From the NCBI GenBank assembly GCA_001768325.1, contig MENQ01000023.1, forward strand, positions 1-64,000: a DNA stretch of 64,000 bases. The letters run 5' to 3'. How positions within the stretch are numbered: the stretch's first letter is position 1; every line of letters begins with the position of its first letter. The translations under genes and the position numbers were made by a program. Below are positions 1 through 64,000 of this stretch, piece by piece. The DNA is from Bacteroidetes bacterium GWC2_46_850. Its GTDB lineage: Bacteria > Bacteroidota > Bacteroidia > Bacteroidales > Dysgonomonadaceae. A model generated the notes under the pieces. The model was not told where the DNA came from and made no database searches. It was given only the letters and a program-made list of their open reading frames with translations.

Positions 1-1782
1 AATGATGGCGATGGTGCTGGTCCAGTCCAGCCCGTTGGCCGTGCCGTAGCCCCATCCTCCGGTGGGGATGATGTCGGGGAATACCCCGTTGGGTTGTTGT
101 TCGTCCCGGTGGTCGGCCAGCCATTTCTCATAGACGGTGATTCCGTCGAAATTATAGAGGGCGGTCTCGATGGCAAAATGGCCGTCGCCGGTCCAACCGT
201 TCTTCTCCCGCTGCGGGCAGTCGGTGGGATACCCCATCAGGTTCGAGAGGTAGGCATTGTTCGTGGCCTGCCATAACTTGTTTATCAGTTCGCTGGAGGT
301 CTCAATCTTTCCGATCGGCGGCACATCGCTGTGCATGAAGCAGGCCGTCAGGCTTGTCTCATCCAGCTCGACAGGTTCTGAGGCTGTTACCTCCACATAA
401 CGAAAGCCCTTGTAGTTGAACCGCGCCATAAATTCTTCCTCTCCCTTCCCGCCCAGTGTCAGGATATCCGTCTGGAAAGGATCCTTCTCCTTGTCGCCGC
501 GGTAATAGACATCGATATTGGACAAGTCGAGGCGGCCATTTTTATCTAGCCGCTCCCCATGCTTGATCCGGAGTTGGGTGCCCTCTTTTCCCGAGACCTT
601 TATGCTGGTTACGCCCGCCATGTTCTGACCGAAGTCGTAAAGATACGTACGCTCATTGATCTTTCTGAATGAAACAGCGGGCAGGGTACGTACATTGCGA
701 ATGGGGCGCAACTGTTGTGCGGTAATGTTTTGTGAGGGAGCCGCGCGCAGTGCCACTCCCTGCCATTTGGCATCATCGAAGCCGGGTTTGCTCCAGCCCT
801 TCTGCTCCAGCCTTGCGTCGTAATGCTCCCCCGTGTAGATGCTGTTGAAGGTGATCGGGCCGTCGGTTTTCTTCCAGCTCAGGTCGGTGGAGATGGTCTC
901 CACGCTTCCGTCGGTGTAGGTGATGCGCAAGTCGAGACAAAAGGCGGGCCGGTTTCGCCAGGGAGCGTTGTCGAAGTTCCATACCGCCAGCGACTGGTGA
1001 TTGTACCAGCCATTGCCCAGGATCACACCCACGGCATTCTCTCCCTGCTGCAACTGCGGGGTCACATCGTGGGTGACATAGAGGTTTCTCCTGTCGAAAC
1101 GGGTGTACATCGGGTCGAGACGCTGGTTGCCGATCTTCTCCCCGTTGACATGAAGCTCATACAACCCGGCTGCGGCAATATATACCCGTGCCGAAGCAAT
1201 CTCCTTGCGTACATCGAATTGCTTGCGGAAATAGGGTGCCGGCTTGTGATGGATATCCCTGCCATCGCTGATCCAGCTGCCCTGCCAGTTGCTGCCCTGC
1301 ATCATCCCCGTTTCGAAGAAGTGCACTGCCGAGGTGGTTGCACGGCCTCGACCATCCCAGAGGATCACCTTCCAGTAATATCTTGTAAAAGGCTTGAGTG
1401 CGGCTCCCGCGTAATGGACCAGCTGCTTGTCCGAATCGATCCGGCCGGTGTCCCAGAGATCGCTACCGGCTTCGCTATCTTCCTTTCCATCCCGGTCTTT
1501 TCCGTTTCCATCTTTCCCGGCATTCTGTGTAGCCTTACCCGGGTCGACAATCTGCAAGGAGTCCGTGCCCACAAGCAGCCTGTACGCTTTCTGGGCGGCA
1601 CCCTCTTTTCTGTCTTCCATTCTCCAGCTTAGTCGGGGAGTAGCATGGTCGATCCCTACCGGATTTTCCAGGTGGTCGGTCTGTAGGTCAACAGGTCTAA
1701 ATGTGTTCCCTCTACCCGAATTTTGTCCGTTCATGGAAACAGCGAAAAGCAAAATTATAATAAAAAGTGATGTTTTGTTCAT
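1..1782 (-). CDS. alpha-L-rhamnosidase, GH78 (3' end outside window)
   Basis: Secreted or periplasmic enzyme that releases terminal alpha-L-rhamnose from pectin, rhamnogalacturonan or glycosides. The frame is open from the ATG at 1782 to base 1, giving 594 codons with no stop, so the C-terminus lies left of the window. A hydrophobic signal peptide starts MNKTSLFIIILLFAVSMNGQ. Fibronectin-like and jelly-roll modules follow (YYWKVILWDG; YELHVNGEKIGNQRLDP). Near residues 518-530 is the GH78 signature DCPQREKNGWTGD, which holds conserved acidic residues of the (alpha/alpha)6-barrel active site. It lies 39 bp downstream of a second GH78 gene and probably shares its transcript. Family is secure; the exact glycoside is not. 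Confidence 0.92.
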   Translation of the reverse strand, partial: MNKTSLFIIILLFAVSMNGQNSGRGNTFRPVDLQTDHLENPVGIDHATPRLSWRMEDRKEGAAQKAYRLLVGTDSLQIVDPGKATQNAGKDGNGKDRDGKEDSEAGSDLWDTGRIDSDKQLVHYAGAALKPFTRYYWKVILWDGRGRATTSAVHFFETGMMQGSNWQGSWISDGRDIHHKPAPYFRKQFDVRKEIASARVYIAAAGLYELHVNGEKIGNQRLDPMYTRFDRRNLYVTHDVTPQLQQGENAVGVILGNGWYNHQSLAVWNFDNAPWRNRPAFCLDLRITYTDGSVETISTDLSWKKTDGPITFNSIYTGEHYDARLEQKGWSKPGFDDAKWQGVALRAAPSQNITAQQLRPIRNVRTLPAVSFRKINERTYLYDFGQNMAGVTSIKVSGKEGTQLRIKHGERLDKNGRLDLSNIDVYYRGDKEKDPFQTDILTLGGKGEEEFMARFNYKGFRYVEVTASEPVELDETSLTACFMHSDVPPIGKIETSSELINKLWQATNNAYLSNLMGYPTDCPQREKNGWTGDGHFAIETALYNFDGITVYEKWLADHRDEQQPNGVFPDIIPTGGWGYGTANGLDWTSTIAII

Positions 1783-1821
1783 TCTCTTGTCGTTATATGC
1801 GGACCACTGAGATGACAGATC

Positions 1822-4101
1822 TCATCGCTCCACGGTGAAAACCCATTTTCCTGAGCCGATATTTTCGATGACCGAAAAATCACCTTTTCGCTTGTATTGT
1901 GCAGACTGATTGTTTATTTGAACATCCTGCCTTCTGGAAAAGAATGGGAGATATATATCGGCGGTGGTGTTGGCCGGCATGTGAACCTCGAGTTGGAATG
2001 ACTTTCCCGGATCATTGGTAAACTTGACCGATACATCACCCCGTATGGTGGGATGCTTAACCTCAGCAAATTGCAGCGATCCCGGTTGCGGTCTGATTCT
2101 GATTTTCCTGAACCCTGGCTCCAGGGGTTCAATTCCCATCAGCTTCCGGGGAATGATGTTGGCAGGTACCGCGCCCCAGGCATGATTCCAGTCCTGATTC
2201 GGTTTATATTTGTTATCCCAGGCTTCCATGGTGATGGTGGAACCACTGCGGATCATGTTGTACCAGCTCCGTTCACCGGTTGAGGTGAGCAGTTGTAAGC
2301 CATAACCGGCATCGTGTGCGTTGTAGACGGCATCGAGCAAAAACTGTGCTCCATAGACACTACACGCCATGCCGCGCGACCGGATAAAATCGAGTACAGA
2401 TTCCGTATTTTCATCTTCCACAAGTCCAAAAGCGAGGGGAAACATATTGGCATGCAACGATGCGTGTGACGTGCCAATGCCGTCTATATAATATCCCCTC
2501 CTTTTATCGAACAGCTCGTCATTAAAAACCCGCTTTAATCTGGTAGCCTGCTTTTGGTACATTGTATGATCGTCACTTTTTCCGAGGATATCGGCAATCT
2601 GAGCCATCAGCGTGATTGCCCTGTAATGAAATGCATTCACCACGGTGTTGATGTCGGTAAAGACAAAACCGTCGGTTTCACCACCTTCTTCCTTTTCCAG
2701 CCCGAGAATGCCGGTATGGGGCCAGTCCACAATATCCCTTAACTTCCCGTTAAAATGAATGGATTGAAGTAGCTTTGGCGTTATCTTTCCGGTACGGGTA
2801 CTGATGAATCCCTGCTCATCTGCCAGACCGGACAGTGTTTTTGCGTTCAGGTCGTCATAAAAATGCGCCAGGGAGCGACTGTCACCGGTATAGATATAAT
2901 CTTCCCAGGCCATCAGCACCGATTGCAGGATCCACTCCGTGGGCCAGGTGGGTTTATGTATCAGATACTCATGGGTATATCGCGCCATGTTGTATTCGCG
3001 TGCCACACAATAGTGCGATAGCTGGTTGATCAACGCATCGGCTTCGTAAGGAATCCGCTCCCTGTCACCATCGACATATACACCCAAAAAAGAGGTGGCC
3101 TTGATGGAATACTTGCTGATCTCCCATACTTGATTTAAAATCGTGTCGGAGCTGTGAAAGTAGGAGTCCGCATCGTTGAATGGATAGAATGCCGTTTCTC
3201 TGATAATATCTTTTTCCTGCAACGGATGTTTGTAATGCTCTATTTCAAAGTAACGAAACGGGGTCACTTCACCGATATATTCCGGAACGAGGATGGCCTG
3301 AGGTCCCGTGTTCCGGGCATCGGGGGGTATCGTGACAATGTATGTGTGCCTGCCTTTCTCCGGTACAAGGGTATAGCGGGAGTACCGGACGCTCCCTCCC
3401 GGATTGCGGTCCACCCTGCCATCACGCGTTGCTTCACCCAGATGAATGACCACTGTGTCGGTACCCTGATCAGAAAAGAGGGTAATCCGTACTCTACCAA
3501 ATGCAGCTTTCCCGAAGTCTGCAAAATAACCCTCCCTTGTCAGATTCGTGATCTGCGCCGGGTATTCATCCTGCTTTTGAATGGGGTATCGGTCGGTAGC
3601 GTAATCTGAGAGCGTGTCTGCTGTTTTGAACTGCGATACGTTGGAATAGGAAGATTCCCTGGTATGATTATCCCAGACCTTCACTTTCCAGTAAACGACT
3701 GTTCCCGGTTTTAGCGGTTTGCCGTTATAGAGGATATTTGCCGAGTGACTGCTGAAAACTTTCCCACTGTCCCACAGGTTGCCGTTACCGGCTTGTAATT
3801 TCTGCTTACTATCGGCGACCAGGATCCGGTAAGCTGTTTGCATCGTGTTGTTAGTGTCACCCTGGACGACCCATCCAAAAACGGGTTGGCGGGTGGTAAT
3901 TTCGGTGAACCGGAACTGCTCTTTGCGTAAGGATGCTTCATGGGTATTGATGTTGACAGGATAGCCGTTCAGGAGTACTTTTCCAGGTGATGATAACAGA
4001 TTGACCGTTAGATTTGTCGGTGCGTTTTGGTGTTGGGCGATGCTTCCCAGACAGATGCAAAGAAGCAGAATCGTAGAAAAAGTTGTTTTTGTCGCGTTCA
4101 T
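1822..4101 (-). CDS. alpha-L-rhamnosidase-like glycosidase, GH78
   Basis: Second rhamnosidase-type enzyme, probably periplasmic. I chose the internal ATG at 4101 because it gives a clean signal peptide (MNATKTTFSTILLLCICLGS); the ATG at 4122 would add seven residues. The N-terminal part has a fibronectin-like module with the WKVKVWDN motif. The catalytic barrel carries DGDRERIPYEADA near residues 340-355, the counterpart of the DxxxREKxGW motif in the neighbouring GH78, then HKPTWPTEWILQ and the late motif EAWDNKYKPNQDWNHAWGA. Length (about 759 aa) fits GH78. It follows the AraC regulator by about 30 bp and precedes the other GH78, so AraC and the two rhamnosidases look like one transcript. 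The DGDRER variant suggests a different linkage preference (inference). Confidence 0.88.
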   Translation of the reverse strand: MNATKTTFSTILLLCICLGSIAQHQNAPTNLTVNLLSSPGKVLLNGYPVNINTHEASLRKEQFRFTEITTRQPVFGWVVQGDTNNTMQTAYRILVADSKQKLQAGNGNLWDSGKVFSSHSANILYNGKPLKPGTVVYWKVKVWDNHTRESSYSNVSQFKTADTLSDYATDRYPIQKQDEYPAQITNLTREGYFADFGKAAFGRVRITLFSDQGTDTVVIHLGEATRDGRVDRNPGGSVRYSRYTLVPEKGRHTYIVTIPPDARNTGPQAILVPEYIGEVTPFRYFEIEHYKHPLQEKDIIRETAFYPFNDADSYFHSSDTILNQVWEISKYSIKATSFLGVYVDGDRERIPYEADALINQLSHYCVAREYNMARYTHEYLIHKPTWPTEWILQSVLMAWEDYIYTGDSRSLAHFYDDLNAKTLSGLADEQGFISTRTGKITPKLLQSIHFNGKLRDIVDWPHTGILGLEKEEGGETDGFVFTDINTVVNAFHYRAITLMAQIADILGKSDDHTMYQKQATRLKRVFNDELFDKRRGYYIDGIGTSHASLHANMFPLAFGLVEDENTESVLDFIRSRGMACSVYGAQFLLDAVYNAHDAGYGLQLLTSTGERSWYNMIRSGSTITMEAWDNKYKPNQDWNHAWGAVPANIIPRKLMGIEPLEPGFRKIRIRPQPGSLQFAEVKHPTIRGDVSVKFTNDPGKSFQLEVHMPANTTADIYLPFFSRRQDVQINNQSAQYKRKGDFSVIENIGSGKWVFTVER

Positions 4102-4134
4102 ATTGTTAAAAAGGAGAGGCATTGTAAAAGGAAG

Positions 4135-5028
4135 CTATATGCGCCCCATGTTGCGGTATTCCAGGGGGGTGACTCCGACTCTTTTCTTGAAAAAGGAGAG
4201 GAAATATTCGTAGGAGCTGAAGTTGAGTTCATATGCGATCTCCTTGATGGAGTGGGTTGTTTCGGCCAGAAGTTCTTTAGCCGTACGTAGTTTTAATTCC
4301 TGAAAATATTGGGCAGGTGCATATCCGGTATATTCCTTAAATACTCTTCTGAAGAGCGAGTAGCTGATACCCAGGTTGGCAGCAATGCCCTTGATATCGA
4401 TATTTTTGCTGACATTCTCAATCATGATGATTTTTGCACGTTCAATTTTCTGTGCTGATTCTCTCGATTCGAAGTTGATATTCTGTGCCAGCGATAAGAT
4501 GGCGCCCAGGATGTTGAATACGATTCCAGCAAGATACTGCTGTGTGGCCCCCTTATCTTCTTTCGCAATGCGGATGGCAGTAGAGAACAGGTTCACAAGA
4601 TCCTCATTGACTCCCACATTGAGCAGCTGGTTATCGGGTGAAATAAAGCCGTTGGCTACAATGGTGTCGATGATTTTTCCTTCAAAGCCGATGTAATACT
4701 CATTCCATCCGGTATCTTTCAGTGGGCAGTAGGTATGCCATTGTCCCGGGAAAAGAAGCATCACCTGTCCCTTTGAAATGCTTGTCTTCCGGGTTGAAGC
4801 CGAAGAAAAGTATCCCTTTCCTTTGCTGATGTAGACGATTTGATATTCCGATAAGATTCGCCCTTTTCCTGGCTTGAAATAGTAATTCTTGGGGTGGTCG
4901 GTGGAGGGATACAACGTGTGCGGGGCAATGGGTTGAAAACCCACCGTATTGACAGTTAGCCCGAATTTTTTATCTTTGTCGTTTACAAGCAGGTACTTAA
5001 AGTCAATGCCGAAATCATTGTATCTCAT
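4135..5028 (-). CDS. AraC-family transcriptional regulator (probable rhamnose regulator)
   Basis: 297-aa activator. Residues about 1-190 form a cupin-type sensor domain (PGKGRILSEYQIVYISKGKG; MLLFPGQWHTYCPL). Residues about 195-297 hold the two helix-turn-helix motifs of AraC proteins (IKGIAANLGISYSLFRRVFKEY and IKEIAYELNFSSYEYFLSFFKK, ending VGVTPLEYR). It sits between the rhamnosidase genes and rhaT, and the terminator at 5097-5150 separates it from rhaT, so it has its own promoter. By position it most likely senses L-rhamnose and activates the divergent rhamnose operons, like RhaR/RhaS in other bacteria. The ligand is inferred from context only. Confidence 0.85.
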   Translation of the reverse strand: MRYNDFGIDFKYLLVNDKDKKFGLTVNTVGFQPIAPHTLYPSTDHPKNYYFKPGKGRILSEYQIVYISKGKGYFSSASTRKTSISKGQVMLLFPGQWHTYCPLKDTGWNEYYIGFEGKIIDTIVANGFISPDNQLLNVGVNEDLVNLFSTAIRIAKEDKGATQQYLAGIVFNILGAILSLAQNINFESRESAQKIERAKIIMIENVSKNIDIKGIAANLGISYSLFRRVFKEYTGYAPAQYFQELKLRTAKELLAETTHSIKEIAYELNFSSYEYFLSFFKKRVGVTPLEYRNMGRI

Positions 5029-5096
5029 TTTTCCTGTTTTAGATTGGCGTGTTTTATCTCATTGAGCGTGTAAATATACAAATAATATCAGAAAAA

Positions 5097-5150
5097 AGCA
5101 CAATGCGGTACGTATCATATGCAGGATGACAGAGGATACCGCGTTGTGCT
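5097..5150 (-). terminator. intrinsic terminator of the rhaBAT operon
   Basis: A 14-bp stem (5097-5110 with 5137-5150, one G-U pair) encloses a 26-nt loop. Read on the minus strand it is followed directly by six T residues. It lies 46 bp after the rhaT stop and before the AraC gene, so it should end the rhaB-rhaA-rhaT transcript and isolate the regulator gene. The loop is unusually long for a simple terminator. Confidence 0.75.
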
Positions 5151-5195
5151 ATAACACAAATCAGAGAATGAAATTGAATTGTGTGTAATATTCGA

Positions 5196-6224
5196 TTAAA
5201 ATAAATTGGGTATCACCAGTGAAAAAATCAATACAGCCATACCCAGCGCCAGGTAGGCTACTGCCCTTTTACCGGCTCCCTTCCACTCCTTGAGAATGAC
5301 ACCCCAAACATTACTGAAAACCACATTGAGTGCCATGAGAATGCTCCATGAGAATGCCATCATCACACTGTCGGGTTCAAAGAAACTCTGTCCCATTCCC
5401 AGTCCGAAGAATTGTGAGTACCAGAGCAGCCCTGCCAGTGCACAGAACAGGATGTTGTTGGTCAGCACAGCCTTGGAAGAACGGCCTATTTCCCCGGAGG
5501 TCTTGTTTTTCCGGTTCATATAGAGACAATAGACCAGGTTGGTGATAAATCCACCCACCGTCACCAGCAGGGTGACAGGGTTTTGGGCGAACAGTTCTTT
5601 TGCACCAGCAGCCAAAGCCGCTTCTTTCACCGGTACTCCCGCACTGAGTCCCAGGCTGAAACAGGCACTCATAACCCCTGCAAACAGGGCGATGAGGAGT
5701 CCTTTCTTCAGGGCAAAGTCTTTGATGGCTTTTCGGCGTTCTTCCTCCGACATGTTTTTCGAACGCAGGCTCCCGGCATACCCTACCAGGGCAATACCCA
5801 CCAATGTTACTGCTACGGCCAGCAGCAGGATCAATCCTTTGGGTGAGAAGAGATCGGTTCCTGCCAGCACTGCAGGGATAACTGTCCCAAATGCTGCGCA
5901 GGTACCCAGTGCTACCGACTGTCCCAGCGCAATTCCAAGATAGCGCATGCTAAGTCCGAAAGTGAGTCCGCCCACGCCCCAGAGTACACCGTAACCGATG
6001 GCTTTCAAGGCAGCTGCCGGATGGATGGTATAGATTCCGATCAGTTCGGCCGGGCTGTTTGAGATCAATGCACCCAGCAAAGGAAAGAGAAGCCATGCAA
6101 AAACTCCCTGTACCAGCCAGAAGTTTTCCCACGACCATTCCTTGATCTTATTGATGGGGACGTATGAGCTCGACTGGCCCATACTTCCCACAGCAATAAT
6201 CAGTAAACCGATAATGGTATTCAT
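5196..6224 (-). CDS. rhaT: L-rhamnose:proton symporter RhaT
   Basis: Inner-membrane permease that imports L-rhamnose with H+. The 342-aa length is normal for RhaT (E. coli 344), with about ten hydrophobic segments. The N-terminus is typical of the family: GSMGQSSSYVPINKIKEWSW, then FWLVQGVFAWLLFPLLGAL. Later family motifs include GLTFGLSMRYLGIALGQSVA and NVVFSNVWGVILKEWKG. It is the last gene of rhaB-rhaA-rhaT; only three bases separate it from the rhaA stop, and an intrinsic terminator follows. Expression is probably under the AraC regulator encoded just downstream. Confidence 0.95.
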   Translation of the reverse strand: MNTIIGLLIIAVGSMGQSSSYVPINKIKEWSWENFWLVQGVFAWLLFPLLGALISNSPAELIGIYTIHPAAALKAIGYGVLWGVGGLTFGLSMRYLGIALGQSVALGTCAAFGTVIPAVLAGTDLFSPKGLILLLAVAVTLVGIALVGYAGSLRSKNMSEEERRKAIKDFALKKGLLIALFAGVMSACFSLGLSAGVPVKEAALAAGAKELFAQNPVTLLVTVGGFITNLVYCLYMNRKNKTSGEIGRSSKAVLTNNILFCALAGLLWYSQFFGLGMGQSFFEPDSVMMAFSWSILMALNVVFSNVWGVILKEWKGAGKRAVAYLALGMAVLIFSLVIPNLF

Positions 6225-6227
6225 TGT

Positions 6228-7493
6228 CTAGACTCTTTTGGAAGTGATATGCTCCTCATACTGCTGAATCTCTTTGATATATGCATCTCCCACGGGTACA
6301 CCCTGCTGCAGACAGTAGTAGCTGTAGAGTGCATTCCAGGGCATTGCTTTCAGCTCTTCCAGATAAGCAAGGCGTTCAAACCTTTTGTCCTGTTTCTCAA
6401 AGTCACGCAGCTTGTCGGTCGGCTCCAACAAAGCCTGTAACGTTGCCTTCTGTGCAGAGCGGATACCCACCACGTATGCACCGATGCGATTGATGGAGGC
6501 ATCGAAATAGTCCAGTCCCATGTGTACCCGGTTCATCTGACCCGAGCGGACGATCTCCTGAGAAATGGCCATCAGCTCATCGTTCAGGATCACCACGTGG
6601 TCGCTGTCCCACCGCTCCGGACGGCTCACATGCAGGGTCACCTCCGGTACGAATAACAGGATGGATGAAAGCTTGTCGGAGATGGTTTCCGTAGGATGAA
6701 AGTGACCGGCATCCAGCGTTAGAAGCATGTTGTTCTTTACCGCATAGCCCATATAGAATTCGTGAGAACCCACTACATAGCTTTCGCTGCCGATGCCAAA
6801 GAGTTTGCATTCGATGGTATCTTTCAGGTAGTCGGTGCTGATCTTTTCTGCCAGCACTTCGTCGAGCGACTCCTGCAGCAGTTTTCTGTGTGCGTATCGG
6901 GAGACCGTCTTGTCTTTCTCTCCGTCCGGAATCCAGATATTGTGAATACAGGGATCACCCTGTTGGCGTCCCATCTCTGCAGCAATCGCCCTGCAGCGGC
7001 GCAGATGTTCTTTCCAGAAGCGGCGTGTCTCCGGGTCAAAGTCCGAAAGGGTATAACCGCTGTTTGCCTTATCGTGGGAGAAGAAGGTGGAGTTAAAATC
7101 GAGCTTTACTCCTTTTTCTTTGGCCCAGTCGATCCAGCTCTGGAAATGTTTGGGTTCAATCTTGTCACGGTCTACAAACTTACCGCCGAAGTCGCCGTAT
7201 GTTGCATGCAGGCTGATACGGTGTTTTCCGGGAATCAGTGCGATCACCTTTTCAAGGTCGGCCTTTAACTCTTCTATGGTGCGTGCTTTACCCGGATAGT
7301 TGCCGGTAGCCTGTATACCTCCAGTCAGTTCTCCTTCGGGGTTCTCGAATCCCGACACGTCATCGGCCTGCCAGCAATGGATCGAGATGGATAGCTTGTC
7401 CAGTTCTTCAATCGCCTTTGCTGCATCTATACCCAATGAAGCATATTGTGCTTTTGCTTCTTCGTACCCTTTTTTGATCTGTTCTTCGTTCAT
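6228..7493 (-). CDS. rhaA: L-rhamnose isomerase
   Basis: Cytoplasmic metal-dependent isomerase converting L-rhamnose to L-rhamnulose, the first catabolic step. The 421-aa length matches the family (E. coli RhaA 419). Diagnostic stretches are SISIHCWQADDVSGFENP near the N-terminus, KLDFNSTFFSHDKANSGYTL, IWIPDGEKD, LFGIGSESYVVGSHEFYMGY and LTLDAGHFHPTETISDK, which carry metal-binding Glu, His and Asp residues. It lies 38 bp downstream of rhaB and 3 bp upstream of rhaT, clearly one operon. The short AT-rich gap before its start has no strong promoter of its own that I can see. Confidence 0.96.
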   Translation of the reverse strand: MNEEQIKKGYEEAKAQYASLGIDAAKAIEELDKLSISIHCWQADDVSGFENPEGELTGGIQATGNYPGKARTIEELKADLEKVIALIPGKHRISLHATYGDFGGKFVDRDKIEPKHFQSWIDWAKEKGVKLDFNSTFFSHDKANSGYTLSDFDPETRRFWKEHLRRCRAIAAEMGRQQGDPCIHNIWIPDGEKDKTVSRYAHRKLLQESLDEVLAEKISTDYLKDTIECKLFGIGSESYVVGSHEFYMGYAVKNNMLLTLDAGHFHPTETISDKLSSILLFVPEVTLHVSRPERWDSDHVVILNDELMAISQEIVRSGQMNRVHMGLDYFDASINRIGAYVVGIRSAQKATLQALLEPTDKLRDFEKQDKRFERLAYLEELKAMPWNALYSYYCLQQGVPVGDAYIKEIQQYEEHITSKRV

Positions 7494-7531
7494 ATATTTA
7501 TTATGTTTATGGATTGATTAATTGACAGTTT

Positions 7532-9022
7532 TTATGATTGGATATCCCGAAACACCTCCAGATATCGTTGGTATTGATTATGCCATGTATTGGTTTCTGA
7601 AGGCGTGAAAGTCTCCAGCTCCACTGAATTGCGTACTAGGCGTCGCATGGCATTTTTTTCAGTAATTAGCCCGGCCGCTTTGGCCTGCATCAGCAGGTTG
7701 CCGATCGCGGTGGCTTCCGACGGTCCTGCCACGACAGGCAGTCCGATGGCATTGGCCGTGAAGGTGTTGAGCATATTGTTTTTTGAACCACCACCAATAA
7801 TATGTAGCTTTTCAATGGGGAAGGAAGCAAGCTCCTGCAGATGCTGTAGCACCTGCTTATAGCGCAATGCCAGGCTTTCATAGATGCAACGGGCAATTTC
7901 GCCGATATTTTCCGGTACAAACTGGCCTGTCTGCCTGCAGTAATCCTGTATTGCAGTTATCATGGATACAGGGCTCGCGAAGCAGGATGCATCCGGATTG
8001 ATGAAACATTGAAAAGGAGGAGCCTGCTGAGCAGCTGTCACGATCTCATCATATGTCACCGGACCGCTTCTTTCCCACTCTTTCTTACATTGTTCAATCA
8101 ACCACATACCGCAGATATTCTTCAGAAGACGGATGGAGCCATCGGCACCCCCCTCGTTGGTGAAATTGAGTGCGAAGGTCTCTTCGTTGATGACCGGCTC
8201 ATCGGATTCGATTCCGATCAGCGACCAGGTGCCGGAACTCAGATAGGCAAAATGGGCACTTTCTGCCGGCACTGCCAGCACCGCAGAGGCCGTATCATGC
8301 CCGGCCACAGCAATGACCGAAACATCACCCTGATCGGTCAGACGCTGTACTGAAGATGATATCTTTCCTATCGTTGTCCCTGAGAACACAATCGGCGCAA
8401 ATTTATTTTTTGACAGACCAATGGCATCAAGCAGAGCCGGATCGAAATCTTTTGTGTGGGGATCGATCATCTGTGATGTGGAGGCGATGGTATATTCGGT
8501 GACCATCTGGCCAGACAGCAGATAGGAGAGAGCATCCGGCATAAACAGGATCTTATCGATGAGAGGATAAACAGAAGAATTTTCTTCCCGCATCGTATCT
8601 AGTTGGAATAATGAATTGAAATTCATGATCTGAATGCCGGTCTTTTCGTATACTTTTTCTTTCGGTATTTTGGTGAAAAAGCGTTCCGGGGCACCCTGCG
8701 TGTGAGAATCGCGATAGCTGTAAGGCATTCTGAGAGGTTCGCCGTCAGTCCCGAAACAGACAAAATCAACACCCCAGGTGTCGATACCGATAGAAACGAT
8801 ATGGTGACCATGCAGTTTTGTTTCCCGTAGTGAGATCACAATCTGATTGTATAAATAAAACAAGTCCCAATACAAACGGCCATTTGCTTCTACCATGGGA
8901 TTAGGAAACCGATGGATTTCACACAATTTGAGACGGTCATTTTGAACAGTTCCCAGCAGGGCCCTGCCACTGCTCGCTCCCAAATCGATAGCCAAAAAAG
9001 AGATTAAATTACTTTCACTCAT
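7532..9022 (-). CDS. rhaB: L-rhamnulokinase
   Basis: Cytoplasmic kinase of the FGGY/ASKHA superfamily that phosphorylates L-rhamnulose to L-rhamnulose 1-phosphate with ATP. The N-terminus has the phosphate-1 loop FLAIDLGASSGRALLG. Other motifs are GIDTWGVDFVCFGTDG, the substrate region PYSYRDSHTQG, VAVAGHDTASAV-like AVAGHDTASAVLAVP, YLSSGTWSLIGIE, and the C-terminal adenosine motif LHIIGGGSKNNMLN. Length is 496 aa (E. coli 489). It is the first gene of the minus-strand rha operon and faces the plus-strand operon across a 374-bp region with promoter-like motifs in both directions. Confidence 0.95.
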   Translation of the reverse strand: MSESNLISFLAIDLGASSGRALLGTVQNDRLKLCEIHRFPNPMVEANGRLYWDLFYLYNQIVISLRETKLHGHHIVSIGIDTWGVDFVCFGTDGEPLRMPYSYRDSHTQGAPERFFTKIPKEKVYEKTGIQIMNFNSLFQLDTMREENSSVYPLIDKILFMPDALSYLLSGQMVTEYTIASTSQMIDPHTKDFDPALLDAIGLSKNKFAPIVFSGTTIGKISSSVQRLTDQGDVSVIAVAGHDTASAVLAVPAESAHFAYLSSGTWSLIGIESDEPVINEETFALNFTNEGGADGSIRLLKNICGMWLIEQCKKEWERSGPVTYDEIVTAAQQAPPFQCFINPDASCFASPVSMITAIQDYCRQTGQFVPENIGEIARCIYESLALRYKQVLQHLQELASFPIEKLHIIGGGSKNNMLNTFTANAIGLPVVAGPSEATAIGNLLMQAKAAGLITEKNAMRRLVRNSVELETFTPSETNTWHNQYQRYLEVFRDIQS

Positions 9023-9127
9023 GACGAGGTTAAATTTTTTTTAAAGTTTGATCGCAAACTTACAGTTTAAATCCAGTTTCAACAATGAAATAAATGATTT
9101 AATAACTATACTTTTTGATATTGTTTG

Positions 9128-9158
9128 CAAAAATAATCACAAATTGATATGTTCCAAA
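9128..9158 (-). promoter_or_regulatory. probable rhaB promoter (Bacteroidetes -33/-7 type)
   Basis: On the minus strand TTTG (9155-9158) and TATTTTTG (9128-9135, matching TAnnTTTG) are separated by 19 nt, the usual spacing for primary sigma promoters in Bacteroidetes. Transcription would start near 9121, leaving about 100 nt of leader before the rhaB ATG. Confidence 0.55.
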
Positions 9159-9312
9159 ACATGAAGAAGCAAGATGTCAAAAATCACAGCTAAAATATCA
9201 ATTATTAGAATGGTATCCGGTACAAATTAAATACATTTGTGCATCTTAAAGATAACAATGATTAGAAACCTGTTCTGTGATGCTGTTACAAAAAAAGTAT
9301 ATACCCGTTTTT

Positions 9313-9343
9313 TTTGGAATTTTATGAAATAAAAGTATCTTTG
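9313..9343 (+). promoter_or_regulatory. probable promoter of the plus-strand dehydrogenase/aldolase operon
   Basis: TTTG at 9313-9316 and TATCTTTG at 9336-9343 are 19 nt apart, fitting the Bacteroidetes TTTG / TAnnTTTG consensus. The start site would be near 9350, about 47 nt before the E2 start codon. Confidence 0.6.
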
Positions 9344-9396
9344 TATCAGCATAGTTCAGCACAGTGTTTATTTTAAAATGCTTAAATCAATCATAA

Positions 9397-10731
9397 ATGG
9401 CAATTGCAGTAATCATGCCCAAACAGGGGCAGTCGGTTGAAAGTTGTATTATTACAGCATTACACAAAAAAAAAGGTGATACCGTGAAGAAGGGAGAAGT
9501 TCTCTTCTCTTATGAAACAGACAAGGCTTCCTTTGAAGAGGAATCGCCGGCTGATGGTACCGTTCTGGTCTCTTTTTATGGTGAGGGCGATGAAGTACCT
9601 GTCCTTGAAAACATGATGATCATTGGCGAGCCGGGTGAAGATATTTCAGCGCTATCTGCTCCTGCCTCCGCAGAAAAAGCTGAGGAAACCACCCCTTCCA
9701 CTGATGTAACCACCCCTTTCACACCCGGCGAAGAAGCTCCAATCTTAGCGGTGCAAACGGTGCAGACCGAAAACCGGTTTATCTCGCCGCGGGCAAAGAA
9801 ACTGGCCGAAAAGAATGCGGTACCGGTTTCACAACTTGCCGGCACAGGTCCCGAAGGCCGGATTGTGGAGAATGATGTAAGGGCATATCTCGCTGATCGT
9901 CCCAAAATGACGCCACTGGCAAAGAAAGTAGCAGTAGAGGAAGGTATTCGACCTGAGTCAGCCGGTACAGGCCTGGCAGGCCGAGCCCGTGCAGCCGATC
10001 TGGCCGTACCGGTTAATACCATCTACGGTATGGATTACGAAGATAAAAAACTGTCGAACATGCGCAAGCTGATTGCCAAGTCGATGCACTCCTCGCTACA
10101 GAATTCCGCACAGCTCACCCATCATCTGGGTGCCGATGCACGACGCATCCTTGCGCTTAGGAAGAAAGCAAAAACGGCACAGGAAGAAGGCCGGATCGCT
10201 GTAAATATTACCCTGAACGACATGGTCTGTTATGCGGTGATCAAAGCATTGAAAAAATTTCCCGAAGTCAACACCCATTTCCTCGGAGACGTCAAACGTT
10301 ATTTTCATAAAGTGCATCTCGGTCTCGCTGTGGATACGGAGCGGGGACTGATGGTGCCAGCCTTGCGCAATGCCGATGATCTCTCCATCGCTGGACTCTC
10401 CGGCCAGCTCGGAGAGCTGGCGGCAGCCTGCCGGGGTGGTAGCGTAAACCCCGACATGCTCGCCGCAGAGGCAGCCACATTCACTGTATCGAATCTTGGC
10501 AGTTATGGGGTTGAAATGTTTACACCGGTGATTAACCTGCCCCAGTCAGCCATTCTCGGAGTAAACACGATCCTGCCCCGCCCGAAAGACCTGGGTGATG
10601 GCGTGTATGCCTTTGTCCCCCACATCGGACTGAGTCTTACCTATGATCACCGTTCCCTGGATGGCGGTGAAGCCACGCGATTCCTGAAACAAATTGCAAC
10701 GGAAATTGAAACCTTGGAAATTGAATTTTGA
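9397..10731 (+). CDS. dihydrolipoamide acyltransferase, E2 of a 2-oxoacid dehydrogenase
   Basis: Core enzyme that passes the acyl group from E1 to coenzyme A through lipoamide. Residues 1-80 are a lipoyl domain with the lipoylated Lys43 in ETDKASF. A Pro/Thr/Ala-rich linker follows (about 82-125). Then come two peripheral-subunit-binding-like domains, at about 127-164 (SPRAKKLAEKN...GPEGRIVENDV) and about 169-204 (TPLAKKVAVEEGIRPESAGTG). The acyltransferase domain ends with the catalytic motif DHRSLDGG, His418. Length 444 aa is normal. It is the first gene of the plus-strand operon that also carries E3 and E1. The acyl substrate (pyruvate, branched-chain or other) cannot be read from the sequence. 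Confidence 0.93.
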   Translation: MAIAVIMPKQGQSVESCIITALHKKKGDTVKKGEVLFSYETDKASFEEESPADGTVLVSFYGEGDEVPVLENMMIIGEPGEDISALSAPASAEKAEETTPSTDVTTPFTPGEEAPILAVQTVQTENRFISPRAKKLAEKNAVPVSQLAGTGPEGRIVENDVRAYLADRPKMTPLAKKVAVEEGIRPESAGTGLAGRARAADLAVPVNTIYGMDYEDKKLSNMRKLIAKSMHSSLQNSAQLTHHLGADARRILALRKKAKTAQEEGRIAVNITLNDMVCYAVIKALKKFPEVNTHFLGDVKRYFHKVHLGLAVDTERGLMVPALRNADDLSIAGLSGQLGELAAACRGGSVNPDMLAAEAATFTVSNLGSYGVEMFTPVINLPQSAILGVNTILPRPKDLGDGVYAFVPHIGLSLTYDHRSLDGGEATRFLKQIATEIETLEIEF

Positions 10732-10790
10732 TTCTGGGGTTTGCCAATGAGTGAATATGAGGATCTAGAAAACAAAACAACAATTCAAAA

Positions 10791-10811
10791 GCTGATTGCT
10801 GACAGCTAACG
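10791..10811. repeat. 7-bp tandem repeat in the E2-E3 gap
   Basis: Three consecutive 7-bp units (GCTGATT, GCTGACA, GCTAACG) lie 22 bp before the E3 start codon. The same unit type occurs at 19372-19399. Confidence 0.6.
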
Positions 10812-10832
10812 AAGAAATTAATATTTACAACT

Positions 10833-12188
10833 ATGATAGATTTATTGATTATTGGCGGCGGTCCTGCCGGATATGTAGCGGCAGAGAGAGCCGGGCATGC
10901 AGGATTGAAAGTGGTTCTTTTTGAGAAAAAAGCAATGGGCGGCGTATGCCTCAACGAAGGATGCATCCCCACGAAAACATTGCTATATAGTGCCAAGATG
11001 TATGAGAATGCCCTGCATGGTGATAAATATGGTGTATTTGGAGACAATATCCGCTTCGACTATGAGAAAATAATCTCCCGAAAGAAGAAAGTGGTTCGCA
11101 AACTTGTATCAGGCGTAGAGAGCAAAATGAAATCAAACCACGTCACTGTGGTGAAGGGGGAGGCCCTTATCGAAGGTCGCTCAGCAGAAGGGATCGAGGT
11201 GACCTGCAACGGAGAGAAATATAGTGGGAAGAATCTGCTGATCTGCACCGGATCAGAAGCCTCTGTACCACCCATCCCGGGTCTGCAGGAAGCAGGTGAG
11301 GTAATTCTTACCAACCGGGAGATACTGGAAATGACAGAGCGTCCAGCATCACTCGTCGTCATTGGTGGCGGTGTAATCGGCATGGAGTTCGCCAGTTTCT
11401 ATAATAGCCTGGGGACAAAAGTGACCGTGGTGGAGATGCTTCCCGAAATACTGGGCGGCCTCGACTTTGAAGTGTCGGCCATGCTGCGTGACATCTATAC
11501 AAAAAAAGGAATTACATTCAACCTGAATGCAAAGGTGGTGCAGATTGCGGACAACAAAGTTGTTTTCGAGAAAGAAGGTGAAACCCACAGCGTGGAAGGT
11601 GAAAAGATCCTGTTGAGCGTGGGCCGTCGCCCGGTTACAAAGGGATTTGGCCTGGAGAACCTGGGTGTGGAACTGCTGCGCAATGGAATCAAGGTAGATG
11701 AAAAGATGCGCACCAACATTCCCGGCGTATTTGCAGCAGGTGATGTGACTGGCTTCTCACTGTTGGCCCATACGGCAAGCCGCGAAGGAGAGGTGGTGGT
11801 CAACAACCTCACCGGTCGCAACGACATCATGCGCTACAACGCCATCCCTGGTGTGGTTTATACCAACCCCGAAGTGGCTGGTGTGGGAGAGACTGAAGAA
11901 TCGGCCAAAGCGAAAGGCATTGCCTACAAAGTAGCCAAACTGCCCATGGCCTATGCAGGACGTTTTGTTGCCGAGAATGAAGGTGGTAGCGGGATATGTA
12001 AGGTCCTGGTGGGTGAAAAGCATGGCGAAGTGATTGGCGTACATCTGCTCGGCAATCCTTCCAGCGAGATTATATACGGTGCCTGCATCGCCATTGAACA
12101 GGAGATGACCCTGAAAGAGATGCAGGAGGTGGTCTTCCCACATCCTACCGTCAGCGAAATTCTAAAAGAGACTGTTTTTAGTTTTTAG
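10833..12188 (+). CDS. lpdA: dihydrolipoyl dehydrogenase (E3)
   Basis: Flavoprotein that reoxidises dihydrolipoamide on E2 and reduces NAD+. The N-terminal FAD motif is IIGGGPAGYVAAERAGHAG. The redox disulfide is Cys39/Cys44 in GGVCLNEGCIPTK. The NAD-binding fold starts LVVIGGGVIGMEFASFYNS. The second FAD contact is GVFAAGDVTG. The dimerisation domain ends with FPHPTVSEILKE, which supplies the active-site His-Glu pair. Length 451 aa is typical. It lies 101 bp after E2 and 37 bp before E1, in the order E2-E3-E1. Both gaps carry short tandem repeats instead of obvious promoters. Confidence 0.95.
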   Translation: MIDLLIIGGGPAGYVAAERAGHAGLKVVLFEKKAMGGVCLNEGCIPTKTLLYSAKMYENALHGDKYGVFGDNIRFDYEKIISRKKKVVRKLVSGVESKMKSNHVTVVKGEALIEGRSAEGIEVTCNGEKYSGKNLLICTGSEASVPPIPGLQEAGEVILTNREILEMTERPASLVVIGGGVIGMEFASFYNSLGTKVTVVEMLPEILGGLDFEVSAMLRDIYTKKGITFNLNAKVVQIADNKVVFEKEGETHSVEGEKILLSVGRRPVTKGFGLENLGVELLRNGIKVDEKMRTNIPGVFAAGDVTGFSLLAHTASREGEVVVNNLTGRNDIMRYNAIPGVVYTNPEVAGVGETEESAKAKGIAYKVAKLPMAYAGRFVAENEGGSGICKVLVGEKHGEVIGVHLLGNPSSEIIYGACIAIEQEMTLKEMQEVVFPHPTVSEILKETVFSF

Positions 12189-12220
12189 CAATCAGTAAAT
12201 CAAACAATCAGTAAATAAAT
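12189..12220. repeat. 8-bp-period tandem repeat in the E3-E1 gap
   Basis: Four 8-bp units (CAATCAGT, AAATCAAA, CAATCAGT, AAATAAAT) fill the gap from the E3 stop codon to 5 bp before the E1 ATG. The 12-base block CAATCAGTAAAT occurs twice with a 16-bp period. Composition resembles the larger array at 14690-14886. Confidence 0.55.
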
Positions 12221-12225
12221 ATAAA

Positions 12226-14685
12226 ATGCCTAAAGTTCAAATCATTGATCCGTCACAGGTACGTAAGCCGGGGTTCGTGGAGTTTCAGCCCATCCCGGTC
12301 AACCAGTATCAAAAGAGCGTGAAAGAAGAGAAAGAAAATTTTTCGAACGAAGAGTTCAAAGCCATTTATCATGACATGGCGCTGATCCGTGAGTTCGAAA
12401 CCATGTTGAATCTGATCAAGACCAAGGGGGAGTATAACGGTACGCCCTACAATCACCCCGGACCGGCACACCTCTCCATCGGACAGGAGTCGGCAGCCGT
12501 GGGCATGGCCTGGACGCTGACAGTAGATGACTTTATCTTCGGCAGCCACCGTTCACATGGTGAGATCCTGGCCAAAGGGATGTCGGCCATCCACAAGCTG
12601 GATGATGCCAAACTCACAGAGATCATGGATAATTTCTTCGATGGCGCGGTCGTAGATATCGTGAAAAAAGATTTCAACGGGTCGGTTAAGGAACTGGCCG
12701 AACGCTTTCTGGTATACGGTACGCTGGCGGAGATCTTTGCCCGCAAGACCGGATTTAACAGAGGGCTGGGCGGCTCCATGCACGCCTTCTTCACCCCCTT
12801 CGGTGTCTATCCCAACAATGCTATCGTGGGCGGATCGGGCGACATAGCCGTGGGCGCAGCACTCTACAAGAAGGTGAACCGCAAACCGGGACTGGTGGTG
12901 GCCAACATTGGCGACGCCTCCCTGGCATGCGGCCCGGTATGGGAGGGAATCAACTTTGCCGCGATGGATCAGTTTACAGAACTCTGGGAAGGAGAGATGA
13001 AAGGCGGTCTGCCGGTGATCATCAACATCATGAACAATCAGTACGGCATGGGCGGCCAGACCGTGGGTGAGACCATGGGCTACGGCATTGCAGCCCGCAT
13101 TGGCGCTGGCGTGAACGGCGAGCAGATGCATGCCGAACGGGTAGATGGTTACAACCCGCTGGCTGTGATCGACGCCTACAAACGCAAACGCAAAGTAATC
13201 GAAGAAAAAAGAGGTCCGGTGCTGCTCGATGTACTCACCTACCGGTACAGCGGTCACTCGCCCTCGGACGCCTCTTCCTATCGCACCAAAGAAGAGGTGG
13301 AGGCATGGGAGTCACAGGACTGCATCCGCAGCTACGGTGTGCAGCTGCTGGAGGCTGAGGTGGCATCGCAGGCTGACCTTGATCTGATATCGGATAATAT
13401 TCAGAAACTGGTGAACGAGATGTTCCTGCTGGCCATCAACGATGAAGTGTCACCCCGGATGGACAATGCCGATGTCATCGGAGAGATGATGTTCTCCAAT
13501 GGATCGGTCGACTCTTTCTCCGATGTAAAACCGGATGTGTTGATGTCGATGGAGGAAAATCCGCGCGTGAAAAAGATTGCCAACAAGGAACGTTTAGCCT
13601 TCGATGCCGAAGGGAAGCCTTACAGCAAGATGAAGCAGTACCAGCTGCGCGACGGCATCTTCGAGGCAATCATCGACCGTTTTTATAAAGATGCATCACT
13701 TATTGCTTATGGTGAGGAGAACCGCGACTGGGGCGGTGCCTTTGCCGTGTATGGCGGACTGACCGAGGCGTTGCCTTATCACCGCCTCTTCAACTCGCCG
13801 ATTGCCGAGGCATCCATTGTGGGCACCGCCATCGGCTACGCTATGTGCGGTGGGCGGGTGATTCCTGAGATCATGTACTGCGATTTCATCGGCAGAGCCG
13901 GTGATGAGATATTCAACCAGCTGCCCAAATGGCAGGCCATGAGCGGCAACGTACTGAAAATGCCGGTAGTGGTACGCGTTTCGGTAGGATCCAAATATGG
14001 TGCACAACACTCACAGGACTGGACCTCACTGGTGGCACACATCCCGGGTATCAAGGTCTGCTTCCCGGTCACACCCTACGACGCCAAAGGATTGATGAAT
14101 GCGGCACTGCAAGGCACCGACCCGGTGATCTTCTTCGAGAGCCAGCGCATCTATGATGTGGGAGAACAGTTTCACGAAGGAGGCGTTCCGACTGGCTATT
14201 ATGAAATTCCGCTGGGCGAACCCGATGTGAAGAAAGTGGGAAAAGACATCACCTTCCTCACCATCGGACATACACTCTACCCAGCTTTAAAAGCAGCAAA
14301 AGAACTCGAAGAAAAATATGGTCTCAGCGCCGAGGTGATCGATGCCCGCTCGCTGGTGCCCTTCAACTATGAGCAGGTGATTGCGTCGGTAAAGAAAACC
14401 GGAAAGATTATTGTGGCCGGTGAAGCCACCACCCGGGGATCCTTCCTGAATGACCTGGCGGCAAACGTCGGTCAGATGGCATTCGACTACCTTGATGCTC
14501 CTGTATGCGTACTGGGTTCCCGCAACTGGATCACCCCGGCACATGAACTGGAAGATGCCTTCTTCCCGCAGCCCTCCTGGTTCCTGGATGTGATCCACGA
14601 ACGGATTCAACCGCTGAAAGGGTATATCCCCGGCCAGAACTTCACCGACGGCGAGATGGTGAAACGGGCAAAAAAGGGAATTTGA
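12226..14685 (+). CDS. fused E1 alpha/beta subunit of a 2-oxoacid dehydrogenase complex
   Basis: Thiamine-diphosphate enzyme that decarboxylates a 2-oxo acid and reductively acylates E2. Residues about 40-410 are the alpha part: IGQESAAVGMAW, FGSHRSHGEILAKG, LGGSMHAF, and the ThDP/Mg motif from GDASLACG to INIMNNQYGMGG. Residues about 460-819 are the beta part: YGEENRDWGGAFAVYGGL, MYCDFIGRAGDEIFNQL, and the C-terminal DARSLVPF and NWITPAHELEDAFFP. In many bacteria alpha and beta are separate; here they are one 819-aa chain, a form common in Bacteroidetes. It requires thiamine diphosphate, and a thiamine salvage operon lies near 58-61 kb. Substrate is unproven; pyruvate is plausible given the rhamnose context. 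Confidence 0.92.
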   Translation: MPKVQIIDPSQVRKPGFVEFQPIPVNQYQKSVKEEKENFSNEEFKAIYHDMALIREFETMLNLIKTKGEYNGTPYNHPGPAHLSIGQESAAVGMAWTLTVDDFIFGSHRSHGEILAKGMSAIHKLDDAKLTEIMDNFFDGAVVDIVKKDFNGSVKELAERFLVYGTLAEIFARKTGFNRGLGGSMHAFFTPFGVYPNNAIVGGSGDIAVGAALYKKVNRKPGLVVANIGDASLACGPVWEGINFAAMDQFTELWEGEMKGGLPVIINIMNNQYGMGGQTVGETMGYGIAARIGAGVNGEQMHAERVDGYNPLAVIDAYKRKRKVIEEKRGPVLLDVLTYRYSGHSPSDASSYRTKEEVEAWESQDCIRSYGVQLLEAEVASQADLDLISDNIQKLVNEMFLLAINDEVSPRMDNADVIGEMMFSNGSVDSFSDVKPDVLMSMEENPRVKKIANKERLAFDAEGKPYSKMKQYQLRDGIFEAIIDRFYKDASLIAYGEENRDWGGAFAVYGGLTEALPYHRLFNSPIAEASIVGTAIGYAMCGGRVIPEIMYCDFIGRAGDEIFNQLPKWQAMSGNVLKMPVVVRVSVGSKYGAQHSQDWTSLVAHIPGIKVCFPVTPYDAKGLMNAALQGTDPVIFFESQRIYDVGEQFHEGGVPTGYYEIPLGEPDVKKVGKDITFLTIGHTLYPALKAAKELEEKYGLSAEVIDARSLVPFNYEQVIASVKKTGKIIVAGEATTRGSFLNDLAANVGQMAFDYLDAPVCVLGSRNWITPAHELEDAFFPQPSWFLDVIHERIQPLKGYIPGQNFTDGEMVKRAKKGI

Positions 14686-14689
14686 TAAA

Positions 14690-14886
14690 ATGATTCGATG
14701 ATTCGGTGATGTGATGATTAATCAACAAATCTGCAAATCTGCAAATCTGCAAATCTGCTAATCTGCAAATCTGCTAATCTGCAAATCTGCTAATCTGCAA
14801 ATCTGCTAATCTGCTAATCTGCAAATCTGCTAATCTGCAAATCTGCTAATCAACTAATCTGCTAATCAACTAATCTGCTAATCAAT
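14690..14886. repeat. 197-bp array of 8-bp tandem repeats before the PHP gene
   Basis: The stretch 14690-14721 has units such as ATGATTCG repeated with 8-bp period. From 14719 to 14886 there are 21 units of 8 bp, nearly all AAATCTGC or TAATCTGC, with TAATCAAC variants at both ends. The array ends 2 bp before the ATG of the PHP-domain gene and fills nearly the whole gap after E1. The period is not a multiple of three and the tract is non-coding. Copy number changes by slippage would alter the distance between E1 and the next start. Confidence 0.92.
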
Positions 14887-14888
14887 TT

Positions 14889-16055
14889 ATGATAAATATA
14901 AACGCCCACTTACACACCCCTTATTCATTTAGTGCCTTTCGGGATATTGATGAGGCGCTGGACAGGGCTGTGGCTGAAAATGTGAGTGTAGTCGGGATCA
15001 ACGATTTTTACACTGCCAAAGGGTATGAAGCGTGGGCCGACGGTTGTCGCAAACGGAAACTGTACCCGCTGTTCGGGATCGAGTTTATCAGCCTGAATGA
15101 AGCGGATCAAAAAGCCGGCCTGCGGGTTAACGATCCTGCCAACCCCGGTCGCACCTATCTTAGCGGAAAAGGGATGTCGCATCCCTTCCGGTTGAGTGAA
15201 CCGTATGCAACACTCCTCTCTTCGGTGCAGACCGAGTCGAACCGGCAGGTGGAGGCGATGTGTGCGAAGCTGAATGAGCTCCTCCGGGAAAAGAAGGCAT
15301 CCTTCACCCTCGATGTGGAGCAGATCAAACAGGATCTGACCAGCGGCTCACTCCGTGAACGCCATCTGGCCAGAGCACTGCGAATGAAAGTATATGAGAC
15401 CTGTCACAATGAGGAGGCTGAGATACAATCACTATTGACGAAGCTTTTCGATGGAAAAACAATGAAGTCATCGGTGAACAATATCGCCGCTGTGGAGAAT
15501 GAAATTCGTGGTAACCTGCTGAAAGCCGGCGGTGCTGCGTTTGTACCCGAGGAGGCGACTGCCTTTCTCCCGATGGAGAAGGTGCAGGAACTGATTGTGG
15601 CAGCGGGGGGCATTCCCACCTATCCCTTTCTGGCGGACGATGCCCAGGGCTACTACACCGACTTTGAATCGGACCTGGAACGGGTGGCCGAACAACTGAC
15701 AGAGAGGGGTTTTCATTCGGTAGAATTTATCACCACCCGCAATGATGTGGCGTTATTGGAGAGATATGCTGCCTATCTGCATGACCGGGGTTTTGTGGTT
15801 ACCTTCGGCAGCGAACACAATACCCCCGCCATGGAGCCCATCGAACTGTTTGCACGGCATGGCGCACCCCTGACCGACAGGCTGAAGCAGATAAACTATG
15901 AGGGCGCCTGCCTGATTGCTGCACATCAGCATGTAGTTTCACAGGGACTGGCGGGTTATGTGGATGCCCACGGAAATGCAGATCGTTCAAAAAGAGATGA
16001 ATTTGTGACGTTGGGTGATGCACTCATCAAAAATGAACTGGACGTAAACCGGTAA
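14889..16055 (+). CDS. PHP-domain protein of unknown function
   Basis: 388-aa cytoplasmic protein with no signal peptide. The N-terminus has the PHP metal-binding motif NAHLHTPYSFSAF (HxH at residues 6-8), then GINDFYT and GIEFISL. Further candidate ligands are in PTYPFLADD and the C-terminal VVTFGSEHNTPAM. PHP proteins are metal-dependent phosphoesterases or polymerase-associated nucleases, so a sugar- or nucleotide-phosphate hydrolase is possible, but I cannot name the substrate. A middle segment (about 110-220) is helical and charged. It lies between E1 and the aldolase/dehydrogenase fusion, only 10 bp before the latter, so a role in the same carbon pathway is likely. Start chosen so that the metal motif is at the extreme N-terminus. 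Confidence 0.8.
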   Translation: MININAHLHTPYSFSAFRDIDEALDRAVAENVSVVGINDFYTAKGYEAWADGCRKRKLYPLFGIEFISLNEADQKAGLRVNDPANPGRTYLSGKGMSHPFRLSEPYATLLSSVQTESNRQVEAMCAKLNELLREKKASFTLDVEQIKQDLTSGSLRERHLARALRMKVYETCHNEEAEIQSLLTKLFDGKTMKSSVNNIAAVENEIRGNLLKAGGAAFVPEEATAFLPMEKVQELIVAAGGIPTYPFLADDAQGYYTDFESDLERVAEQLTERGFHSVEFITTRNDVALLERYAAYLHDRGFVVTFGSEHNTPAMEPIELFARHGAPLTDRLKQINYEGACLIAAHQHVVSQGLAGYVDAHGNADRSKRDEFVTLGDALIKNELDVNR

Positions 16056-16065
16056 AGAGCATAAA

Positions 16066-18024
16066 ATGAAGGAAATTCAACAACTGATAGAGATATCGCA
16101 ATTCTATGGTAGTGACATTCGCTTTGTAATTGCCGGTGGCGGAAACACCTCCTACAAGAACAACGAAAAAATATGGGTGAAGGCAAGCGGTTCATCGCTC
16201 GCCACCATCACTGAAGCGGGATTTGCCGTGCTCGACAGGGCAATGCTTAACCCGATGTCTGAGAAAATATATAGCAGTGTACCCGATGAGCGGGAAGAAC
16301 AGGTGAAAAACGACCTGGCCGCAGCTACCCTTACCAAAGGAAAACGTCCCTCGGTGGAGACCTCGATGCACAATGTGATCGACCATCCTTTTGTGGTACA
16401 TCTGCACCCGACAGCGGTGAACGGACTGATGTGCGCACAGGATGCCGAAGCCTCACTGAAAAGGTTGTTTGGAGACAAAACACTCTATGTGGAATATACC
16501 GATCCCGGATATCTGTTGTTCAAAAAGGTATATGACCGGATCAAGGCCTACCGGGCATCCTACGGGGAGGAGCCGAAGGTGATCTGGCTGCAGAACCATG
16601 GTATCTTTGTGGCTGCCGACACCCTCGATGAGATAAAGAGGATTTATGCCGATATACTGGATCAACTCGAAGGAGCCGTAACAGACCCGTTACCTTCGGA
16701 GGAAAAAGGATCCTCTCACAGCGTAGTTGAGACGCTCCCCGCATTGCGGATGATGCTCTCCCAGAATGGATTGAAAACGTTAAGGGTACGCAATAACGCA
16801 CTGATTGAATACTACAATCAGGCAGATAATCAGCAGGATATATCCAGGCCATTTACGCCGGATGCGATCGTCTACTGCAAATCAAACTATCTCTTCCTGC
16901 AGGAAGAAGTACCCGATAAGATTCTTTCCGAAGCGAAGAAGGAGATAGTCGCCTTTACCGGAAAATCTGATTATCAACCAAAGGTGTTGCTGATCAAGGG
17001 GATCGGGCTGGTCGCTGTGGGTGACAATGCCATCCAGTGCGACATCATTCTCGATGTATTCGAAGATGCGATGAAAGTAGCCTGGTTATCTCGATCATTT
17101 GGTGGTCCGCACCCGATGACCCGGGAACAGATCGACTTTATCGACAACTGGGAGGTGGAAAATTATCGCCGCAGCGTGGCTGCAGGCGGATCCAAAGGAC
17201 GTGCCGAGAACAGAACCATCATCATCACCGGTGCCGCACAGGGCTTCGGCGAAGGCATCGGTCGCTGCCTCCTGCCGGAAGGAGCCAACATTGTGGTGGC
17301 CGACCTGAACGAAGAGACGGGCAGGGCCACGGCAGCCGACTTTAACCGGAATACGAGAAGCAACCAGACACTTTTCGTAAAGACAAATGTGGCGGATATC
17401 GCCAGCCTGGAGAATCTTGTCCGGGAAACGGTTTGTGCGTTTGGCGCCATCGACGGTTTTATCAGCAACGCGGGTGTGCTGCGGGCAGGAGGACTGGAAG
17501 AAATGACACCGGAGAACTTCGATTTTGTCACCCGCATCAATTACAACGCTTACTTTTACGCGACCAAGGTGGTCAGCCGGGTGATGAAGCTGCAAACAAA
17601 ATATGCCCCTGAGGATTATTTTGCCGACATCATCCAGATCAATTCCAAATCGGGTCTGCAGGGAAGCAAAGCCAATTTTGCCTATGCAGGTGGAAAGTTC
17701 GGCGGTATCGGCCTCACACAGTCCTTCGCGCTGGAGCTGGCTCCCTTCCGCATCAAGGTGAACGCCATTTGCCCGGGTAACTTCTACGAGGGCCCCCTCT
17801 GGAGTGATCCCGAAAACGGCCTCTTTGTGCAGTACCTGAAGGCAGGAAAAGTGCCCGGTGCCAAAACAGTGGAGGATGTGAAAGCGTTCTACCTGTCAAA
17901 GGTGCCCATGGGCAAGGGATGCACCCCGGTCGACGTGACCAGAGGGGTGCTTTACCTGATGGAGCAGTGCGGCGAAACAGGGCAGGCACTCCCCATCACC
18001 GGTGGACAGGTAATGCTAAATTAA
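16066..18024 (+). CDS. bifunctional class II aldolase / short-chain dehydrogenase (probable rhamnulose-1-phosphate aldolase and lactaldehyde dehydrogenase)
   Basis: Residues about 1-370 are a class II aldolase with GGGNTSYKN, VETSMHN, the zinc motif VVHLHPT and LQNHGIFVAA. Residues about 383-652 are a short-chain dehydrogenase with the NAD motif TGAAQGFGEGIG, NAGV, the catalytic Ser in INSKSG and Tyr540xxxLys544 in YAGGK. Fusions of this kind (RhaEW/YuxG type) cleave L-rhamnulose 1-phosphate to dihydroxyacetone phosphate and L-lactaldehyde and oxidise the aldehyde to lactate. No stand-alone RhaD is visible nearby, which fits this gene supplying the missing step. It is slightly shorter than the Bacillus protein. 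It lies 20 bp upstream of the zinc dehydrogenase gene. Substrate is inferred from family and context. Confidence 0.85.
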   Translation: MKEIQQLIEISQFYGSDIRFVIAGGGNTSYKNNEKIWVKASGSSLATITEAGFAVLDRAMLNPMSEKIYSSVPDEREEQVKNDLAAATLTKGKRPSVETSMHNVIDHPFVVHLHPTAVNGLMCAQDAEASLKRLFGDKTLYVEYTDPGYLLFKKVYDRIKAYRASYGEEPKVIWLQNHGIFVAADTLDEIKRIYADILDQLEGAVTDPLPSEEKGSSHSVVETLPALRMMLSQNGLKTLRVRNNALIEYYNQADNQQDISRPFTPDAIVYCKSNYLFLQEEVPDKILSEAKKEIVAFTGKSDYQPKVLLIKGIGLVAVGDNAIQCDIILDVFEDAMKVAWLSRSFGGPHPMTREQIDFIDNWEVENYRRSVAAGGSKGRAENRTIIITGAAQGFGEGIGRCLLPEGANIVVADLNEETGRATAADFNRNTRSNQTLFVKTNVADIASLENLVRETVCAFGAIDGFISNAGVLRAGGLEEMTPENFDFVTRINYNAYFYATKVVSRVMKLQTKYAPEDYFADIIQINSKSGLQGSKANFAYAGGKFGGIGLTQSFALELAPFRIKVNAICPGNFYEGPLWSDPENGLFVQYLKAGKVPGAKTVEDVKAFYLSKVPMGKGCTPVDVTRGVLYLMEQCGETGQALPITGGQVMLN

Positions 18025-18044
18025 TATTTTAAAATCACGAAGTA

Positions 18045-19322
18045 ATGATAAAGACAAGAGCAGTAAGGCTGCACGGAAAAAAAGACCTTCGTTTGGAAGA
18101 GTTTGAGTTGCCGCAGATCAAAGAGGATGAGATCCTGGCCAAAGTGGTCTCCGATTCACTCTGTATGTCCTCTTACAAGGCATCGTCACAGGGAACAGAT
18201 CATAAGCGCATACCCGACGATGTGGCGGAAAACCCCATCATCATCGGTCACGAGTTTGCCGGTGAACTGCTGGAGGTGGGTGCAAAGTGGTCAGACAAAT
18301 TTAAAGCAGGCGACAAGTTCTCTATTCAGCCCGCGCTGTATTACGAAGATGGTCCGGTGGGGATACTGAGTGCTCCCGGGTACAGCTACCAACATATAGG
18401 CGGTGATGCCACCTATGTGATCATTCCCAACGAGGTCATGGAAAAAGATTGCCTGCTGGCCTACCACGGCGAAGGGTATTACCCTGCTTCGCTGGCCGAG
18501 CCGCTCTCCTGCGTCATCGGTGCCATGCATGCCAACTACCACACCACCCCGGGAAGTTATGTCCACAAGATGGAGATTGTAGATGGCGGAAAGATGGCGA
18601 TCCTGGCCGGTGTGGGCCCCATGGGACTGGCGGCCATCAATTATGCGCTACACAGGGAGGATCGTAAACCCTCGTTGCTGGTGGTGACAGACGTGGATCA
18701 GGCCAGGCTCGATCGTGCGGCTTCCATTTACACTGTCGATTTTGCCGCCTCAAAGGGGATCGACCTGCAATATGTCAACACCGGAAAAGTAGAGGATCCC
18801 GTGAAAGAACTGAAAGCCATCAGTGGCGATACCGGCTACGACGATGTCTTCGTCTTCGCTCCGGTGAAGCCTGTGGTGGAGCAGGGGGATGCCATCCTCG
18901 CTTTCGACGGATGCCTTAACTTCTTTGCCGGACCGGGAGATCCCGACTTTAGCGCGTTGCTTAATTTTTACAACGTACATTATGCCTATACCCACATTGT
19001 GGGTACCAGCGGTGGAAACAATGACGACATGGTAGAAGCGCTCGACATCATGGGGAAAGGACTCGATCCGGCCGGACTGATTACCCATATCGGCGGACTG
19101 GATGCAGTGGCGGAAGCGACCAACAACCTGCCCCATATCCCGGGCGGTAAAAAACTGATATATACCCATATCGATCTCCCTCTGACACCCATTGCCGACT
19201 TTGAAAAGCTGGGCGAAAACAACGATCTGTTCCGTGAACTGGCACTTATCTGCAACAAAAACAAAGGATTGTGGAGTGTGGAGGCAGAAACATTTCTGCT
19301 GAATTACTTTAATAAGTTATAA
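18045..19322 (+). CDS. zinc-type alcohol dehydrogenase, L-sorbose-1-phosphate-reductase-like
   Basis: 425-aa medium-chain dehydrogenase. The N-terminal catalytic fold contains KVVSDSLCMSSYKASSQG and the IIGHEFAGELLEVGAKW region typical of the family. The nucleotide-binding fold has LAGVGPMGLAAINYAL. Overall wording of these motifs resembles proteins annotated L-sorbose 1-phosphate reductase (SorE-like), which interconvert a ketose phosphate and a polyol phosphate. The usual four-Cys structural zinc cluster is not evident. It is translationally close to the aldolase/SDR gene. In this operon it could act on rhamnulose 1-phosphate or on a C3 product such as lactaldehyde; I cannot decide. Confidence in the superfamily is high, in the substrate low. 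Confidence 0.83.
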   Translation: MIKTRAVRLHGKKDLRLEEFELPQIKEDEILAKVVSDSLCMSSYKASSQGTDHKRIPDDVAENPIIIGHEFAGELLEVGAKWSDKFKAGDKFSIQPALYYEDGPVGILSAPGYSYQHIGGDATYVIIPNEVMEKDCLLAYHGEGYYPASLAEPLSCVIGAMHANYHTTPGSYVHKMEIVDGGKMAILAGVGPMGLAAINYALHREDRKPSLLVVTDVDQARLDRAASIYTVDFAASKGIDLQYVNTGKVEDPVKELKAISGDTGYDDVFVFAPVKPVVEQGDAILAFDGCLNFFAGPGDPDFSALLNFYNVHYAYTHIVGTSGGNNDDMVEALDIMGKGLDPAGLITHIGGLDAVAEATNNLPHIPGGKKLIYTHIDLPLTPIADFEKLGENNDLFRELALICNKNKGLWSVEAETFLLNYFNKL

Positions 19323-19371
19323 CTGATCATCACTTGGCAACAGCTGTCAGTACAATCATTGCTCCCAAGGA

Positions 19372-19399
19372 GCTGATCGCTGACTGCTGACCGCTGATA
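19372..19399. repeat. 7-bp tandem repeat before the two-domain aldolase
   Basis: Four units of 7 bp (GCTGATC, GCTGACT, GCTGACC, GCTGATA) lie 12 bp before the next start codon. The unit matches the array in the E2-E3 gap. Confidence 0.7.
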
Positions 19400-19411
19400 T
19401 CTTCAAAAAAT

Positions 19412-20713
19412 ATGAAACAATTAGATGTAAACTTAATGCACCCGGTGGAGCAGATCAATGTGATCATCGGACGGATTTATAAAAGTGGCATGACCACCAC
19501 CTCGGGTGGAAATATCTCCATCAGGGACAAGAACGGCGATATCTGGATCACTCCTTCGGGGGTGGACAAAGGCTCGCTCACCGTGAAGGATATCATGCAG
19601 GTGAAAAGGGACGGTACCCTGATCGGACCTCACAAACCTTCTTCGGAGCTACCCTTTCACAAAGCGATCTATGAAGCACGACCCGAATTGACGGCCATCA
19701 TCCATGCGCATCCGCCTGCACTGGTGGCTTTCAGCATTGCCGGCATTGTGCCAGACACGAAGATTGTTCCCCAGGCCCATAACATCTGCGGCGACATCGG
19801 CTTTGCACCCTATGGGACTCCAGGTAGCGAAGATCTGGGTGAAAAAATTGCCCATGAATTCAGGGAAGGCAATTACAAGGCGGTGATCATGGAGAACCAC
19901 GGTGTGGTACTGGGTGGCACCGATATGATGGATGCCTATCAACGCTTTGAGACACTGGAGTTTTGCTGTCGCACCATTGTAAATGCCAAAAGACTGGGTC
20001 AGGTGAACTACCTCTCCGATGAGCAGGTATCGCAGTATGTACATCATCTTCCGTCTAATGTGGCTCACTCGATGGATATTCAACATCCTTCGGAGGAGAG
20101 GGCCATCCGGACCGAGATGGTGAACATCATCCGCAGAGCCTGCGATCAGGGCCTGATGATCTCGACCTACGGAACGGTTTCAGTACGATGGGGTAACAGC
20201 AACGACTTCCTGATTACGCCCAGCAACATTGCCCGTTGGGATATCGTCTCCAGTGATCTTGTACAGATCAAGAACGGGATGGCGGAAGCAGGTAAAACGC
20301 CGAGTCGCTCGGTGGCATTGCATCAGCGTATCTACCAGCTCAATCCCCACATCAATTCCATTATCTGCACCCAGCCGGTGAACCTGATGGCTCATGCGGT
20401 GAGCGGTAGCAAATTCGATGTACGTACCATCCCCGAAAGCTGGATCTTCCTGCAGGATGTTCCCTCTATTCCTTTTGGCTTGATTTACAACGATGTGGAC
20501 AGCGTAGCGAAGATGTTCCAAAAGAACCGGGTGGTGCTGGTGGAAAATGACAGCATATTTATCACCGGAGATAAGCTTCTGAATACGTTCGACTACCTTG
20601 AGGTGGCTGAGTTTTCTGCCAACTCACTGGTGATGGCAGCTTCCATCGGACCCCTACAGCCTATTGGCGATGAGGAGATCGATGACCTGCGGGTTGCCTT
20701 CAATGTGAAATAA
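19412..20713 (+). CDS. two-domain class II aldolase/adducin family protein
   Basis: 433 aa made of two tandem class II aldolase folds. Domain 1 (about 10-210) keeps the family site: GGNISIRD, the catalytic-Glu region SSELPFH, the zinc motif HAH at residues 98-100 and ENHGVVLGG. Domain 2 (about 225-430) is recognisable by TYGTVSVRW and FLITPSN, but has Cys-Thr-Gln (319-321) where HAH should be, SRSVALH in place of SELPFH, and ENDSIFI in place of ENHG, so it has probably lost metal and activity. It is the last gene of the operon and is followed by an intrinsic terminator. Substrate unknown; L-rhamnulose 1-phosphate or a related ketose phosphate is a reasonable guess. Confidence 0.85.
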   Translation: MKQLDVNLMHPVEQINVIIGRIYKSGMTTTSGGNISIRDKNGDIWITPSGVDKGSLTVKDIMQVKRDGTLIGPHKPSSELPFHKAIYEARPELTAIIHAHPPALVAFSIAGIVPDTKIVPQAHNICGDIGFAPYGTPGSEDLGEKIAHEFREGNYKAVIMENHGVVLGGTDMMDAYQRFETLEFCCRTIVNAKRLGQVNYLSDEQVSQYVHHLPSNVAHSMDIQHPSEERAIRTEMVNIIRRACDQGLMISTYGTVSVRWGNSNDFLITPSNIARWDIVSSDLVQIKNGMAEAGKTPSRSVALHQRIYQLNPHINSIICTQPVNLMAHAVSGSKFDVRTIPESWIFLQDVPSIPFGLIYNDVDSVAKMFQKNRVVLVENDSIFITGDKLLNTFDYLEVAEFSANSLVMAASIGPLQPIGDEEIDDLRVAFNVK

Positions 20714-20742
20714 CAGCATCCCTATTCCGGAGACTGAACCGA

Positions 20743-20774
20743 CCCCCAAAAGTTAGACAAAATACTTTTGGGGG
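20743..20774 (+). terminator. intrinsic terminator of the 9.4-20.7 kb operon
   Basis: A perfect 11-bp stem, CCCCCAAAAGT (20743-20753) with its complement (20764-20774), closes a 10-nt loop and is followed on the plus strand by a T-rich tract. It lies 30 bp after the last operon gene and between convergent operons. The sequence around it also resembles the terminal repeats of some IS3/IS150-type elements, so it may derive from one. Confidence 0.75.
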
Positions 20775-20851
20775 TTATTTTTATGTAAAAACATACGTTT
20801 GAAAAGAAATTATCTATTGTATCCGATAAATCAAAAGACTAGGAAATAGTG

Positions 20852-22189
20852 TTACAGCTTCACCACTTTCAGGATTCCCTTGTCATTTCCGGCAGAAAGG
20901 TCCACGGTAAAAACATAGGTTGCGCCCGTCTCCAGTGTAGTACCGCTTACCAGTCCGAGGTTTCCGCTGTCACGACCGTTAGTGCCATCTCCTACAAACA
21001 CCATGTTGCTCTCTGTGGAAAGTGTCGCACTGCCAAACTCGCCTCCCCAGTTCTTCTGATGGAAGAACTTGAAGTTTATTTCAGTTGCGTTCACGGACTC
21101 TCCTGCTACCAGGGTCACCTGATAGGTCTTGTTGCCGATGGGTGCCAGACACAAGGCATTCGACGGATTCCAGCCGACATGATTTTCTTTGTAGGAGGGT
21201 TTACCAACCTGGTCACCGATAATCCAGATTGCACCAGTACCGTCTGCCTTTAAAGATGCCGGATCGTTGCCATCCAGTACTTCTATCCTGAAATACTTCA
21301 GTGTGAGATTGGCTGTGATGCGGTACTTCCCTGAGATGGGATTGAATTTATATTTGCCGGCTTCAATCTCTGTGAAGTAATCGGTATCGATCCACCATGC
21401 TGAAATATCTTCGAGCCCCGTGATGGTCAATTCCTGTCCTTTTGTAAGATTGGCATCAATCACATAATTCTGTTTGTCGAGCATCGTCATCTTGTCACCG
21501 TTCAGCAGGATTTCGAAGAAGGGTGCAGCCTGATAAGTTTTGGTGTTAAAGGTGACCGAAAAGGTGCCTCCCACAGGACTTACAAACGGGATATTCTCTG
21601 ATACGTCCTGTGTCACTGCACCCGATTCCCAGCCAAAGATTATTTCACGTCCCTTGTCGTCCACAACCGGTGTTTTGATATAGGCCGGCAGGTCGGTCGA
21701 TGGAAACGGTTCGGTTGCTGCATACTCAAACGGTTGTCCGGTGGGGAGCATCGGATAGGTGACAGTGGGGGTTACCAGAATCAGATAAGGGTAGGGTGCC
21801 CGGGTAATGGGAACATCAAAACGCTGCTCTGCACTTTTCAATGTTGTGTTGAGCAAAACAAATTCCAGCGTTGCCGTACCGTCGGGAATATCCTTCAGAA
21901 AGGGTACAGAAATAGTACCCTTGTATTCCCCGTTCTCCTTCGTGCGGATGGTGGTGCGTTCCACCTCTTCTTCACCGAAATAGAGAATGGCGGTGAGTGT
22001 GGAGAGCGGGATGTCATCGCTGACAGTCGCGGTAAATGGGAGATTATCTCCAAAATGAACGTTGGAGAACTGGTTTTCAATTTGTAACACGGGATTTCCT
22101 TCCTGCTGCAGGTCGCTCACCTCTTCCGCGCAGGAGATAAGAGCAATGGTCCCGATTATTCCAAGTATATAATATTTTAAATGTCTCAT
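20852..22189 (-). CDS. SusE/SusF-like surface glycan-binding lipoprotein
   Basis: 445-aa lipoprotein, last gene of the GH30 locus. The signal peptide ends with a lipobox before Cys (IALISCAEE), and the acidic residues after Cys suggest export to the cell surface. The N-terminal region (about 25-130) is an Ig-like beta domain (DNLPFTATVSDDIPLSTL). The rest is beta-rich with repeated Trp motifs (AWWIDTDYFTEIEAGKYKFN; AIWIIGDQVGKPSYKENHVG; NFKFFHQKNWGGEFG) that look like SusE/F carbohydrate-binding modules. No catalytic motif is seen. Position in the PUL and domain style support substrate capture. The polysaccharide is probably that cleaved by the neighbouring GH30. Confidence 0.75.
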   Translation of the reverse strand: MRHLKYYILGIIGTIALISCAEEVSDLQQEGNPVLQIENQFSNVHFGDNLPFTATVSDDIPLSTLTAILYFGEEEVERTTIRTKENGEYKGTISVPFLKDIPDGTATLEFVLLNTTLKSAEQRFDVPITRAPYPYLILVTPTVTYPMLPTGQPFEYAATEPFPSTDLPAYIKTPVVDDKGREIIFGWESGAVTQDVSENIPFVSPVGGTFSVTFNTKTYQAAPFFEILLNGDKMTMLDKQNYVIDANLTKGQELTITGLEDISAWWIDTDYFTEIEAGKYKFNPISGKYRITANLTLKYFRIEVLDGNDPASLKADGTGAIWIIGDQVGKPSYKENHVGWNPSNALCLAPIGNKTYQVTLVAGESVNATEINFKFFHQKNWGGEFGSATLSTESNMVFVGDGTNGRDSGNLGLVSGTTLETGATYVFTVDLSAGNDKGILKVVKL

Positions 22190-22213
22190 AGGTCTAAAGT
22201 CGTTAGATTTGAT

Positions 22214-23707
22214 TTATTTTTTCCATCGATAGGATATTACTGCTTTGGCAGGCACCTCATAACTGAAATGCTGTTTTCCGTCATCAAGGGTGATATTTTT
22301 CGCCGCATCGGTGCTGTTTAGCAGGACTACGGCATAGATGCCATCCGGGTTTTCAAAAGCAGAGTGGATAAATCCCGGGTCGGAGAAACCGCTTGTTCCA
22401 ATGCGCACTGCACCCGGCTTCACTACCGACGAGAGATGGCCGATGATATAGTAATGCGAGTTGCGGGTGATGGTGGTGTAGTTGGAACGGTCGATATCCA
22501 CCGCCCCGTAACAGGTCTGACACCCACCTTCGCGATTGGGTCCTCTCTCGCTGTCGAGCATCAGGTTCCAGACGATTACACCCCTGCATCCGTTGTTCAC
22601 CGTACCCAGCGCCACTTCACGCATGTCGTCGATCAATCTGACTGCCAGGTTGCGACCGTCGTTCCAGGTGCCGATAGACGTCTCGGTAAACACCAACTCC
22701 CTGTTTGGATATTTGGCCTGTATATCGAGCAGTTCCGATTTATTGCCACCATAGTTGTGGTATGCAGCTCCGGCCACAAGATCGCTGTCGATGCCGGCAT
22801 CGTAAATCTTTACAGGATAATCGTTCTGGTCGGCCATGTTATCATAATTGTAATTGTGATCGAACAGGTAAATTTTTGTCAGCAACGAAGCAGCCTTGAA
22901 CTTGGGTACCAGGTGATGCTGTACGAATTGTAACTGCTCTTCCCATCCCATGAAAAGAGAAGCTGAATTTCCCCTGTTCAACGGCTCATTCTGTGGCGTG
23001 ACGGAGTATATTTTTATGCCGTGCTGTGCCAAAGCCTGTATCCACTTCACGAAATAGGTGGCATAATCGCCATAATAAGCCGGATTCAACTGGCCGCTGG
23101 TCCATGAGTTATATGGCTGCAGGTCGGTCAGGTTGTTCACCTTCATCCATCGTGGTGGCGTCCAGGGCGAGCCCATAATCTTCAGATTGGGATTGATTGC
23201 CAGAATCTCTTTTAAAATGGGAATCACGTAGGTTGTCTCCTCGGTGGTGAGCGCAAAGTTTTCTATACCCGGTGTGTCACACAGGGAGTACTCACTCAAT
23301 GAGAAGTCGGAACAGCCGATGGATATCCGCACATAGCTCTGACCCATCCCCTCGGTAGGAGAAAAGGTCTCTTTGAGAAATTTGGTGCGGTTCTCCTGTG
23401 TCATCTTCATCAGGTTGAAAGCCGTGGATCCGGTCACAGCCGCTCCGAAGCCATCCATTGTCTGATAACGAGTTGCGGGTATCAGCTTGATGGTGGTGGG
23501 AGACATGTTACTTTTTGTACTGAAAGAGACCGTTTGCTTTTTGAAATCCTGTGAACGGCTGTTGGTAGTAACAAAGAGGGTGACATCCCCTGCAGGCACT
23601 TCGGGCTTATCGTCGTTGTCGGGAACATTTCCTGTTTCATTACAGGAAGAGCAGCTCCCGAGCAGCAGGACAAGCAGAATAAGTTTTATGTTTTTTATGA
23701 TTTGCAT
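22214..23707 (-). CDS. GH30-family glycoside hydrolase lipoprotein
   Basis: Retaining beta-glycosidase, likely anchored in the outer membrane or periplasm (lipobox LLLGSCSSC). The (beta/alpha)8 barrel has FGAAVTGSTAFNLMKM, SYVRISIGCSDFSLSEYS and MGSPWTPPRWMKVN. Acid/base Glu241 is in TPQNEPL and nucleophile Glu342 in FTETSIG, both as in GH30. The C-terminal beta domain (YAVVLLNSTDAAKNITL) follows. Subfamily 3 members cleave beta-1,6-glucan, and the motifs resemble that group, but glucosylceramidase or beta-xylosidase activity cannot be excluded. It is flanked by two SusE/F-like lipoproteins and sits downstream of SusC/SusD, so it is the hydrolase of this PUL. Confidence 0.9.
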   Translation of the reverse strand: MQIIKNIKLILLVLLLGSCSSCNETGNVPDNDDKPEVPAGDVTLFVTTNSRSQDFKKQTVSFSTKSNMSPTTIKLIPATRYQTMDGFGAAVTGSTAFNLMKMTQENRTKFLKETFSPTEGMGQSYVRISIGCSDFSLSEYSLCDTPGIENFALTTEETTYVIPILKEILAINPNLKIMGSPWTPPRWMKVNNLTDLQPYNSWTSGQLNPAYYGDYATYFVKWIQALAQHGIKIYSVTPQNEPLNRGNSASLFMGWEEQLQFVQHHLVPKFKAASLLTKIYLFDHNYNYDNMADQNDYPVKIYDAGIDSDLVAGAAYHNYGGNKSELLDIQAKYPNRELVFTETSIGTWNDGRNLAVRLIDDMREVALGTVNNGCRGVIVWNLMLDSERGPNREGGCQTCYGAVDIDRSNYTTITRNSHYYIIGHLSSVVKPGAVRIGTSGFSDPGFIHSAFENPDGIYAVVLLNSTDAAKNITLDDGKQHFSYEVPAKAVISYRWKK

Positions 23708-23711
23708 GATG

Positions 23712-25112
23712 TTACAGTGTTACCTTTTGAATATGTACCGTTTTGGTTGTCAGATTTACCGTGAATCTGTAATTTGCTGATTCAATCACGGGGTCATTCT
23801 CTCCGTTGGGAATGGTCCAGTCGTTATCGCCGGTAATGATTTGCTCTCCGGTGAAGGTGAAATCTCCTGCCTTCTTCTCATTGCCCCATCCGGTGTTTTC
23901 GAACGGTTTAAAGCCGGCATAATGATCATGGTCGCCCGGCGTGTAGAAGGTTCCCTGATAGATACCCGTACTAATCTGACGCAGCAGGACATAATTCATT
24001 ATGTGACCAAAACCCCAGCTGGTGTGGGTACGTACATGCCCTGCATACACTGCACCAATTTCGGCAGAAGTAACCCGTGTGGGGTAACCAAGGCCATAGC
24101 CGGTAGCCAACAGGTAGTCGGGATATGCCGGATTGTCGGTGCCGACAAAAACGTTCTTCCTGACAGGGTTATAATACACGGTATACTCGCCTGTTTTTCC
24201 AAGAAATTTTACCTGGTTGTCGGACAGCCGTTCAAAAAAATCGGGATTGTACAGGTTCATCCGATCACCCAATATGCCAATCAGTGAATAGCTCTTCCCG
24301 TTTTCCAACGTACGGGTAAGTGTGCGGAACGATTCGTTGTCGATATCCTGACTCCCGAAAATGCTTAAAGCGAGGTCATCCACACCAAGATTACCGCTCG
24401 TAGTGGAGAAAGTATAGGTGAGATTGTCGAAAAGGATTCCCTTTGTGTAGTCACCGGTGGGGGTGAGAATAAAGAGAGATTCTCCCGTTTCGTTGATCAG
24501 GCCGGGCCTACCATCTACATTGCCATACACATGGCCGCTGTAATCGATTGTGTTATCGGCATGAAGTTTCTCTGCCAGTTTAAAACGCATCGAGGAATCC
24601 AGCGTGAGATTGCTGCCGGAATATTTGTTTTTGTCACCCGACTGCGGATTTAGCAGTGCAATTATTCCATTGTCGGCCACAAGATACAGTTTGCTGTAGG
24701 AGGGCCTTTTTCCGGTGAGCCCTTCTATTTTGTGGCTGCTGGTTCCTTTCAGCACGTTCTGTGCAATAAGATTTATCGTCACCGGCGCATTGTCGGCCTG
24801 ATTTCTAATCATCGGTACAAACACATTGTTGGAGAGGTTGGCTGTATCGCCGCTGAGAGGGATGCTTCCTGTAGTAATTACATTTTCTCCGGAGACCACT
24901 TCATAAAAAAGAGTGCTGAGCATGGTGGCCGGATCAATGATCTCAGCAGAGAGGGTGATTGTGTCACCGAATGTGAAGGTGGCGGGAGTTGCTGCTGCAG
25001 ATACAATGACTGGGGTGGACTCCTTACGGGGGCCGTATTCATCATCACACGACCAGAGTAACGCAGTGAAAGAAGTGACAAAAATAAACAGATATAGATA
25101 TATCGTCTTCAT
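23712..25112 (-). CDS. SusE/SusF-like surface lipoprotein
   Basis: 466-aa lipoprotein directly after SusD. The signal peptide ends at LLWSCDDEYGP; Cys followed by Asp-Asp-Glu is a good surface-export signal. Residues about 30-130 form an Ig-like domain (FGDTITLSAEIIDPATMLSTL), similar in layout to that of the 20852-22189 gene, then beta-rich domains with SYSKLYLVADNGIIALLNP and KKAGDFTFTGEQIITGDNDW, the last typical of SusE/F-type binding modules. It probably binds the same glycan as GH30. Only 4 bp separate its stop from the GH30 start. No enzymatic motif seen. Confidence 0.75.
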   Translation of the reverse strand: MKTIYLYLFIFVTSFTALLWSCDDEYGPRKESTPVIVSAAATPATFTFGDTITLSAEIIDPATMLSTLFYEVVSGENVITTGSIPLSGDTANLSNNVFVPMIRNQADNAPVTINLIAQNVLKGTSSHKIEGLTGKRPSYSKLYLVADNGIIALLNPQSGDKNKYSGSNLTLDSSMRFKLAEKLHADNTIDYSGHVYGNVDGRPGLINETGESLFILTPTGDYTKGILFDNLTYTFSTTSGNLGVDDLALSIFGSQDIDNESFRTLTRTLENGKSYSLIGILGDRMNLYNPDFFERLSDNQVKFLGKTGEYTVYYNPVRKNVFVGTDNPAYPDYLLATGYGLGYPTRVTSAEIGAVYAGHVRTHTSWGFGHIMNYVLLRQISTGIYQGTFYTPGDHDHYAGFKPFENTGWGNEKKAGDFTFTGEQIITGDNDWTIPNGENDPVIESANYRFTVNLTTKTVHIQKVTL

Positions 25113-25146
25113 AAGAGTTTCTTTTTAAATTGATTAACAACCTGCA

Positions 25147-26694
25147 TTAATAACCCGGATTCTGTACAAGATTCGGATTCTGATCGATCACGTCCTGGGG
25201 AATGGGTAATACATAAGACAGAGAAGTGAAAGGATAGACTTGTGCGGGCCTTCCTTCATCTTTTGCAAACACTGCATTCATCACCTCCTCCACTTTATCG
25301 AGACGCACCAAGTCGAACCAGCGCTGTCCTTCCAACGCCAGTTCAAGCCGGCGTTCCTTCATATAGGCACGCAATATGGACTCTTTGCTTGCAGATGCTG
25401 ATGCCGGCAGGTTTGATAAGCCAGCTCTGCGACGGGTTTGGTTAATAATCTGTGCCGCTCCGTTGTAGTCTCCCTTTCCTATCAGTGCTTCCGCTTTTAA
25501 CAGTAGAATATCGGCATATCGCATTTTGATGATGCTGTTGTAGGCACTGCGTGTTTTGTACATAAACGCATAACTATCAGCCGGATAATAGATGCTCCAG
25601 TCGGCTTTGTAATATACCACGGTCTGTGCAAAACGATGGTCACCCGGTTCGCTCTGAAAGGCTTTGATGAGATCGCGCGAGGGGGTGATCCATTTTGCCC
25701 AGTTGAATTGATTATTCCAATCATCCAACGGACGACCGAACATCCAGGTGACCCAGCTAGCATTTCCCGGGAAGAACTGGGCTTCGTAGATGGTCTCCCG
25801 CGTGTTGCGTGCCCTTGCGTCAATGGCTTTATTTTCCTGTGACGGGGAAGAATTCGGATCGGTGAGGATCACATCAAACAGCGTGCTGTAATCATCCACA
25901 AGGGAGAAACCATCTGCAGTGAGCTGATCGGCATATTGAATGACTTTGTCATAATCACGCAATGGCTTTTCAGCATATACTTTGGCCAGCAAAGCCTGGG
26001 CAACCGATTTGGAAAGCAGTGTTTTGTCCGACTGATTGTTGTCGGGTGCAAACTGTACTCCCTCAAGCAAATCTTCTTCGATCTGTTTGTAGATGGTGAG
26101 GGCATCGGTCTGTGGCGGGAAATAGGCGGGATATACTTCTTTGATGGTTTCGGAGGTAATATCGCCCGCCGTTGTAATAACCAGCGGTACATTTCCCCAG
26201 ATTCTCACCATATCGAAGTAGATCATGGCCCTCAGTATTTTTGCTTCTGCTTTGTATTGGGCCTTTTCAGCAGTCGTCAATGATGCATCCGGTACCAGAT
26301 CAATGTGGTTGATTAATTTGTTGGCCTGGGCAATATTTCCCATATGACCGTTCCAGTCACGTCTGAGATTGGTATTTGAACCCTCAATGGAATTCACTTC
26401 AAAAGGAGTGGTTTCCGCATTGGGCGATCCGGCATAAGCATTGTCGGAATGCGATTCTGCAAGTAGCAGCATATCGAGATACCAGTGTTCCTGTCCATTT
26501 TTGAACAGATTCATCAGTGTTTGCCTGTGCGACAACAGGGCCGCCTTGTCTTTAAAAACTATCTGAATGCTGTCCTCACTCACCCCTTCAGTAGTATCGG
26601 AATAGATGTCCAGCGGCTCGTAGTCGAGGGAACAGGAAGCCAGTAAGAGTGCAGACAAAATGGATATAATATATTTTGTTTTCATTTTATTCAT
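25147..26694 (-). CDS. SusD/RagB-family outer-membrane glycan-binding lipoprotein
   Basis: 515-aa lid protein of the SusC/D importer. Lipobox LLASCSLDYEPLD. The N-terminal SusD fold contains RRDWNGHMGNIAQANKLI and AEAKILRAMIYFDMVRIWGNVPLV, the tetratricopeptide-like helices of the family. The C-terminal RagB part has the strongly conserved MRYADILLLKAEALIGKGDY, ERRLELALEGQRWFDLVRL and the end motif VLPIPQDVIDQNPNLVQNPGY. It is 6 bp downstream of SusC. It acts at the outer surface, closing over SusC to capture oligosaccharides, here probably beta-glucan fragments. Confidence 0.95.
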   Translation of the reverse strand: MNKMKTKYIISILSALLLASCSLDYEPLDIYSDTTEGVSEDSIQIVFKDKAALLSHRQTLMNLFKNGQEHWYLDMLLLAESHSDNAYAGSPNAETTPFEVNSIEGSNTNLRRDWNGHMGNIAQANKLINHIDLVPDASLTTAEKAQYKAEAKILRAMIYFDMVRIWGNVPLVITTAGDITSETIKEVYPAYFPPQTDALTIYKQIEEDLLEGVQFAPDNNQSDKTLLSKSVAQALLAKVYAEKPLRDYDKVIQYADQLTADGFSLVDDYSTLFDVILTDPNSSPSQENKAIDARARNTRETIYEAQFFPGNASWVTWMFGRPLDDWNNQFNWAKWITPSRDLIKAFQSEPGDHRFAQTVVYYKADWSIYYPADSYAFMYKTRSAYNSIIKMRYADILLLKAEALIGKGDYNGAAQIINQTRRRAGLSNLPASASASKESILRAYMKERRLELALEGQRWFDLVRLDKVEEVMNAVFAKDEGRPAQVYPFTSLSYVLPIPQDVIDQNPNLVQNPGY

Positions 26695-26700
26695 TGTAAT

Positions 26701-29700
26701 TTAAAATTCAATATTCATTCCAAATACAACCGTTTTGCTGTGAGGGTAGGTTCCCCAGTCTATTCCCTGCACGGCGCCATTATTACCCCATTGGTTTACT
26801 TCCGGGTCCATGCCGCTGTAACCTGTGATGGTCAGCAGATTGCTAAATGTCACAAAAGGTTGCAGGCGTGTGATACCTGCCCGGGTGAGGAGACTGTTAT
26901 TGAAATTGTAAGAGAGGGATACGTCTTTTATACGAAGATAGCTTCCGTCTTCCACGAAATAGCTGGATGGCTGCAGGTTAAATCCTGCCTTGGGAACATC
27001 GGTGATCATCCCCGGTGTCCGCCAGCGCTTCAATACTTCTACCGACTGGTTTTTCAGGTCGTACATTCCCTCTGTATCACCTTTCGATGCATTGAATATA
27101 TCATTTCCCACCGAACCCTGAAGGAAGATATTCAGGTTAAATCCCTTATATGAAAAGGTGTTGGTCAACCCATAAGTAAACAAAGGATTTGGATCGCCTA
27201 TGTAGGTTTTGTCTGAAGAGGATATCCTGCCGTCTTCATTGATATCGCGATACATCAGCTCGCCGGTTTCAGTATCTACGCCATCGCTGATATATCCCCA
27301 GAAGCCGCCCAGTGAACGTCCCGGTTCGTTGCGTACCACCCTTGTCTGATGGAAGGCCTGTGTGGTTTCGGCAGCGTAATAAATCTGTTGCAGCTCAAGG
27401 CTCTCCAGCCTGTTTCTGTTGAAAGAGATATTGAAGTTGGAATCCCAGCTAAAATCGCCTGTGAGATTGCGTGAATCTGCAGAGAACTCAAAACCACGGT
27501 TGGTCATTTCACCTTCGTTTCTGACTATTTCGTTGGCAGCTGCCGCCCCCTCGGGTAATGATACGTACATGAGCATATCGGTAGTCCGCTTGTAATAATA
27601 ATCCATGGCCAGGGTAAGCCGGTTGTTTAACAATGTGGCATCCACACCGAAGTTTATCTGATTGGTTGTTTCCCAGGTAAGGTCTGATGTCCGTAAATTT
27701 GCCTGGGTGATTAATGGGAGGGCATTGTCTTTTCCGGTTTCGAACCATGCCTGACGAGTAATATCGTAACGCTGCAGATAGGCAAAGTCACCGATACCCG
27801 ACTGGTTACCGGTTTGTCCCCAGCCTGCCCGGATCTTCAAGTCGTCTACCCAGGAGGCATCCTGCATAAAATCCTCGGATGACAAGCGCCATGCAGCTGA
27901 AAGTGAGGGGAAGGTACCCCACCGGTGATCAGGATGCAGCTTGGAGGATCCGTCTTCACGAACATTGAAGGTAAACAGATATTTGCTGTCATAATTGTAG
28001 GAAAGTCTTCCAAACAATGAGTAGATACTCCATTGCGATGCGTGGGAGCCGGTGTTGTCCCAGGCAATTTTATTTGCTGCATTCAGTGTCTGAATGGTAC
28101 CATCCTTGAAGTGAGATCCGTTGACATAACTCTCCGACCACTGTGAGTCGGTCCAGGAGCTGCCGGCCATGGCTTCCAGGTTATGTTTCTCCGCAAAAGT
28201 GTGCTTGTAAGTCAGCACATTGTCGAACACCATCAAGGTATTCATGGCACGTATATCCCATGCATTTCCCCAGTCATCCCTGTCGACACCGTGGGAAGGT
28301 GGTGTAAAGCCGGTATTTTTTCCATTGCGCCGGTCCAGGGTAAACGTGGATTTCAGATTCAGCTTTGGTGAAAAGGTGATGGTTGCATTGGCGGAACCGA
28401 TAAGTCTGTTTTCGTTGTTTTTGTTATTTTCACCATTGGCAATTTCTTCCAGCGGATTGGCTATGTTTTGTCCGAAGAAAAGCCGGTTGTAAAGCCCTGT
28501 TTCTTCGTCTCTGATGGTCGCTGCCGTGGGGAGGTTCACCACTGCCAGCACCACGCCGCCACGGTTGGACCCTTGTCCTGTAGTTACACCGTTGCTGGTA
28601 TTATCGGAATAGGAGATATTTACTCCCAGATGGAGCCATTTTCTGATCTGGCTCTCCACATTGCTGCGGAAATTAAATCTGCGGAAAAAGGCTGAACTTA
28701 AAATACCCTGTTCATTGAGATAGCCGCTGGAAATAAAATAGCGCAAACGTTCATTTCCATCAGATACCTGTAGTTGATAGTTCTGTGAGATGCCGGTGCC
28801 ATATACTTCGTTGAACCAGTCGGTACGGTCGGTTGTTCCCTCGGGAATGGCTCCCGGACGAAGCTCGTCGATCAATTCTTTGTATTGTCTGGCGTTCAAT
28901 GACTGAATTGGATTGCTTACGCGGTTCATTCCCATTTGTATATTGGCTGCAATTTTTGCCTCACCCGAGGCCTGCTTGGTGGTGATCAATACCACGCCAT
29001 TGGCGGCACGCGATCCGTAGATGGCGGCAGAGGAGGCATCCTTCAATATTTGTATGCCGGCAATATCGGCAGGTGATAGAAAATTAAGATTATCCACCGG
29101 AACGCCATCTACCACATACAATGGATCGTTACTGCCGTTGAACGAGGTTGTACCGCGCACACGGACTACCAACTCTCCGCCGGGAGTTCCACTGGGTCGG
29201 TATACATTTACGCCGGCCGCTTTTCCCTGAATGGCCTGAGCAGCTGAAGTAATGGGTCTTTCGTTCAAGTCGTCCAGCGAAACGGAGGATACGGCTGTTG
29301 TGACATCCCCTCTTCTGACAGTTCCATATCCGATTACCACCAGTTCATCAAGTGCCTTTGTATCTTCTGTCATGATAATGTTGAAACTGGTTCGACCCGA
29401 AGTGTTGATTGTCTGTTCCATATATCCGATGTAGCTGATATGCAGTGTGGCATTCTCTTCTACCTCTATGGAGAAGTTACCGTCAATATCGGTGACTGTT
29501 CCGCTGTTAGTTCCTACCTCAATGATGTTGGCGCCGATGATGGCTTCTCCACTTTTGTCGGTTACCCTCCCGGCGATCTGTTTCTTCTGCCTGGCAGCCG
29601 GTTGGGGTGTGTCAGGAACGATTACGATGTAGTCATCTTTTAGCTGGTAGGTAAATCCCGTCCCTTTCAGTATTTGAGGAAGTACCTCATTCAGACGCTT

Positions 29701-29946
29701 GCCTTCAATGTGTAAATCTATGTTGGCTTTACTCTTCAATTGCGATTCATTGTATGCAACAAGCATCTTTGTCTGTTTTTCCACGGCCTGCAAAGCTTCA
29801 ATAACCGAGATATTGTCTTTTTTAATGGTTATTAAAACATTATTTTGGGCATATAAAACCGTTTGCGCAGCAAAACAGAGGAAGAAAATAAAAAACCCGG
29901 TTTTTATTTTTCCCATGTGAAAAAAAACCATAACTTTATTATTCAT
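26701..29946 (-). CDS. SusC/RagA TonB-dependent transporter with STN signalling domain
   Basis: 1081-aa outer-membrane beta-barrel importer. After the signal peptide, residues about 40-115 are a secretin/TonB N-terminal (STN) domain (VIEALQAVEKQTKMLVAYNE; YIVIVPDTP), the module that touches FecR anti-sigma factors. A carboxypeptidase-like regulatory domain follows (IAGRVTDKSGEAIIGANIIE), then the plug (VVIGYGTVRRGDVT; YGSRAANGVVLITTK) and barrel, ending in an aromatic C-terminus. The STN domain plus the adjacent sigma/FecR genes show trans-envelope signalling: substrate binding triggers expression of this PUL. It precedes SusD and the GH30 gene. Confidence 0.95.
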   Translation of the reverse strand: MNNKVMVFFHMGKIKTGFFIFFLCFAAQTVLYAQNNVLITIKKDNISVIEALQAVEKQTKMLVAYNESQLKSKANIDLHIEGKRLNEVLPQILKGTGFTYQLKDDYIVIVPDTPQPAARQKKQIAGRVTDKSGEAIIGANIIEVGTNSGTVTDIDGNFSIEVEENATLHISYIGYMEQTINTSGRTSFNIIMTEDTKALDELVVIGYGTVRRGDVTTAVSSVSLDDLNERPITSAAQAIQGKAAGVNVYRPSGTPGGELVVRVRGTTSFNGSNDPLYVVDGVPVDNLNFLSPADIAGIQILKDASSAAIYGSRAANGVVLITTKQASGEAKIAANIQMGMNRVSNPIQSLNARQYKELIDELRPGAIPEGTTDRTDWFNEVYGTGISQNYQLQVSDGNERLRYFISSGYLNEQGILSSAFFRRFNFRSNVESQIRKWLHLGVNISYSDNTSNGVTTGQGSNRGGVVLAVVNLPTAATIRDEETGLYNRLFFGQNIANPLEEIANGENNKNNENRLIGSANATITFSPKLNLKSTFTLDRRNGKNTGFTPPSHGVDRDDWGNAWDIRAMNTLMVFDNVLTYKHTFAEKHNLEAMAGSSWTDSQWSESYVNGSHFKDGTIQTLNAANKIAWDNTGSHASQWSIYSLFGRLSYNYDSKYLFTFNVREDGSSKLHPDHRWGTFPSLSAAWRLSSEDFMQDASWVDDLKIRAGWGQTGNQSGIGDFAYLQRYDITRQAWFETGKDNALPLITQANLRTSDLTWETTNQINFGVDATLLNNRLTLAMDYYYKRTTDMLMYVSLPEGAAAANEIVRNEGEMTNRGFEFSADSRNLTGDFSWDSNFNISFNRNRLESLELQQIYYAAETTQAFHQTRVVRNEPGRSLGGFWGYISDGVDTETGELMYRDINEDGRISSSDKTYIGDPNPLFTYGLTNTFSYKGFNLNIFLQGSVGNDIFNASKGDTEGMYDLKNQSVEVLKRWRTPGMITDVPKAGFNLQPSSYFVEDGSYLRIKDVSLSYNFNNSLLTRAGITRLQPFVTFSNLLTITGYSGMDPEVNQWGNNGAVQGIDWGTYPHSKTVVFGMNIEF

Positions 29947-30008
29947 TTCTTAGTGTTAGATTATAAATTTGACTTCATTGTTCAAGAGCATTGCTCTAAC
30001 GCTATTTT

Positions 30009-30043
30009 CCGGTATAAAGGTGCCACTTTGTACCGGTTTTTTT
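30009..30043 (+). terminator. hairpin with T-tract in the fecR-susC gap, oriented against the operon
   Basis: CCGGTATAAAG pairs with CTTTGTACCGG (30009-30036, one G-U pair, short loop) and is followed on the plus strand by seven T residues, as an intrinsic terminator would be. All surrounding genes are on the minus strand, so it may stop antisense transcription or be a regulatory dyad upstream of susC. On the minus strand no T-run follows. Confidence 0.45.
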
Positions 30044-30092
30044 ATTATGATGAATCCATGATGTGATAAATAAAATGTTTATAATAAGTTTA

Positions 30093-31088
30093 TTATATTG
30101 ATGTTATATAGCATTTATCATCCTCTATCCTGTATTTTATACTGCCCGAAACCCTAACAATGATGTCCATTACTTCAGTTAACGAAGTATTTTCTTTAAA
30201 GCGAAATGTGTATTTATCCTCTTTTAATGAACTAAGTGCGTAAACGAACGAATAAGGGTACCTGCGTTCCAGCACGGTAATAATTTCTCCCAGGGAGGTC
30301 GATTTAAATATAAGCTCACCTCGTTGCCAGGCAGTTACTTCGGATATGTCGGGATGATGGATCGATTCTGTTTTCGTGAATATATTGTATGTCAGCTGTT
30401 CATTTGGCTTTAATATCTGTGCCGAAGTAAGGTTGTTGAATTTTACTTCCACGCTTCCCGAGAGAAGAGTAGCCGAAAGTGTTGAGTCGCCGGGATATGC
30501 TCTCAGGTTAAATTCGGTTCCCAATGCCGTAACCTGAAAATCGTTTGATTTTACGATGAAAGGCATCTTTTCATTTCGCGCTACCTTGAAATTCGCTTCT
30601 CCAATTAAGTAAACGCTCCTGTTCTTTCCGCTGAATTGCTCCGGATATAATAAGGTGGCTGTGGAGTTCATTTGTACCTCGGTTCCGTCGGGCAAGGTAA
30701 GATGACCCATTCCGGCTATAGGGACATACTGTTCAATAAGGTCGGCAGCTTCCCGCTTCGTTGTGTGAGTAAAATAAAGGGTGGAAATAAAAGCAATAAT
30801 AAGGCAGGCAGCCGATATTTGCCAGAAGCGGAGGAGTTTCCTGTGAGCATTACCCTGACTTTCCCTTATCCTTTTGTTCACTTTCGCCAGGGAACGCCAT
30901 GTGTCGACCGACGTATCACTTTCTGTGTCCCTGTTTTCCGTCATCTTTTCCCACAAATTGTACAACGCTTCCTCTTTTTTCCGTGAAAATTTTTCATCGG
31001 CAAGCCATCGGTAAAAATCAGCTTGTAAAGAAGGTGAGACATCTGATTTTACAAATAATTCAACAATCCTGTTAAAATAGTTTTCCAT
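30093..31088 (-). CDS. FecR-family anti-sigma factor
   Basis: 331-aa inner-membrane regulator that holds the ECF sigma factor inactive until SusC signals. Residues about 1-85 are the cytoplasmic sigma-binding part, one transmembrane helix lies near 87-105 (ISAACLIIAFISTLYF), and the periplasmic FecR domain covers about 125-230 (HLTLPDGTEVQMNSTATLLYP; GEANFKVARNEKMPFIVKS; VTALGTEFNLRAYP). The C-terminus is the DUF4974-type STN-like module (TSLGEIITVLERRYPYSF). It lies between the sigma gene and susC, the standard order for such loci. The partner sigma is 154 bp upstream. Confidence 0.92.
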   Translation of the reverse strand: MENYFNRIVELFVKSDVSPSLQADFYRWLADEKFSRKKEEALYNLWEKMTENRDTESDTSVDTWRSLAKVNKRIRESQGNAHRKLLRFWQISAACLIIAFISTLYFTHTTKREAADLIEQYVPIAGMGHLTLPDGTEVQMNSTATLLYPEQFSGKNRSVYLIGEANFKVARNEKMPFIVKSNDFQVTALGTEFNLRAYPGDSTLSATLLSGSVEVKFNNLTSAQILKPNEQLTYNIFTKTESIHHPDISEVTAWQRGELIFKSTSLGEIITVLERRYPYSFVYALSSLKEDKYTFRFKENTSLTEVMDIIVRVSGSIKYRIEDDKCYITSI

Positions 31089-31242
31089 CTCGTTGTTCGT
31101 CTAAGAGTCCGGTCATGATTATTCTCATTGCCTTGCAGTTGTCAGCAAATACAGAGAGTAGTTGCAAAGGCCGCCGCAGCTGCTGTTTAAATCAACTTTT
31201 CGCTTGCCTCTGATAAATAAACAATCGAGAAACAGATACTAC

Positions 31243-31779
31243 TTAAAATTTCATTAAAAAAATGGCGATCAGGATAAGTTTTTTGAGATCTTTTAATACC
31301 AGGTAGATGTGTTGCTCTACTGTCCGCACTGAAAGATCCAATTTTTCTGCAATTTCCTGGTTGCTCAAATGATGAAAACGACTCATTTCGAATACTTCTC
31401 TCCGCTTGTCGGGCATCTGCTCCAACGCTACTTTCAATAAAAGGTGCAATTCTTCGCGATACATTTCGTTGAGTGGATCTTCAAATTCCGCCAGTTCATC
31501 CGAGCTTTGTAAGTTTATTTGGTGGTTAATATAGTTCGATTCGATATTTTTTCGTTTGATGCGGTTGAGGATACTGTTTTTCACCATGGTATACAGGTAA
31601 TTCTTCGCAAGACTTCCCTCCCACAATTCCGGTTCTTCCCATAATTTGACAAAGATGTCCTGTGCCACATCTTCTGCTTCCTGTTCCGATTTCAAGAGAA
31701 TAGCTGCAAATGACCTGACCTTCGAAAAATATTGTATGAAGATTTCTTCAAATCTTGTTTTGTCTGACTCCGTTCTCAT
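31243..31779 (-). CDS. ECF RNA polymerase sigma factor (sigma-70 family)
   Basis: 178-aa ECF sigma of the Bacteroidetes SusC/FecR-associated kind. Region 2 is at about 20-85 (SEQEAEDVAQDIFVKLWE; AKNYLYTMVKNSILNRIKR) and region 4 at about 120-172 (MPDKRREVFEMSRFHHLSNQ then EIAEKLDLSVRTVEQHIYLV). It should direct transcription of the adjacent PUL when FecR releases it. It reads divergently from the fructose-bisphosphate aldolase gene. A perfect TAnnTTTG box lies upstream at 31859-31866. Confidence 0.93.
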   Translation of the reverse strand: MRTESDKTRFEEIFIQYFSKVRSFAAILLKSEQEAEDVAQDIFVKLWEEPELWEGSLAKNYLYTMVKNSILNRIKRKNIESNYINHQINLQSSDELAEFEDPLNEMYREELHLLLKVALEQMPDKRREVFEMSRFHHLSNQEIAEKLDLSVRTVEQHIYLVLKDLKKLILIAIFLMKF

Positions 31780-31858
31780 GGAATATACTTCTGTTGATTT
31801 ATCTCTCTTTCATCATCGTAGTATAGGAGAATGCTGTCATCAAAAACATCTCCTGTGT

Positions 31859-31866
31859 CAAAGATA
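31859..31866 (-). promoter_or_regulatory. -7 promoter-like box for the ECF sigma gene
   Basis: TATCTTTG on the minus strand matches TAnnTTTG. No clear -33 TTTG is visible at the right distance, so this is tentative. It would give a leader of about 75 nt. Confidence 0.35.
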
Positions 31867-31965
31867 ATATTATTCAATGAAATATAAAAAGGCGAACCAA
31901 TGGTACTGTCATTTGTTTTGTTTATACCATTCAGGCAATCAATTAATGCTAAAAAAAAATCAATT

Positions 31966-33024
31966 ATGCCACATTCTACTATTGTTCAGCTACTGGGAGA
32001 TCAAAGCGAATATCTCCTGAACCATGTGAGTACAACGGTTGACAGCACCATGATTCATGCTACAGGACCCGATGTTATTGAAAAATTATGGATTGATTCA
32101 GATAGGAATATTCCGACTTTGAACAATTTACAACGTCTGTTCGGACATGGTCGTCTGGCCAATACAGGTTACCTGTCGATCTTACCTGTCGATCAGGGAA
32201 TAGAACACACCGCAGGAGCTTCTTTTGCATCCAATCCCCTTTATTTTGATCCGGAAAATATTGTGAAGCTGGCACTCGAAGCCGGCTGTAATGCAGTGGC
32301 ATCCACTTTTGGCGTGCTAGCTTCCGTGGCAAGAAAATATGCCCACAAAATCCCGTTTGTGGTCAAATTGAACCACAATGAGCTGCTGACATATCCCAAC
32401 TCCTACAATCAGGTTTTTTTCGGAACAGTACAGGAAGCCTGGAATATGGGTGCAGCCGCTGTTGGCGCCACCATTTACTTTGGTTCAGAAGAGAGCCGCC
32501 GACAGATCGTTGAGGTAGCCGAGGCATTCGAATATGCACATGAATTGGGTATGGCCACTATCTTGTGGTGTTATCTCCGTAATAACGATTTCAAAAAGGA
32601 TGGAACGGATTACCATACTTCGGCCGATATGACCGGCCAGGCCGATCACATCGGCGCAACCATTAAGGCGGATATTATCAAGCAGAAGCTGCCGACCAAC
32701 AATGAAGGCTTTCGGGCAATTAAATTCGGGAAAACCAGCCCCGGGATGTACAATCAGCTTAGTACAGATCATCCAATCGATCTTTGCCGTTATCAGGTGA
32801 TTAACGGTTATATGGGGCGAATTGGGTTGATCAATTCAGGTGGCGCATCAAGCGGTGAGAGCGACCTGGCCGAAGCGGTTTATACCGCTGTAGTCAACAA
32901 ACGGGCAGGAGGAATCGGACTGATTGTCGGTCGTAAAGCTTTCCAGAAACCAATGAAGGAAGGGGTTGAGCTGATCCATACCATTCAGGATGTGTATCTT
33001 GATCGGGAAATCACACTGGCTTAG
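31966..33024 (+). CDS. fbaB: class I fructose-bisphosphate aldolase (DhnA/FbaB type)
   Basis: Glycolytic/gluconeogenic aldolase forming a Schiff base: fructose 1,6-bisphosphate to dihydroxyacetone phosphate and glyceraldehyde 3-phosphate. I chose the ATG at 31966 ([13 protein letters not shown]), giving 352 aa, close to E. coli FbaB (350). The in-frame ATG at 31900 would add a 22-residue hydrophobic, lysine-rich stretch not expected in this cytoplasmic enzyme. Motifs include [29 protein letters not shown], the Gly-rich phosphate region [13 protein letters not shown] and [13 protein letters not shown]. It reads divergently from the ECF sigma gene and is followed by the AddB-like gene with a 100-bp gap. 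It can take up DHAP made by rhamnose breakdown. Confidence 0.93.
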
Positions 33025-33127
33025 CGGTAAAGATAAAAACAACTCATATTTAGATATCTGAATTGAATGTAATCGTTTATTTTATTGGAATAAATTGTTT
33101 AGTTTTGTACCAGACAATCACTCTTTC

Positions 33128-36034
33128 ATGCTCCCATTCCTCTATAAAATAGCGCAGCAGTTTTATACACAATACGGTAACGAGCTGTACCGCTACACCT
33201 TTGTACTTCCCAATCGCCGTGCGGGACTGTTTTTGCAGAAATACATTGCGGAGATTGCCGGACGGCCGCTTTTCTCTCCGGCCATGCTTACCATTCAGGA
33301 GCTGTTCGCCTCTTTGTCATCTTACCAGCTTGCCGACAGGATTGAAATGCTGGTGATGCTCTACAACCATTATAGAAAGATTAGCGGTTCGGGGGAGTCG
33401 TTCGACGATTTTTTATTCTGGGGTGATATGCTGCTGAATGACTTTGATGATGCAGACAAGTGCCTGGTCGATGCGAAGCAGCTTTTCCGCAATGTACACG
33501 ACTTCAGGTCGCTGGATGATGATCTTACCCATCTCACCGAAGATCAGATTGCTGCCATCCGTCGCTTTTGGACACACTTCATGCCGGTGGAAGGTAGCGA
33601 AGCCAAGCAGAAATTTCAGGAGACCTGGAAAATATTGTATGAATTGTATACTGCTTTCCGGAATGAGCTCCATGAGAAGGGGCGTGCCTACGAAGGGATG
33701 ATGTTTCGTGAGGTAGCTGAAAAGGCGAGAGATAAGGAAGAGAGAACGTGGCGCACACGGTCCTACATCTTCGTGGGGCTGAATGCGCTGACCCCGGCTG
33801 AAGTGATGTTGCTGAAACATCTCGGTAACCTGGGCATGGCTGATTTTTACTGGGATTACGACTCACCGCCGGTACGGGATCCACAAAATAAAGCTTCATT
33901 CAGGATGGCGGAAAATCTTGCCCGCTTCCCATCGAAGTTCACGCTGCAAGCAGGAGATGTACAATACGAAAAAACGGTTGTTGAGTTGATCGGCGTGCCT
34001 TCCGCCGTGGGACAGGCCAAACAGGTGACCCGCATCCTATCCCGGTTGATCGAATCCGGAGCGATTCCTGATCCGGGAGAGGCCATCCATACTGCCATCG
34101 TGTTGCCCGACGAGAATCTGCTGCTGCCGGTTCTCTATTCTATCCCGCAGGAAATTGGAAAGATCAATGTAACCATGGGATACGGACTCTCTCATTCATC
34201 TGTCGCCAGCCTGGTGGAACATATCGCACTGCTTCAGCAGAACCTGCGTACCCGTAACGGAGAGACGGCATATTACCACCGCCATGTGAAGGCGCTGCTC
34301 AATCATCCACTGGTGAAAATGGCGGCCGACGGGGAAGCTGAATCGCTGAAAGAGCATATTCTCGCCTTTAACCGCATCGTGGTTCCGCAGTCCGAAATAC
34401 CGGACCATCCGCTGCTGTCGCTCATTTTTACACCCATTGCCCAATGGCAGGAAATTGGGGATTATCTGCATCAGATTTTCTCTCATCTTTATCAGTCGCT
34501 CACTATGGTGAAACGCAAAGATCAATCATCTGACGTGACAGACGCGGAAATGCATGACGGGGAGCCTGAAGAGATGCGTGCAGTGGATCTGGAACAGGAA
34601 TTTATTGTGCAGTATTACAAGACGGTCACCCGGCTGCAGGATCGACTAAGCGGAGCTGGAAACATGACGGTGGAAACCTGGTTCGGCCTCCTGAAAAAGC
34701 TGGCACGCAGCATCAGCGTGTCATTCAGCGGTGAGCCCCTCTCGGGCTTGCAAGTGATGGGCGTGCTCGAAACTCGCAGCATCGATTTTGAGAATCTGAT
34801 CATTCTTTCAATGAACGAAGGTGTTTTCCCGATGAAGAATGCTTCGGGCTCCTTCATACCCCACACCCTGAGAAAAGGTTTCGGATTGCCCACCCACGAG
34901 CATCAGGATGGTACCTATGCCTATCACTTTTATCGGATGATCGGTCGTGCCAAACGGGTATACATGCTTTATGATACACGTACCGAAGATGTGCAAAGCG
35001 GGGAAGTAAGCCGCTATTTTTATCAGTTAAAATACCTGTACAATCCACAGTTTGAAATCTCAGAGCGTGTGGTGGCATATGATGTGGCGGCACCAGAGAG
35101 TGCGCCTGTAACGGTGACAAAAACGGCCGGGATAATGCGCAAGCTGGATGGCTTTCTTGCAGGAAACGAGAAATTTCTCTCGGCCTCGCTGATCAACAAC
35201 TACATCGATTGTCCGTTAAAATTTTATTTTACCGCCGTGGAAGGACTTTCAGAAGAGACTGAGGTACAGGAGTCGGTGGAGGCCGACGTGTTTGGTTCCA
35301 TCTTTCACCGGCTGATGGAAATCATCTACAACCGTTACAAAAATAGGACGGTCACGCCTGATGTGCTTACAGGCATCGCCAGCGATGAAGTTTACCTGAC
35401 GGAAATACTGGAACAGGCTTTTGCCCGCTATTATTTCAGGGATGAGGAGAACCCTCGGCCACTTGAGGGGCAACACTACCTGATTGGTGAGATACTGCGC
35501 AGCTACGTGAAGCAGACCCTCCAGGCAGATCAGCAGTTTACGCCTTTTCAGTATATCGGTTCCGAATACAGGTTTCACGCTGCATACCCGGTAAGAGACG
35601 GGCTGACCGTGAATTTTAAAGGAAGCATCGACCGCATCGACCGGGTGGGGGAGACAATCCGGATTGTCGATTATAAGACCGGTTCCGGACCGACAGATTT
35701 CAAGGAAATATCCCGTTTGTTCGATGCCTCAAAAAGTAACCGTCCCTACCAGATTTTGCAGGTTTTCGTGTATGGTCTGTTTTATCTGATGGAAAATCCC
35801 GGAACTCGCGTGTCACCGGCGGTTTATTACCTGCGCTCCGTTTTCAGGGATTTTGATCCATCCATTTGTCACGACAAACATCCCATCGGCGATATTTCGA
35901 TCTATATGGAAGAGTTCAGCGAAATGTTCCGGAGTTTACTGAAGGATATTTTTGATCCTGAAGTCCCGTTTTCACAAACACAGAATCAGAAAAACTGTGA
36001 ATGGTGTGCCTTCAAGGATCTCTGTAACAGGTAA
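33128..36034 (+). CDS. AddB-like PD-(D/E)XK nuclease / inactive helicase subunit
   Basis: Large (968 aa from ATG 33128) protein of double-strand-break processing. The N-terminus (VLPNRRAGLFLQKYIAE) has the inactivated helicase fold of AddB, without a clear Walker A motif. The C-terminal nuclease domain carries GSIDRIDRVGETIRIVDYKT, the D...DYK core of PD-(D/E)XK enzymes. Four Cys residues likely bind a 4Fe-4S cluster: one in NNYIDCPLKFYF and three in CEWCAFKDLC at the C-terminus, as known for AddB. The AddA helicase partner is not in the window. The alternative start at 33095 adds 11 residues (MFSFVPDNHSF) that do not look like family sequence. Confidence 0.85.
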   Translation: MLPFLYKIAQQFYTQYGNELYRYTFVLPNRRAGLFLQKYIAEIAGRPLFSPAMLTIQELFASLSSYQLADRIEMLVMLYNHYRKISGSGESFDDFLFWGDMLLNDFDDADKCLVDAKQLFRNVHDFRSLDDDLTHLTEDQIAAIRRFWTHFMPVEGSEAKQKFQETWKILYELYTAFRNELHEKGRAYEGMMFREVAEKARDKEERTWRTRSYIFVGLNALTPAEVMLLKHLGNLGMADFYWDYDSPPVRDPQNKASFRMAENLARFPSKFTLQAGDVQYEKTVVELIGVPSAVGQAKQVTRILSRLIESGAIPDPGEAIHTAIVLPDENLLLPVLYSIPQEIGKINVTMGYGLSHSSVASLVEHIALLQQNLRTRNGETAYYHRHVKALLNHPLVKMAADGEAESLKEHILAFNRIVVPQSEIPDHPLLSLIFTPIAQWQEIGDYLHQIFSHLYQSLTMVKRKDQSSDVTDAEMHDGEPEEMRAVDLEQEFIVQYYKTVTRLQDRLSGAGNMTVETWFGLLKKLARSISVSFSGEPLSGLQVMGVLETRSIDFENLIILSMNEGVFPMKNASGSFIPHTLRKGFGLPTHEHQDGTYAYHFYRMIGRAKRVYMLYDTRTEDVQSGEVSRYFYQLKYLYNPQFEISERVVAYDVAAPESAPVTVTKTAGIMRKLDGFLAGNEKFLSASLINNYIDCPLKFYFTAVEGLSEETEVQESVEADVFGSIFHRLMEIIYNRYKNRTVTPDVLTGIASDEVYLTEILEQAFARYYFRDEENPRPLEGQHYLIGEILRSYVKQTLQADQQFTPFQYIGSEYRFHAAYPVRDGLTVNFKGSIDRIDRVGETIRIVDYKTGSGPTDFKEISRLFDASKSNRPYQILQVFVYGLFYLMENPGTRVSPAVYYLRSVFRDFDPSICHDKHPIGDISIYMEEFSEMFRSLLKDIFDPEVPFSQTQNQKNCEWCAFKDLCNR

Positions 36035-36113
36035 ATCCTGTAAGAGCACCACATCCACCCATTCAATCGTAAATGTAGTTATTCAAAAATCTCTGTAACA
36101 GGTGAATATTGTA
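36018..36113. repeat. imperfect direct repeat spanning the AddB-like stop codon
   Basis: The block ATCTCTGTAACAGGT with a related tail occurs at 36018-36042, covering the last codons and stop of the AddB-like gene, and again at 36089-36113, 71 bp downstream. About 21 of 25 positions agree. This looks like a small local duplication of the gene end. Confidence 0.6.
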
Positions 36114-36127
36114 ATGATGGACAATTA

Positions 36128-36805
36128 TTAAATCACCCTTCCCGGCATGGTGGAACCAATCACAAAACGGAGCGTGAGCCAGTGCGTGGAGCCATCAAAT
36201 CCTGCCACATCATCTTCATAATCGGGCTTTTGAAACTGATAGCGCAAACCCGCTTTTAGAATTCTGTTGATTCCGCCCGGTTCATAATCCTTATCCGGAA
36301 AATTGTAGTCCACCCCAAATCCTGCATTCCATACCAGGGAGTTTATCTTTAATTCGGAAAGAACCGGATCGGAATTGGCCGTCTTCAGGTTCGGCTCAAT
36401 AAATCCATAGCCGAGTCCCACAAAAGGATAGAAACTGATATTGTCTGTCGCGAAAATGTTTACCCCAATATTACCCCCGATAAATGCGTGCAGGGCATTG
36501 GACCCTTTCGGCCAGTTGGCCTCATTCCCGTCAATAACGACTGGGATATTCTCGGTAAGTGCATTGGAAGAGAATCCACCGTTGATCATGAAAAATATCT
36601 TGTTGTAATAGACGCTGAGCTCTGTATCGGCTGCAAATCCTGCATTAAAATGATCGCCCAGGTTGCCGGTGGGTATCATGGTACCCATTCCTGCTCCCCA
36701 TGAAAAAGCCCACGGAGAGGGTACCACACGATCATTCTGCTGGGCAGAGATCGATCCTGATAAAAAAGAGATTGTCAGAATCAGGGTTATAATTCTTGTT
36801 TGCAT
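36128..36805 (-). CDS. outer-membrane beta-barrel protein
   Basis: 225-aa predicted barrel protein. A signal peptide (IITLILTISFLSGSISAQ) is followed by alternating beta strands with aromatic girdles (SWGAGMGTMIPTGNLG; FYPFVGLGYGFIEPN; SLVWNAGFGVDYNFPD; WLTLRFVIGS). Size and pattern fit a small OmpA/OmpW-like or porin-family barrel domain of about eight strands. It starts only 2 bp after the YfhO gene ends, so the two are likely co-transcribed. No enzymatic motif; exact role unknown. Confidence 0.75.
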   Translation of the reverse strand: MQTRIITLILTISFLSGSISAQQNDRVVPSPWAFSWGAGMGTMIPTGNLGDHFNAGFAADTELSVYYNKIFFMINGGFSSNALTENIPVVIDGNEANWPKGSNALHAFIGGNIGVNIFATDNISFYPFVGLGYGFIEPNLKTANSDPVLSELKINSLVWNAGFGVDYNFPDKDYEPGGINRILKAGLRYQFQKPDYEDDVAGFDGSTHWLTLRFVIGSTMPGRVI

Positions 36806-36807
36806 AA

Positions 36808-39330
36808 TTATTTTTGGTTTTTCTTTGTTCTTACAGCTTTTATAATGATGTAAAATGCTGTGATTAACATGATAAAAAACGCAGTATAGGCAATTCCATC
36901 GGTTACTTTTATACTCTGCGGGTCGAATCTGAATTCAACCGTGTGCTTTCCTGCAGGAACAGGAAGGGCACGCAGCGTATAATTGGCACGGATCATCTCA
37001 GCCGGCTGGCCGTCTATGCTGATCTGCCATCCTTTGGGATAATAAACCTCGGAAAAAACAGCCAGCTCTTCTTTTTTTGCATCCACGGCGTAGGTGACAA
37101 AATCGGAATCATAATCTGTAAGGACGATGGTGGACGCCGAATCTGCCGGAGATGGCTTAAACCCGGGTTGAAATTTTTCTAAAACCGGGGCATATTTCCT
37201 GTCTGTCACCGCCTCTTTCCGCAGATCAATTGTACCCAATGCATCGATCTCCTCATCTGCACTCTCCACGAACTTCAGATCATCTACAAACCAGGCATTG
37301 CCCATGGCATACGGGTTTTCCAGCGGAATGGTTCCTCCCCCTTGTGCGGGCATGACAATCCATCTTGTGTTGAGCATGTTTAACACTTTGAACCGGTCTG
37401 CATCCACCGAGTCCATGCTACCTTGTGTCCGGATAATATCCTGTTGCAATGCTGTCATTTCATTTGAGAGGTGTCTGTCTATCAGATCCTGATAACGGCG
37501 TAGTTTTGCCGCATGATAGCCTCCGATTACTTTATGCCAGTAGGGCGTGATGCCGTCGTTAAAGGTGCTGGTAGCCATGTTCAGCACCCGGTAATACTTT
37601 GTACTGTCCTGGAGAATGACATCATCGGCAGGCGTCTTTGTGAAAAGCTGCTGCTGATTGGTGGCGGGGACAAAGTCGGAATCATTCAGGTAGCGCTTAT
37701 TCACAGTCCACATGTCAGCCAGGCAGAGGAGCAGGACGGCAGCTATCATCCATTCTGCCTTTAACTTTTTCTGCAAGTGGAGCCAGACCAGCGCTGCACC
37801 GATAAGGATAATGAAGAAGCTGCGCCAGGCATCGGCAGTAAACAATGCAACCCGCATGTCGGTGAGGTTTCCTGTGACGGTCTGAATATGTTCTGGTGGC
37901 AATGATTGTAGTGCCATCATCTCAGAAGACGAGATAAATGAGGAGAAAAATAGTCTGGGGGCCAGGGCAAACAACAGGGCGATACCGGCGGTAACGCCAA
38001 GACTTAAATACAGTGGTTTCCGGTTGTTTTTGAATTGTTCCGGTTTCCCGATTATCTCTTTCAACGCCATCGCTGCGAGCAGTGGAATACAGAACTCAGC
38101 CACCACCAGAATGGAAGATACCGTGCGGAACTTGTTGTACATGGGTACGTAATCGATAAAGAAGTCGGTCAGCGGCATAAAGTTTTTTCCCCATGAAAGC
38201 AGGATCGAGAAAAGGGTTCCGGCCAGCAGTGCCCATTTTATCGGACCTTTCACGATAAAAAGCCCGAGAACAAACAGGGCTAAAACAAATGCTCCCACAT
38301 ACACCGGACCTGAAGTGCCCGGCTGTTCTCCCCAGTATTGACCGATCTGCTGATACAGCTGGCTGTATTCGGGTCGCGCCTTGCTCATCGCCCGCTCATT
38401 TTCAGAAAGGGGTACGGAAGCTCCCCCTTTTGTGTTGGGTACCAGCAGTGTCCATGTTTCTCCCACGCCGTAACTCCAGGCAGTAATATAATCACGTTCC
38501 AGTCCGTTGTCGGTCTTGTTCTCTTCCCCATGATGGGTGAGCTCCGACTTGCCTCGCATGGTCTCTTTCGAGTATTCGTACGTGTGATAGAGGTTACTGG
38601 TATTGGCTGCAATCCCGATAAGGCCGGCTGCAAGCAATACGGCAGTCGACCGCAGGAAACCGGACAGCTGCTTTTTGCGGATGGCATCCACCATGAAAGC
38701 AATCACCATGAACAACATCACGAACAGAAAGTAATAGGTCATCTGTATGTGATTGGACGATATCTGAAAAGCCACGAATATCATGAAGAGCAATCCGCCA
38801 GGCAGATATTTTTTCCGGTATATGTAAATCAGTCCGGCGATTGTGGGCGGTATGTAGGCCAGTGTGATGAATTTCCAGATATGTCCTGCAGCAATGAGGA
38901 TAAAAAAGTAGGAAGAAAATGCCCAGACAATGGCTCCCAATGCACTAATTAGCGGTGAAGCCTTCATGGCACGCATCAGGATATAGAATCCCAGCAGCAT
39001 GATAAATACCAGGAAAACATAATTTGGCAAAAACAAGGAATAAACCTTTTTTGCCAGGTCCTGCGGTTTTGTTGAGTCGTAAGTAGGGCTCATCTGATAC
39101 GACGGCATACCGCTGAACATGGATATGTTCCATCGGCTTCGTTCGCCATCGTGACGCGCCATATAATCACGCTGTTCCTGTCCCTGTCCGATGGCTGCCA
39201 GTGAGTCGTGTTGCGCAATCACACGTCCTTCCATAACAGCCGGTGCAAAATAGATAAATGAAATCAGGGTAAACACCGCGATCACGATCAGATCGGGGAG
39301 GAGTTTTTTAAATGTGCCGGATTTGTCCAT
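36808..39330 (-). CDS. YfhO-family membrane protein
   Basis: 840-aa inner-membrane protein with an N-terminal helix (LIVIAVFTLISFIYFAPAV), roughly a dozen hydrophobic segments up to about residue 560, and a large outer domain after that, closed by a last membrane helix and a lysine-rich tail (FYIIIKAVRTKKNQ). The family resembles GT-C glycosyltransferases and is linked to decoration of cell-wall or surface polymers in Firmicutes; in Bacteroidetes the role is not established. Motifs: HDSLAAIGQGQEQRDYMARH and SEVYYPKGWQISIDGQPAEM. A TAnnTTTG box lies 29 bp upstream of its start. Confidence 0.85.
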   Translation of the reverse strand: MDKSGTFKKLLPDLIVIAVFTLISFIYFAPAVMEGRVIAQHDSLAAIGQGQEQRDYMARHDGERSRWNISMFSGMPSYQMSPTYDSTKPQDLAKKVYSLFLPNYVFLVFIMLLGFYILMRAMKASPLISALGAIVWAFSSYFFILIAAGHIWKFITLAYIPPTIAGLIYIYRKKYLPGGLLFMIFVAFQISSNHIQMTYYFLFVMLFMVIAFMVDAIRKKQLSGFLRSTAVLLAAGLIGIAANTSNLYHTYEYSKETMRGKSELTHHGEENKTDNGLERDYITAWSYGVGETWTLLVPNTKGGASVPLSENERAMSKARPEYSQLYQQIGQYWGEQPGTSGPVYVGAFVLALFVLGLFIVKGPIKWALLAGTLFSILLSWGKNFMPLTDFFIDYVPMYNKFRTVSSILVVAEFCIPLLAAMALKEIIGKPEQFKNNRKPLYLSLGVTAGIALLFALAPRLFFSSFISSSEMMALQSLPPEHIQTVTGNLTDMRVALFTADAWRSFFIILIGAALVWLHLQKKLKAEWMIAAVLLLCLADMWTVNKRYLNDSDFVPATNQQQLFTKTPADDVILQDSTKYYRVLNMATSTFNDGITPYWHKVIGGYHAAKLRRYQDLIDRHLSNEMTALQQDIIRTQGSMDSVDADRFKVLNMLNTRWIVMPAQGGGTIPLENPYAMGNAWFVDDLKFVESADEEIDALGTIDLRKEAVTDRKYAPVLEKFQPGFKPSPADSASTIVLTDYDSDFVTYAVDAKKEELAVFSEVYYPKGWQISIDGQPAEMIRANYTLRALPVPAGKHTVEFRFDPQSIKVTDGIAYTAFFIMLITAFYIIIKAVRTKKNQK

Positions 39331-39358
39331 TGTTGTTGGTCGTTTTATTTAGAAACCA

Positions 39359-39366
39359 CAAATTTA
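39359..39366 (-). promoter_or_regulatory. -7 promoter-like box for the YfhO gene
   Basis: TAAATTTG on the minus strand matches TAnnTTTG and lies 29 bp before the start codon. No convincing -33 element was found. Confidence 0.35.
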
Positions 39367-39415
39367 CATTATATTCCCCGAAATAACGATGAAAGCAAGT
39401 TGGGAGTTTCGATGG

Positions 39416-40192
39416 TTACAACTCCCTGATCCAGATATTCCGGAAACTGATCGGAGCACTCGGGTCGCCATGATCCTGCAGTCGGATGGGACCTGCTCCA
39501 TGCTCTTTTACCTTCGGCTGACCAATATATTCCGTGGTGCCCAGGATGATGGTATTGTTTTGGAGTAAAATGCCGTTTTGCAATAATGTAACACGCGGTG
39601 GTGTCCGGTAGGTGCCATCTTTTTTGAAGGTGGGTGCCGTGTAAATGATGTCGTAACTGTTCCATTCGCCCGGTTTATGCATGGCGTTCACAAGGGGTGG
39701 TGTCTGTTTGTAGACACTTCCTGTTTGTCCGTTCACGTAGGTTTCATTTTCGTAACAATCGAGAATCTGTATCTCGTACATGCCTTGCAGAAAAAGACCG
39801 CTATTCCCTCTTGCCTGGCTCTTTCCTGTAATCCCTTCGGGAATGCGCCACTCAATATGCAATTGAAAATCGTTAAATATACTTCGGGTCTGGATGTCGC
39901 CTGTTCCTTTTTTTACTGTAAATACCCCGTCACTTACAGTCCACGCTGCCGGCTCCCCTTTGGAATTCGACCATTGTGAGAGATCTTTCCCATCAAAGAG
40001 AATCAACGCATCGGAAGGAGCCACAATTGCCTTTTCGGGTGACTTGCTCGGTGTTACTACCGTAGGTTGAGGCTGCCAGTACTCTGTCATGGCGGGTTTC
40101 ATAGGTTCCTGCTCAGGGTATTTTGTTTCCTGAGCTGTCAGTGGAAGTGAAAGAAATAGTGTAACCGGAATAAATAGAAATGCAGACTTCAT
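39416..40192 (-). CDS. DUF1080 (3-keto-disaccharide hydrolase-like) secreted protein
   Basis: 258-aa exported protein with signal peptide AFLFIPVTLFLSLPLTAQ. The body is a jelly-roll concanavalin-like domain of the DUF1080 family: LFDGKDLSQWSNSKGEPAAW, FQLHIEWRIPEG, NSGLFLQGMYEIQILDCYEN, and the C-terminal PIRLQDHGDPSAPISFRNIW. Some members hydrolyse 3-keto-glycosides, others may only bind sugar. The QDHG and IQILD motifs match catalytic-type members. It reads divergently from the GntR regulator of the sialic acid locus, so it may respond to the same regulator, but it could equally be independent. Confidence 0.85.
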   Translation of the reverse strand: MKSAFLFIPVTLFLSLPLTAQETKYPEQEPMKPAMTEYWQPQPTVVTPSKSPEKAIVAPSDALILFDGKDLSQWSNSKGEPAAWTVSDGVFTVKKGTGDIQTRSIFNDFQLHIEWRIPEGITGKSQARGNSGLFLQGMYEIQILDCYENETYVNGQTGSVYKQTPPLVNAMHKPGEWNSYDIIYTAPTFKKDGTYRTPPRVTLLQNGILLQNNTIILGTTEYIGQPKVKEHGAGPIRLQDHGDPSAPISFRNIWIREL

Positions 40193-40495
40193 GTTTGTTC
40201 AATTTTAATGATAAATGATGGTATCCATTTTTTTAAACATGTAAATGTATATACAATTTGTGATTTATAAAACCAGGGACTTATGCATCCCAAATTTGAA
40301 CTTCACATAATCAATCGAATAGATATTAGTTAAAAACATATAAATATTATGTTAAAATTGAATATCTTTATCGAATTTATAATTTTAGTCACTTTATTTG
40401 TCAGACAAATCAGATTAATAATATCTGTTGTACATTTTTATCTGAAGACATCTCTCATTTTTAAGTGAGAAAACATATTTGAAAATAATCTTACG
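40193..40495. other. AT-rich divergent intergenic region with GntR operator candidate
   Basis: The 303-bp gap between the DUF1080 gene and the GntR gene contains no supported gene. It is very AT-rich and holds one clear palindrome (40396-40410, annotated separately). Several TTTG and TA-rich boxes occur, but none combine to a convincing promoter pair. Confidence 0.5.
40396..40410. promoter_or_regulatory. probable GntR/FCD operator upstream of the sialic acid locus
   Basis: ATTTGTCAGACAAAT is a perfect dyad with 7-bp arms around one central base. GntR/FadR-type regulators bind palindromes of this size and style. It lies 86 bp before the start of the GntR gene, so autoregulation and control of the whole locus are plausible. 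Confidence 0.6.
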
Positions 40496-41236
40496 ATGGA
40501 AAGACTTAGGATTCAAAACAATTCAACCACGCTGGTGGATCAGGTCGAAGACAAGCTTTTGAACTATTTCAAAGAGAAGGACCTGCAAAAAGGAGACGCT
40601 ATTCCCAATGAAATGGAATTAACAGCCTCATTGGGTGTGTCGAGGAGTGTGGTACGGGAGGCATTGAGCCGGCTGAAGATGATGGGGATCGTGGAGACAC
40701 GCACACGACGGGGCATGGTACTATCCGAGCCTTCGATATTTGGAGGAATGAGACGTGCGGTAGATCCGAGGATTCTAAGTGAGGATACCCTCTTTGATAT
40801 TCTCGGATTCAGGATTGTTCTGGAAATAGGCATTTGCAGTGAAATATTCCGAAAAATCACACCCGACGATATTGCAAGCCTCGAGGAGATTGTGAATGTG
40901 GGAATCATGTATGAAAACAACGAATATGCTCCTTTTAGCGAATTTGCCTTCCACACAAAACTTTACAAAATAACCGGCAATAAAACAATCTCTGAATTCC
41001 AAAATATCATTCATCCCGTGATGACATTTGTAAAGGATAAATTTCAGGAATTTTTGGCCCCCATTAATATCCGGTTGAAAGAAGAAAAGCGCATTGTAAC
41101 CCATCAGGACTTGCTACAGTATTTGAAAGATGGTGATGAAGACGGATACAGAAGAGCCCTGGAGGAACATTTTGAGGTTTACAGAATTTTTATCAGTCAA
41201 AGAAATCAATATCACGTTGCACTGCAAAACGGTTAA
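40496..41236 (+). CDS. GntR-family (FCD domain) transcriptional regulator
   Basis: 246-aa repressor-type regulator. Residues about 10-80 are the winged helix (QKGDAIPNEMELTASLGVS; RSVVREALSRLKMMGIVETR; RRGMVL). The rest is the all-helical FCD ligand domain, with candidate metal/ligand residues in FAFHTKLYKITGN and ALEEHFEVYRIF. It lies 33 bp before the lyase gene, as the first gene of the sialic acid cluster, and probably senses sialic acid or a derivative, analogous in function to NanR. The palindrome at 40396-40410 is its likely site. Confidence 0.9.
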   Translation: MERLRIQNNSTTLVDQVEDKLLNYFKEKDLQKGDAIPNEMELTASLGVSRSVVREALSRLKMMGIVETRTRRGMVLSEPSIFGGMRRAVDPRILSEDTLFDILGFRIVLEIGICSEIFRKITPDDIASLEEIVNVGIMYENNEYAPFSEFAFHTKLYKITGNKTISEFQNIIHPVMTFVKDKFQEFLAPINIRLKEEKRIVTHQDLLQYLKDGDEDGYRRALEEHFEVYRIFISQRNQYHVALQNG

Positions 41237-41269
41237 ACACAAAAAGTATACTTACCAATTAAAATATCT

Positions 41270-42181
41270 ATGAACAATTACAAAAAACTAAAAGGTTTAA
41301 TTGCTGCAACTTTTACGCCCGTTGATACAAACGGCGATATAAATTATCCTGTAATCAGAAAATATGCACAGCATATCAAAGATTCGGGAATATCGGGTGT
41401 ATTTGTTTGCGGGACGACTGGGGAGTTTACTTCTCTCACCACTGCTGAAAGAAAGCTGATCCTGGAGGAATGGATAAAACAGGGTGAAGGTGGCTTCAAA
41501 ATTATTGCCCATGTGGGCAGCGACAACCAACGTGAGGCAATGGAGCTGGCACGTCATGCTGCAGCGCAAGGTGCAGACGGAATAGGATGTATTGCTCCTT
41601 CTTTTTTCAAGCCGGAAAAAGTGAAGGATCTGATTGATTTCTTTGCGCCCATTGCTGCTTCCGCCCCGCAGTTACCATTCTATTATTACAACATGCCCTC
41701 TATGACCGGGGTGAATCTCTCGGTTACACAGTTTCTTCACGAAGGGAAAAAAAGGATTCCCAACCTGTCCGGAGTGAAATTTACACACAACAACCTGATG
41801 GAAATGGGTGACTGTATTCAGCTGGATAATGGGGCATTTGAGGTGTTGCACGGTTTCGACGAGACACTGATTTGCGGATTGGCGCTCGGTGCCGTGGCCG
41901 GCGTGGGGAGTACATATAACTATATCTCCCATGTCTATCTGAATATTTTGAAATCCATGGAAAGCAACGATGTGAAAAGGGCACGTGCATTTCAGGTGCA
42001 GTCGGTAGAAATGGTGAAAATCATCATTCTATACGGAGGTGGCGTGAGAGGTGGGAAAGCCATCATGAATCTGATTGGAATCGAATGTGGGTCATGTCGA
42101 CCCCCTTTTGCCGCATTCGAAAAGGAGGAGTATGATGCTCTCAGGGGCGACCTGGAGCAGATCGGTTACCTGAAAAAATAG
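41270..42181 (+). CDS. nanA: N-acetylneuraminate lyase / dihydrodipicolinate synthase family aldolase
   Basis: 303-aa class I aldolase that should split N-acetylneuraminate into N-acetylmannosamine and pyruvate. Family residues: GTTGE at 48-52 (carboxylate binding), Tyr140 in FYYYNMPSMTG and Schiff-base Lys170 in LSGVKFTHNN, matching E. coli NanA Tyr137 and Lys165. The sugar-side motif GFDETLICGLALGAVAGVGS agrees with sialate lyases and not dapA. Context (regulator before, SusC/D, sialidases and transporter after) strongly supports nanA. A weak hairpin follows before susC. Confidence 0.92.
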   Translation: MNNYKKLKGLIAATFTPVDTNGDINYPVIRKYAQHIKDSGISGVFVCGTTGEFTSLTTAERKLILEEWIKQGEGGFKIIAHVGSDNQREAMELARHAAAQGADGIGCIAPSFFKPEKVKDLIDFFAPIAASAPQLPFYYYNMPSMTGVNLSVTQFLHEGKKRIPNLSGVKFTHNNLMEMGDCIQLDNGAFEVLHGFDETLICGLALGAVAGVGSTYNYISHVYLNILKSMESNDVKRARAFQVQSVEMVKIIILYGGGVRGGKAIMNLIGIECGSCRPPFAAFEKEEYDALRGDLEQIGYLKK

Positions 42182-42184
42182 AGA

Positions 42185-42215
42185 AAGGGGTATGTCCTGC
42201 AAACAGTACCCCCTT
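42185..42215 (+). other. small hairpin between nanA and susC
   Basis: AAGGGGTA and TACCCCCTT pair (one bulge) around a 14-nt loop just after the nanA stop. No T-run follows, so it may be an RNA stability element or weak attenuator that separates the levels of nanA and susC, not a full terminator. Confidence 0.3.
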
Positions 42216-42260
42216 CCATGAATAATTTTAAAACACAATTATCTTAAAATCATAACAAAG

Positions 42261-45200
42261 ATGAGAAAAAATTATCGATTTTTGGCCTTATTTGTTTTTA
42301 TATTTGCTTCACTGGCTCACCTGCTGGCACAGGATATATCCGTGTCGGGAGCAGTATATGACAATGAAGGAGAGACACTTCCCGGCGTTTCCGTCGTAGT
42401 CAGAGGCACTACCCAGGGAACCGTCACCGATATCGACGGTATCTTCCGGATCACCGTCCCGAAAGGATCCACCCTCCAGTTCTCCTTCGTGGGATTCAGG
42501 ACACAGGAGATCAACATCACCGAACCGAAGCAGCTGCGTGTGGAAATGCAGCTCTCCACGGTTGAGCTGGAGGAATTCGTCGCCATCGCCTACGGGAAAC
42601 AGTCGCGCGCCCTTCTCACACACTCAATATCGAAAGTGGGGGAAGAGGAGTTCCTGAAGACCCCCGGGCAAAACCCGTTGCTACAGCTACAGGGCAAGGT
42701 GGCCGGCCTCTCATTGCAGGTGTCCAGCGGACAGCCGGGTGCCAACCCGCAGGTATTCATCCGTGGTGGCAGCTCCACCTCTCCCGAGGGTGACGCCCCT
42801 CTGTTCATCATCGACGGCATCGTCTCCCAGGGATTCAGGAACATCTCCGACATGAACCCTGCCGATATCGAGTCGGTAGAGGTACTCAAAGATGCGGCAT
42901 CGACAGCCATCTACGGCTCCAGGGCCGCCAACGGGATCATCCTGATCAAAACAAAATCGGGCAGGAAGGGCAAGGCCAAGGTCAGCCTGCGTTATACCTA
43001 CGGACTCGAGATGCAGCCCGAAAGAATACCCCTGCTCAATGCCAGAGATTATATCTACCTTACCCGCAGCAATATCGCCAAGTTCAACCAGCCCGAACTC
43101 ACCTACAACGGTAAGCAGGACCAGGCCAAGTTCCTCGGCGGCTCCTTCGGCATGTCCACCGGCAACCCCAGAAACGCGAAGAACACGCTCGAGTTCCTGG
43201 ATGTATACCTCGCCAACTACGGACAACAGTATGTGAGCGACCTGCTCGAGTACCAGGGATGGGAGACCATGCAGGATCCCGTCACCGGTCGCCAGCTCAT
43301 CTTTCAGAACAACGACTTCCAGGATGCCACCTTCACCACCGGACAGAAGCAGGAGTACGATCTGAGCGTTTCCGGCGGCAACGACAACGGCAACTACTAC
43401 ATCGGCCTCCGCTACATGGACCAGGATGGTATCCTGCGAGGCACCAATTACAAGAACTACAGTGCCCTGTTCAACGGCGACTACAAGCTGAGCGACAAGT
43501 GGAGCATCTCTACCAAGGCCAACTTGCAGGTGAGGGATGCCATCGGTGGCGGCAACACGAACAATACCATCTCACGCAGCATCCTCACCCCCCCCACCTA
43601 CCGTCTCTATTACGAAGACGGCACACCGGCACCCGGTGAAGGGATCTCCTCCTTCCGGAGCAGGATCCATGAGATCTACTACAAGACACGCTACGATGAT
43701 GTGACCGTCTATAGGACTACCTTCCAGACGGCAGCCACCTGGGACATCCTGCCCGGACTGGTTTTCTCCCCCTCCCTCTTCTACTTCGGTACGGAGGGTA
43801 TCGAGAACTATTTCCAGGCAGATAATGAGACCACCGGTAACACCATCCGTCCGGCATCGGCCAATCATAACTACGACAGGCATCTCCAGGGCGATGCGCT
43901 GCTCTCCTACGACAAGAAACTGGGTGAAAACCACAATGTCTCCGCCGTTGCCGGCACCAGCTACACCCATGACTATAGCTACCGCTTCTCCGGCAGCGGC
44001 AGTGGCTCCATGATCGACCTGATACCCACGCTCAATGCGACGGCCGACAGCACCCAGCGGGTGAGTTCCACCAAGACCTACGAGGCCACACTCAGCTACT
44101 TCGGTCGCGTGAGCTACGACTACAAAGGCAAGTATATGGCTTCCGCCAGCTTGCGCACCGACGGCTCATCGCGCTTTGCGGAAGACAAGATGTGGGGCAT
44201 CTTCCCCGGGGTGTCGGCAGGATGGAACATGCACCGGGAAGGTTTCTTCTCCTCTCTCGCCTCAGTGATGAGCCGCTGGAAATGGCGCGCCAGCTGGGGA
44301 CGTACCGGCAACAACAACCTGAGCGTGGCCAACTCACGCGGTGCCTATGCCATCACCGGCACCAACTATATGGGCAAGGTGGGGATACTCAACACCACTC
44401 TGAAAAATTCGCAGCTGCGCTGGGAAACGACTGACTCCTACGATATTGGGGTCGACCTGGGCTTATTCAACAACCGGCTGAATATCCTGCTCGACTATTA
44501 CAACAAGCTGACACACGACCGTCTCTACGATGAGCCGCTCTGGTACTCCACCGGCTTCAGCTCTATCAAAAGCAACTACGGATCCATCCGTAACAACGGC
44601 TTCGAGGTGGAACTCAACGCCACACCCGTGGAAACAAAAGATTTCACCTGGGACCTGGGCCTCACCTTCTCCTATAACCAAAGCAGGGTGGAGAAGCTGC
44701 CCTTCAACGGAGAGGATAAAAACAGGGTAGGCGGCAACTTTGTCTTTGACCCCGCCACCGGTGAAGAGAGGAAAGTGGGCGGACTGGCTGAAGGAGAACG
44801 CTTCGGCGGCCGATGGGCCTTCCACTACCAGGGCACCTACCAAACCGAGGAAGAGGCAGCCGGCGCCCCCACAGACCCCAACGCGCAGGGAAGAACCAAG
44901 CATGCAGGCGACTCGCGCTTCGAGGATGTGAACGGTGACGGCCGGCTCGACTCGCGCGACATGGTCTTCATGGGATATATCCGCCCCGACAAGACAGGAG
45001 GGATCACCAACACCCTCCGCTTCAAGGGGTTCACCGTACGCGCCGTGATGGACTGGGCCATAGGCCATGTGATCGACAACGGCTTCAAGGGCCAGATCAT
45101 GGGCAGCTCCCGCAACAACAACAACGCCATTCAGGAGGCGATGACCAACACCTGGCAAAGCGCCGGCGACGGCACCCGATATCCCAAGTATACGGTGCAG

Positions 45201-45521
45201 AGCGACTACGACTATCAGTACCGCAACCACATGCGCTGGGACAACCAGATCGGCAGCACGGCCCAGGGATCCACCAACAACAGCCTCTACTTCAGCAAAG
45301 GCGACTATCTCGCCTTCAGGGAGGTCTCGCTAAGCTACCTGCTGCCCGCCTCACTCACCTCCCGCATGAAGCTGGGAGAGGTGGAGATCTTCGCCGGAGC
45401 CTATAACCTGGGTTACCTGAAGAAGTACGAAGGGATGTTTCCCGAGATCTACAACGGTGTGGATTACGGCATCTATCCCCGCCCGAGACAGTATAACATG
45501 GGTGCAAGAATCAATTTCTAA
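42261..45521 (+). CDS. SusC/RagA TonB-dependent transporter (sialoglycan locus)
   Basis: 1086-aa outer-membrane importer without an STN domain, so it does not signal to a FecR protein. Signal peptide FLALFVFIFASLAHLLAQ; carboxypeptidase-like domain ISVSGAVYDNEGETLPGVSV; TonB-dependent plug with QGKVAGLSLQVSSGQPGANP, VFIRGGSS and YGSRAANGIILIKTKSG; then the barrel. It is paired with the SusD gene 107 bp downstream. After the first 130 bases the sequence turns clearly richer in G+C than the nanA gene before it. Substrate is inferred to be sialylated glycan fragments or sialic acid from the adjacent sialidases. Confidence 0.95.
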   Translation: MRKNYRFLALFVFIFASLAHLLAQDISVSGAVYDNEGETLPGVSVVVRGTTQGTVTDIDGIFRITVPKGSTLQFSFVGFRTQEINITEPKQLRVEMQLSTVELEEFVAIAYGKQSRALLTHSISKVGEEEFLKTPGQNPLLQLQGKVAGLSLQVSSGQPGANPQVFIRGGSSTSPEGDAPLFIIDGIVSQGFRNISDMNPADIESVEVLKDAASTAIYGSRAANGIILIKTKSGRKGKAKVSLRYTYGLEMQPERIPLLNARDYIYLTRSNIAKFNQPELTYNGKQDQAKFLGGSFGMSTGNPRNAKNTLEFLDVYLANYGQQYVSDLLEYQGWETMQDPVTGRQLIFQNNDFQDATFTTGQKQEYDLSVSGGNDNGNYYIGLRYMDQDGILRGTNYKNYSALFNGDYKLSDKWSISTKANLQVRDAIGGGNTNNTISRSILTPPTYRLYYEDGTPAPGEGISSFRSRIHEIYYKTRYDDVTVYRTTFQTAATWDILPGLVFSPSLFYFGTEGIENYFQADNETTGNTIRPASANHNYDRHLQGDALLSYDKKLGENHNVSAVAGTSYTHDYSYRFSGSGSGSMIDLIPTLNATADSTQRVSSTKTYEATLSYFGRVSYDYKGKYMASASLRTDGSSRFAEDKMWGIFPGVSAGWNMHREGFFSSLASVMSRWKWRASWGRTGNNNLSVANSRGAYAITGTNYMGKVGILNTTLKNSQLRWETTDSYDIGVDLGLFNNRLNILLDYYNKLTHDRLYDEPLWYSTGFSSIKSNYGSIRNNGFEVELNATPVETKDFTWDLGLTFSYNQSRVEKLPFNGEDKNRVGGNFVFDPATGEERKVGGLAEGERFGGRWAFHYQGTYQTEEEAAGAPTDPNAQGRTKHAGDSRFEDVNGDGRLDSRDMVFMGYIRPDKTGGITNTLRFKGFTVRAVMDWAIGHVIDNGFKGQIMGSSRNNNNAIQEAMTNTWQSAGDGTRYPKYTVQSDYDYQYRNHMRWDNQIGSTAQGSTNNSLYFSKGDYLAFREVSLSYLLPASLTSRMKLGEVEIFAGAYNLGYLKKYEGMFPEIYNGVDYGIYPRPRQYNMGARINF

Positions 45522-45628
45522 CAATACATAGCTACAGGATGAAACGGGCCTGCCAGTCAGCCACACACACACCGTGTATGACCATCGCCCGTAGCCCGTG
45601 GCCAAAATGAAATAAAATAAACAGAATC

Positions 45629-47089
45629 ATGAAAAAGAGTATCAAATACATGCTTTTCGCAACGTCACTGCTCCTGCTGCATGCCTGCAACCTCCTCGAG
45701 GTGGACACCGTCTCCAGCATCACGGGCGATGATTACTGGAACTCAAAGGGTGATGCCGAGAGCTACCTGATGGGTATCTACACCCGCCTTCGCGACGTAT
45801 CCAACGCCACGCTCCATTTTGAAGACAGGGGTGATGCCTTCACTACTGGCCTGGAGGGAGGCCCCTCCAACCTGTGGGCACAGAACCTCACCGCACAGAA
45901 CGGCTACAGCTGGCTCGACTACTACGCGGTGATCCATCACTGCAACCTGATGATCAAGAATGTGGAGACCATCCCTTTCGGCATTGAGGAAGAGAAGAAT
46001 ACCATCCTCGCCGAGACCTATTTCATCCGCTCCCTGATGTACTTCAACCTGGTGAGGGTATGGGGCGATGCTCCGATCGAGCTGGAGCCCACCGAGAGCG
46101 CCAACAAACCCAAGCTGGCCCGGTCGCCCGCCACCGCGGTGTTGCAGCAGGCACTCGATGATGTGGACAAAGCCATCGAACTCTTCCCAAAAGAAGGATA
46201 TGCCAATGGCAAGGGTCGTGCCTCCAAGCCGGCAGCGTGGGCCCTCAAGGCCGATATACTCCTGTGGAAGGCCAAGGTGCTCGACGGCACCGACCAGGAC
46301 CTGCAGGAGGTGATCACCCTTGCCGACAAGGCTGCGACAGGACTCTCCCTCGAAGAGGTCTTCGGCAACATCTACGCCACCAAAAAAGGCAAAGAGGTCA
46401 TCTTCGCCATCCACTTCAATATCTTCGAGAAGGAAGCCCAGTACAGCCAGAGCCTGAAGCCGCGTGATGTGTTCGTGGAGAAGGCGGTCAACAAGGATGA
46501 TATACCCTATGCCAAGGGAGGTGCCCGCAGCACCTATGCACCCAGCAACGAACTGATGGCCCTCTTTGCGGTGAACGCGGCCGACGTGAGGAGAGACCAG
46601 TCCTACATCAGGGCGGTCGATGCGGGAGGCAACCTCATCGGCATCTTCGACAACAAGATGCGCGGGACCAAGACTGAGGGTGACCGCAGCTACGACTCCG
46701 ATATCGTGGTCTACCGTCTGGCCGAGATGGTTCTCTTCAAGGCCGAAGCCTATGCAGCCCTCGACATGATCCCCGAGGCGATCGCCGAGCTGGAGAAGGT
46801 GAGGAACAGGGCAAAGACTGGTTCCTACACCGGCGCCATCGACCGCCTCTCCGTGGAGAGGGAGATACTGGACGAGAGAGGCAGGGAGCTCTACCTGGAG
46901 AGGAAGAGATGGCCCGACCTGCTGCGCTTCCACTTCGGCGGCACCATCGACGTGTATGAGGTGGTACCCAACCTCCGCAAGAAAGCCGACGAGGGTGTCA
47001 CCGTCCCGCTCTACCTGGCCATACCGCTCAGGGAACTCGACCTGAACCCCAACCTGGTACAGACAGAAGGTTATGACACCGGCAACTGA
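45629..47089 (+). CDS. SusD/RagB-family glycan-binding lipoprotein (sialoglycan locus)
   Basis: 486-aa surface lipoprotein partner of the preceding SusC. Lipobox LLLLHACNLLEVD. SusD motifs: YWNSKGDAESYLMGIYTRL, LAETYFIRSLMYFNLVRVWG and DAPIELEPTESANKP; C-terminal RagB part: RLAEMVLFKAEAYAALDM, ERGRELYLERKRWPDLLRF and the end YLAIPLRELDLNPNLVQTEG. Its 3' end overlaps the longer possible start of the next gene, but the chosen start of that sialidase lies 70 bp downstream of this stop. Confidence 0.95.
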   Translation: MKKSIKYMLFATSLLLLHACNLLEVDTVSSITGDDYWNSKGDAESYLMGIYTRLRDVSNATLHFEDRGDAFTTGLEGGPSNLWAQNLTAQNGYSWLDYYAVIHHCNLMIKNVETIPFGIEEEKNTILAETYFIRSLMYFNLVRVWGDAPIELEPTESANKPKLARSPATAVLQQALDDVDKAIELFPKEGYANGKGRASKPAAWALKADILLWKAKVLDGTDQDLQEVITLADKAATGLSLEEVFGNIYATKKGKEVIFAIHFNIFEKEAQYSQSLKPRDVFVEKAVNKDDIPYAKGGARSTYAPSNELMALFAVNAADVRRDQSYIRAVDAGGNLIGIFDNKMRGTKTEGDRSYDSDIVVYRLAEMVLFKAEAYAALDMIPEAIAELEKVRNRAKTGSYTGAIDRLSVEREILDERGRELYLERKRWPDLLRFHFGGTIDVYEVVPNLRKKADEGVTVPLYLAIPLRELDLNPNLVQTEGYDTGN

Positions 47090-47159
47090 TGACATCAGCG
47101 CACCGCTGTTCCTGACTGCACAGCCACCTATTTCAGTACACCCTGATAAAAAAGCAAGT

Positions 47160-48326
47160 ATGATATTTTACAGTAAGAAATGCTGGTTGCTCCTTTTCCT
47201 CCTCATGCCCATGCTCTTGTCGGCCTGCGGCGACGGAGGGGGAGTGATCAACCCCGACCCCGATCCCGACCCTAATCCCGATCCCGGACCCGTTTCCGAA
47301 TTCAACTATGTATTCAAACAGGCTACCGCCGGCTACGAAGTGTACCGCATCCCCGCCATCGTGAAGACCAAGGGCGGCACACTGCTCGCCTTCGCCGAGG
47401 CACGCAAGCTGCGGAGCAACGGCGACACGGGAGACATCGACATGGTGGTGAAGCGGTCGTCCGACAACGGCAAGACCTGGAGCAGCCAGATCATGATCTG
47501 GGACGACGGCGCCAACACCTGCGGCAACCCCGTACCCATCGTCGACGACAAGGGAAGGGTGCACCTGCTGATGAGCTGGAACCATGGCGATGACAAGTGG
47601 AGCACCCTGGTAAATGCTACCGGGAAAGATACCCGCAGGGCCTACTATACCTGGTCCGACGATGAAGGGGCTTCCTGGAGCAAGCCTGTTGAGATCACCT
47701 CAGCCGTCAAGGATGCCTCCTGGGACTGGTACGGCACCGGCCCGGTACACGGTATCCAGCTGAAGAAAGGCACGCACGCGGGACGACTGGTGGCACCCTG
47801 TTACTTCACCCGCAGAGAGAACGGCAAGGTCGTCGACTACTCCCACGTGATCTACTCCGACGACTACGGCATCACCTGGAAAGCAGGCAGCCCCACCCCC
47901 GCGGGCAGCGTGGGCGAGTGCACCGTAGCCGAGCTGGGCGACGGCACGCTCCTGCTCAACATGCGTACCGGTGACGGCTTCTACCGCAAGCAGAGCCTGA
48001 GCACCGACGGCGGCCTCACCTGGTCCGCACCCGCGGTAGCTGCCGCCCAGCTCGACGCCAAGTGTCAGGGAAGCATCCTCCCCATCGGCAGCACGCTGCT
48101 CCTCTCCAATGCGGCGGCAGCCACGCGGACCAACATGACCATCCGCCGGAGCGCCGACAACGGAACCACCTGGAACGGCAGCCATGTTGTCTACACCGGC
48201 AACTCCGGCTATTCCGACATGGTGGAGCTGGAAGGCGGCAAGGTGGCCATCCTCTATGAAGGCGGTAAAAGTCGTTATACCGAAGGACTCGATTTCAAAA
48301 TCATCCCTATCAGCGATATCAAATGA
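47160..48326 (+). CDS. exo-alpha-sialidase lipoprotein, GH33 (first)
   Basis: 388-aa sialidase that releases terminal sialic acid at the cell surface or periplasm. I chose ATG 47160, which gives a lipoprotein signal (LLLFLLMPMLLSACGDG); the ATG at 47073 overlaps susD and spoils the signal. After Cys comes a Pro-Asp repeat linker. Catalytic motifs are intact: YRIPAIV (first Arg), GDIDMVVKRS (acid/base Asp), ECTVAEL, NMRT (second Arg), TRTNMTIRRS, GYSDMVEL (Tyr) and ILYEGG. Four or more Asp boxes of the form S-x-D-x-G-x-T/S-W are present. It overlaps the next sialidase gene by 4 bp (ATGA) and is its close paralogue. Confidence 0.93.
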   Translation: MIFYSKKCWLLLFLLMPMLLSACGDGGGVINPDPDPDPNPDPGPVSEFNYVFKQATAGYEVYRIPAIVKTKGGTLLAFAEARKLRSNGDTGDIDMVVKRSSDNGKTWSSQIMIWDDGANTCGNPVPIVDDKGRVHLLMSWNHGDDKWSTLVNATGKDTRRAYYTWSDDEGASWSKPVEITSAVKDASWDWYGTGPVHGIQLKKGTHAGRLVAPCYFTRRENGKVVDYSHVIYSDDYGITWKAGSPTPAGSVGECTVAELGDGTLLLNMRTGDGFYRKQSLSTDGGLTWSAPAVAAAQLDAKCQGSILPIGSTLLLSNAAAATRTNMTIRRSADNGTTWNGSHVVYTGNSGYSDMVELEGGKVAILYEGGKSRYTEGLDFKIIPISDIK

Positions 48327-49474
48327 GTACCGACTATCCATTCATGCTCATCCTCCTCGGGTTAATGCTCTTCATGGCGTGCACGGCCGATACACCGTCC
48401 ATCGACAAGCCCGATCCGGATCCCGATCCCGAAGAGACAGTCGTCATGGCTCCCGATATCTTCCGCGCCTCCACCGAGGGGTACAGCTGCTTCCGCATAC
48501 CGGCCGTCAGCCGCACGAGGAACAACACGCTGCTGGCTTTCGCCGAGGGGCGGAAAAGAAACTGTAAGGATGAGGGCGATATCGACCTGGTGCTGCGGCG
48601 CTCTGTCGACAACGGCAAGACGTGGAGCCCCCTCATCATGGTGTGGGACGACGGTGGCAACACCTGCGGTAACCCCAGCCCGGTGGTCGATCCCGGAACG
48701 GGGAGGATACACCTGCTGATGACCTGGAACCTGGGTGAGGACAACATCGGGGCCATCAATGCCGGCACCAGCACCGACACCCGTCGGGTGTTCCACAGCT
48801 GGTCTGACGACGACGGCCTCACCTGGACAAATCCGAAGGAGATCACCTCCTCGGTGAAGGATCCCTCGTGGGGATGGTACGCCACGGGCCCCTGCCACGG
48901 CATCATCCTCACCAAAGAACCCTACCGGGGAAGGATGGTCATCCCCTGCGACTACATGGAGGTGGGCACAGGCCGGAAGCAGTACTCCCATGTCATCTAC
49001 TCCGACGACAAGGGTGAGACATGGCATATGGGCGGCAAATCGCTGGGCGGCAACGAATCTACCGTGGCTGAACTCTCCGACGGACGGCTGGTCCTCAACA
49101 TGCGGAACTCGATCCCCTACCGTACGGTCGCCTTCAGCAGCGACGGCGGTGCAAGCTGGTCACCCTCGCGGCAGGACTATGCGCTGATCGACCCTACCTG
49201 CCAGGCGAGCATCCTCAACCACACGGCCGGTGGTGAGCACCTGCTCTTCTTCTCCAATGCCGCCAGTTCCAAGAGGGTAAATATGACCCTGAAGCGAAGC
49301 TATGACAACGGCACCACCTGGCCGGCCTCCTATGTGGTGCACAGTGGCCCTTCGGCCTACTCCGACATCGTGATGGTCTCCGACAGTGAGGTAGGCATCC
49401 TCTATGAACGGGGAGTCAACAACCCCTACGAGAAGATCAGCTTCGAAAAAATCAACAAGGAAAGAATAAAATAA
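48323..49474 (+). CDS. exo-alpha-sialidase lipoprotein, GH33 (second)
   Basis: 383-aa lipoprotein sialidase (lipobox LMLFMACTAD, then a DKPDPDPDP linker). GH33 residues: CFRIPAVSRT, EGDIDLVLRRS, NESTVAELSDG, LNMRNS, KRVNMTLKRS, AYSDIVMVS and ILYERG. Asp boxes include SVDNGKTW, SDDDGLTW, SDDKGETW, SSDGGASW and SYDNGTTW. Layout and many motifs match the preceding gene, so the pair arose by tandem duplication. Translational coupling through the ATGA overlap implies similar amounts of both. Different linkage preference (alpha-2,3 versus alpha-2,6) is possible but unseen. Confidence 0.92.
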   Translation: MSTDYPFMLILLGLMLFMACTADTPSIDKPDPDPDPEETVVMAPDIFRASTEGYSCFRIPAVSRTRNNTLLAFAEGRKRNCKDEGDIDLVLRRSVDNGKTWSPLIMVWDDGGNTCGNPSPVVDPGTGRIHLLMTWNLGEDNIGAINAGTSTDTRRVFHSWSDDDGLTWTNPKEITSSVKDPSWGWYATGPCHGIILTKEPYRGRMVIPCDYMEVGTGRKQYSHVIYSDDKGETWHMGGKSLGGNESTVAELSDGRLVLNMRNSIPYRTVAFSSDGGASWSPSRQDYALIDPTCQASILNHTAGGEHLLFFSNAASSKRVNMTLKRSYDNGTTWPASYVVHSGPSAYSDIVMVSDSEVGILYERGVNNPYEKISFEKINKERIK

Positions 49475-49552
49475 TCGCAGGGACGGGCCATGCACACGAC
49501 ACAAGTCTACCACCCTTTTCCTGCACCAAAATACAAAAAATAGACAAATCAT

Positions 49553-51121
49553 ATGAAGACAATCAAATTACTCTATTTACTCAGTTGTGCCGTCATCACC
49601 CTGATGGTTGCCTGTACCGATGAGGCAGCACAGGTGCTGACACCTGAATTCAGCGTCGACGCCCAGGAGCTCGTCGCCGGCGAAGAGGTCACCTTCAGGG
49701 ATGAATCGCTTGGTAATCCCAGCAAATGGAACTGGTATTTCGAGGGAGGGTCGCCCGACAGCTCCATCCTCTTCAGTCCCAAGGTGACGTACGAGACACC
49801 GGGCACCTACAGCGTGCGCCTTGTCGTGGGCCGGGGCAGCAACTCCCAGACGATCACACGGGAGTCATTCATCACGGTGAACCACCCGTCGGTGATCACC
49901 GTCGACTTCACTGCCGACAAGACCATCGCCACCAACGAAGATCTCATCACCTTCACCGACCTCTCCGTGGGTTATCCCACCGAATGGCGCTGGGAGTTTA
50001 CTCCTCTGGAGGGAGCGGTAATCACCAGCAGCGAGCAGCACCCTTCTCTCACCTTCGTGCCGGGGATTTATACCGTAAAGCTGACCGCCACGAACCCCAA
50101 CACCTCATCGAGCAAGACAATGACAGACTACCTGACGGTGATCGACAAATATTCCGTGGCAGCCAATTTTGCTGCCCAGGCAAGAATGACCTATGCCGGC
50201 GGCAGCATCCATTTTCAGGACAACAGCTCCGGCAACGCCACGGGCTGGTCGTGGGCCTTCGAGGGAGGAACCCCCGCCACCTCCGGTGAACAGAATCCGG
50301 TGGTGACCTATGCCGCAGCGGGCAGGTATAAGGTGACACTGACCAGCTCCAACGAGATCAACAGCTCCACCATCACCAAGAAGGCATATGTCTCGGTCAT
50401 CCCCGCTGAAGAGCTGGTACTCTTCTATCCCTTCGACGGGAGTAGCGCCGATGCCGGTCCCCACGGACTCAACCCCGACATCATCAGCAAGGGTGAGGTG
50501 AATATCCTCTTCAATGCCGACACGCGGTATAGTGGTGACAGCGCGGAAGGACGCAAGGCTGCACAGTTCATGAGCGCCGACGCCGGCAACTACGCCATCC
50601 TGTCGGTACCGGAAACCAGTTATCTCGATTTCCAGACGTCCGACTTCACCGTCGCCTTCTGGGTCAAGGTGTCCCCCATCATGCGCAACCAGGCGGTATA
50701 TCACCATGGTTCCGGCCCCGGTGCACGCCCCGACAACGAGAACCGTCAGAGCTGGTTCCGTTTCCAGCCGGCCAGTCCATACGCCCGCTTTGTTATAGAG
50801 CAGAAGGGCAAGTCGGGCAACTGGGTGGAATATACCGAAAAATCGATGGCCGACGGCACCTGGCACCACTATGTCTGTGTCTATAAGGAGGAGGCAGGAC
50901 GCAAGAACGGTTACATGTATATCGATGGTGTGCTCAAGGTGAGCAACCTGAATAAGGACATCAAGACAATCGATAAAACACCCTACTACATCGGCTGTAA
51001 CTACAGGATCACCAGCGGGGCATTCACTCCGGAGAACTTTTTGAACGGTTACCTCGATGATTACGTTCTATACAAAAGAGCATTGAGCGATGAGGAAGCC
51101 AGGGATCTCTATAACTATTAA
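49553..51121 (+). CDS. PKD-repeat and LamG-domain surface lipoprotein
   Basis: 522-aa lipoprotein (lipobox ITLMVACTDEAAQ; acidic residues after Cys suggest the cell surface). Residues about 30-115, 116-200 and 201-285 are three PKD domains (WNWYFEGGSPDSS; WRWEFTPLEGA; WSWAFEGGTPATS, each followed by a PGTYSVRL-like strand). Residues about 290-522 are a concanavalin/LamG domain (LVLFYPFDGSSADAGPHGLN; FTVAFWVKVSP; YIGCNYRITSGAF; YLDDYVLYKRALSDEEARDL). No catalytic motif. It probably binds sialylated or host glycans, taking the place of the SusE/F proteins that this locus lacks. Confidence 0.85.
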   Translation: MKTIKLLYLLSCAVITLMVACTDEAAQVLTPEFSVDAQELVAGEEVTFRDESLGNPSKWNWYFEGGSPDSSILFSPKVTYETPGTYSVRLVVGRGSNSQTITRESFITVNHPSVITVDFTADKTIATNEDLITFTDLSVGYPTEWRWEFTPLEGAVITSSEQHPSLTFVPGIYTVKLTATNPNTSSSKTMTDYLTVIDKYSVAANFAAQARMTYAGGSIHFQDNSSGNATGWSWAFEGGTPATSGEQNPVVTYAAAGRYKVTLTSSNEINSSTITKKAYVSVIPAEELVLFYPFDGSSADAGPHGLNPDIISKGEVNILFNADTRYSGDSAEGRKAAQFMSADAGNYAILSVPETSYLDFQTSDFTVAFWVKVSPIMRNQAVYHHGSGPGARPDNENRQSWFRFQPASPYARFVIEQKGKSGNWVEYTEKSMADGTWHHYVCVYKEEAGRKNGYMYIDGVLKVSNLNKDIKTIDKTPYYIGCNYRITSGAFTPENFLNGYLDDYVLYKRALSDEEARDLYNY

Positions 51122-51133
51122 TCACACAGGCAG

Positions 51134-52759
51134 ATGATCAGACAAGGAATCACACTGATAGCGGCCTTGCTGCTGCTGATTTCCTGCGGAACAACCGGAG
51201 AGGTGGGGGTCACCCTCACCTCTCCGGTGCTCCCCGTGCTTACCGGAAAAGCGTTTAACCCGGTGCAGCAGATAACGCTGATGCGGCAGCAACCGGACGA
51301 CTATACACTGGAGAAGGTGGTGGTCTCTCTGGAGGGTACCACCGATATCGGCGATATCACCAAGGTGACGCTCTTCGGAACCAATGAGAAAGGGCTCCCC
51401 GACACCGGGATCACGGTGGGCGAAGCAGTGCCGCAGGGCACCACGGCTGTGTTTACCGATCACTTCCCCGTGACCGGAGATACCCTCACCCTCTGGGTGA
51501 CCGTCACCCTGAAAGAGGATGCCGACCTTACCCACCGCATCGGCATTCGGTGCAGCGAGATCATCACCGACAAGGGAAGGCTGCGCCTCCCCGACAGCGA
51601 CGGGCAGCCTCTGCGGACAGGGGTGGCCCTGCGGCAGCACGGACAGGACGGGGTTCATACCTCCCGCATACCCGGACTGGCCACTTCAAAAAGAGGTACG
51701 TTGATGGCAATCTATGACGCACGCTATGAAAGTGCCCGCGATCTGCAGGGCCATATGGACATTGCCTTGAACCGGAGCTTCGATGGTGGACGCACCTGGG
51801 AGCCGATGCAGGTGGTACTCGATATGAAGGAGTGGGGCGGCATGCCGGAGAAGTACAACGGGGTGAGCGACGCCTGCATCCTGGTGGATGACCATACCGG
51901 CGATATTTATGTGGCCGGCCTCTGGATGCATGGGCTGCTGGATGCGGAAACAGGAAAATGGGTTGATGGCTTGAATGCCGATAGTACCCGATGGCTTCAT
52001 CAATGGCGTGCGAAAGGTTCTCAGCCCGGCTTTGGTGTAAAAGAGACCTCCCAGTTCCTGATCACGAAAAGCTGCGACGACGGTCTCACCTGGAGTGAGC
52101 CAATCAACATCACCACTGCAAAAAAGAAGGAGTGGTGGCTTTTCGCACCGGCACCCGGGCAGGGAATCACCATGACGGACGGCACATTGGTTTTTCCAAC
52201 TCAGGGAAGAGATGAAAATGGAACGTCTTTCTCCAACATCACCTGGAGTAAAGACGGAGGCAAGACATGGACAACCGGCAACCCCGCAGCCAGAAACACC
52301 ACCGAGTGTGCGGTCGTGGAGCTCGGGAACGGGGATCTGATGCTGAATATGCGGGATAACCGCAACAAAGGCAATGAGGTGGTGAACGGTCGCTCCGTGT
52401 TTGTTACCGATGATCTGGGAGAGACATGGACCGAACACCCCACCTCGCGCAAAGCCCTCATCGAGCCCACCTGCATGGCCAGCCTGCATAAACATACATA
52501 TCAAGAAGGTGGAGAAGAGAAATCGGTGCTGCTCTTCGTCAACCCGGCATCTGCCACCAAACGCAACCACATCACCCTGAAGGTGAGCCAAGACGAGGGC
52601 AACAGCTGGCCCGAAGAGAAACAGATCCTGCTCGATGAGTACAGCGGCCGTGGCTACTCCTGCATCACCTCGGTGAACGACTCCACCATCGGCATTCTGT
52701 ATGAGAGCAGTCAGGCAGATATGGTCTTCCAGACTGTTTCATTGAATGAAATGCAATGA
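51134..52759 (+). CDS. nanH: exo-alpha-sialidase with N-terminal beta domain, GH33 (third)
   Basis: 541-aa sialidase of the classical Bacteroides NanH layout. Signal sequence with possible lipobox LLLLISCGTTG. Residues about 20-150 form a beta-rich N-terminal domain like the carbohydrate-binding part of NanH proteins. The propeller follows: SRIPGLATSKRGTLMAIYDA, GHMDIALNRSFDGGRTW (acid/base Asp and Asp box), TTECAVVELGNGDLMLNMRD, KRNHITLKVSQDEGNSW, RGYSCITSV and IGILYESS. It differs more from the two earlier sialidases than they do from each other. It lies 12 bp after the PKD/LamG gene. Confidence 0.93.
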   Translation: MIRQGITLIAALLLLISCGTTGEVGVTLTSPVLPVLTGKAFNPVQQITLMRQQPDDYTLEKVVVSLEGTTDIGDITKVTLFGTNEKGLPDTGITVGEAVPQGTTAVFTDHFPVTGDTLTLWVTVTLKEDADLTHRIGIRCSEIITDKGRLRLPDSDGQPLRTGVALRQHGQDGVHTSRIPGLATSKRGTLMAIYDARYESARDLQGHMDIALNRSFDGGRTWEPMQVVLDMKEWGGMPEKYNGVSDACILVDDHTGDIYVAGLWMHGLLDAETGKWVDGLNADSTRWLHQWRAKGSQPGFGVKETSQFLITKSCDDGLTWSEPINITTAKKKEWWLFAPAPGQGITMTDGTLVFPTQGRDENGTSFSNITWSKDGGKTWTTGNPAARNTTECAVVELGNGDLMLNMRDNRNKGNEVVNGRSVFVTDDLGETWTEHPTSRKALIEPTCMASLHKHTYQEGGEEKSVLLFVNPASATKRNHITLKVSQDEGNSWPEEKQILLDEYSGRGYSCITSVNDSTIGILYESSQADMVFQTVSLNEMQ

Positions 52760-52826
52760 TTATTGCGAAAATACTTGATATTCAATTATATAATAAAGAA
52801 AGTTTATCCCCTTTTCTTCCAAAATC

Positions 52827-55463
52827 ATGATCCGAAAGAAATTTTATTTCATTTACCTCATTGCCTGCACGATTCTTTTTATTCCTGCTTTACCCTTTTC
52901 TGCCCGGGCAGAAAATGTCAACACCCTTCACCAAATCAATCTTTTCTCCATGGAGACATTGGGAGATTCTACCCTGCAGGAGGGGCTGGCAGGTACTTTT
53001 TTCGGCAAACAGGGAAACTGGTTTATCCTGGCCGGAGGATCTGCATTCCCCGGGGGGAAGCCATGGCAGAATGGAGTCAAATATTTTTCGGATCAGGTAT
53101 TTGTTTTTGAACAACTCTCTGACGGGTCTTTCAATGAGATCTATCAAGGAAAAGACCTGCCTGTACCATTGGCGGAAGGTTCCTATGCTACGCTTCCCGG
53201 CGGACTGCTGTGTGTGGGTGGGCTTACCCCGAATGGCATCACCGAAAAATCCTGGTTGCTGACATATTCCGGCAGTGGCATCATCGTCACTGAATATCCC
53301 TCACTACCAATACCGGTAAAAAATTCCACAGCTACAGTCATAGGATCAAAGGTCTATTTGGTTGGCGGCGAACTAGCCGATGGCACATCAACCAGACAGT
53401 TTCTTGTACTTGACGTCACAAACCCTGCAGCGGGATGGATAAAATTGCCCGACTATCCGGTGCCGGTGTCGGGAGCTACCCTTACGTCTCAGCAGGATAG
53501 GGAAGAGGAGGCTCTCTTTTCTTTTGGCGGAAGGGCCAAAAGAACTGCTGCAGAGGGCACAACCTTTTATGCATCTGTATACCATTTTCGATCTTCACTC
53601 AACAGGTGGACCCAAAGAGGAGATATTCGTCACGATGATGGTACATCAGTTTCTCTGGCAATGGCTACCGCCTCAGCTGTGGGTGGCTCACACGTGCTAC
53701 TCTACGGTGGTGATACCGGCCATATTTTTAGCCAGGTAGAGAAGGCTATTACGGAAGGCAATACGGCAAAAAGAGACAATTTGTGGATACATCATACAGG
53801 GTTTCACAACAGAATATTGATCTATAATACAATCACCGATACTTGGTTTGAAGCAGGAGAAACCGTGAATCCTCCCGTGGCTGTCACATCTGATGTGTCT
53901 GACGGGAAGAATGTCTATATTGCCAGCGGGGAAATCCGCCCCGGAGTGCGTTCTCCCCTCATCACGCAGCTTTATTATACCTCACAACCTTCCTTCGGAT
54001 GGATTAATTACCTTGTTCTTTTTATATATTTCGGGGGGATGCTGTTGCTGGGGTTTTACTTTATGAAGCGGAATGAAAATACCGAGGATTTCTTCAAAGC
54101 AAGTGGCCGCATTCCATGGTGGGCCGCGGGTATAAGTATTTTTGCCACAACGCTGAGTGCTATTACATTTTTGTCCATACCCGCTAAGACTTATGCAACC
54201 GACTGGCGCATGCTTATCTTTAATATCTGCATCATCCTCATTGTCCCTGTGGTCATTCGCTATTTTCTTCCTTTCTTTACCCGCTTCCGGCTGGGTACAG
54301 CTTACGAATATCTGGAGAAACGTTTCAACCGTACCACAAGATGGCTGGCTTCGACCCTATTTGTTGTCTTCATGGTGAGCCGTATTGCCATTGTGCTGTT
54401 TCTACCGGCACTGGCACTGAATGCGGTGACAGGATTCGATATTTATCTCTCTATTGTAGTAATGGGACTGGTAACCATTGTCTACAGTACCAGTGGTGGT
54501 ATGGAGGCAGTAGTCTGGGGAGACGTCATACAGGGATTTATTCTCGTCTTTGGGGCACTTGCAGCATTTGTTTTGATGGTAATGGGTATTGATGGCGGTC
54601 TGGGAGAATTCTGGCACACCTCCATCGAGTTTCACAAGTTCCAGACGTTCGATTTTCGGTTCGATTTTACACAACCGGTATTCTGGGTCGTACTGATCGG
54701 AGGGGTAGCCAACTCTCTCATCACCTATACCAGCGACCAGTCCATCGTACAGCGCTATATGAGCACGAAGGATGAGAAGGCCACTTCCCGCAGTATCTGG
54801 CTGAATGGTATCCTCAGTGTACCGGTCACCATTCTGTTTTTTCTAATAGGTACGGGCCTCTTCGCTTTCTATACAAACCACCCGGCAAAAATGATGGTGA
54901 CCAATCCCAATATCGATTCAGTGTTTCCCCAATTTATCGTCTCCGAGATGCCTGTCGGTTTTGCTGGTCTGCTTATTGCTGCCATATTTGCGGCTGCCAT
55001 GTCGACCCTCTCATCCAACATCAACTCATCAGCCGCAGTCATTACATCCGACTTTTATCAGACAATCTTCCCGCGCCATACCTTCACTTCCCAATTGAAA
55101 GTGGCCCGCTTGTCAGGTCTTCTCTGCGGATTATTGGGATTGGGAATGGCATTGGTATTGGCTACATGGAATATTGCTTCGTTGTGGGACCAGTTCAACA
55201 CTTTCCTCGGCCTGCTTACCAGTGGATTGGGTGCGTTCTTTATCCTCGGAATTTTCTTTCCGCGTGTGGGAGCAAAGGCAGCGCTTACTGGCGTAATAGC
55301 AGGGTTGGTTGTATTGCTCGTGATCAAGGAAAACACTCCACTTTCATTCCTGCTGTATGGCTTTATCGGAATGGTTGCCGGCATTCTGATAGCCTGGCTG
55401 ACAAGTTTCCTGTTGCCCAACAAGAAGGAGATTAAAGGATTTACATGGGAGAGCGTGCAATGA
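52827..55463 (+). CDS. NanM-type mutarotase fused to sodium:solute (sialic acid) symporter
   Basis: 878-aa two-part protein. After a signal peptide (FYFIYLIACTILFIPALPFS) residues about 45-385 are a kelch-type beta-propeller of the cyclically permuted mutarotase family (GGLLCVGGLTPNGITEKSW; KVYLVGGELADGTSTRQF; HVLLYGGDTGHIF). NanM enzymes convert alpha- to beta-sialic acid. Residues about 390-878 are a sodium:solute symporter with about 13 helices (FGWINYLVLFIYFGGMLLLG; GIPAW-like RIPWWAAGISIFATTLSAIT; YTSDQSIVQRYMSTKDEKAT). With the propeller in the periplasm it would hand the right anomer to its own transporter. Last gene of the sialic acid operon, convergent with the next gene. Confidence 0.88.
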   Translation: MIRKKFYFIYLIACTILFIPALPFSARAENVNTLHQINLFSMETLGDSTLQEGLAGTFFGKQGNWFILAGGSAFPGGKPWQNGVKYFSDQVFVFEQLSDGSFNEIYQGKDLPVPLAEGSYATLPGGLLCVGGLTPNGITEKSWLLTYSGSGIIVTEYPSLPIPVKNSTATVIGSKVYLVGGELADGTSTRQFLVLDVTNPAAGWIKLPDYPVPVSGATLTSQQDREEEALFSFGGRAKRTAAEGTTFYASVYHFRSSLNRWTQRGDIRHDDGTSVSLAMATASAVGGSHVLLYGGDTGHIFSQVEKAITEGNTAKRDNLWIHHTGFHNRILIYNTITDTWFEAGETVNPPVAVTSDVSDGKNVYIASGEIRPGVRSPLITQLYYTSQPSFGWINYLVLFIYFGGMLLLGFYFMKRNENTEDFFKASGRIPWWAAGISIFATTLSAITFLSIPAKTYATDWRMLIFNICIILIVPVVIRYFLPFFTRFRLGTAYEYLEKRFNRTTRWLASTLFVVFMVSRIAIVLFLPALALNAVTGFDIYLSIVVMGLVTIVYSTSGGMEAVVWGDVIQGFILVFGALAAFVLMVMGIDGGLGEFWHTSIEFHKFQTFDFRFDFTQPVFWVVLIGGVANSLITYTSDQSIVQRYMSTKDEKATSRSIWLNGILSVPVTILFFLIGTGLFAFYTNHPAKMMVTNPNIDSVFPQFIVSEMPVGFAGLLIAAIFAAAMSTLSSNINSSAAVITSDFYQTIFPRHTFTSQLKVARLSGLLCGLLGLGMALVLATWNIASLWDQFNTFLGLLTSGLGAFFILGIFFPRVGAKAALTGVIAGLVVLLVIKENTPLSFLLYGFIGMVAGILIAWLTSFLLPNKKEIKGFTWESVQ

Positions 55464-55473
55464 GGATGAATTC

Positions 55474-56031
55474 TCAAAATCTCTTTCCGATTGAAATTCC
55501 GAAACGGGGGTAAGCCACTGCATCATAATCGTTTTTTACGAAATTACGGCCTCCCCCCAGGACAATTTCTCCCACCCAATTGTTTCGGGTAACGTATTTC
55601 CAGCCCAGGGCTAACCCCAATCCTGCACCCGTTTCGGAGACCTCTTCGGGAACAGATCCAGTATCAATCACTTGTGAATAGACCGATCCGTTTGCCTCGA
55701 TAAAAAATCCTGCCGCATATTTTCGCATCGACTCCCTGTTGCCACCGAAAAACCAGCGGAAGTGAGGTGTAAAAGCATACTCATAGGGGTACTGGTCTGT
55801 ATCCAATCCAACCCCCACTGTGATCCCCACGCTGATATCACTTTGTAGAATGCGTTCGTAGGAAATTTCGGGATAAGATCCGAAAATAGTCCATGGAAGG
55901 TTCAATTTTACTTCATTCAGAGGAACATCCCCTAAGGATTTCCAGCTTCTCCCTGCCTGTGTTCCCTGCGAAAACATGGCTACGGAAAGGAGGAGCGAAA
56001 ACAGGAAAAAAGAAATTTTTTTCATAGCCAA
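55474..56031 (-). CDS. small outer-membrane beta-barrel protein
   Basis: 185-aa exported protein (signal peptide ISFFLFSLLLSVAMFSQG). The mature part shows alternating strands with aromatic caps (INLPWTIFGSYPEIS-like LNLPWTIFGSYPEISYERI; YAFTPHFRWFFGGN; AGLGLALGWKYVTRNNWVGE; YPRFGISIGKRF) and ends in Phe, as outer-membrane barrels do. Function unknown. It is convergent with the symporter gene (10-bp gap) and downstream of metG, separated from it by an intrinsic terminator, so it has its own promoter in 56032-56096. Confidence 0.7.
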   Translation of the reverse strand: MAMKKISFFLFSLLLSVAMFSQGTQAGRSWKSLGDVPLNEVKLNLPWTIFGSYPEISYERILQSDISVGITVGVGLDTDQYPYEYAFTPHFRWFFGGNRESMRKYAAGFFIEANGSVYSQVIDTGSVPEEVSETGAGLGLALGWKYVTRNNWVGEIVLGGGRNFVKNDYDAVAYPRFGISIGKRF

Positions 56032-56096
56032 TATTGTTAAAGTTGAAATAGTCCCATCGAGTAAGACGGGATTAAAATAAAAAAGTTACAAAAAAG

Positions 56097-56136
56097 CGGC
56101 ATTAATTTTCAAAAAAATCTTTGAAAATTAATGCCG
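56097..56136 (-). terminator. intrinsic terminator of metG
   Basis: A perfect 17-bp stem (56097-56113 with 56120-56136) with a 6-nt loop lies 26 bp after the metG stop. On the minus strand it is followed by a run of T residues. Orientation and position make it the metG terminator. Confidence 0.85.
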
Positions 56137-56162
56137 TTGATGTAATGTGTCGATGAGAGAAT

Positions 56163-58205
56163 CTAGAGAACCTGACTGCCTGGATTCACGTCACTACCAG
56201 GTGTAATCAACACAAGGGTACCATCGGCATTCTCTGCAGAGAGGATCATCCCCTCGGACAGGATTCCCCTCATTTTTCTGGGTTCCAAGTTGGCAATAAA
56301 GCAGACCTGTTTGCCCATCAGCTCTTCGGGATTGGGATAGTACGCAGCTATTCCGGAAAGGATGGTCCGTTTTTGCAGTCCGTCGTCAAGCAGGAAGCGA
56401 AGCAGTTTGTCCGATTTGGGTACCTTTTCACACTCCAGCACGGTCCCGACGCGGATATCCAGTTTCTCGAACGTGTTGAACTGAATGGCTTCCTTCACCG
56501 GCTTTGCCTTTTGTTCAGCTGCCTCGTTGGCCTTTTTTGTGTCCTCGAGCTTTTGAATCTGTTTTTCGATTGTTTCATCTTCTATCTTTTCAAACAGGAG
56601 TTCCGGTTTTCCGAGTTGATGTCCTGCGGCAAGGAGATCAAAACTACCCAGGTGATTCCAGCTCAGATGATCGGTGCGAAGGAATGTCAGTAGTTTTTCG
56701 GCAGTGAAAGGCAGAAACGGTTCCACCACAATGGCGAGGTTCGCCGTGATCTGCAGGGCGATGTTTAGGATGGTTGCTGTCCGCTCCATATCTGTTTTGG
56801 CCGTTTTCCACGGCTCGGTATCGGCGAGGTACTTGTTACCGATACGTGCCAGGTTCATTGCTTCCTTCTGTGCCTCCCGGAAATGGTAATTTTCCAGCTG
56901 CTGTTCTACTGCCTCCTTCACCTGCTTTGCTTCTGCGATGGTGTCAAGGTCATATTGGGTGAACTCCCCGGCAGTGGGGACCTTGTTATCGAAATATTTC
57001 TGGGTTAGCACCAGCGCACGGTTCACGAAGTTGCCCAGCACAGCTACCAGCTCATTGTTGTTGCGTGCCTGGAAATCCTTCCAGGTGAAGTCGTTGTCCT
57101 TGGTCTCCGGTGCGTTGGCGGTAAGCACATAACGCAGCACATCCTGTTTTCCGGGGAAATCTTCCAGATATTCGTGGAGCCACACCGCCCAGTTGCGCGA
57201 CGTGGATATCTTACCACCCTCCAGGTTCAGAAACTCGTTGGCAGGTACATTCTCCGGCAGAATAAAAGAGCCTTCGGCCTTCAGCATAGCCGGAAAGACA
57301 ATACAATGAAACACGATGTTGTCCTTGCCGATGAAGTGCACCAGCTTGGTCTCTTCGTCTTTCCACCATTTTTCCCAACTGTCCGGTAGTAATTCTTTCG
57401 TGTTGGAGATATATCCGATGGGGGCGTCAAACCAGACATAGAGTACTTTGCCTTCTGCTCCCTCTACAGGAACAGGCACGCCCCAGTCGAGGTCACGGCT
57501 CACTGCCCGTGGCTGCAGACCCAGGTCGAGCCACGATTTACATTGGCCGTATACATTGGTCTTCCACTCTTTATGATCTTCCAGTATCCACTCACGCAGC
57601 CATGCTTCGTGTTTGTCAAGGGGAAGATACCAGTGTTTTGTGTTTCGCATCACCGGCACGCTGCCGCTCAGGGTCGATTTGGGATTGATCAGGTCGGTGG
57701 GGCTGAGCGAGGTGCCACACTGCTCACACTGGTCGCCATAGGCTCTTTCATTACCACAGTGCGGGCAGGTCCCTGTGATGTATCGGTCCGCCAGAAACTG
57801 ACCGGCCTCCTCATCGTAATACTGCTCGCTTTCCTGTTCGGTAAACTCGTTTTTATCATAGAGCGTACGGAAAATGTCGGATGCTGTTTTGCGATGTATA
57901 TCGGAGGTGGTGCGGGAATAGATGTCGAAGGTGATTCCAAATTCGGCGAATGACGCCTTGATCAGCTTGTGATATCGGTCCACGATGTCCTGGGGTGTGA
58001 CGCCCTCTTTGCGGGCTTTGATGGTGATGGGGATTCCATGTTCATCGGAGCCGCCGATAAAGAGAACATCTTTACCTTTCAGCCGCAGGTAGCGGGCATA
58101 GATGTCGGCAGGAACATACACCCCTGCCAGGTGTCCGATGTGCACCGGCCCGTTGGCATAGGGCAGCGCAGATGTGATCAGTGTGCGTTTGAATTGTTTC
58201 GACAT
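56163..58205 (-). CDS. metG: methionyl-tRNA synthetase
   Basis: Charges tRNA-Met. I chose ATG 58205 ([19 protein letters not shown]), giving 680 aa; an in-frame ATG at 58427 would add 74 residues that run into the facing TPP riboswitch and have no family similarity. Class I signatures: HIGH-type [10 protein letters not shown], and KISTSRN in the KMSKS position. A zinc knuckle [18 protein letters not shown] is near residue 150. The C-terminal EMAP/tRNA-binding domain ([35 protein letters not shown]) promotes dimerisation. It is transcribed away from the thiamine operon. A TACCTTTG box at 58251-58258 is a likely -7 element. Confidence 0.96.
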
Positions 58206-58250
58206 ATTGATTGCAACAAAAAAATAAAGGATTGCTTTTGTTATAGTCAG

Positions 58251-58258
58251 CAAAGGTA
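58251..58258 (-). promoter_or_regulatory. -7 promoter-like box for metG
   Basis: TACCTTTG on the minus strand matches TAnnTTTG and lies 45 bp before the chosen metG start, supporting that start. A -33 element at normal spacing is not clear. Confidence 0.45.
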
Positions 58259-58324
58259 CTAAAAATAGCTCTTTTCTCCGATACTTATTTTTTTGTAATG
58301 AATAATTGCGTACATTCGCAGCAT

Positions 58325-58409
58325 CTCTGTTAGGGGTGTTCTTTTTATAAAGAGCTGAGATCATACCCTCGAACCTGATATGTTGTAATTGACATCGTAG
58401 GAAAACGGA
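58325..58409 (+). ncRNA. TPP riboswitch (thi box)
   Basis: The plus strand shows the conserved core of a thiamine pyrophosphate riboswitch in order: TAGGGGTG, GCTGAGAT, ATACCC, GAACCTGAT, and GTAGGAAAAC. Ends pair as P1 (TCTGTT 58325-58330 with AACGGA 58404-58409). It precedes thiM and should shut down the salvage operon when TPP is plentiful. About 120 nt separate it from the thiM start. A TACATTCG box at 58311-58318 may be the promoter -7 element. Confidence 0.93.
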
Positions 58410-58529
58410 ATTTACATGGTATATCAATTGATTGCAAATTTATGCATGCTACCGTTTCGTTCTCCACGAAGCGTTTTTTTTTATATAAATGATATACAGT
58501 ATTACGTAACCATTATAAATTCAATAACA

Positions 58530-59324
58530 ATGATCCAAATTGAACATATTATCCGGGATTTGCATCTTGTAAGAGACAAATCTCCGTTGGTGCATAACAT
58601 AACCAACTTCGTGGTGATGAATAACACTGCCAACGCGTTGTTGGCGGTGGGAGCATCCCCCGTGATGGCCCATTCTTGTGATGAGGTGGCGGCGATGGCT
58701 GCCATTGCCTCCTCGCTGGTAATCAACATTGGCACGCTTGAGTCGGCATGGGTGGAATCCATGCTTATCGCCGGCAGGACTGCCCTGGAGAAGTCTATCC
58801 CCGTGGTATTCGATCCGGTGGGTGCCGGAGCCACACCCTACCGGTCAAAGGTAAGCAGGGAAATCATCGAGGTATGCAAACCATCCATCATCAGGGGCAA
58901 TGCCTCCGAGATCATGGCGCTGGATAACAGGGATGCGCATACCAAAGGTGTCGACAGCGTACACTCTTCCGATGCAGCCCTCGAAGCTGCCAGGACCCTA
59001 TCCCGGCAAACAGGAGCCGTGGTTGTCATCAGCGGAGAGCGGGATTATATTACCGATGGGAACAGGGTGGAGATCGTGGATAACGGGAACCCGATGATGG
59101 GGAGGGTGACCGGCCTGGGGTGTACTGCAACAGCCATCGTCGCCACTTTTGCCGCGATCAACAGCAATTACCTGGAGGCCGCGACACACGGCATGTATAT
59201 CATGGGGATAACAGGGGAAATAGCCGCCTCCATGTCGAAGGGCAATGGCAGCCTGCAGATGAATTTTCTGGATGTGCTCTTCAACCTCGGGGAGGATGAG
59301 ATTAAAATGAATATCAAATTATGA
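58530..59324 (+). CDS. thiM: hydroxyethylthiazole kinase
   Basis: Phosphorylates 4-methyl-5-(2-hydroxyethyl)thiazole for thiamine salvage. I chose ATG 58530 (MIQIEHIIRDLHLVRDKSPL), giving 264 aa, close to E. coli ThiM (262); the upstream in-frame ATG at 58416 falls in the leader just after the riboswitch. Ribokinase-like motifs: NITNFVVMNNTANALLAVGA, NIGTLESAWVESM, VFDPVGAGATPYR, IRGNASEIMAL and the anion hole GRVTGLGCTATAI. First gene of the thiM-thiE-tenA-thiD operon; overlaps thiE by 4 bp (ATGA). Confidence 0.95.
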   Translation: MIQIEHIIRDLHLVRDKSPLVHNITNFVVMNNTANALLAVGASPVMAHSCDEVAAMAAIASSLVINIGTLESAWVESMLIAGRTALEKSIPVVFDPVGAGATPYRSKVSREIIEVCKPSIIRGNASEIMALDNRDAHTKGVDSVHSSDAALEAARTLSRQTGAVVVISGERDYITDGNRVEIVDNGNPMMGRVTGLGCTATAIVATFAAINSNYLEAATHGMYIMGITGEIAASMSKGNGSLQMNFLDVLFNLGEDEIKMNIKL

Positions 59325-59977
59325 ACGACTTTGATTTGAGCCTGTACCTGGTTACTGATCGTTCCCTGTCGGGTGGGAGAGAGTTGGAGTATATTGTGGG
59401 GGAGGCGGTAAGCGGAGGTGTTACCATGGTGCAACTCCGTGAGAAGCACTGTTCTTCCCGTGAGTTTTACCGGCTGGCCGTGCAGTTGAAAAGATGCCTG
59501 GCACCCTGGCGTGTTCCCCTCATCATCAACGACCGGCTCGATATTGCGCTGGCATGCGATGCCGACGGGCTGCATCTGGGACAGTCGGATCTCCCCTGTG
59601 GCATTGCCCGGAAGATATTGGGAAAGAATAAAATCATCGGCCTGTCGGTAGAGAACGTGATGGATGTCACGGAGGCCAACCGGGAAGAGGTGGATTATAT
59701 CGGGATATCACCCGTGTTCAGTACGCCCACCAAAATCGATACAGCGCCGGAGCTGGGCCTTGAAGGAATTCGTGAAATTGCTTCAATGGCCAGGTGTCCC
59801 TCTGTGGCCATTGGCGGGATAAATATCCGGAATGCCCAGTCGGTCCTTGCTGCCGGCGCCGACGGTATCTCCGTGGTTTCGGCAATCATGTCGGCTCCCG
59901 ATCCCCGTCTGGCCGCGTCGGAACTGATTCAGGTGGTTAATCAATCTAGAAAGCAAAACAATAACCGTGTAGTTTAA
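59321..59977 (+). CDS. thiE: thiamine-phosphate synthase
   Basis: Joins HMP pyrophosphate and thiazole phosphate to thiamine phosphate. The 218-aa TIM barrel has LYLVTDRSLSGG, MVQLREKHCSSREF, PLIINDRLDIALACDADGLH and LGQSDLP (pyrophosphate/Mg binding), IIGLSVENV, YIGISPVFSTPTKID and VAIGGINIRN. These cover the known active-site positions. Start overlaps the thiM stop; tenA begins 4 bp after its stop. Controlled by the TPP riboswitch upstream. Confidence 0.95.
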   Translation: MNDFDLSLYLVTDRSLSGGRELEYIVGEAVSGGVTMVQLREKHCSSREFYRLAVQLKRCLAPWRVPLIINDRLDIALACDADGLHLGQSDLPCGIARKILGKNKIIGLSVENVMDVTEANREEVDYIGISPVFSTPTKIDTAPELGLEGIREIASMARCPSVAIGGINIRNAQSVLAAGADGISVVSAIMSAPDPRLAASELIQVVNQSRKQNNNRVV

Positions 59978-59981
59978 TCAT

Positions 59982-60641
59982 ATGAACTGGAGTGAAAAAG
60001 CCTGGTTGACTATTCAACCCATATACAACGAGATAATCAGATCGCCCTTTATAAAAGAGCTGATGGCGGGTACGCTGCCCCGTGAGAAGTTTATTTTTTA
60101 TATCAGGCAGGATACCCTCTACTTGAATGAATACAGAAAGGTACTGACTGCGATTGCCTCCAAATTGGATCATCCCGGGCATGTGGAAGCATTTCTGCAT
60201 TTTGCCGGCGGAACAATGATGGTTGAACGCGAGTTGCATCGCTTATTTACCGGCGAATTAGCATTAAATCCGGGAGATGAAAATGTATCGTCGCCCACCT
60301 GTTTATTGTATACTTCCTATCTGTTGAGACAGATAGGCAGTGCCCCTGTCGAGGTGATGCTGGGGGCAGTCTTGCCCTGTTTCTGGATCTATAAGGAGGT
60401 GGGGGATTATATCCTCGCGCATCAGACTACGGAGAACAATCCTTACCAGCGTTGGATAGACATGTACGGAGGAGAAGAGTTTGAAAAGTCAAACGCAACA
60501 GCCATTTCCATCTGCGATGAGGTGGCGGAAAGATGTACTCTGGAGCAGCAGGATGCCATGACGAAGGCATTCGTGTCCTGTTCAAAGCTGGAATGGATGT
60601 TTTGGGACAGTGCATACAAACAGGAGCAGTGGAGCATTTAA
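59982..60641 (+). CDS. tenA: TenA-family aminopyrimidine aminohydrolase / thiaminase II
   Basis: Salvages pyrimidine from degraded thiamine by hydrolysing aminomethyl-HMP (or cleaving thiamine). The 219-aa all-helical protein keeps the catalytic set of B. subtilis TenA: Asp44 in YIRQDTLYL, Cys133 in LPCFWIYKEVG and Glu near residue 207 in KLEWMFWDSAY. It sits between thiE and thiD in one operon, the expected context for a salvage role. Confidence 0.94.
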   Translation: MNWSEKAWLTIQPIYNEIIRSPFIKELMAGTLPREKFIFYIRQDTLYLNEYRKVLTAIASKLDHPGHVEAFLHFAGGTMMVERELHRLFTGELALNPGDENVSSPTCLLYTSYLLRQIGSAPVEVMLGAVLPCFWIYKEVGDYILAHQTTENNPYQRWIDMYGGEEFEKSNATAISICDEVAERCTLEQQDAMTKAFVSCSKLEWMFWDSAYKQEQWSI

Positions 60642-60653
60642 ATAGGAAAAGAT

Positions 60654-61463
60654 ATGAAGAAGTATAAAACAGCATTGTCTATTGCGGGCAGCGACCCCAG
60701 TGGTGGCGCCGGCATTCAGGCCGACCTGAAGACCTTTTCTGCCTGCGGCTGTTACGGAGCTACCGCAATTACAGCCGTAGTTGATGAGAATACAGTCGGC
60801 GTGACAGGTGTACACCCGGTACCTGTACCGTTTGTTACGGGTCAGATCAGATCGGTACTGGATGATATCGGTGCCGATGCAGTAAAAATAGGGATGCTTC
60901 ACTCCTCCGAGCTGATTCTCGCCGTGCGAGATGCCCTGCTGCAATATGATATCACAAATATCGTGTTGGATCCCGTGATGGTGGCTACTTCGGGTGATAA
61001 ATTACTGCAAGATGAGGCGATAACCACCCTAATGACAGAATTGATTCCCTATGTTCGCGTGATCACGCCCAACATTCCGGAAGCAGAAATATTGTCCGGT
61101 CGGGGCATTCAGCGGCAGGCAGATTTGCATGCGGTTGTGAAAGAGCTCTCTTTCGGGCGTTCGGTATCAGTCTACCTGAAGGCCGGGCACTTGAATGATG
61201 AGGTGCTGACCGACCTGTTTTATAATGCCGAGACCGATGAGGTGACGGCGCTTTCTTCAAAGCGGATACACACCCGAAATACCCATGGTACCGGATGCAC
61301 ACTTTCTTCGGCCATTGCCGCCTTTCTTGCCCACGGACGCTCACTGGATGAGGCGGTGAGAGGCGCCAAAACGTATATCAACAATGCCATCCTCAAGGGG
61401 ACAGCATATGAAATAGGGAAGGGCCATGGCCCGGTACACCACTTTTTTGATTTCTGGCAATAG
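60654..61463 (+). CDS. thiD: hydroxymethylpyrimidine (phosphate) kinase
   Basis: Phosphorylates HMP and HMP-phosphate to HMP pyrophosphate, the partner of thiazole phosphate in the ThiE reaction. The 269-aa ribokinase-fold protein has SIAGSDPSGGAGIQADLKTF, the mid motif VLDPVMVATSGDKLL, PNIPEAEILSG and the catalytic anion hole THGTGCTLSSAIAAFL. Last gene of the thi operon, 12 bp after tenA. No thiC, thiG or thiS gene is seen here, so this operon serves salvage and final assembly. Confidence 0.95.
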   Translation: MKKYKTALSIAGSDPSGGAGIQADLKTFSACGCYGATAITAVVDENTVGVTGVHPVPVPFVTGQIRSVLDDIGADAVKIGMLHSSELILAVRDALLQYDITNIVLDPVMVATSGDKLLQDEAITTLMTELIPYVRVITPNIPEAEILSGRGIQRQADLHAVVKELSFGRSVSVYLKAGHLNDEVLTDLFYNAETDEVTALSSKRIHTRNTHGTGCTLSSAIAAFLAHGRSLDEAVRGAKTYINNAILKGTAYEIGKGHGPVHHFFDFWQ

Positions 61464-61597
61464 TAGTTGAAATTTGTTGCATTTACTTGTAATAATTAAC
61501 AAAAACATCCTGCCTGTCGGAGTGTTATACTGAAACAGACTGCAAAGGATGCAGTAAAGCAGGTAATCCTGTCGTTTATTCAGATAAAAAGATTGGT

Positions 61598-62386
61598 ATG
61601 AACTTTAATTTACGGGGAAAAACAGCCATCATCGGCGGAAGCAGCAAAGGGCTTGGCAAGGCATGTGCCGTAGCACTGGCACGTGAGGGTGCAAACATTG
61701 TGTTGTGTGCCAGAAACGAAAAGATATTGAACGAAGCTCAACGGGAGATCGAAGCACTGGGTGTGCAGACGCTTGCTCTTACAGCGGATATGACCAGCGC
61801 CGATGACAATGTGCGTATCGTACGGGACACAGTAGCCCGTTTCGGAGGGGTGGATATCCTGGTGAATAATTCAGGTGGACCAAAACCGGGTACCTTCCGC
61901 GAGATCTCTGACGAGGATCTGGATGATGCCTACAACGCTGTGCTGAAGTACAATATCCGAATGGTGCGACTTTGTTTGCCCTACATGGAGCAGAAAGGGT
62001 GGGGCAGGATTGTCAACATCACCTCGATTACCGTGAAAGAGCCTGCCTCCAGCATGCTACTTTCCAATATTTTCCGTACTGCCGTGGCCAGTTATGCCAA
62101 AACCATCAGCAAGGAGCTGATCGCAAAGGGAATCACGATCAACAATGTGGCGCCCGGTTACTTCCGAACCGATAGGGTTACGCAGTTGATGAAGTCACGT
62201 TCCGAAGCCGAAGGTATTTCTGTGGATGAGTATGAGCAGAAAGCAATTGAAGCTTTTCCGCACAAACGATATATGGATCCGCAGGAGCTGGGCGACATGG
62301 TGGCTTACCTCTGCTCGGATCAGGCGCGCTCCGTGAACGGCACCTCGATTCAGATCGACGGAGGACTGCTCAGCGGATTACTCTGA
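61598..62386 (+). CDS. short-chain dehydrogenase/reductase
   Basis: 262-aa NAD(P)-dependent oxidoreductase. Cofactor motif GSSKGLGKACAVALAREG, the NN-G motif LVNNSGGPKPG, catalytic Ser in NITSITVKEPASSMLLSN, and C-terminal GTSIQIDGGLLSGLL. The usual YxxxK should fall near residue 165, where the sequence reads TAVASYAKTISKELI; Tyr-Ala-Lys-Thr-Ile is a variant in which Tyr and the next Lys are spaced differently, so the catalytic pair needs checking, although SYAKTISKEL is common in proteins annotated 3-oxoacyl-ACP reductase-like. Substrate unknown. It lies 134 bp after thiD and ends at a long inverted repeat. Confidence 0.82.
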   Translation: MNFNLRGKTAIIGGSSKGLGKACAVALAREGANIVLCARNEKILNEAQREIEALGVQTLALTADMTSADDNVRIVRDTVARFGGVDILVNNSGGPKPGTFREISDEDLDDAYNAVLKYNIRMVRLCLPYMEQKGWGRIVNITSITVKEPASSMLLSNIFRTAVASYAKTISKELIAKGITINNVAPGYFRTDRVTQLMKSRSEAEGISVDEYEQKAIEAFPHKRYMDPQELGDMVAYLCSDQARSVNGTSIQIDGGLLSGLL

Positions 62387-62430
62387 TAGTACATCTATTC
62401 TATCCGTATGCAACTAAACCATCGACTGCC

Positions 62431-62542
62431 GATGTTTTACGACCCATATTTGCTCTTACGCACTAAAAGAGTAGAACTTGCTTCGCTTCGAACAGCTACT
62501 CTTTTTACGTGCATCACGAGCAATGGGTCCCCGTAAAACATC
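62431..62542. repeat. 112-bp imperfect inverted repeat between convergent genes
   Basis: Left arm 62431-62474 and right arm 62496-62542 pair over about 45 positions with small bulges: the outer 11 bp (GATGTTTTACG) and inner 10 bp (AAAAGAGTAG) match perfectly. The 21-nt loop contains CTTCGCTTCGAA. A T-rich tract follows on the plus strand at about 62549-62556. It may be a bidirectional terminator, a structured RNA or a MITE-like remnant. Confidence 0.8.
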
Positions 62543-62575
62543 TGAATGTCTCTTTTTTAGTTTCATACTTACAAC

Positions 62576-64000
62576 TTACTTGTTTTTCAAGAAATCCTCT
62601 TTCGTATATTCTTTTTTGAAACCGCTCCAGTAATCGCCAATGGTCTGCTTCACCTCTCTGTGCAGGATCAGCAATCCGATGAGGTTGGGCACGGTCATAA
62701 AGGCTACGGTGAGCATGGAGAGGTTCCAGATGATGGTGGTATCGATGAAGGAGGCTACAAAAAAGGCGGCCACGAAAATAATCCGGTAAAGCATGACATA
62801 CTTCGTACCCACCAGGTAGGTCACAGCCCTGTCGCCGTAGTATGACCAGGCAATGGCTGTAGAGAAGGCGAACAGCAACAGGCCGAGGGAGACAATATAC
62901 TTGCCGGAATCGCCCAGAAAGCTCTGGGTATAAGCTACTGTGGTGAGCGGAGCGCTGTGTATCAGCGATGAGCCGGTGAAAGCAAGATCGCCGGAGGTCT
63001 GTACCCTTCCGTTCGTTACGGTTATCTCCCCGGTAAAGGGGACTCCACCTTTGCTCACAGATGTACCTTCCGCCAGCGAACGTGCATGGAGAATGGAATT
63101 GTCTCTTTGGATTTTCCCCTCAACTACTTCTAACGTGCCTGTAAACAAGGGTAAGGTGCCTTTATTGTTCAGATAGTCCCTGAGTGCCGCAGCATCAATG
63201 GCATTACTTTCGTTGTAGCTTTTCGCCAAAACCACCATATCTGTTCGTTGAAACTGGTTGGTAAGCTTCTGATTCCACACACCAGAGGAGAGCAGTACCA
63301 TCCCGGTGAGGAAGCAGATGATGATGGTGTCGATAAAAGGTTCCAGGATGGCAACCATACCCTCCGAGACAGATTCATGCGCTCTGGCGGCAGCATGAGC
63401 AATGGGTGCCGATCCCTGGCCAGCCTCATTGGAGAAGAGTCCCCGGTTTACGCCATTATTGAATGCAAAGGCAAAGCCGGCACCGAGAAAACCGCCAACA
63501 GCGGCTGTTCCGGTGAACACATCAGTGAAAAGCGACACAAAAGAGGGAATGATGTTCTGATAATTGGCGACTATTACAGCTATGGCCCCCAGAAAATAGA
63601 TGATGGCCATGAAAGGCACCAGCTTTTCGGTGACCCGGGCAATGCGGCGAATACCGCCTATGATAATCAATGCCAGTAAAACGGCCATCACGGCACCCGT
63701 GATAATATGCTGAATGCCAAAGGTGGCAAAGATGGCATTGGAGATACTATTGATCTGTGGTAAGCTTCCTGTCCCAAAAGAGGATAATACCGTGGCAGTT
63801 GCGAAGAACCCTCCCAGCCAGTATCCCGTTTTGATCATTTTGCCACTTTTTAAAGTGATATTTAACCGTTTTTTCATGAAATACATCGGTCCCCCGGCTA
63901 CCATCCCCTTTTCGTCGAACTCCCTGTATTTGTGCGACAGGGTCACCTCCACAAATTTTGTACACATACCCAGGAATGCGGTCATCAACATCCAGAATAG
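62576..64000 (-). CDS. sodium:alanine/glycine symporter family protein, AGCS (5' end outside window)
   Basis: Inner-membrane Na+/amino-acid symporter. The frame stays open through base 64000 (codons before the internal ATG at 63991 read Phe-Trp), so the N-terminal helices lie right of the window. AGCS motifs: FLGMCTKFVEVTLSHKYRE, GGPMYFMKKRLN, FAFNNGVNRGLFSNEAGQGS (the family signature region), PFIDTIIICFLTGMVLLSSG and LLFAFSTAIAWSYYGDRAV. Between the last two is an extra segment of about 90 residues, rich in Gly, Thr and Val, that standard AGCS proteins lack. Substrate likely alanine or glycine, unproven. Confidence 0.9.
   Translation of the reverse strand, partial: LFWMLMTAFLGMCTKFVEVTLSHKYREFDEKGMVAGGPMYFMKKRLNITLKSGKMIKTGYWLGGFFATATVLSSFGTGSLPQINSISNAIFATFGIQHIITGAVMAVLLALIIIGGIRRIARVTEKLVPFMAIIYFLGAIAVIVANYQNIIPSFVSLFTDVFTGTAAVGGFLGAGFAFAFNNGVNRGLFSNEAGQGSAPIAHAAARAHESVSEGMVAILEPFIDTIIICFLTGMVLLSSGVWNQKLTNQFQRTDMVVLAKSYNESNAIDAAALRDYLNNKGTLPLFTGTLEVVEGKIQRDNSILHARSLAEGTSVSKGGVPFTGEITVTNGRVQTSGDLAFTGSSLIHSAPLTTVAYTQSFLGDSGKYIVSLGLLLFAFSTAIAWSYYGDRAVTYLVGTKYVMLYRIIFVAAFFVASFIDTTIIWNLSMLTVAFMTVPNLIGLLILHREVKQTIGDYWSGFKKEYTKEDFLKNK

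Follow-up and report, generated by a model that had tools for sequence, protein, structure and literature searches.

A conserved seven-gene operon opposite rhaBAT in Bacteroidales and a possible carbonyl-shift route for L-rhamnose and L-fucose

Gene content of the locus

The window, the whole 64,000-nucleotide stretch of DNA that was analysed, comes from a Proteiniphilum-like genome without RhaD and contains a seven-gene operon (E2-E3-fused E1-PHP-aldolase/SDR-zinc dehydrogenase-tandem aldolase) that is divergent from rhaB-rhaA-rhaT and an AraC gene (Table 1). The layout claimed for rhaBAT and the seven genes in the original prediction was confirmed, with all open reading frames in place and their families identified by profile matches.

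Table 1. Genes and putative regulatory sites of the rhamnose locus and the facing operon
Feature	Position	Strand	Basis
GH78-type rhamnosidase	1822..4122	(-)	
AraC-family regulator, probable RhaR	4135..5028	(-)	Pfam HTH_18, AraC_binding; adjoins rhaT in many relatives
RhaT, L-rhamnose/proton symporter	5196..6224	(-)	NF010022, 410.7 bits (cut-off 369)
RhaA, L-rhamnose isomerase	6228..7493	(-)	TIGR01748 above cut-off
RhaB, rhamnulokinase	7532..9022	(-)	TIGR02627, 528.9 bits (cut-off 527.95)
Putative RhaR site facing rhaB	9092..9112	(-)	24.5 bits for the 21-bp motif found in regions between divergent rhaB and E2
Putative second RhaR site facing the seven-gene operon	9183..9203	(+)	14.0 bits, matrix from motif-search sites
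E2, lipoyl acyltransferase	9397..10731	(+)	Pfam lipoyl, E3-binding and catalytic domains
E3, dihydrolipoyl dehydrogenase	10833..12188	(+)	TIGR01350 above cut-off
E1, thiamine-dependent dehydrogenase, alpha and beta fused, 819 aa, separate subfamily	12226..14685	(+)	
PHP-fold protein, probably metalloenzyme	14889..16055	(+)	Pfam PHP; predicted structure; conservation
652-aa protein with class II aldolase-like, middle and SrlD-like SDR domains	16066..18024	(+)	
Zinc dehydrogenase, SorE/YggP family	18045..19322	(+)	Identity to annotated SorE
Tandem class II aldolase (Aldolase_II), 433 aa, domain 2 degenerate; candidate alternative rhamnulose-1-phosphate aldolase	19412..20713	(+)	

The lack of RhaD, previously claimed for the locus, was upheld for the whole genome by Aldolase_II, NF002963 and TIGR02624 searches. 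RhaD scores above cut-off nowhere in the source genome, where NF002963 matches the tandem aldolase only (49 bits, cut-off 170) and TIGR02624 has no match at E 1e-15. Aldolase_II matches there comprise three genes, namely those of the 652-aa and 433-aa proteins and an AraD-like gene with an araA-like ORF next to it (neighbours read by eye), hence the lack of RhaD holds genome-wide at that search sensitivity.

According to its Pfam domains, the 652-aa protein is an aldolase-SDR fusion over its full length, with the PRK08324 profile covering residues 2-579; it lies far below the RhaEW equivalog cut-off (TIGR02632, 224.2 versus 567.75 bits) and is 24-26% identical to RhaEW members on plasmids over the whole length. 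Its gene is split into two in some relatives, with the aldolase half adjoining rhaA in three loci (L126, L128 and L133) and near rhaA in two others (L124 and L135), though not in L137 and L299. The aldolase domain retains the presumed metal ligands and a Glu, a residue that is Asp both in AraD of the source genome and in a RhaEW-like 706-aa protein of genome G496; because the latter also has Asp, this residue speaks neither for nor against an AraD-like epimerase, which the domain may be. The 433-aa protein does have the two domains expected of a two-domain aldolase, but in the alignment domain 1 alone retains the residues that we take to bind metal and to act as acid/base. The tandem aldolase is found in rhaT-rhaA-kinase operons of relatives and is the sole class II aldolase detected in G840, hence a RhaD-like role seems likelier than that of a FucA.

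In the L-sorbose pathway, SorE, a zinc ketose-1-phosphate reductase, and an SDR polyol-phosphate dehydrogenase together shift the carbonyl along a hexose phosphate. The presence of a SorE-like dehydrogenase in the operon was borne out, as the zinc enzyme is homologous over its full length to an annotated SorE from a Klebsiella plasmid (52.4% identity, 99% covered, E 1e-125). The best solved relative of the SDR domain is sorbitol-6-phosphate dehydrogenase, and in sequence the two dehydrogenases are akin to enzymes whose substrates are sugar or polyol phosphates. The PHP protein scores 29.1 bits with Pfam PHP (gathering score 26.4), its predicted structure (pLDDT 94.2) is closest among solved folds to the PHP phosphoesterases 9etk and 2yb1, and 58 columns are invariant across 39 sequences, which suggests that it is probably a metalloenzyme; sequence searches returned only five chance-level matches in the PDB and no match on plasmids. 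In L223, its gene adjoins those of transketolase and RpiB.

Conservation, shared motif and fucose genes

The order of the genes is conserved across genera, hence the seven-gene arrangement is not due to chance. The 652-aa protein, whole or as halves, was found in 53 of 393 genomes of the order, including G608 at 29% identity and three genomes with the aldolase half alone (G500, G506 and G508); as these searches scored three candidates per genome, halves can be missed. Among the 395 genomes of a phylum-wide sample, which held few members of the order, it was found in the source genome only. RhaA is present in 46/53 carriers versus 43/340 non-carriers, and RhaD in 5/52 tested carriers versus 23/28 tested RhaA-positive non-carriers, all counts being uncorrected for kinship. 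The RhaD and FucI tests covered 80 of the 96 genomes with the 652-aa protein and/or RhaA, with G608 and 15 RhaA-positive non-carriers left out.

Of the 16 loci fetched from the source genome's family in which both rhaB and E2 are seen, 13 have the operon as one block opposite rhaB. The expected neighbourhood with rhaABT was recovered in part: RhaA, RhaB or RhaT is matched in 24 of 33 fully flanked stretches of close relatives (where a match to RhaB may stem from a kinase encoded among fucose genes), whereas the fetched loci of distant relatives seldom include rha genes (RhaA in 1/33), which are mostly elsewhere in the same genome. In the stretches of L055 and L218, the PHP and 652-aa genes are present, but E2, E3, a complete E1 and the zinc enzyme are not. 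Some modules have FSA- or TalB-type genes in their vicinity (6/33 order-level and 3/33 named loci).

The motif shared by the two operons came from an in-house Gibbs sampler, whose gain over three shuffles overstates significance because one site is forced per region and the set of 14 consists of related regions, with some nearly identical pairs. E2-facing copies of at least 8 bits occur in 12 of the 14 regions (not in L068 and L074), a score that shuffled similar stretches can also attain. With a matrix trained on the divergent loci and the rhaB site of L053, a matching site was found upstream of E2 in three of five relatives with the two operons apart; L059, L062, L063, L054 and L035 were kept out of training, and 2/25 distant controls (L110 and L125) had p <=0.05. 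The seven-gene operon of the source genome is probably part of the RhaR regulon, and its assignment to rhamnose use in the original prediction agrees with the co-occurrence with RhaA, the shared motif and the near-exclusion with RhaD.

In other species, the module lies beside fucose genes, and judged by this linkage the operon is a conserved 6-deoxyhexose module of Bacteroidales. Two genomes were singled out after the census. G726 (99% complete) has FucI, FucK and FucP above NCBIfam cut-offs, with fucI-fucK-fucU-fucP (C5:125314-130571) followed by GntR and E2-E3-E1-PHP-SDR-HAD-zinc enzyme-FSA up to 144061, and its genome has no Aldolase_II match at E 1e-6. In G609 (90% complete), FucI and a rhamnulokinase-like kinase are on a different contig from the module, and no class II aldolase was found but AraD. 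Either genome may have an unlinked aldolase outside class II. The fucI gene is also upstream of the module in Paludibacter records, and in L161, L163, L166 and L192, fucI and a kinase gene precede E2 in the same orientation. A class II aldolase lies within 10 kb of fucI in 0/25 censused FucI-positive carriers versus 3/9 non-carriers (contigs can end sooner), and FucO is above cut-off in 0/34 carriers versus 10/26 non-carriers. Thirteen of 52 carriers gave no FucI match.

The dehydrogenase complex and a possible carbonyl shift

The dedicated acyl-CoA-forming dehydrogenase complex of the original prediction gains support from the distribution of its E1 subfamily, which is found at >=72% identity in 6/6 module-positive genomes and, among 60 other genomes, at 73-89% in three (G071, G086 and G603) and at just 35-41% in three, while being absent in 54. 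The source genome has a second E1-like match (36%), and E1 of the operon is below the curated cut-offs for PDH E1 (TIGR03182, 190.9 versus 393.85 bits; PRK09212, 225.2 versus 321 bits). By sequence, the acyl-CoA-forming complex is a dedicated one with an E1 of a separate subfamily; an ordinary pyruvate or branched-chain complex is ruled out by this subfamily and by the second E1-like match. Among the best 30 of 719 plasmid records, E1 relatives above 50% identity are alphaproteobacterial and the next are at ~33%; the nearest (51-53%) are accompanied by a lipoyl protein, an alpha/beta hydrolase and sugar kinases in the three contexts read. The subfamily also occurs in rhizobial sugar operons with acetoin-type partners (lipoyl and acoC-type alpha/beta-hydrolase genes), and the zinc enzyme and the SDR have no match in these rhizobial stretches. 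The complex might instead act on hydroxyacetone or methylglyoxal.

In the phosphorylated routes established for the two sugars, rhamnose and fucose, the sugar phosphate is cleaved to DHAP and lactaldehyde (see also PMC3870299), hence 1,2-propanediol or lactate is expected from these plant and mucus sugars. With a probability of roughly 0.47, we propose that carriers of the module degrade both sugars without aldol cleavage, by a shift of the carbonyl from C2 to C5 that would yield acetyl-CoA and tetrose 4-phosphate and hence neither lactaldehyde nor 1,2-propanediol. RhaA and RhaB, or FucI and a kinase, would provide L-rhamnulose- or L-fuculose-1-phosphate, of which the SorE-like zinc enzyme would reduce the C2 ketone to give a 6-deoxyhexitol 1-phosphate, and the SrlD-like SDR would then oxidize C5 to a 1-deoxyketose 6-phosphate, a methyl ketone. 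The acetoin dehydrogenase-like E1-E2-E3 would cleave C4-C5 with CoA and NAD+ to acetyl-CoA and tetrose 4-phosphate, the latter entering the pentose phosphate pathway. That the SorE/SrlD-like pair performs the shift and the complex this cleavage has, in our estimate, a shade less than an even chance. As C4, the sole centre distinguishing rhamnose from fucose, would be destroyed in the cleavage, the two routes would converge. In the 652-aa protein, the aldolase domain might serve the entry of rhamnulose-1-phosphate into the module (e.g., as a C4 epimerase) or a parallel cleavage, and the substrate of the PHP protein might be the tetrose phosphate or some other phosphorylated intermediate. We infer every one of these reactions from gene linkage, co-occurrence, family assignments and the shared motif. 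Titles and abstract openings found in the open-licence PMC literature do not describe such a pathway.

Counted in favor of the carbonyl shift were the fucose data of G726 and G609, the FucO and aldolase counts, the likeness to SorE and of the SDR, the E1 subfamily and the FSA, TalB and transketolase neighbours. Counted against it were the FucI-less carriers, the partial modules of L055 and L218, the rhizobial stretches without zinc enzyme or SDR, the RhaEW architecture of the 652-aa protein, whose aldolase domain is unneeded for fucose and loosely explained for rhamnose, the tandem aldolase that is also retained in the window, the FSA-like gene adjoining the module in G726, and the predicted tetrose itself, a non-standard intermediate (D-threose 4-phosphate if the reduction is SorE-like).

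Formation and oxidation of lactaldehyde, as in the original prediction, is not favored because of the fucose linkage, with fucose genes and module in G726 (no class II aldolase match) and G609 (AraD only), the SorE-like zinc enzyme, the sorbitol-6-phosphate-dehydrogenase-like SDR and the acetoin-type partners of the E1 subfamily. In the RhaEW-type form of this route, DHAP and L-lactaldehyde would arise from rhamnulose-1-phosphate through the 652-aa protein and/or the tandem aldolase, the SDR would oxidize the lactaldehyde to lactate, and further oxidation and the complex would lead to acetyl-CoA, so that rhamnose and fucose would meet at lactaldehyde. The domain architecture, the PRK08324 and TIGR02632 matches, the identity to plasmid members, the split aldolase halves adjoining rhaA and the near absence of RhaD from carriers all speak for such a route, yet it would leave the SorE-like enzyme without a role and PHP unexplained, the 652-aa protein is far from the RhaEW cut-off, the E1 relatives are located in kinase-containing sugar operons, and class II aldolases have no match in G726 and are represented by AraD only in G609, despite fucose genes and module; we consider it rather unlikely.

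The aldolases could also serve a glycolytic rhamnose route to DHAP and lactaldehyde, while zinc enzyme, SDR and complex would handle another sugar or polyol phosphate, perhaps for redox balance. This division of labor would suit the split genomes, where the SDR is part of a module flanked by GntR and the aldolase half is not, as well as G863, with Fe-ADH and tandem aldolase in a rha operon beside the module, and G040, which has rhaBAT and, elsewhere, a tandem aldolase, yet matches neither E1 nor the 652-aa protein; the single block opposite rhaB in the source genome's family, with its shared motif, makes it quite improbable. Random proximity of the seven genes is ruled out by the co-occurrence with RhaA, the near-exclusion with RhaD and the shared motif, and these, together with the fucose linkage, render it very improbable that the operon is unrelated to the neighbouring rhaBAT, even if distant relatives seldom have rha genes in the fetched stretch.

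Implications and comparison with known systems

If the carbonyl shift is correct, two of six carbons would pass directly to acetyl-CoA, a new use of two common plant and mucus sugars that would alter the fermentation products and the energy yield predicted for anaerobic digesters, the rumen, termite guts and the intestine. The E1 subfamily, as yet unnamed, the PHP family and the aldolase/SDR fusion, so far an orphan, would each gain a function, and with its rhizobial members the E1 subfamily would amount to a general class of 1-deoxyketose-phosphate dehydrogenases.

The module carriers share isomerase, kinase, permease and an AraC or GntR regulator with the classical L-fucose and L-rhamnose pathways (FucA/RhaD plus FucO/RhaO), whereas aldolase and lactaldehyde reductase are rarer or not found in them. 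Like the L-sorbose pathway (SorE plus SrlD/SorD), the operon appears to pair a SorE/YggP-family zinc dehydrogenase with an SrlD-like SDR, but no sorbose genes are recognised in it, its SDR is fused to an aldolase domain and its sugars would be 6-deoxy, hence the product of a carbonyl shift would be a methyl ketone. E1, E2 and E3 are common to acetoin and pyruvate dehydrogenase complexes, and E1 of the operon aligns with solved pyruvate dehydrogenase E1 chains, but it is fused and its alpha part has an extra stretch. RhaEW (YuxG; rhamnulose-1-phosphate aldolase/L-lactaldehyde dehydrogenase) likewise combines a class II aldolase domain and, after it, an SDR in one chain and occurs in rha loci where RhaD is missing, and RhaEW of Chloroflexus and Bacillus cleaved rhamnulose-1-phosphate in vitro (PMC3870299). 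In contrast to RhaEW, to which its identity is low and whose cut-off it does not reach, the 652-aa protein is sometimes split, with the SDR half in another operon, and is associated with a PHP protein, a SorE-like dehydrogenase and a dedicated complex of E1, E2 and E3.

The rhamnose locus and its module

The predicted seven-gene operon opposite rhaB-rhaA-rhaT was confirmed in both its open reading frames and its families. In its genome (3.75 Mb, stated completeness 100), Aldolase_II matches fall in just three genes, namely the 652-aa aldolase/SDR gene, the tandem aldolase and an AraD-like gene; two fucose isomerase genes lie outside the module region, one of them near a FucP gene. The nearest named locus is that of Proteiniphilum sp. 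UBA5267, with a PHP identity of 92%. Immediately 3' of the operon (20852-31779) is a SusC/SusD locus that also encodes FecR, an ECF sigma factor and a GH30 enzyme.

Genes of the rhamnose locus in the window
Feature	Coordinates	Strand	Basis
GH78-type rhamnosidase gene (on far side of AraC)	1822-4122		
AraC gene	4135-5028	-	ORF and family search
RhaT gene	5196-6224	-	ORF and family search
RhaA gene	6228-7493	-	ORF and family search
RhaB gene	7532-9022	-	ORF and family search
E2, E3, fused E1, PHP, 652-aa aldolase/SDR, zinc dehydrogenase, tandem class II aldolase	9397-20713	+	ORFs and family searches

A near-identical 21-bp site was returned for 14 divergent rhaB/E2 regions (motif score 246.6 vs 146-155 in three shuffles) by a Gibbs search that assigns one site per region by construction, and its significance is overstated as the regions are mutually related; a weaker copy of at least 8 bits faces E2 in 12 of the 14 (all but L068 and L074), a level that shuffled sequence of this kind may attain as well. 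Where the operons lie apart, the motif stands 5' of E2 in three loci (L059, L062, L063; 14.4-21.4 bits, 0/100 shuffles) and before rhaB in four (L053, L054, L062, L035), and was not found before E2 in L057 or L058 or before rhaB in L063. The matrix used there came from the divergent regions together with the L053 site before rhaB. The top score among 25 more distant E2 upstream regions was 7.6 bits, and two of these (L110, L125) have p ≤0.05. We infer that the AraC protein binds this putative site.

Distribution and make-up of the module

Within the family, the 652-aa protein is present in 54 and RhaA in 72 of 101 genomes, with both in 44, the former alone in 10 and RhaA alone in 28. RhaD exceeds the NF002963 cut-off in only 2/54 genomes with the 652-aa protein, whereas it does so in 22/28 with RhaA only, the other six being G040 and five genomes of the window's genus. 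rhaB and E2 are adjacent and divergent in 13 of the 16 fetched loci showing both genes, and the module lies ~4-43 kb from the rha genes on the same contig in five genomes (G072, G052, G054, G060, G063). The aldolase half is absent or a mere remnant in G036 (loci L074, L169) and G045 (L040), and genome searches gave no RhaA match in either.

Among 33 named loci whose flanks are complete, E1, E3 and the SDR are found in all, followed by E2 and the aldolase half (32 each), the zinc enzyme (31), the tandem aldolase (28), RhaB (23), a lipoate ligase match (19) and RhaA (16); RhaA, RhaB and RhaT are all missing from the stretch in nine. Two loci, L055 and L218, count against a constant make-up, as their stretches contain PHP and the 652-aa gene and no E2, E3, whole E1 or zinc enzyme. 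In several close relatives a lipoate-protein ligase gene follows the tandem aldolase (e.g., L061 16638-17414), and none was seen in the window. Proteins of the 23S rRNA-intervening-sequence type are encoded within or beside the module in L057 (13689-14036) and L111 (9163-9576).

Across the order, the 652-aa protein, whole or as a half, is present in 53/393 genomes, RhaA in 89 and both in 46 (odds ratio 45, kinship ignored). In 33 order-level loci with an SDR identity >45%, PHP and the zinc enzyme each occur in 29 (the latter at just 26% in L121), E1 in 27, the aldolase half in 23, a GntR/UTRA regulator in 20, E3 in 12 and RhaA in one. The 652-aa protein is split into two genes in several genomes: the aldolase half (~370 aa) is a direct neighbor of rhaA in three loci (L126, L128, L133) and lies close by in two (L124, L135), but not in L137. 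The SDR half carries a copy of the middle domain and remains in the group PHP-SDR-zinc enzyme, together with E1-E2. Members of a protein family of 460-470 aa, one of which gave no Pfam match when scanned, are encoded in the vicinity of rhaA, of the aldolase half or of the module (L126 4973-6385, L135 7769-9154, L137 10804-12186, L117 17796-19184).

Fucose linkage, aldolases and lactaldehyde reductase

In G726, fucI-fucK-fucU-fucP is followed by GntR and then the module, and neither an Aldolase_II match nor RhaA was found in the genome. In G609 one contig carries FucI together with a rhamnulokinase-like kinase and a FucU-like ORF, and the module is on another; RhaA had no match there, and AraD was the only class II aldolase found. 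G745 and G654 have fucI-fucK-fucP at a distance of a few kb from the module, and a kinase follows the module in G616 (with fucI) and G501. Upstream of E2, and on its strand, four named loci labelled Paludibacter or Bacteroidetes carry fucI and a kinase. All five genomes found in the order sample with the SDR and no 652-type aldolase half (G551, G609, G654, G726, G745) have FucI; three have RhaA, in a rha operon holding the tandem aldolase, near which a distantly related (23-25%) aldolase, 310-346 aa long, is encoded. RhaA is found in 43/47 genomes with the 652-type aldolase half (G608 excluded).

Order-wide, RhaD was detected at E 1e-15 or better in 5/52 tested carriers vs 23/28 tested RhaA-positive non-carriers, and FucI in 39/52 vs 11/28. 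A class II aldolase lies within 10 kb of fucI in 0/25 censused FucI-positive carriers and 3/9 non-carriers, a reach restricted by contig ends. FucO passed its cut-off in 0/34 carriers vs 10/26 non-carriers, and at E 1e-60 in 13/34 vs 14/26. The tandem aldolase also sits in rhaA-kinase operons of G747, G820, G840 and a Persicobacter plasmid, and the three genomes gave no match for the 652-aa protein or E1. Several Bacteroidota, the Persicobacter plasmid included, have a RhaD-less operon RhaT-RhaA-FGGY kinase-(Fe-ADH)-tandem aldolase (L240 4697-11254, L292, L291, L290).

Enzyme families and proposed chemistry

The zinc enzyme is 52% identical to SorE, and the SDR has sorbitol-6-phosphate dehydrogenase 5o3z as its best solved relative and scores 196.8 bits against NCBIfam SrlD, under the cut-off of 307. 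E1 is a subfamily of its own: in a comparison of 66 genomes it was found at ≥72% in 6/6 module-containing controls, whereas of the 60 others three matched at 73-89% (G086, G071 and G603, whose copy is cut by a contig end), three only at 35-41% and 54 not at all. Relatives at 51-53%, among the best 30 of 719 plasmid records, come from Rhizobium, Agrobacterium and Pleomorphomonas, where their operons also encode a lipoyl protein, an alpha/beta hydrolase and sugar kinases. Three such alphaproteobacterial plasmid operons (L237, L238, L239), in which the lipoyl protein is small, also hold a sugar-binding or DeoR-type regulator, and their substrate is possibly a phosphorylated 1-deoxyketose. The PHP protein, with 58 invariant columns in 39 aligned sequences, is confidently modeled with a PHP phosphoesterase fold. 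PHP genes whose stretch has no other module gene adjoin a transketolase in L223 (Tannerella, 4301-7942, with RpiB also beside PHP) and L214 (Dysgonamonadaceae, 6444-9675), the L214 gene being 63% identical to the L223 transketolase.

L-rhamnulose-1-phosphate and L-fuculose-1-phosphate differ only at C4. Fed rhamnulose-1-phosphate, the SorE-like and SrlD-like enzymes would put a ketone next to the methyl group, from which an acetoin-type complex could then free acetyl-CoA. C4 would end as the aldehyde, and because this is the sole carbon at which the two substrates differ, one module would serve both rhamnose and fucose. The presence of TalB- or FSA-type genes close to some modules agrees with a tetrose phosphate product, as does PHP beside transketolase and RpiB in the relative named Tannerella.

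The seven-gene finding is genuine, conserved and tied to rhamnose and fucose, and in this the original prediction of a rhamnose-linked locus held. Two options for the chemistry are still live, and the one it proposed, cleavage to DHAP and lactaldehyde, is not the favored one; the retention of the aldolases speaks for this route, as does the precedent of RhaEW, an aldolase/L-lactaldehyde dehydrogenase fusion described in PMC3870299. PMC3424233 reports that aceE mutations permit survival of E. coli without DXP synthase, from which we infer that a pyruvate dehydrogenase E1 can accept a 1-deoxyketose phosphate.
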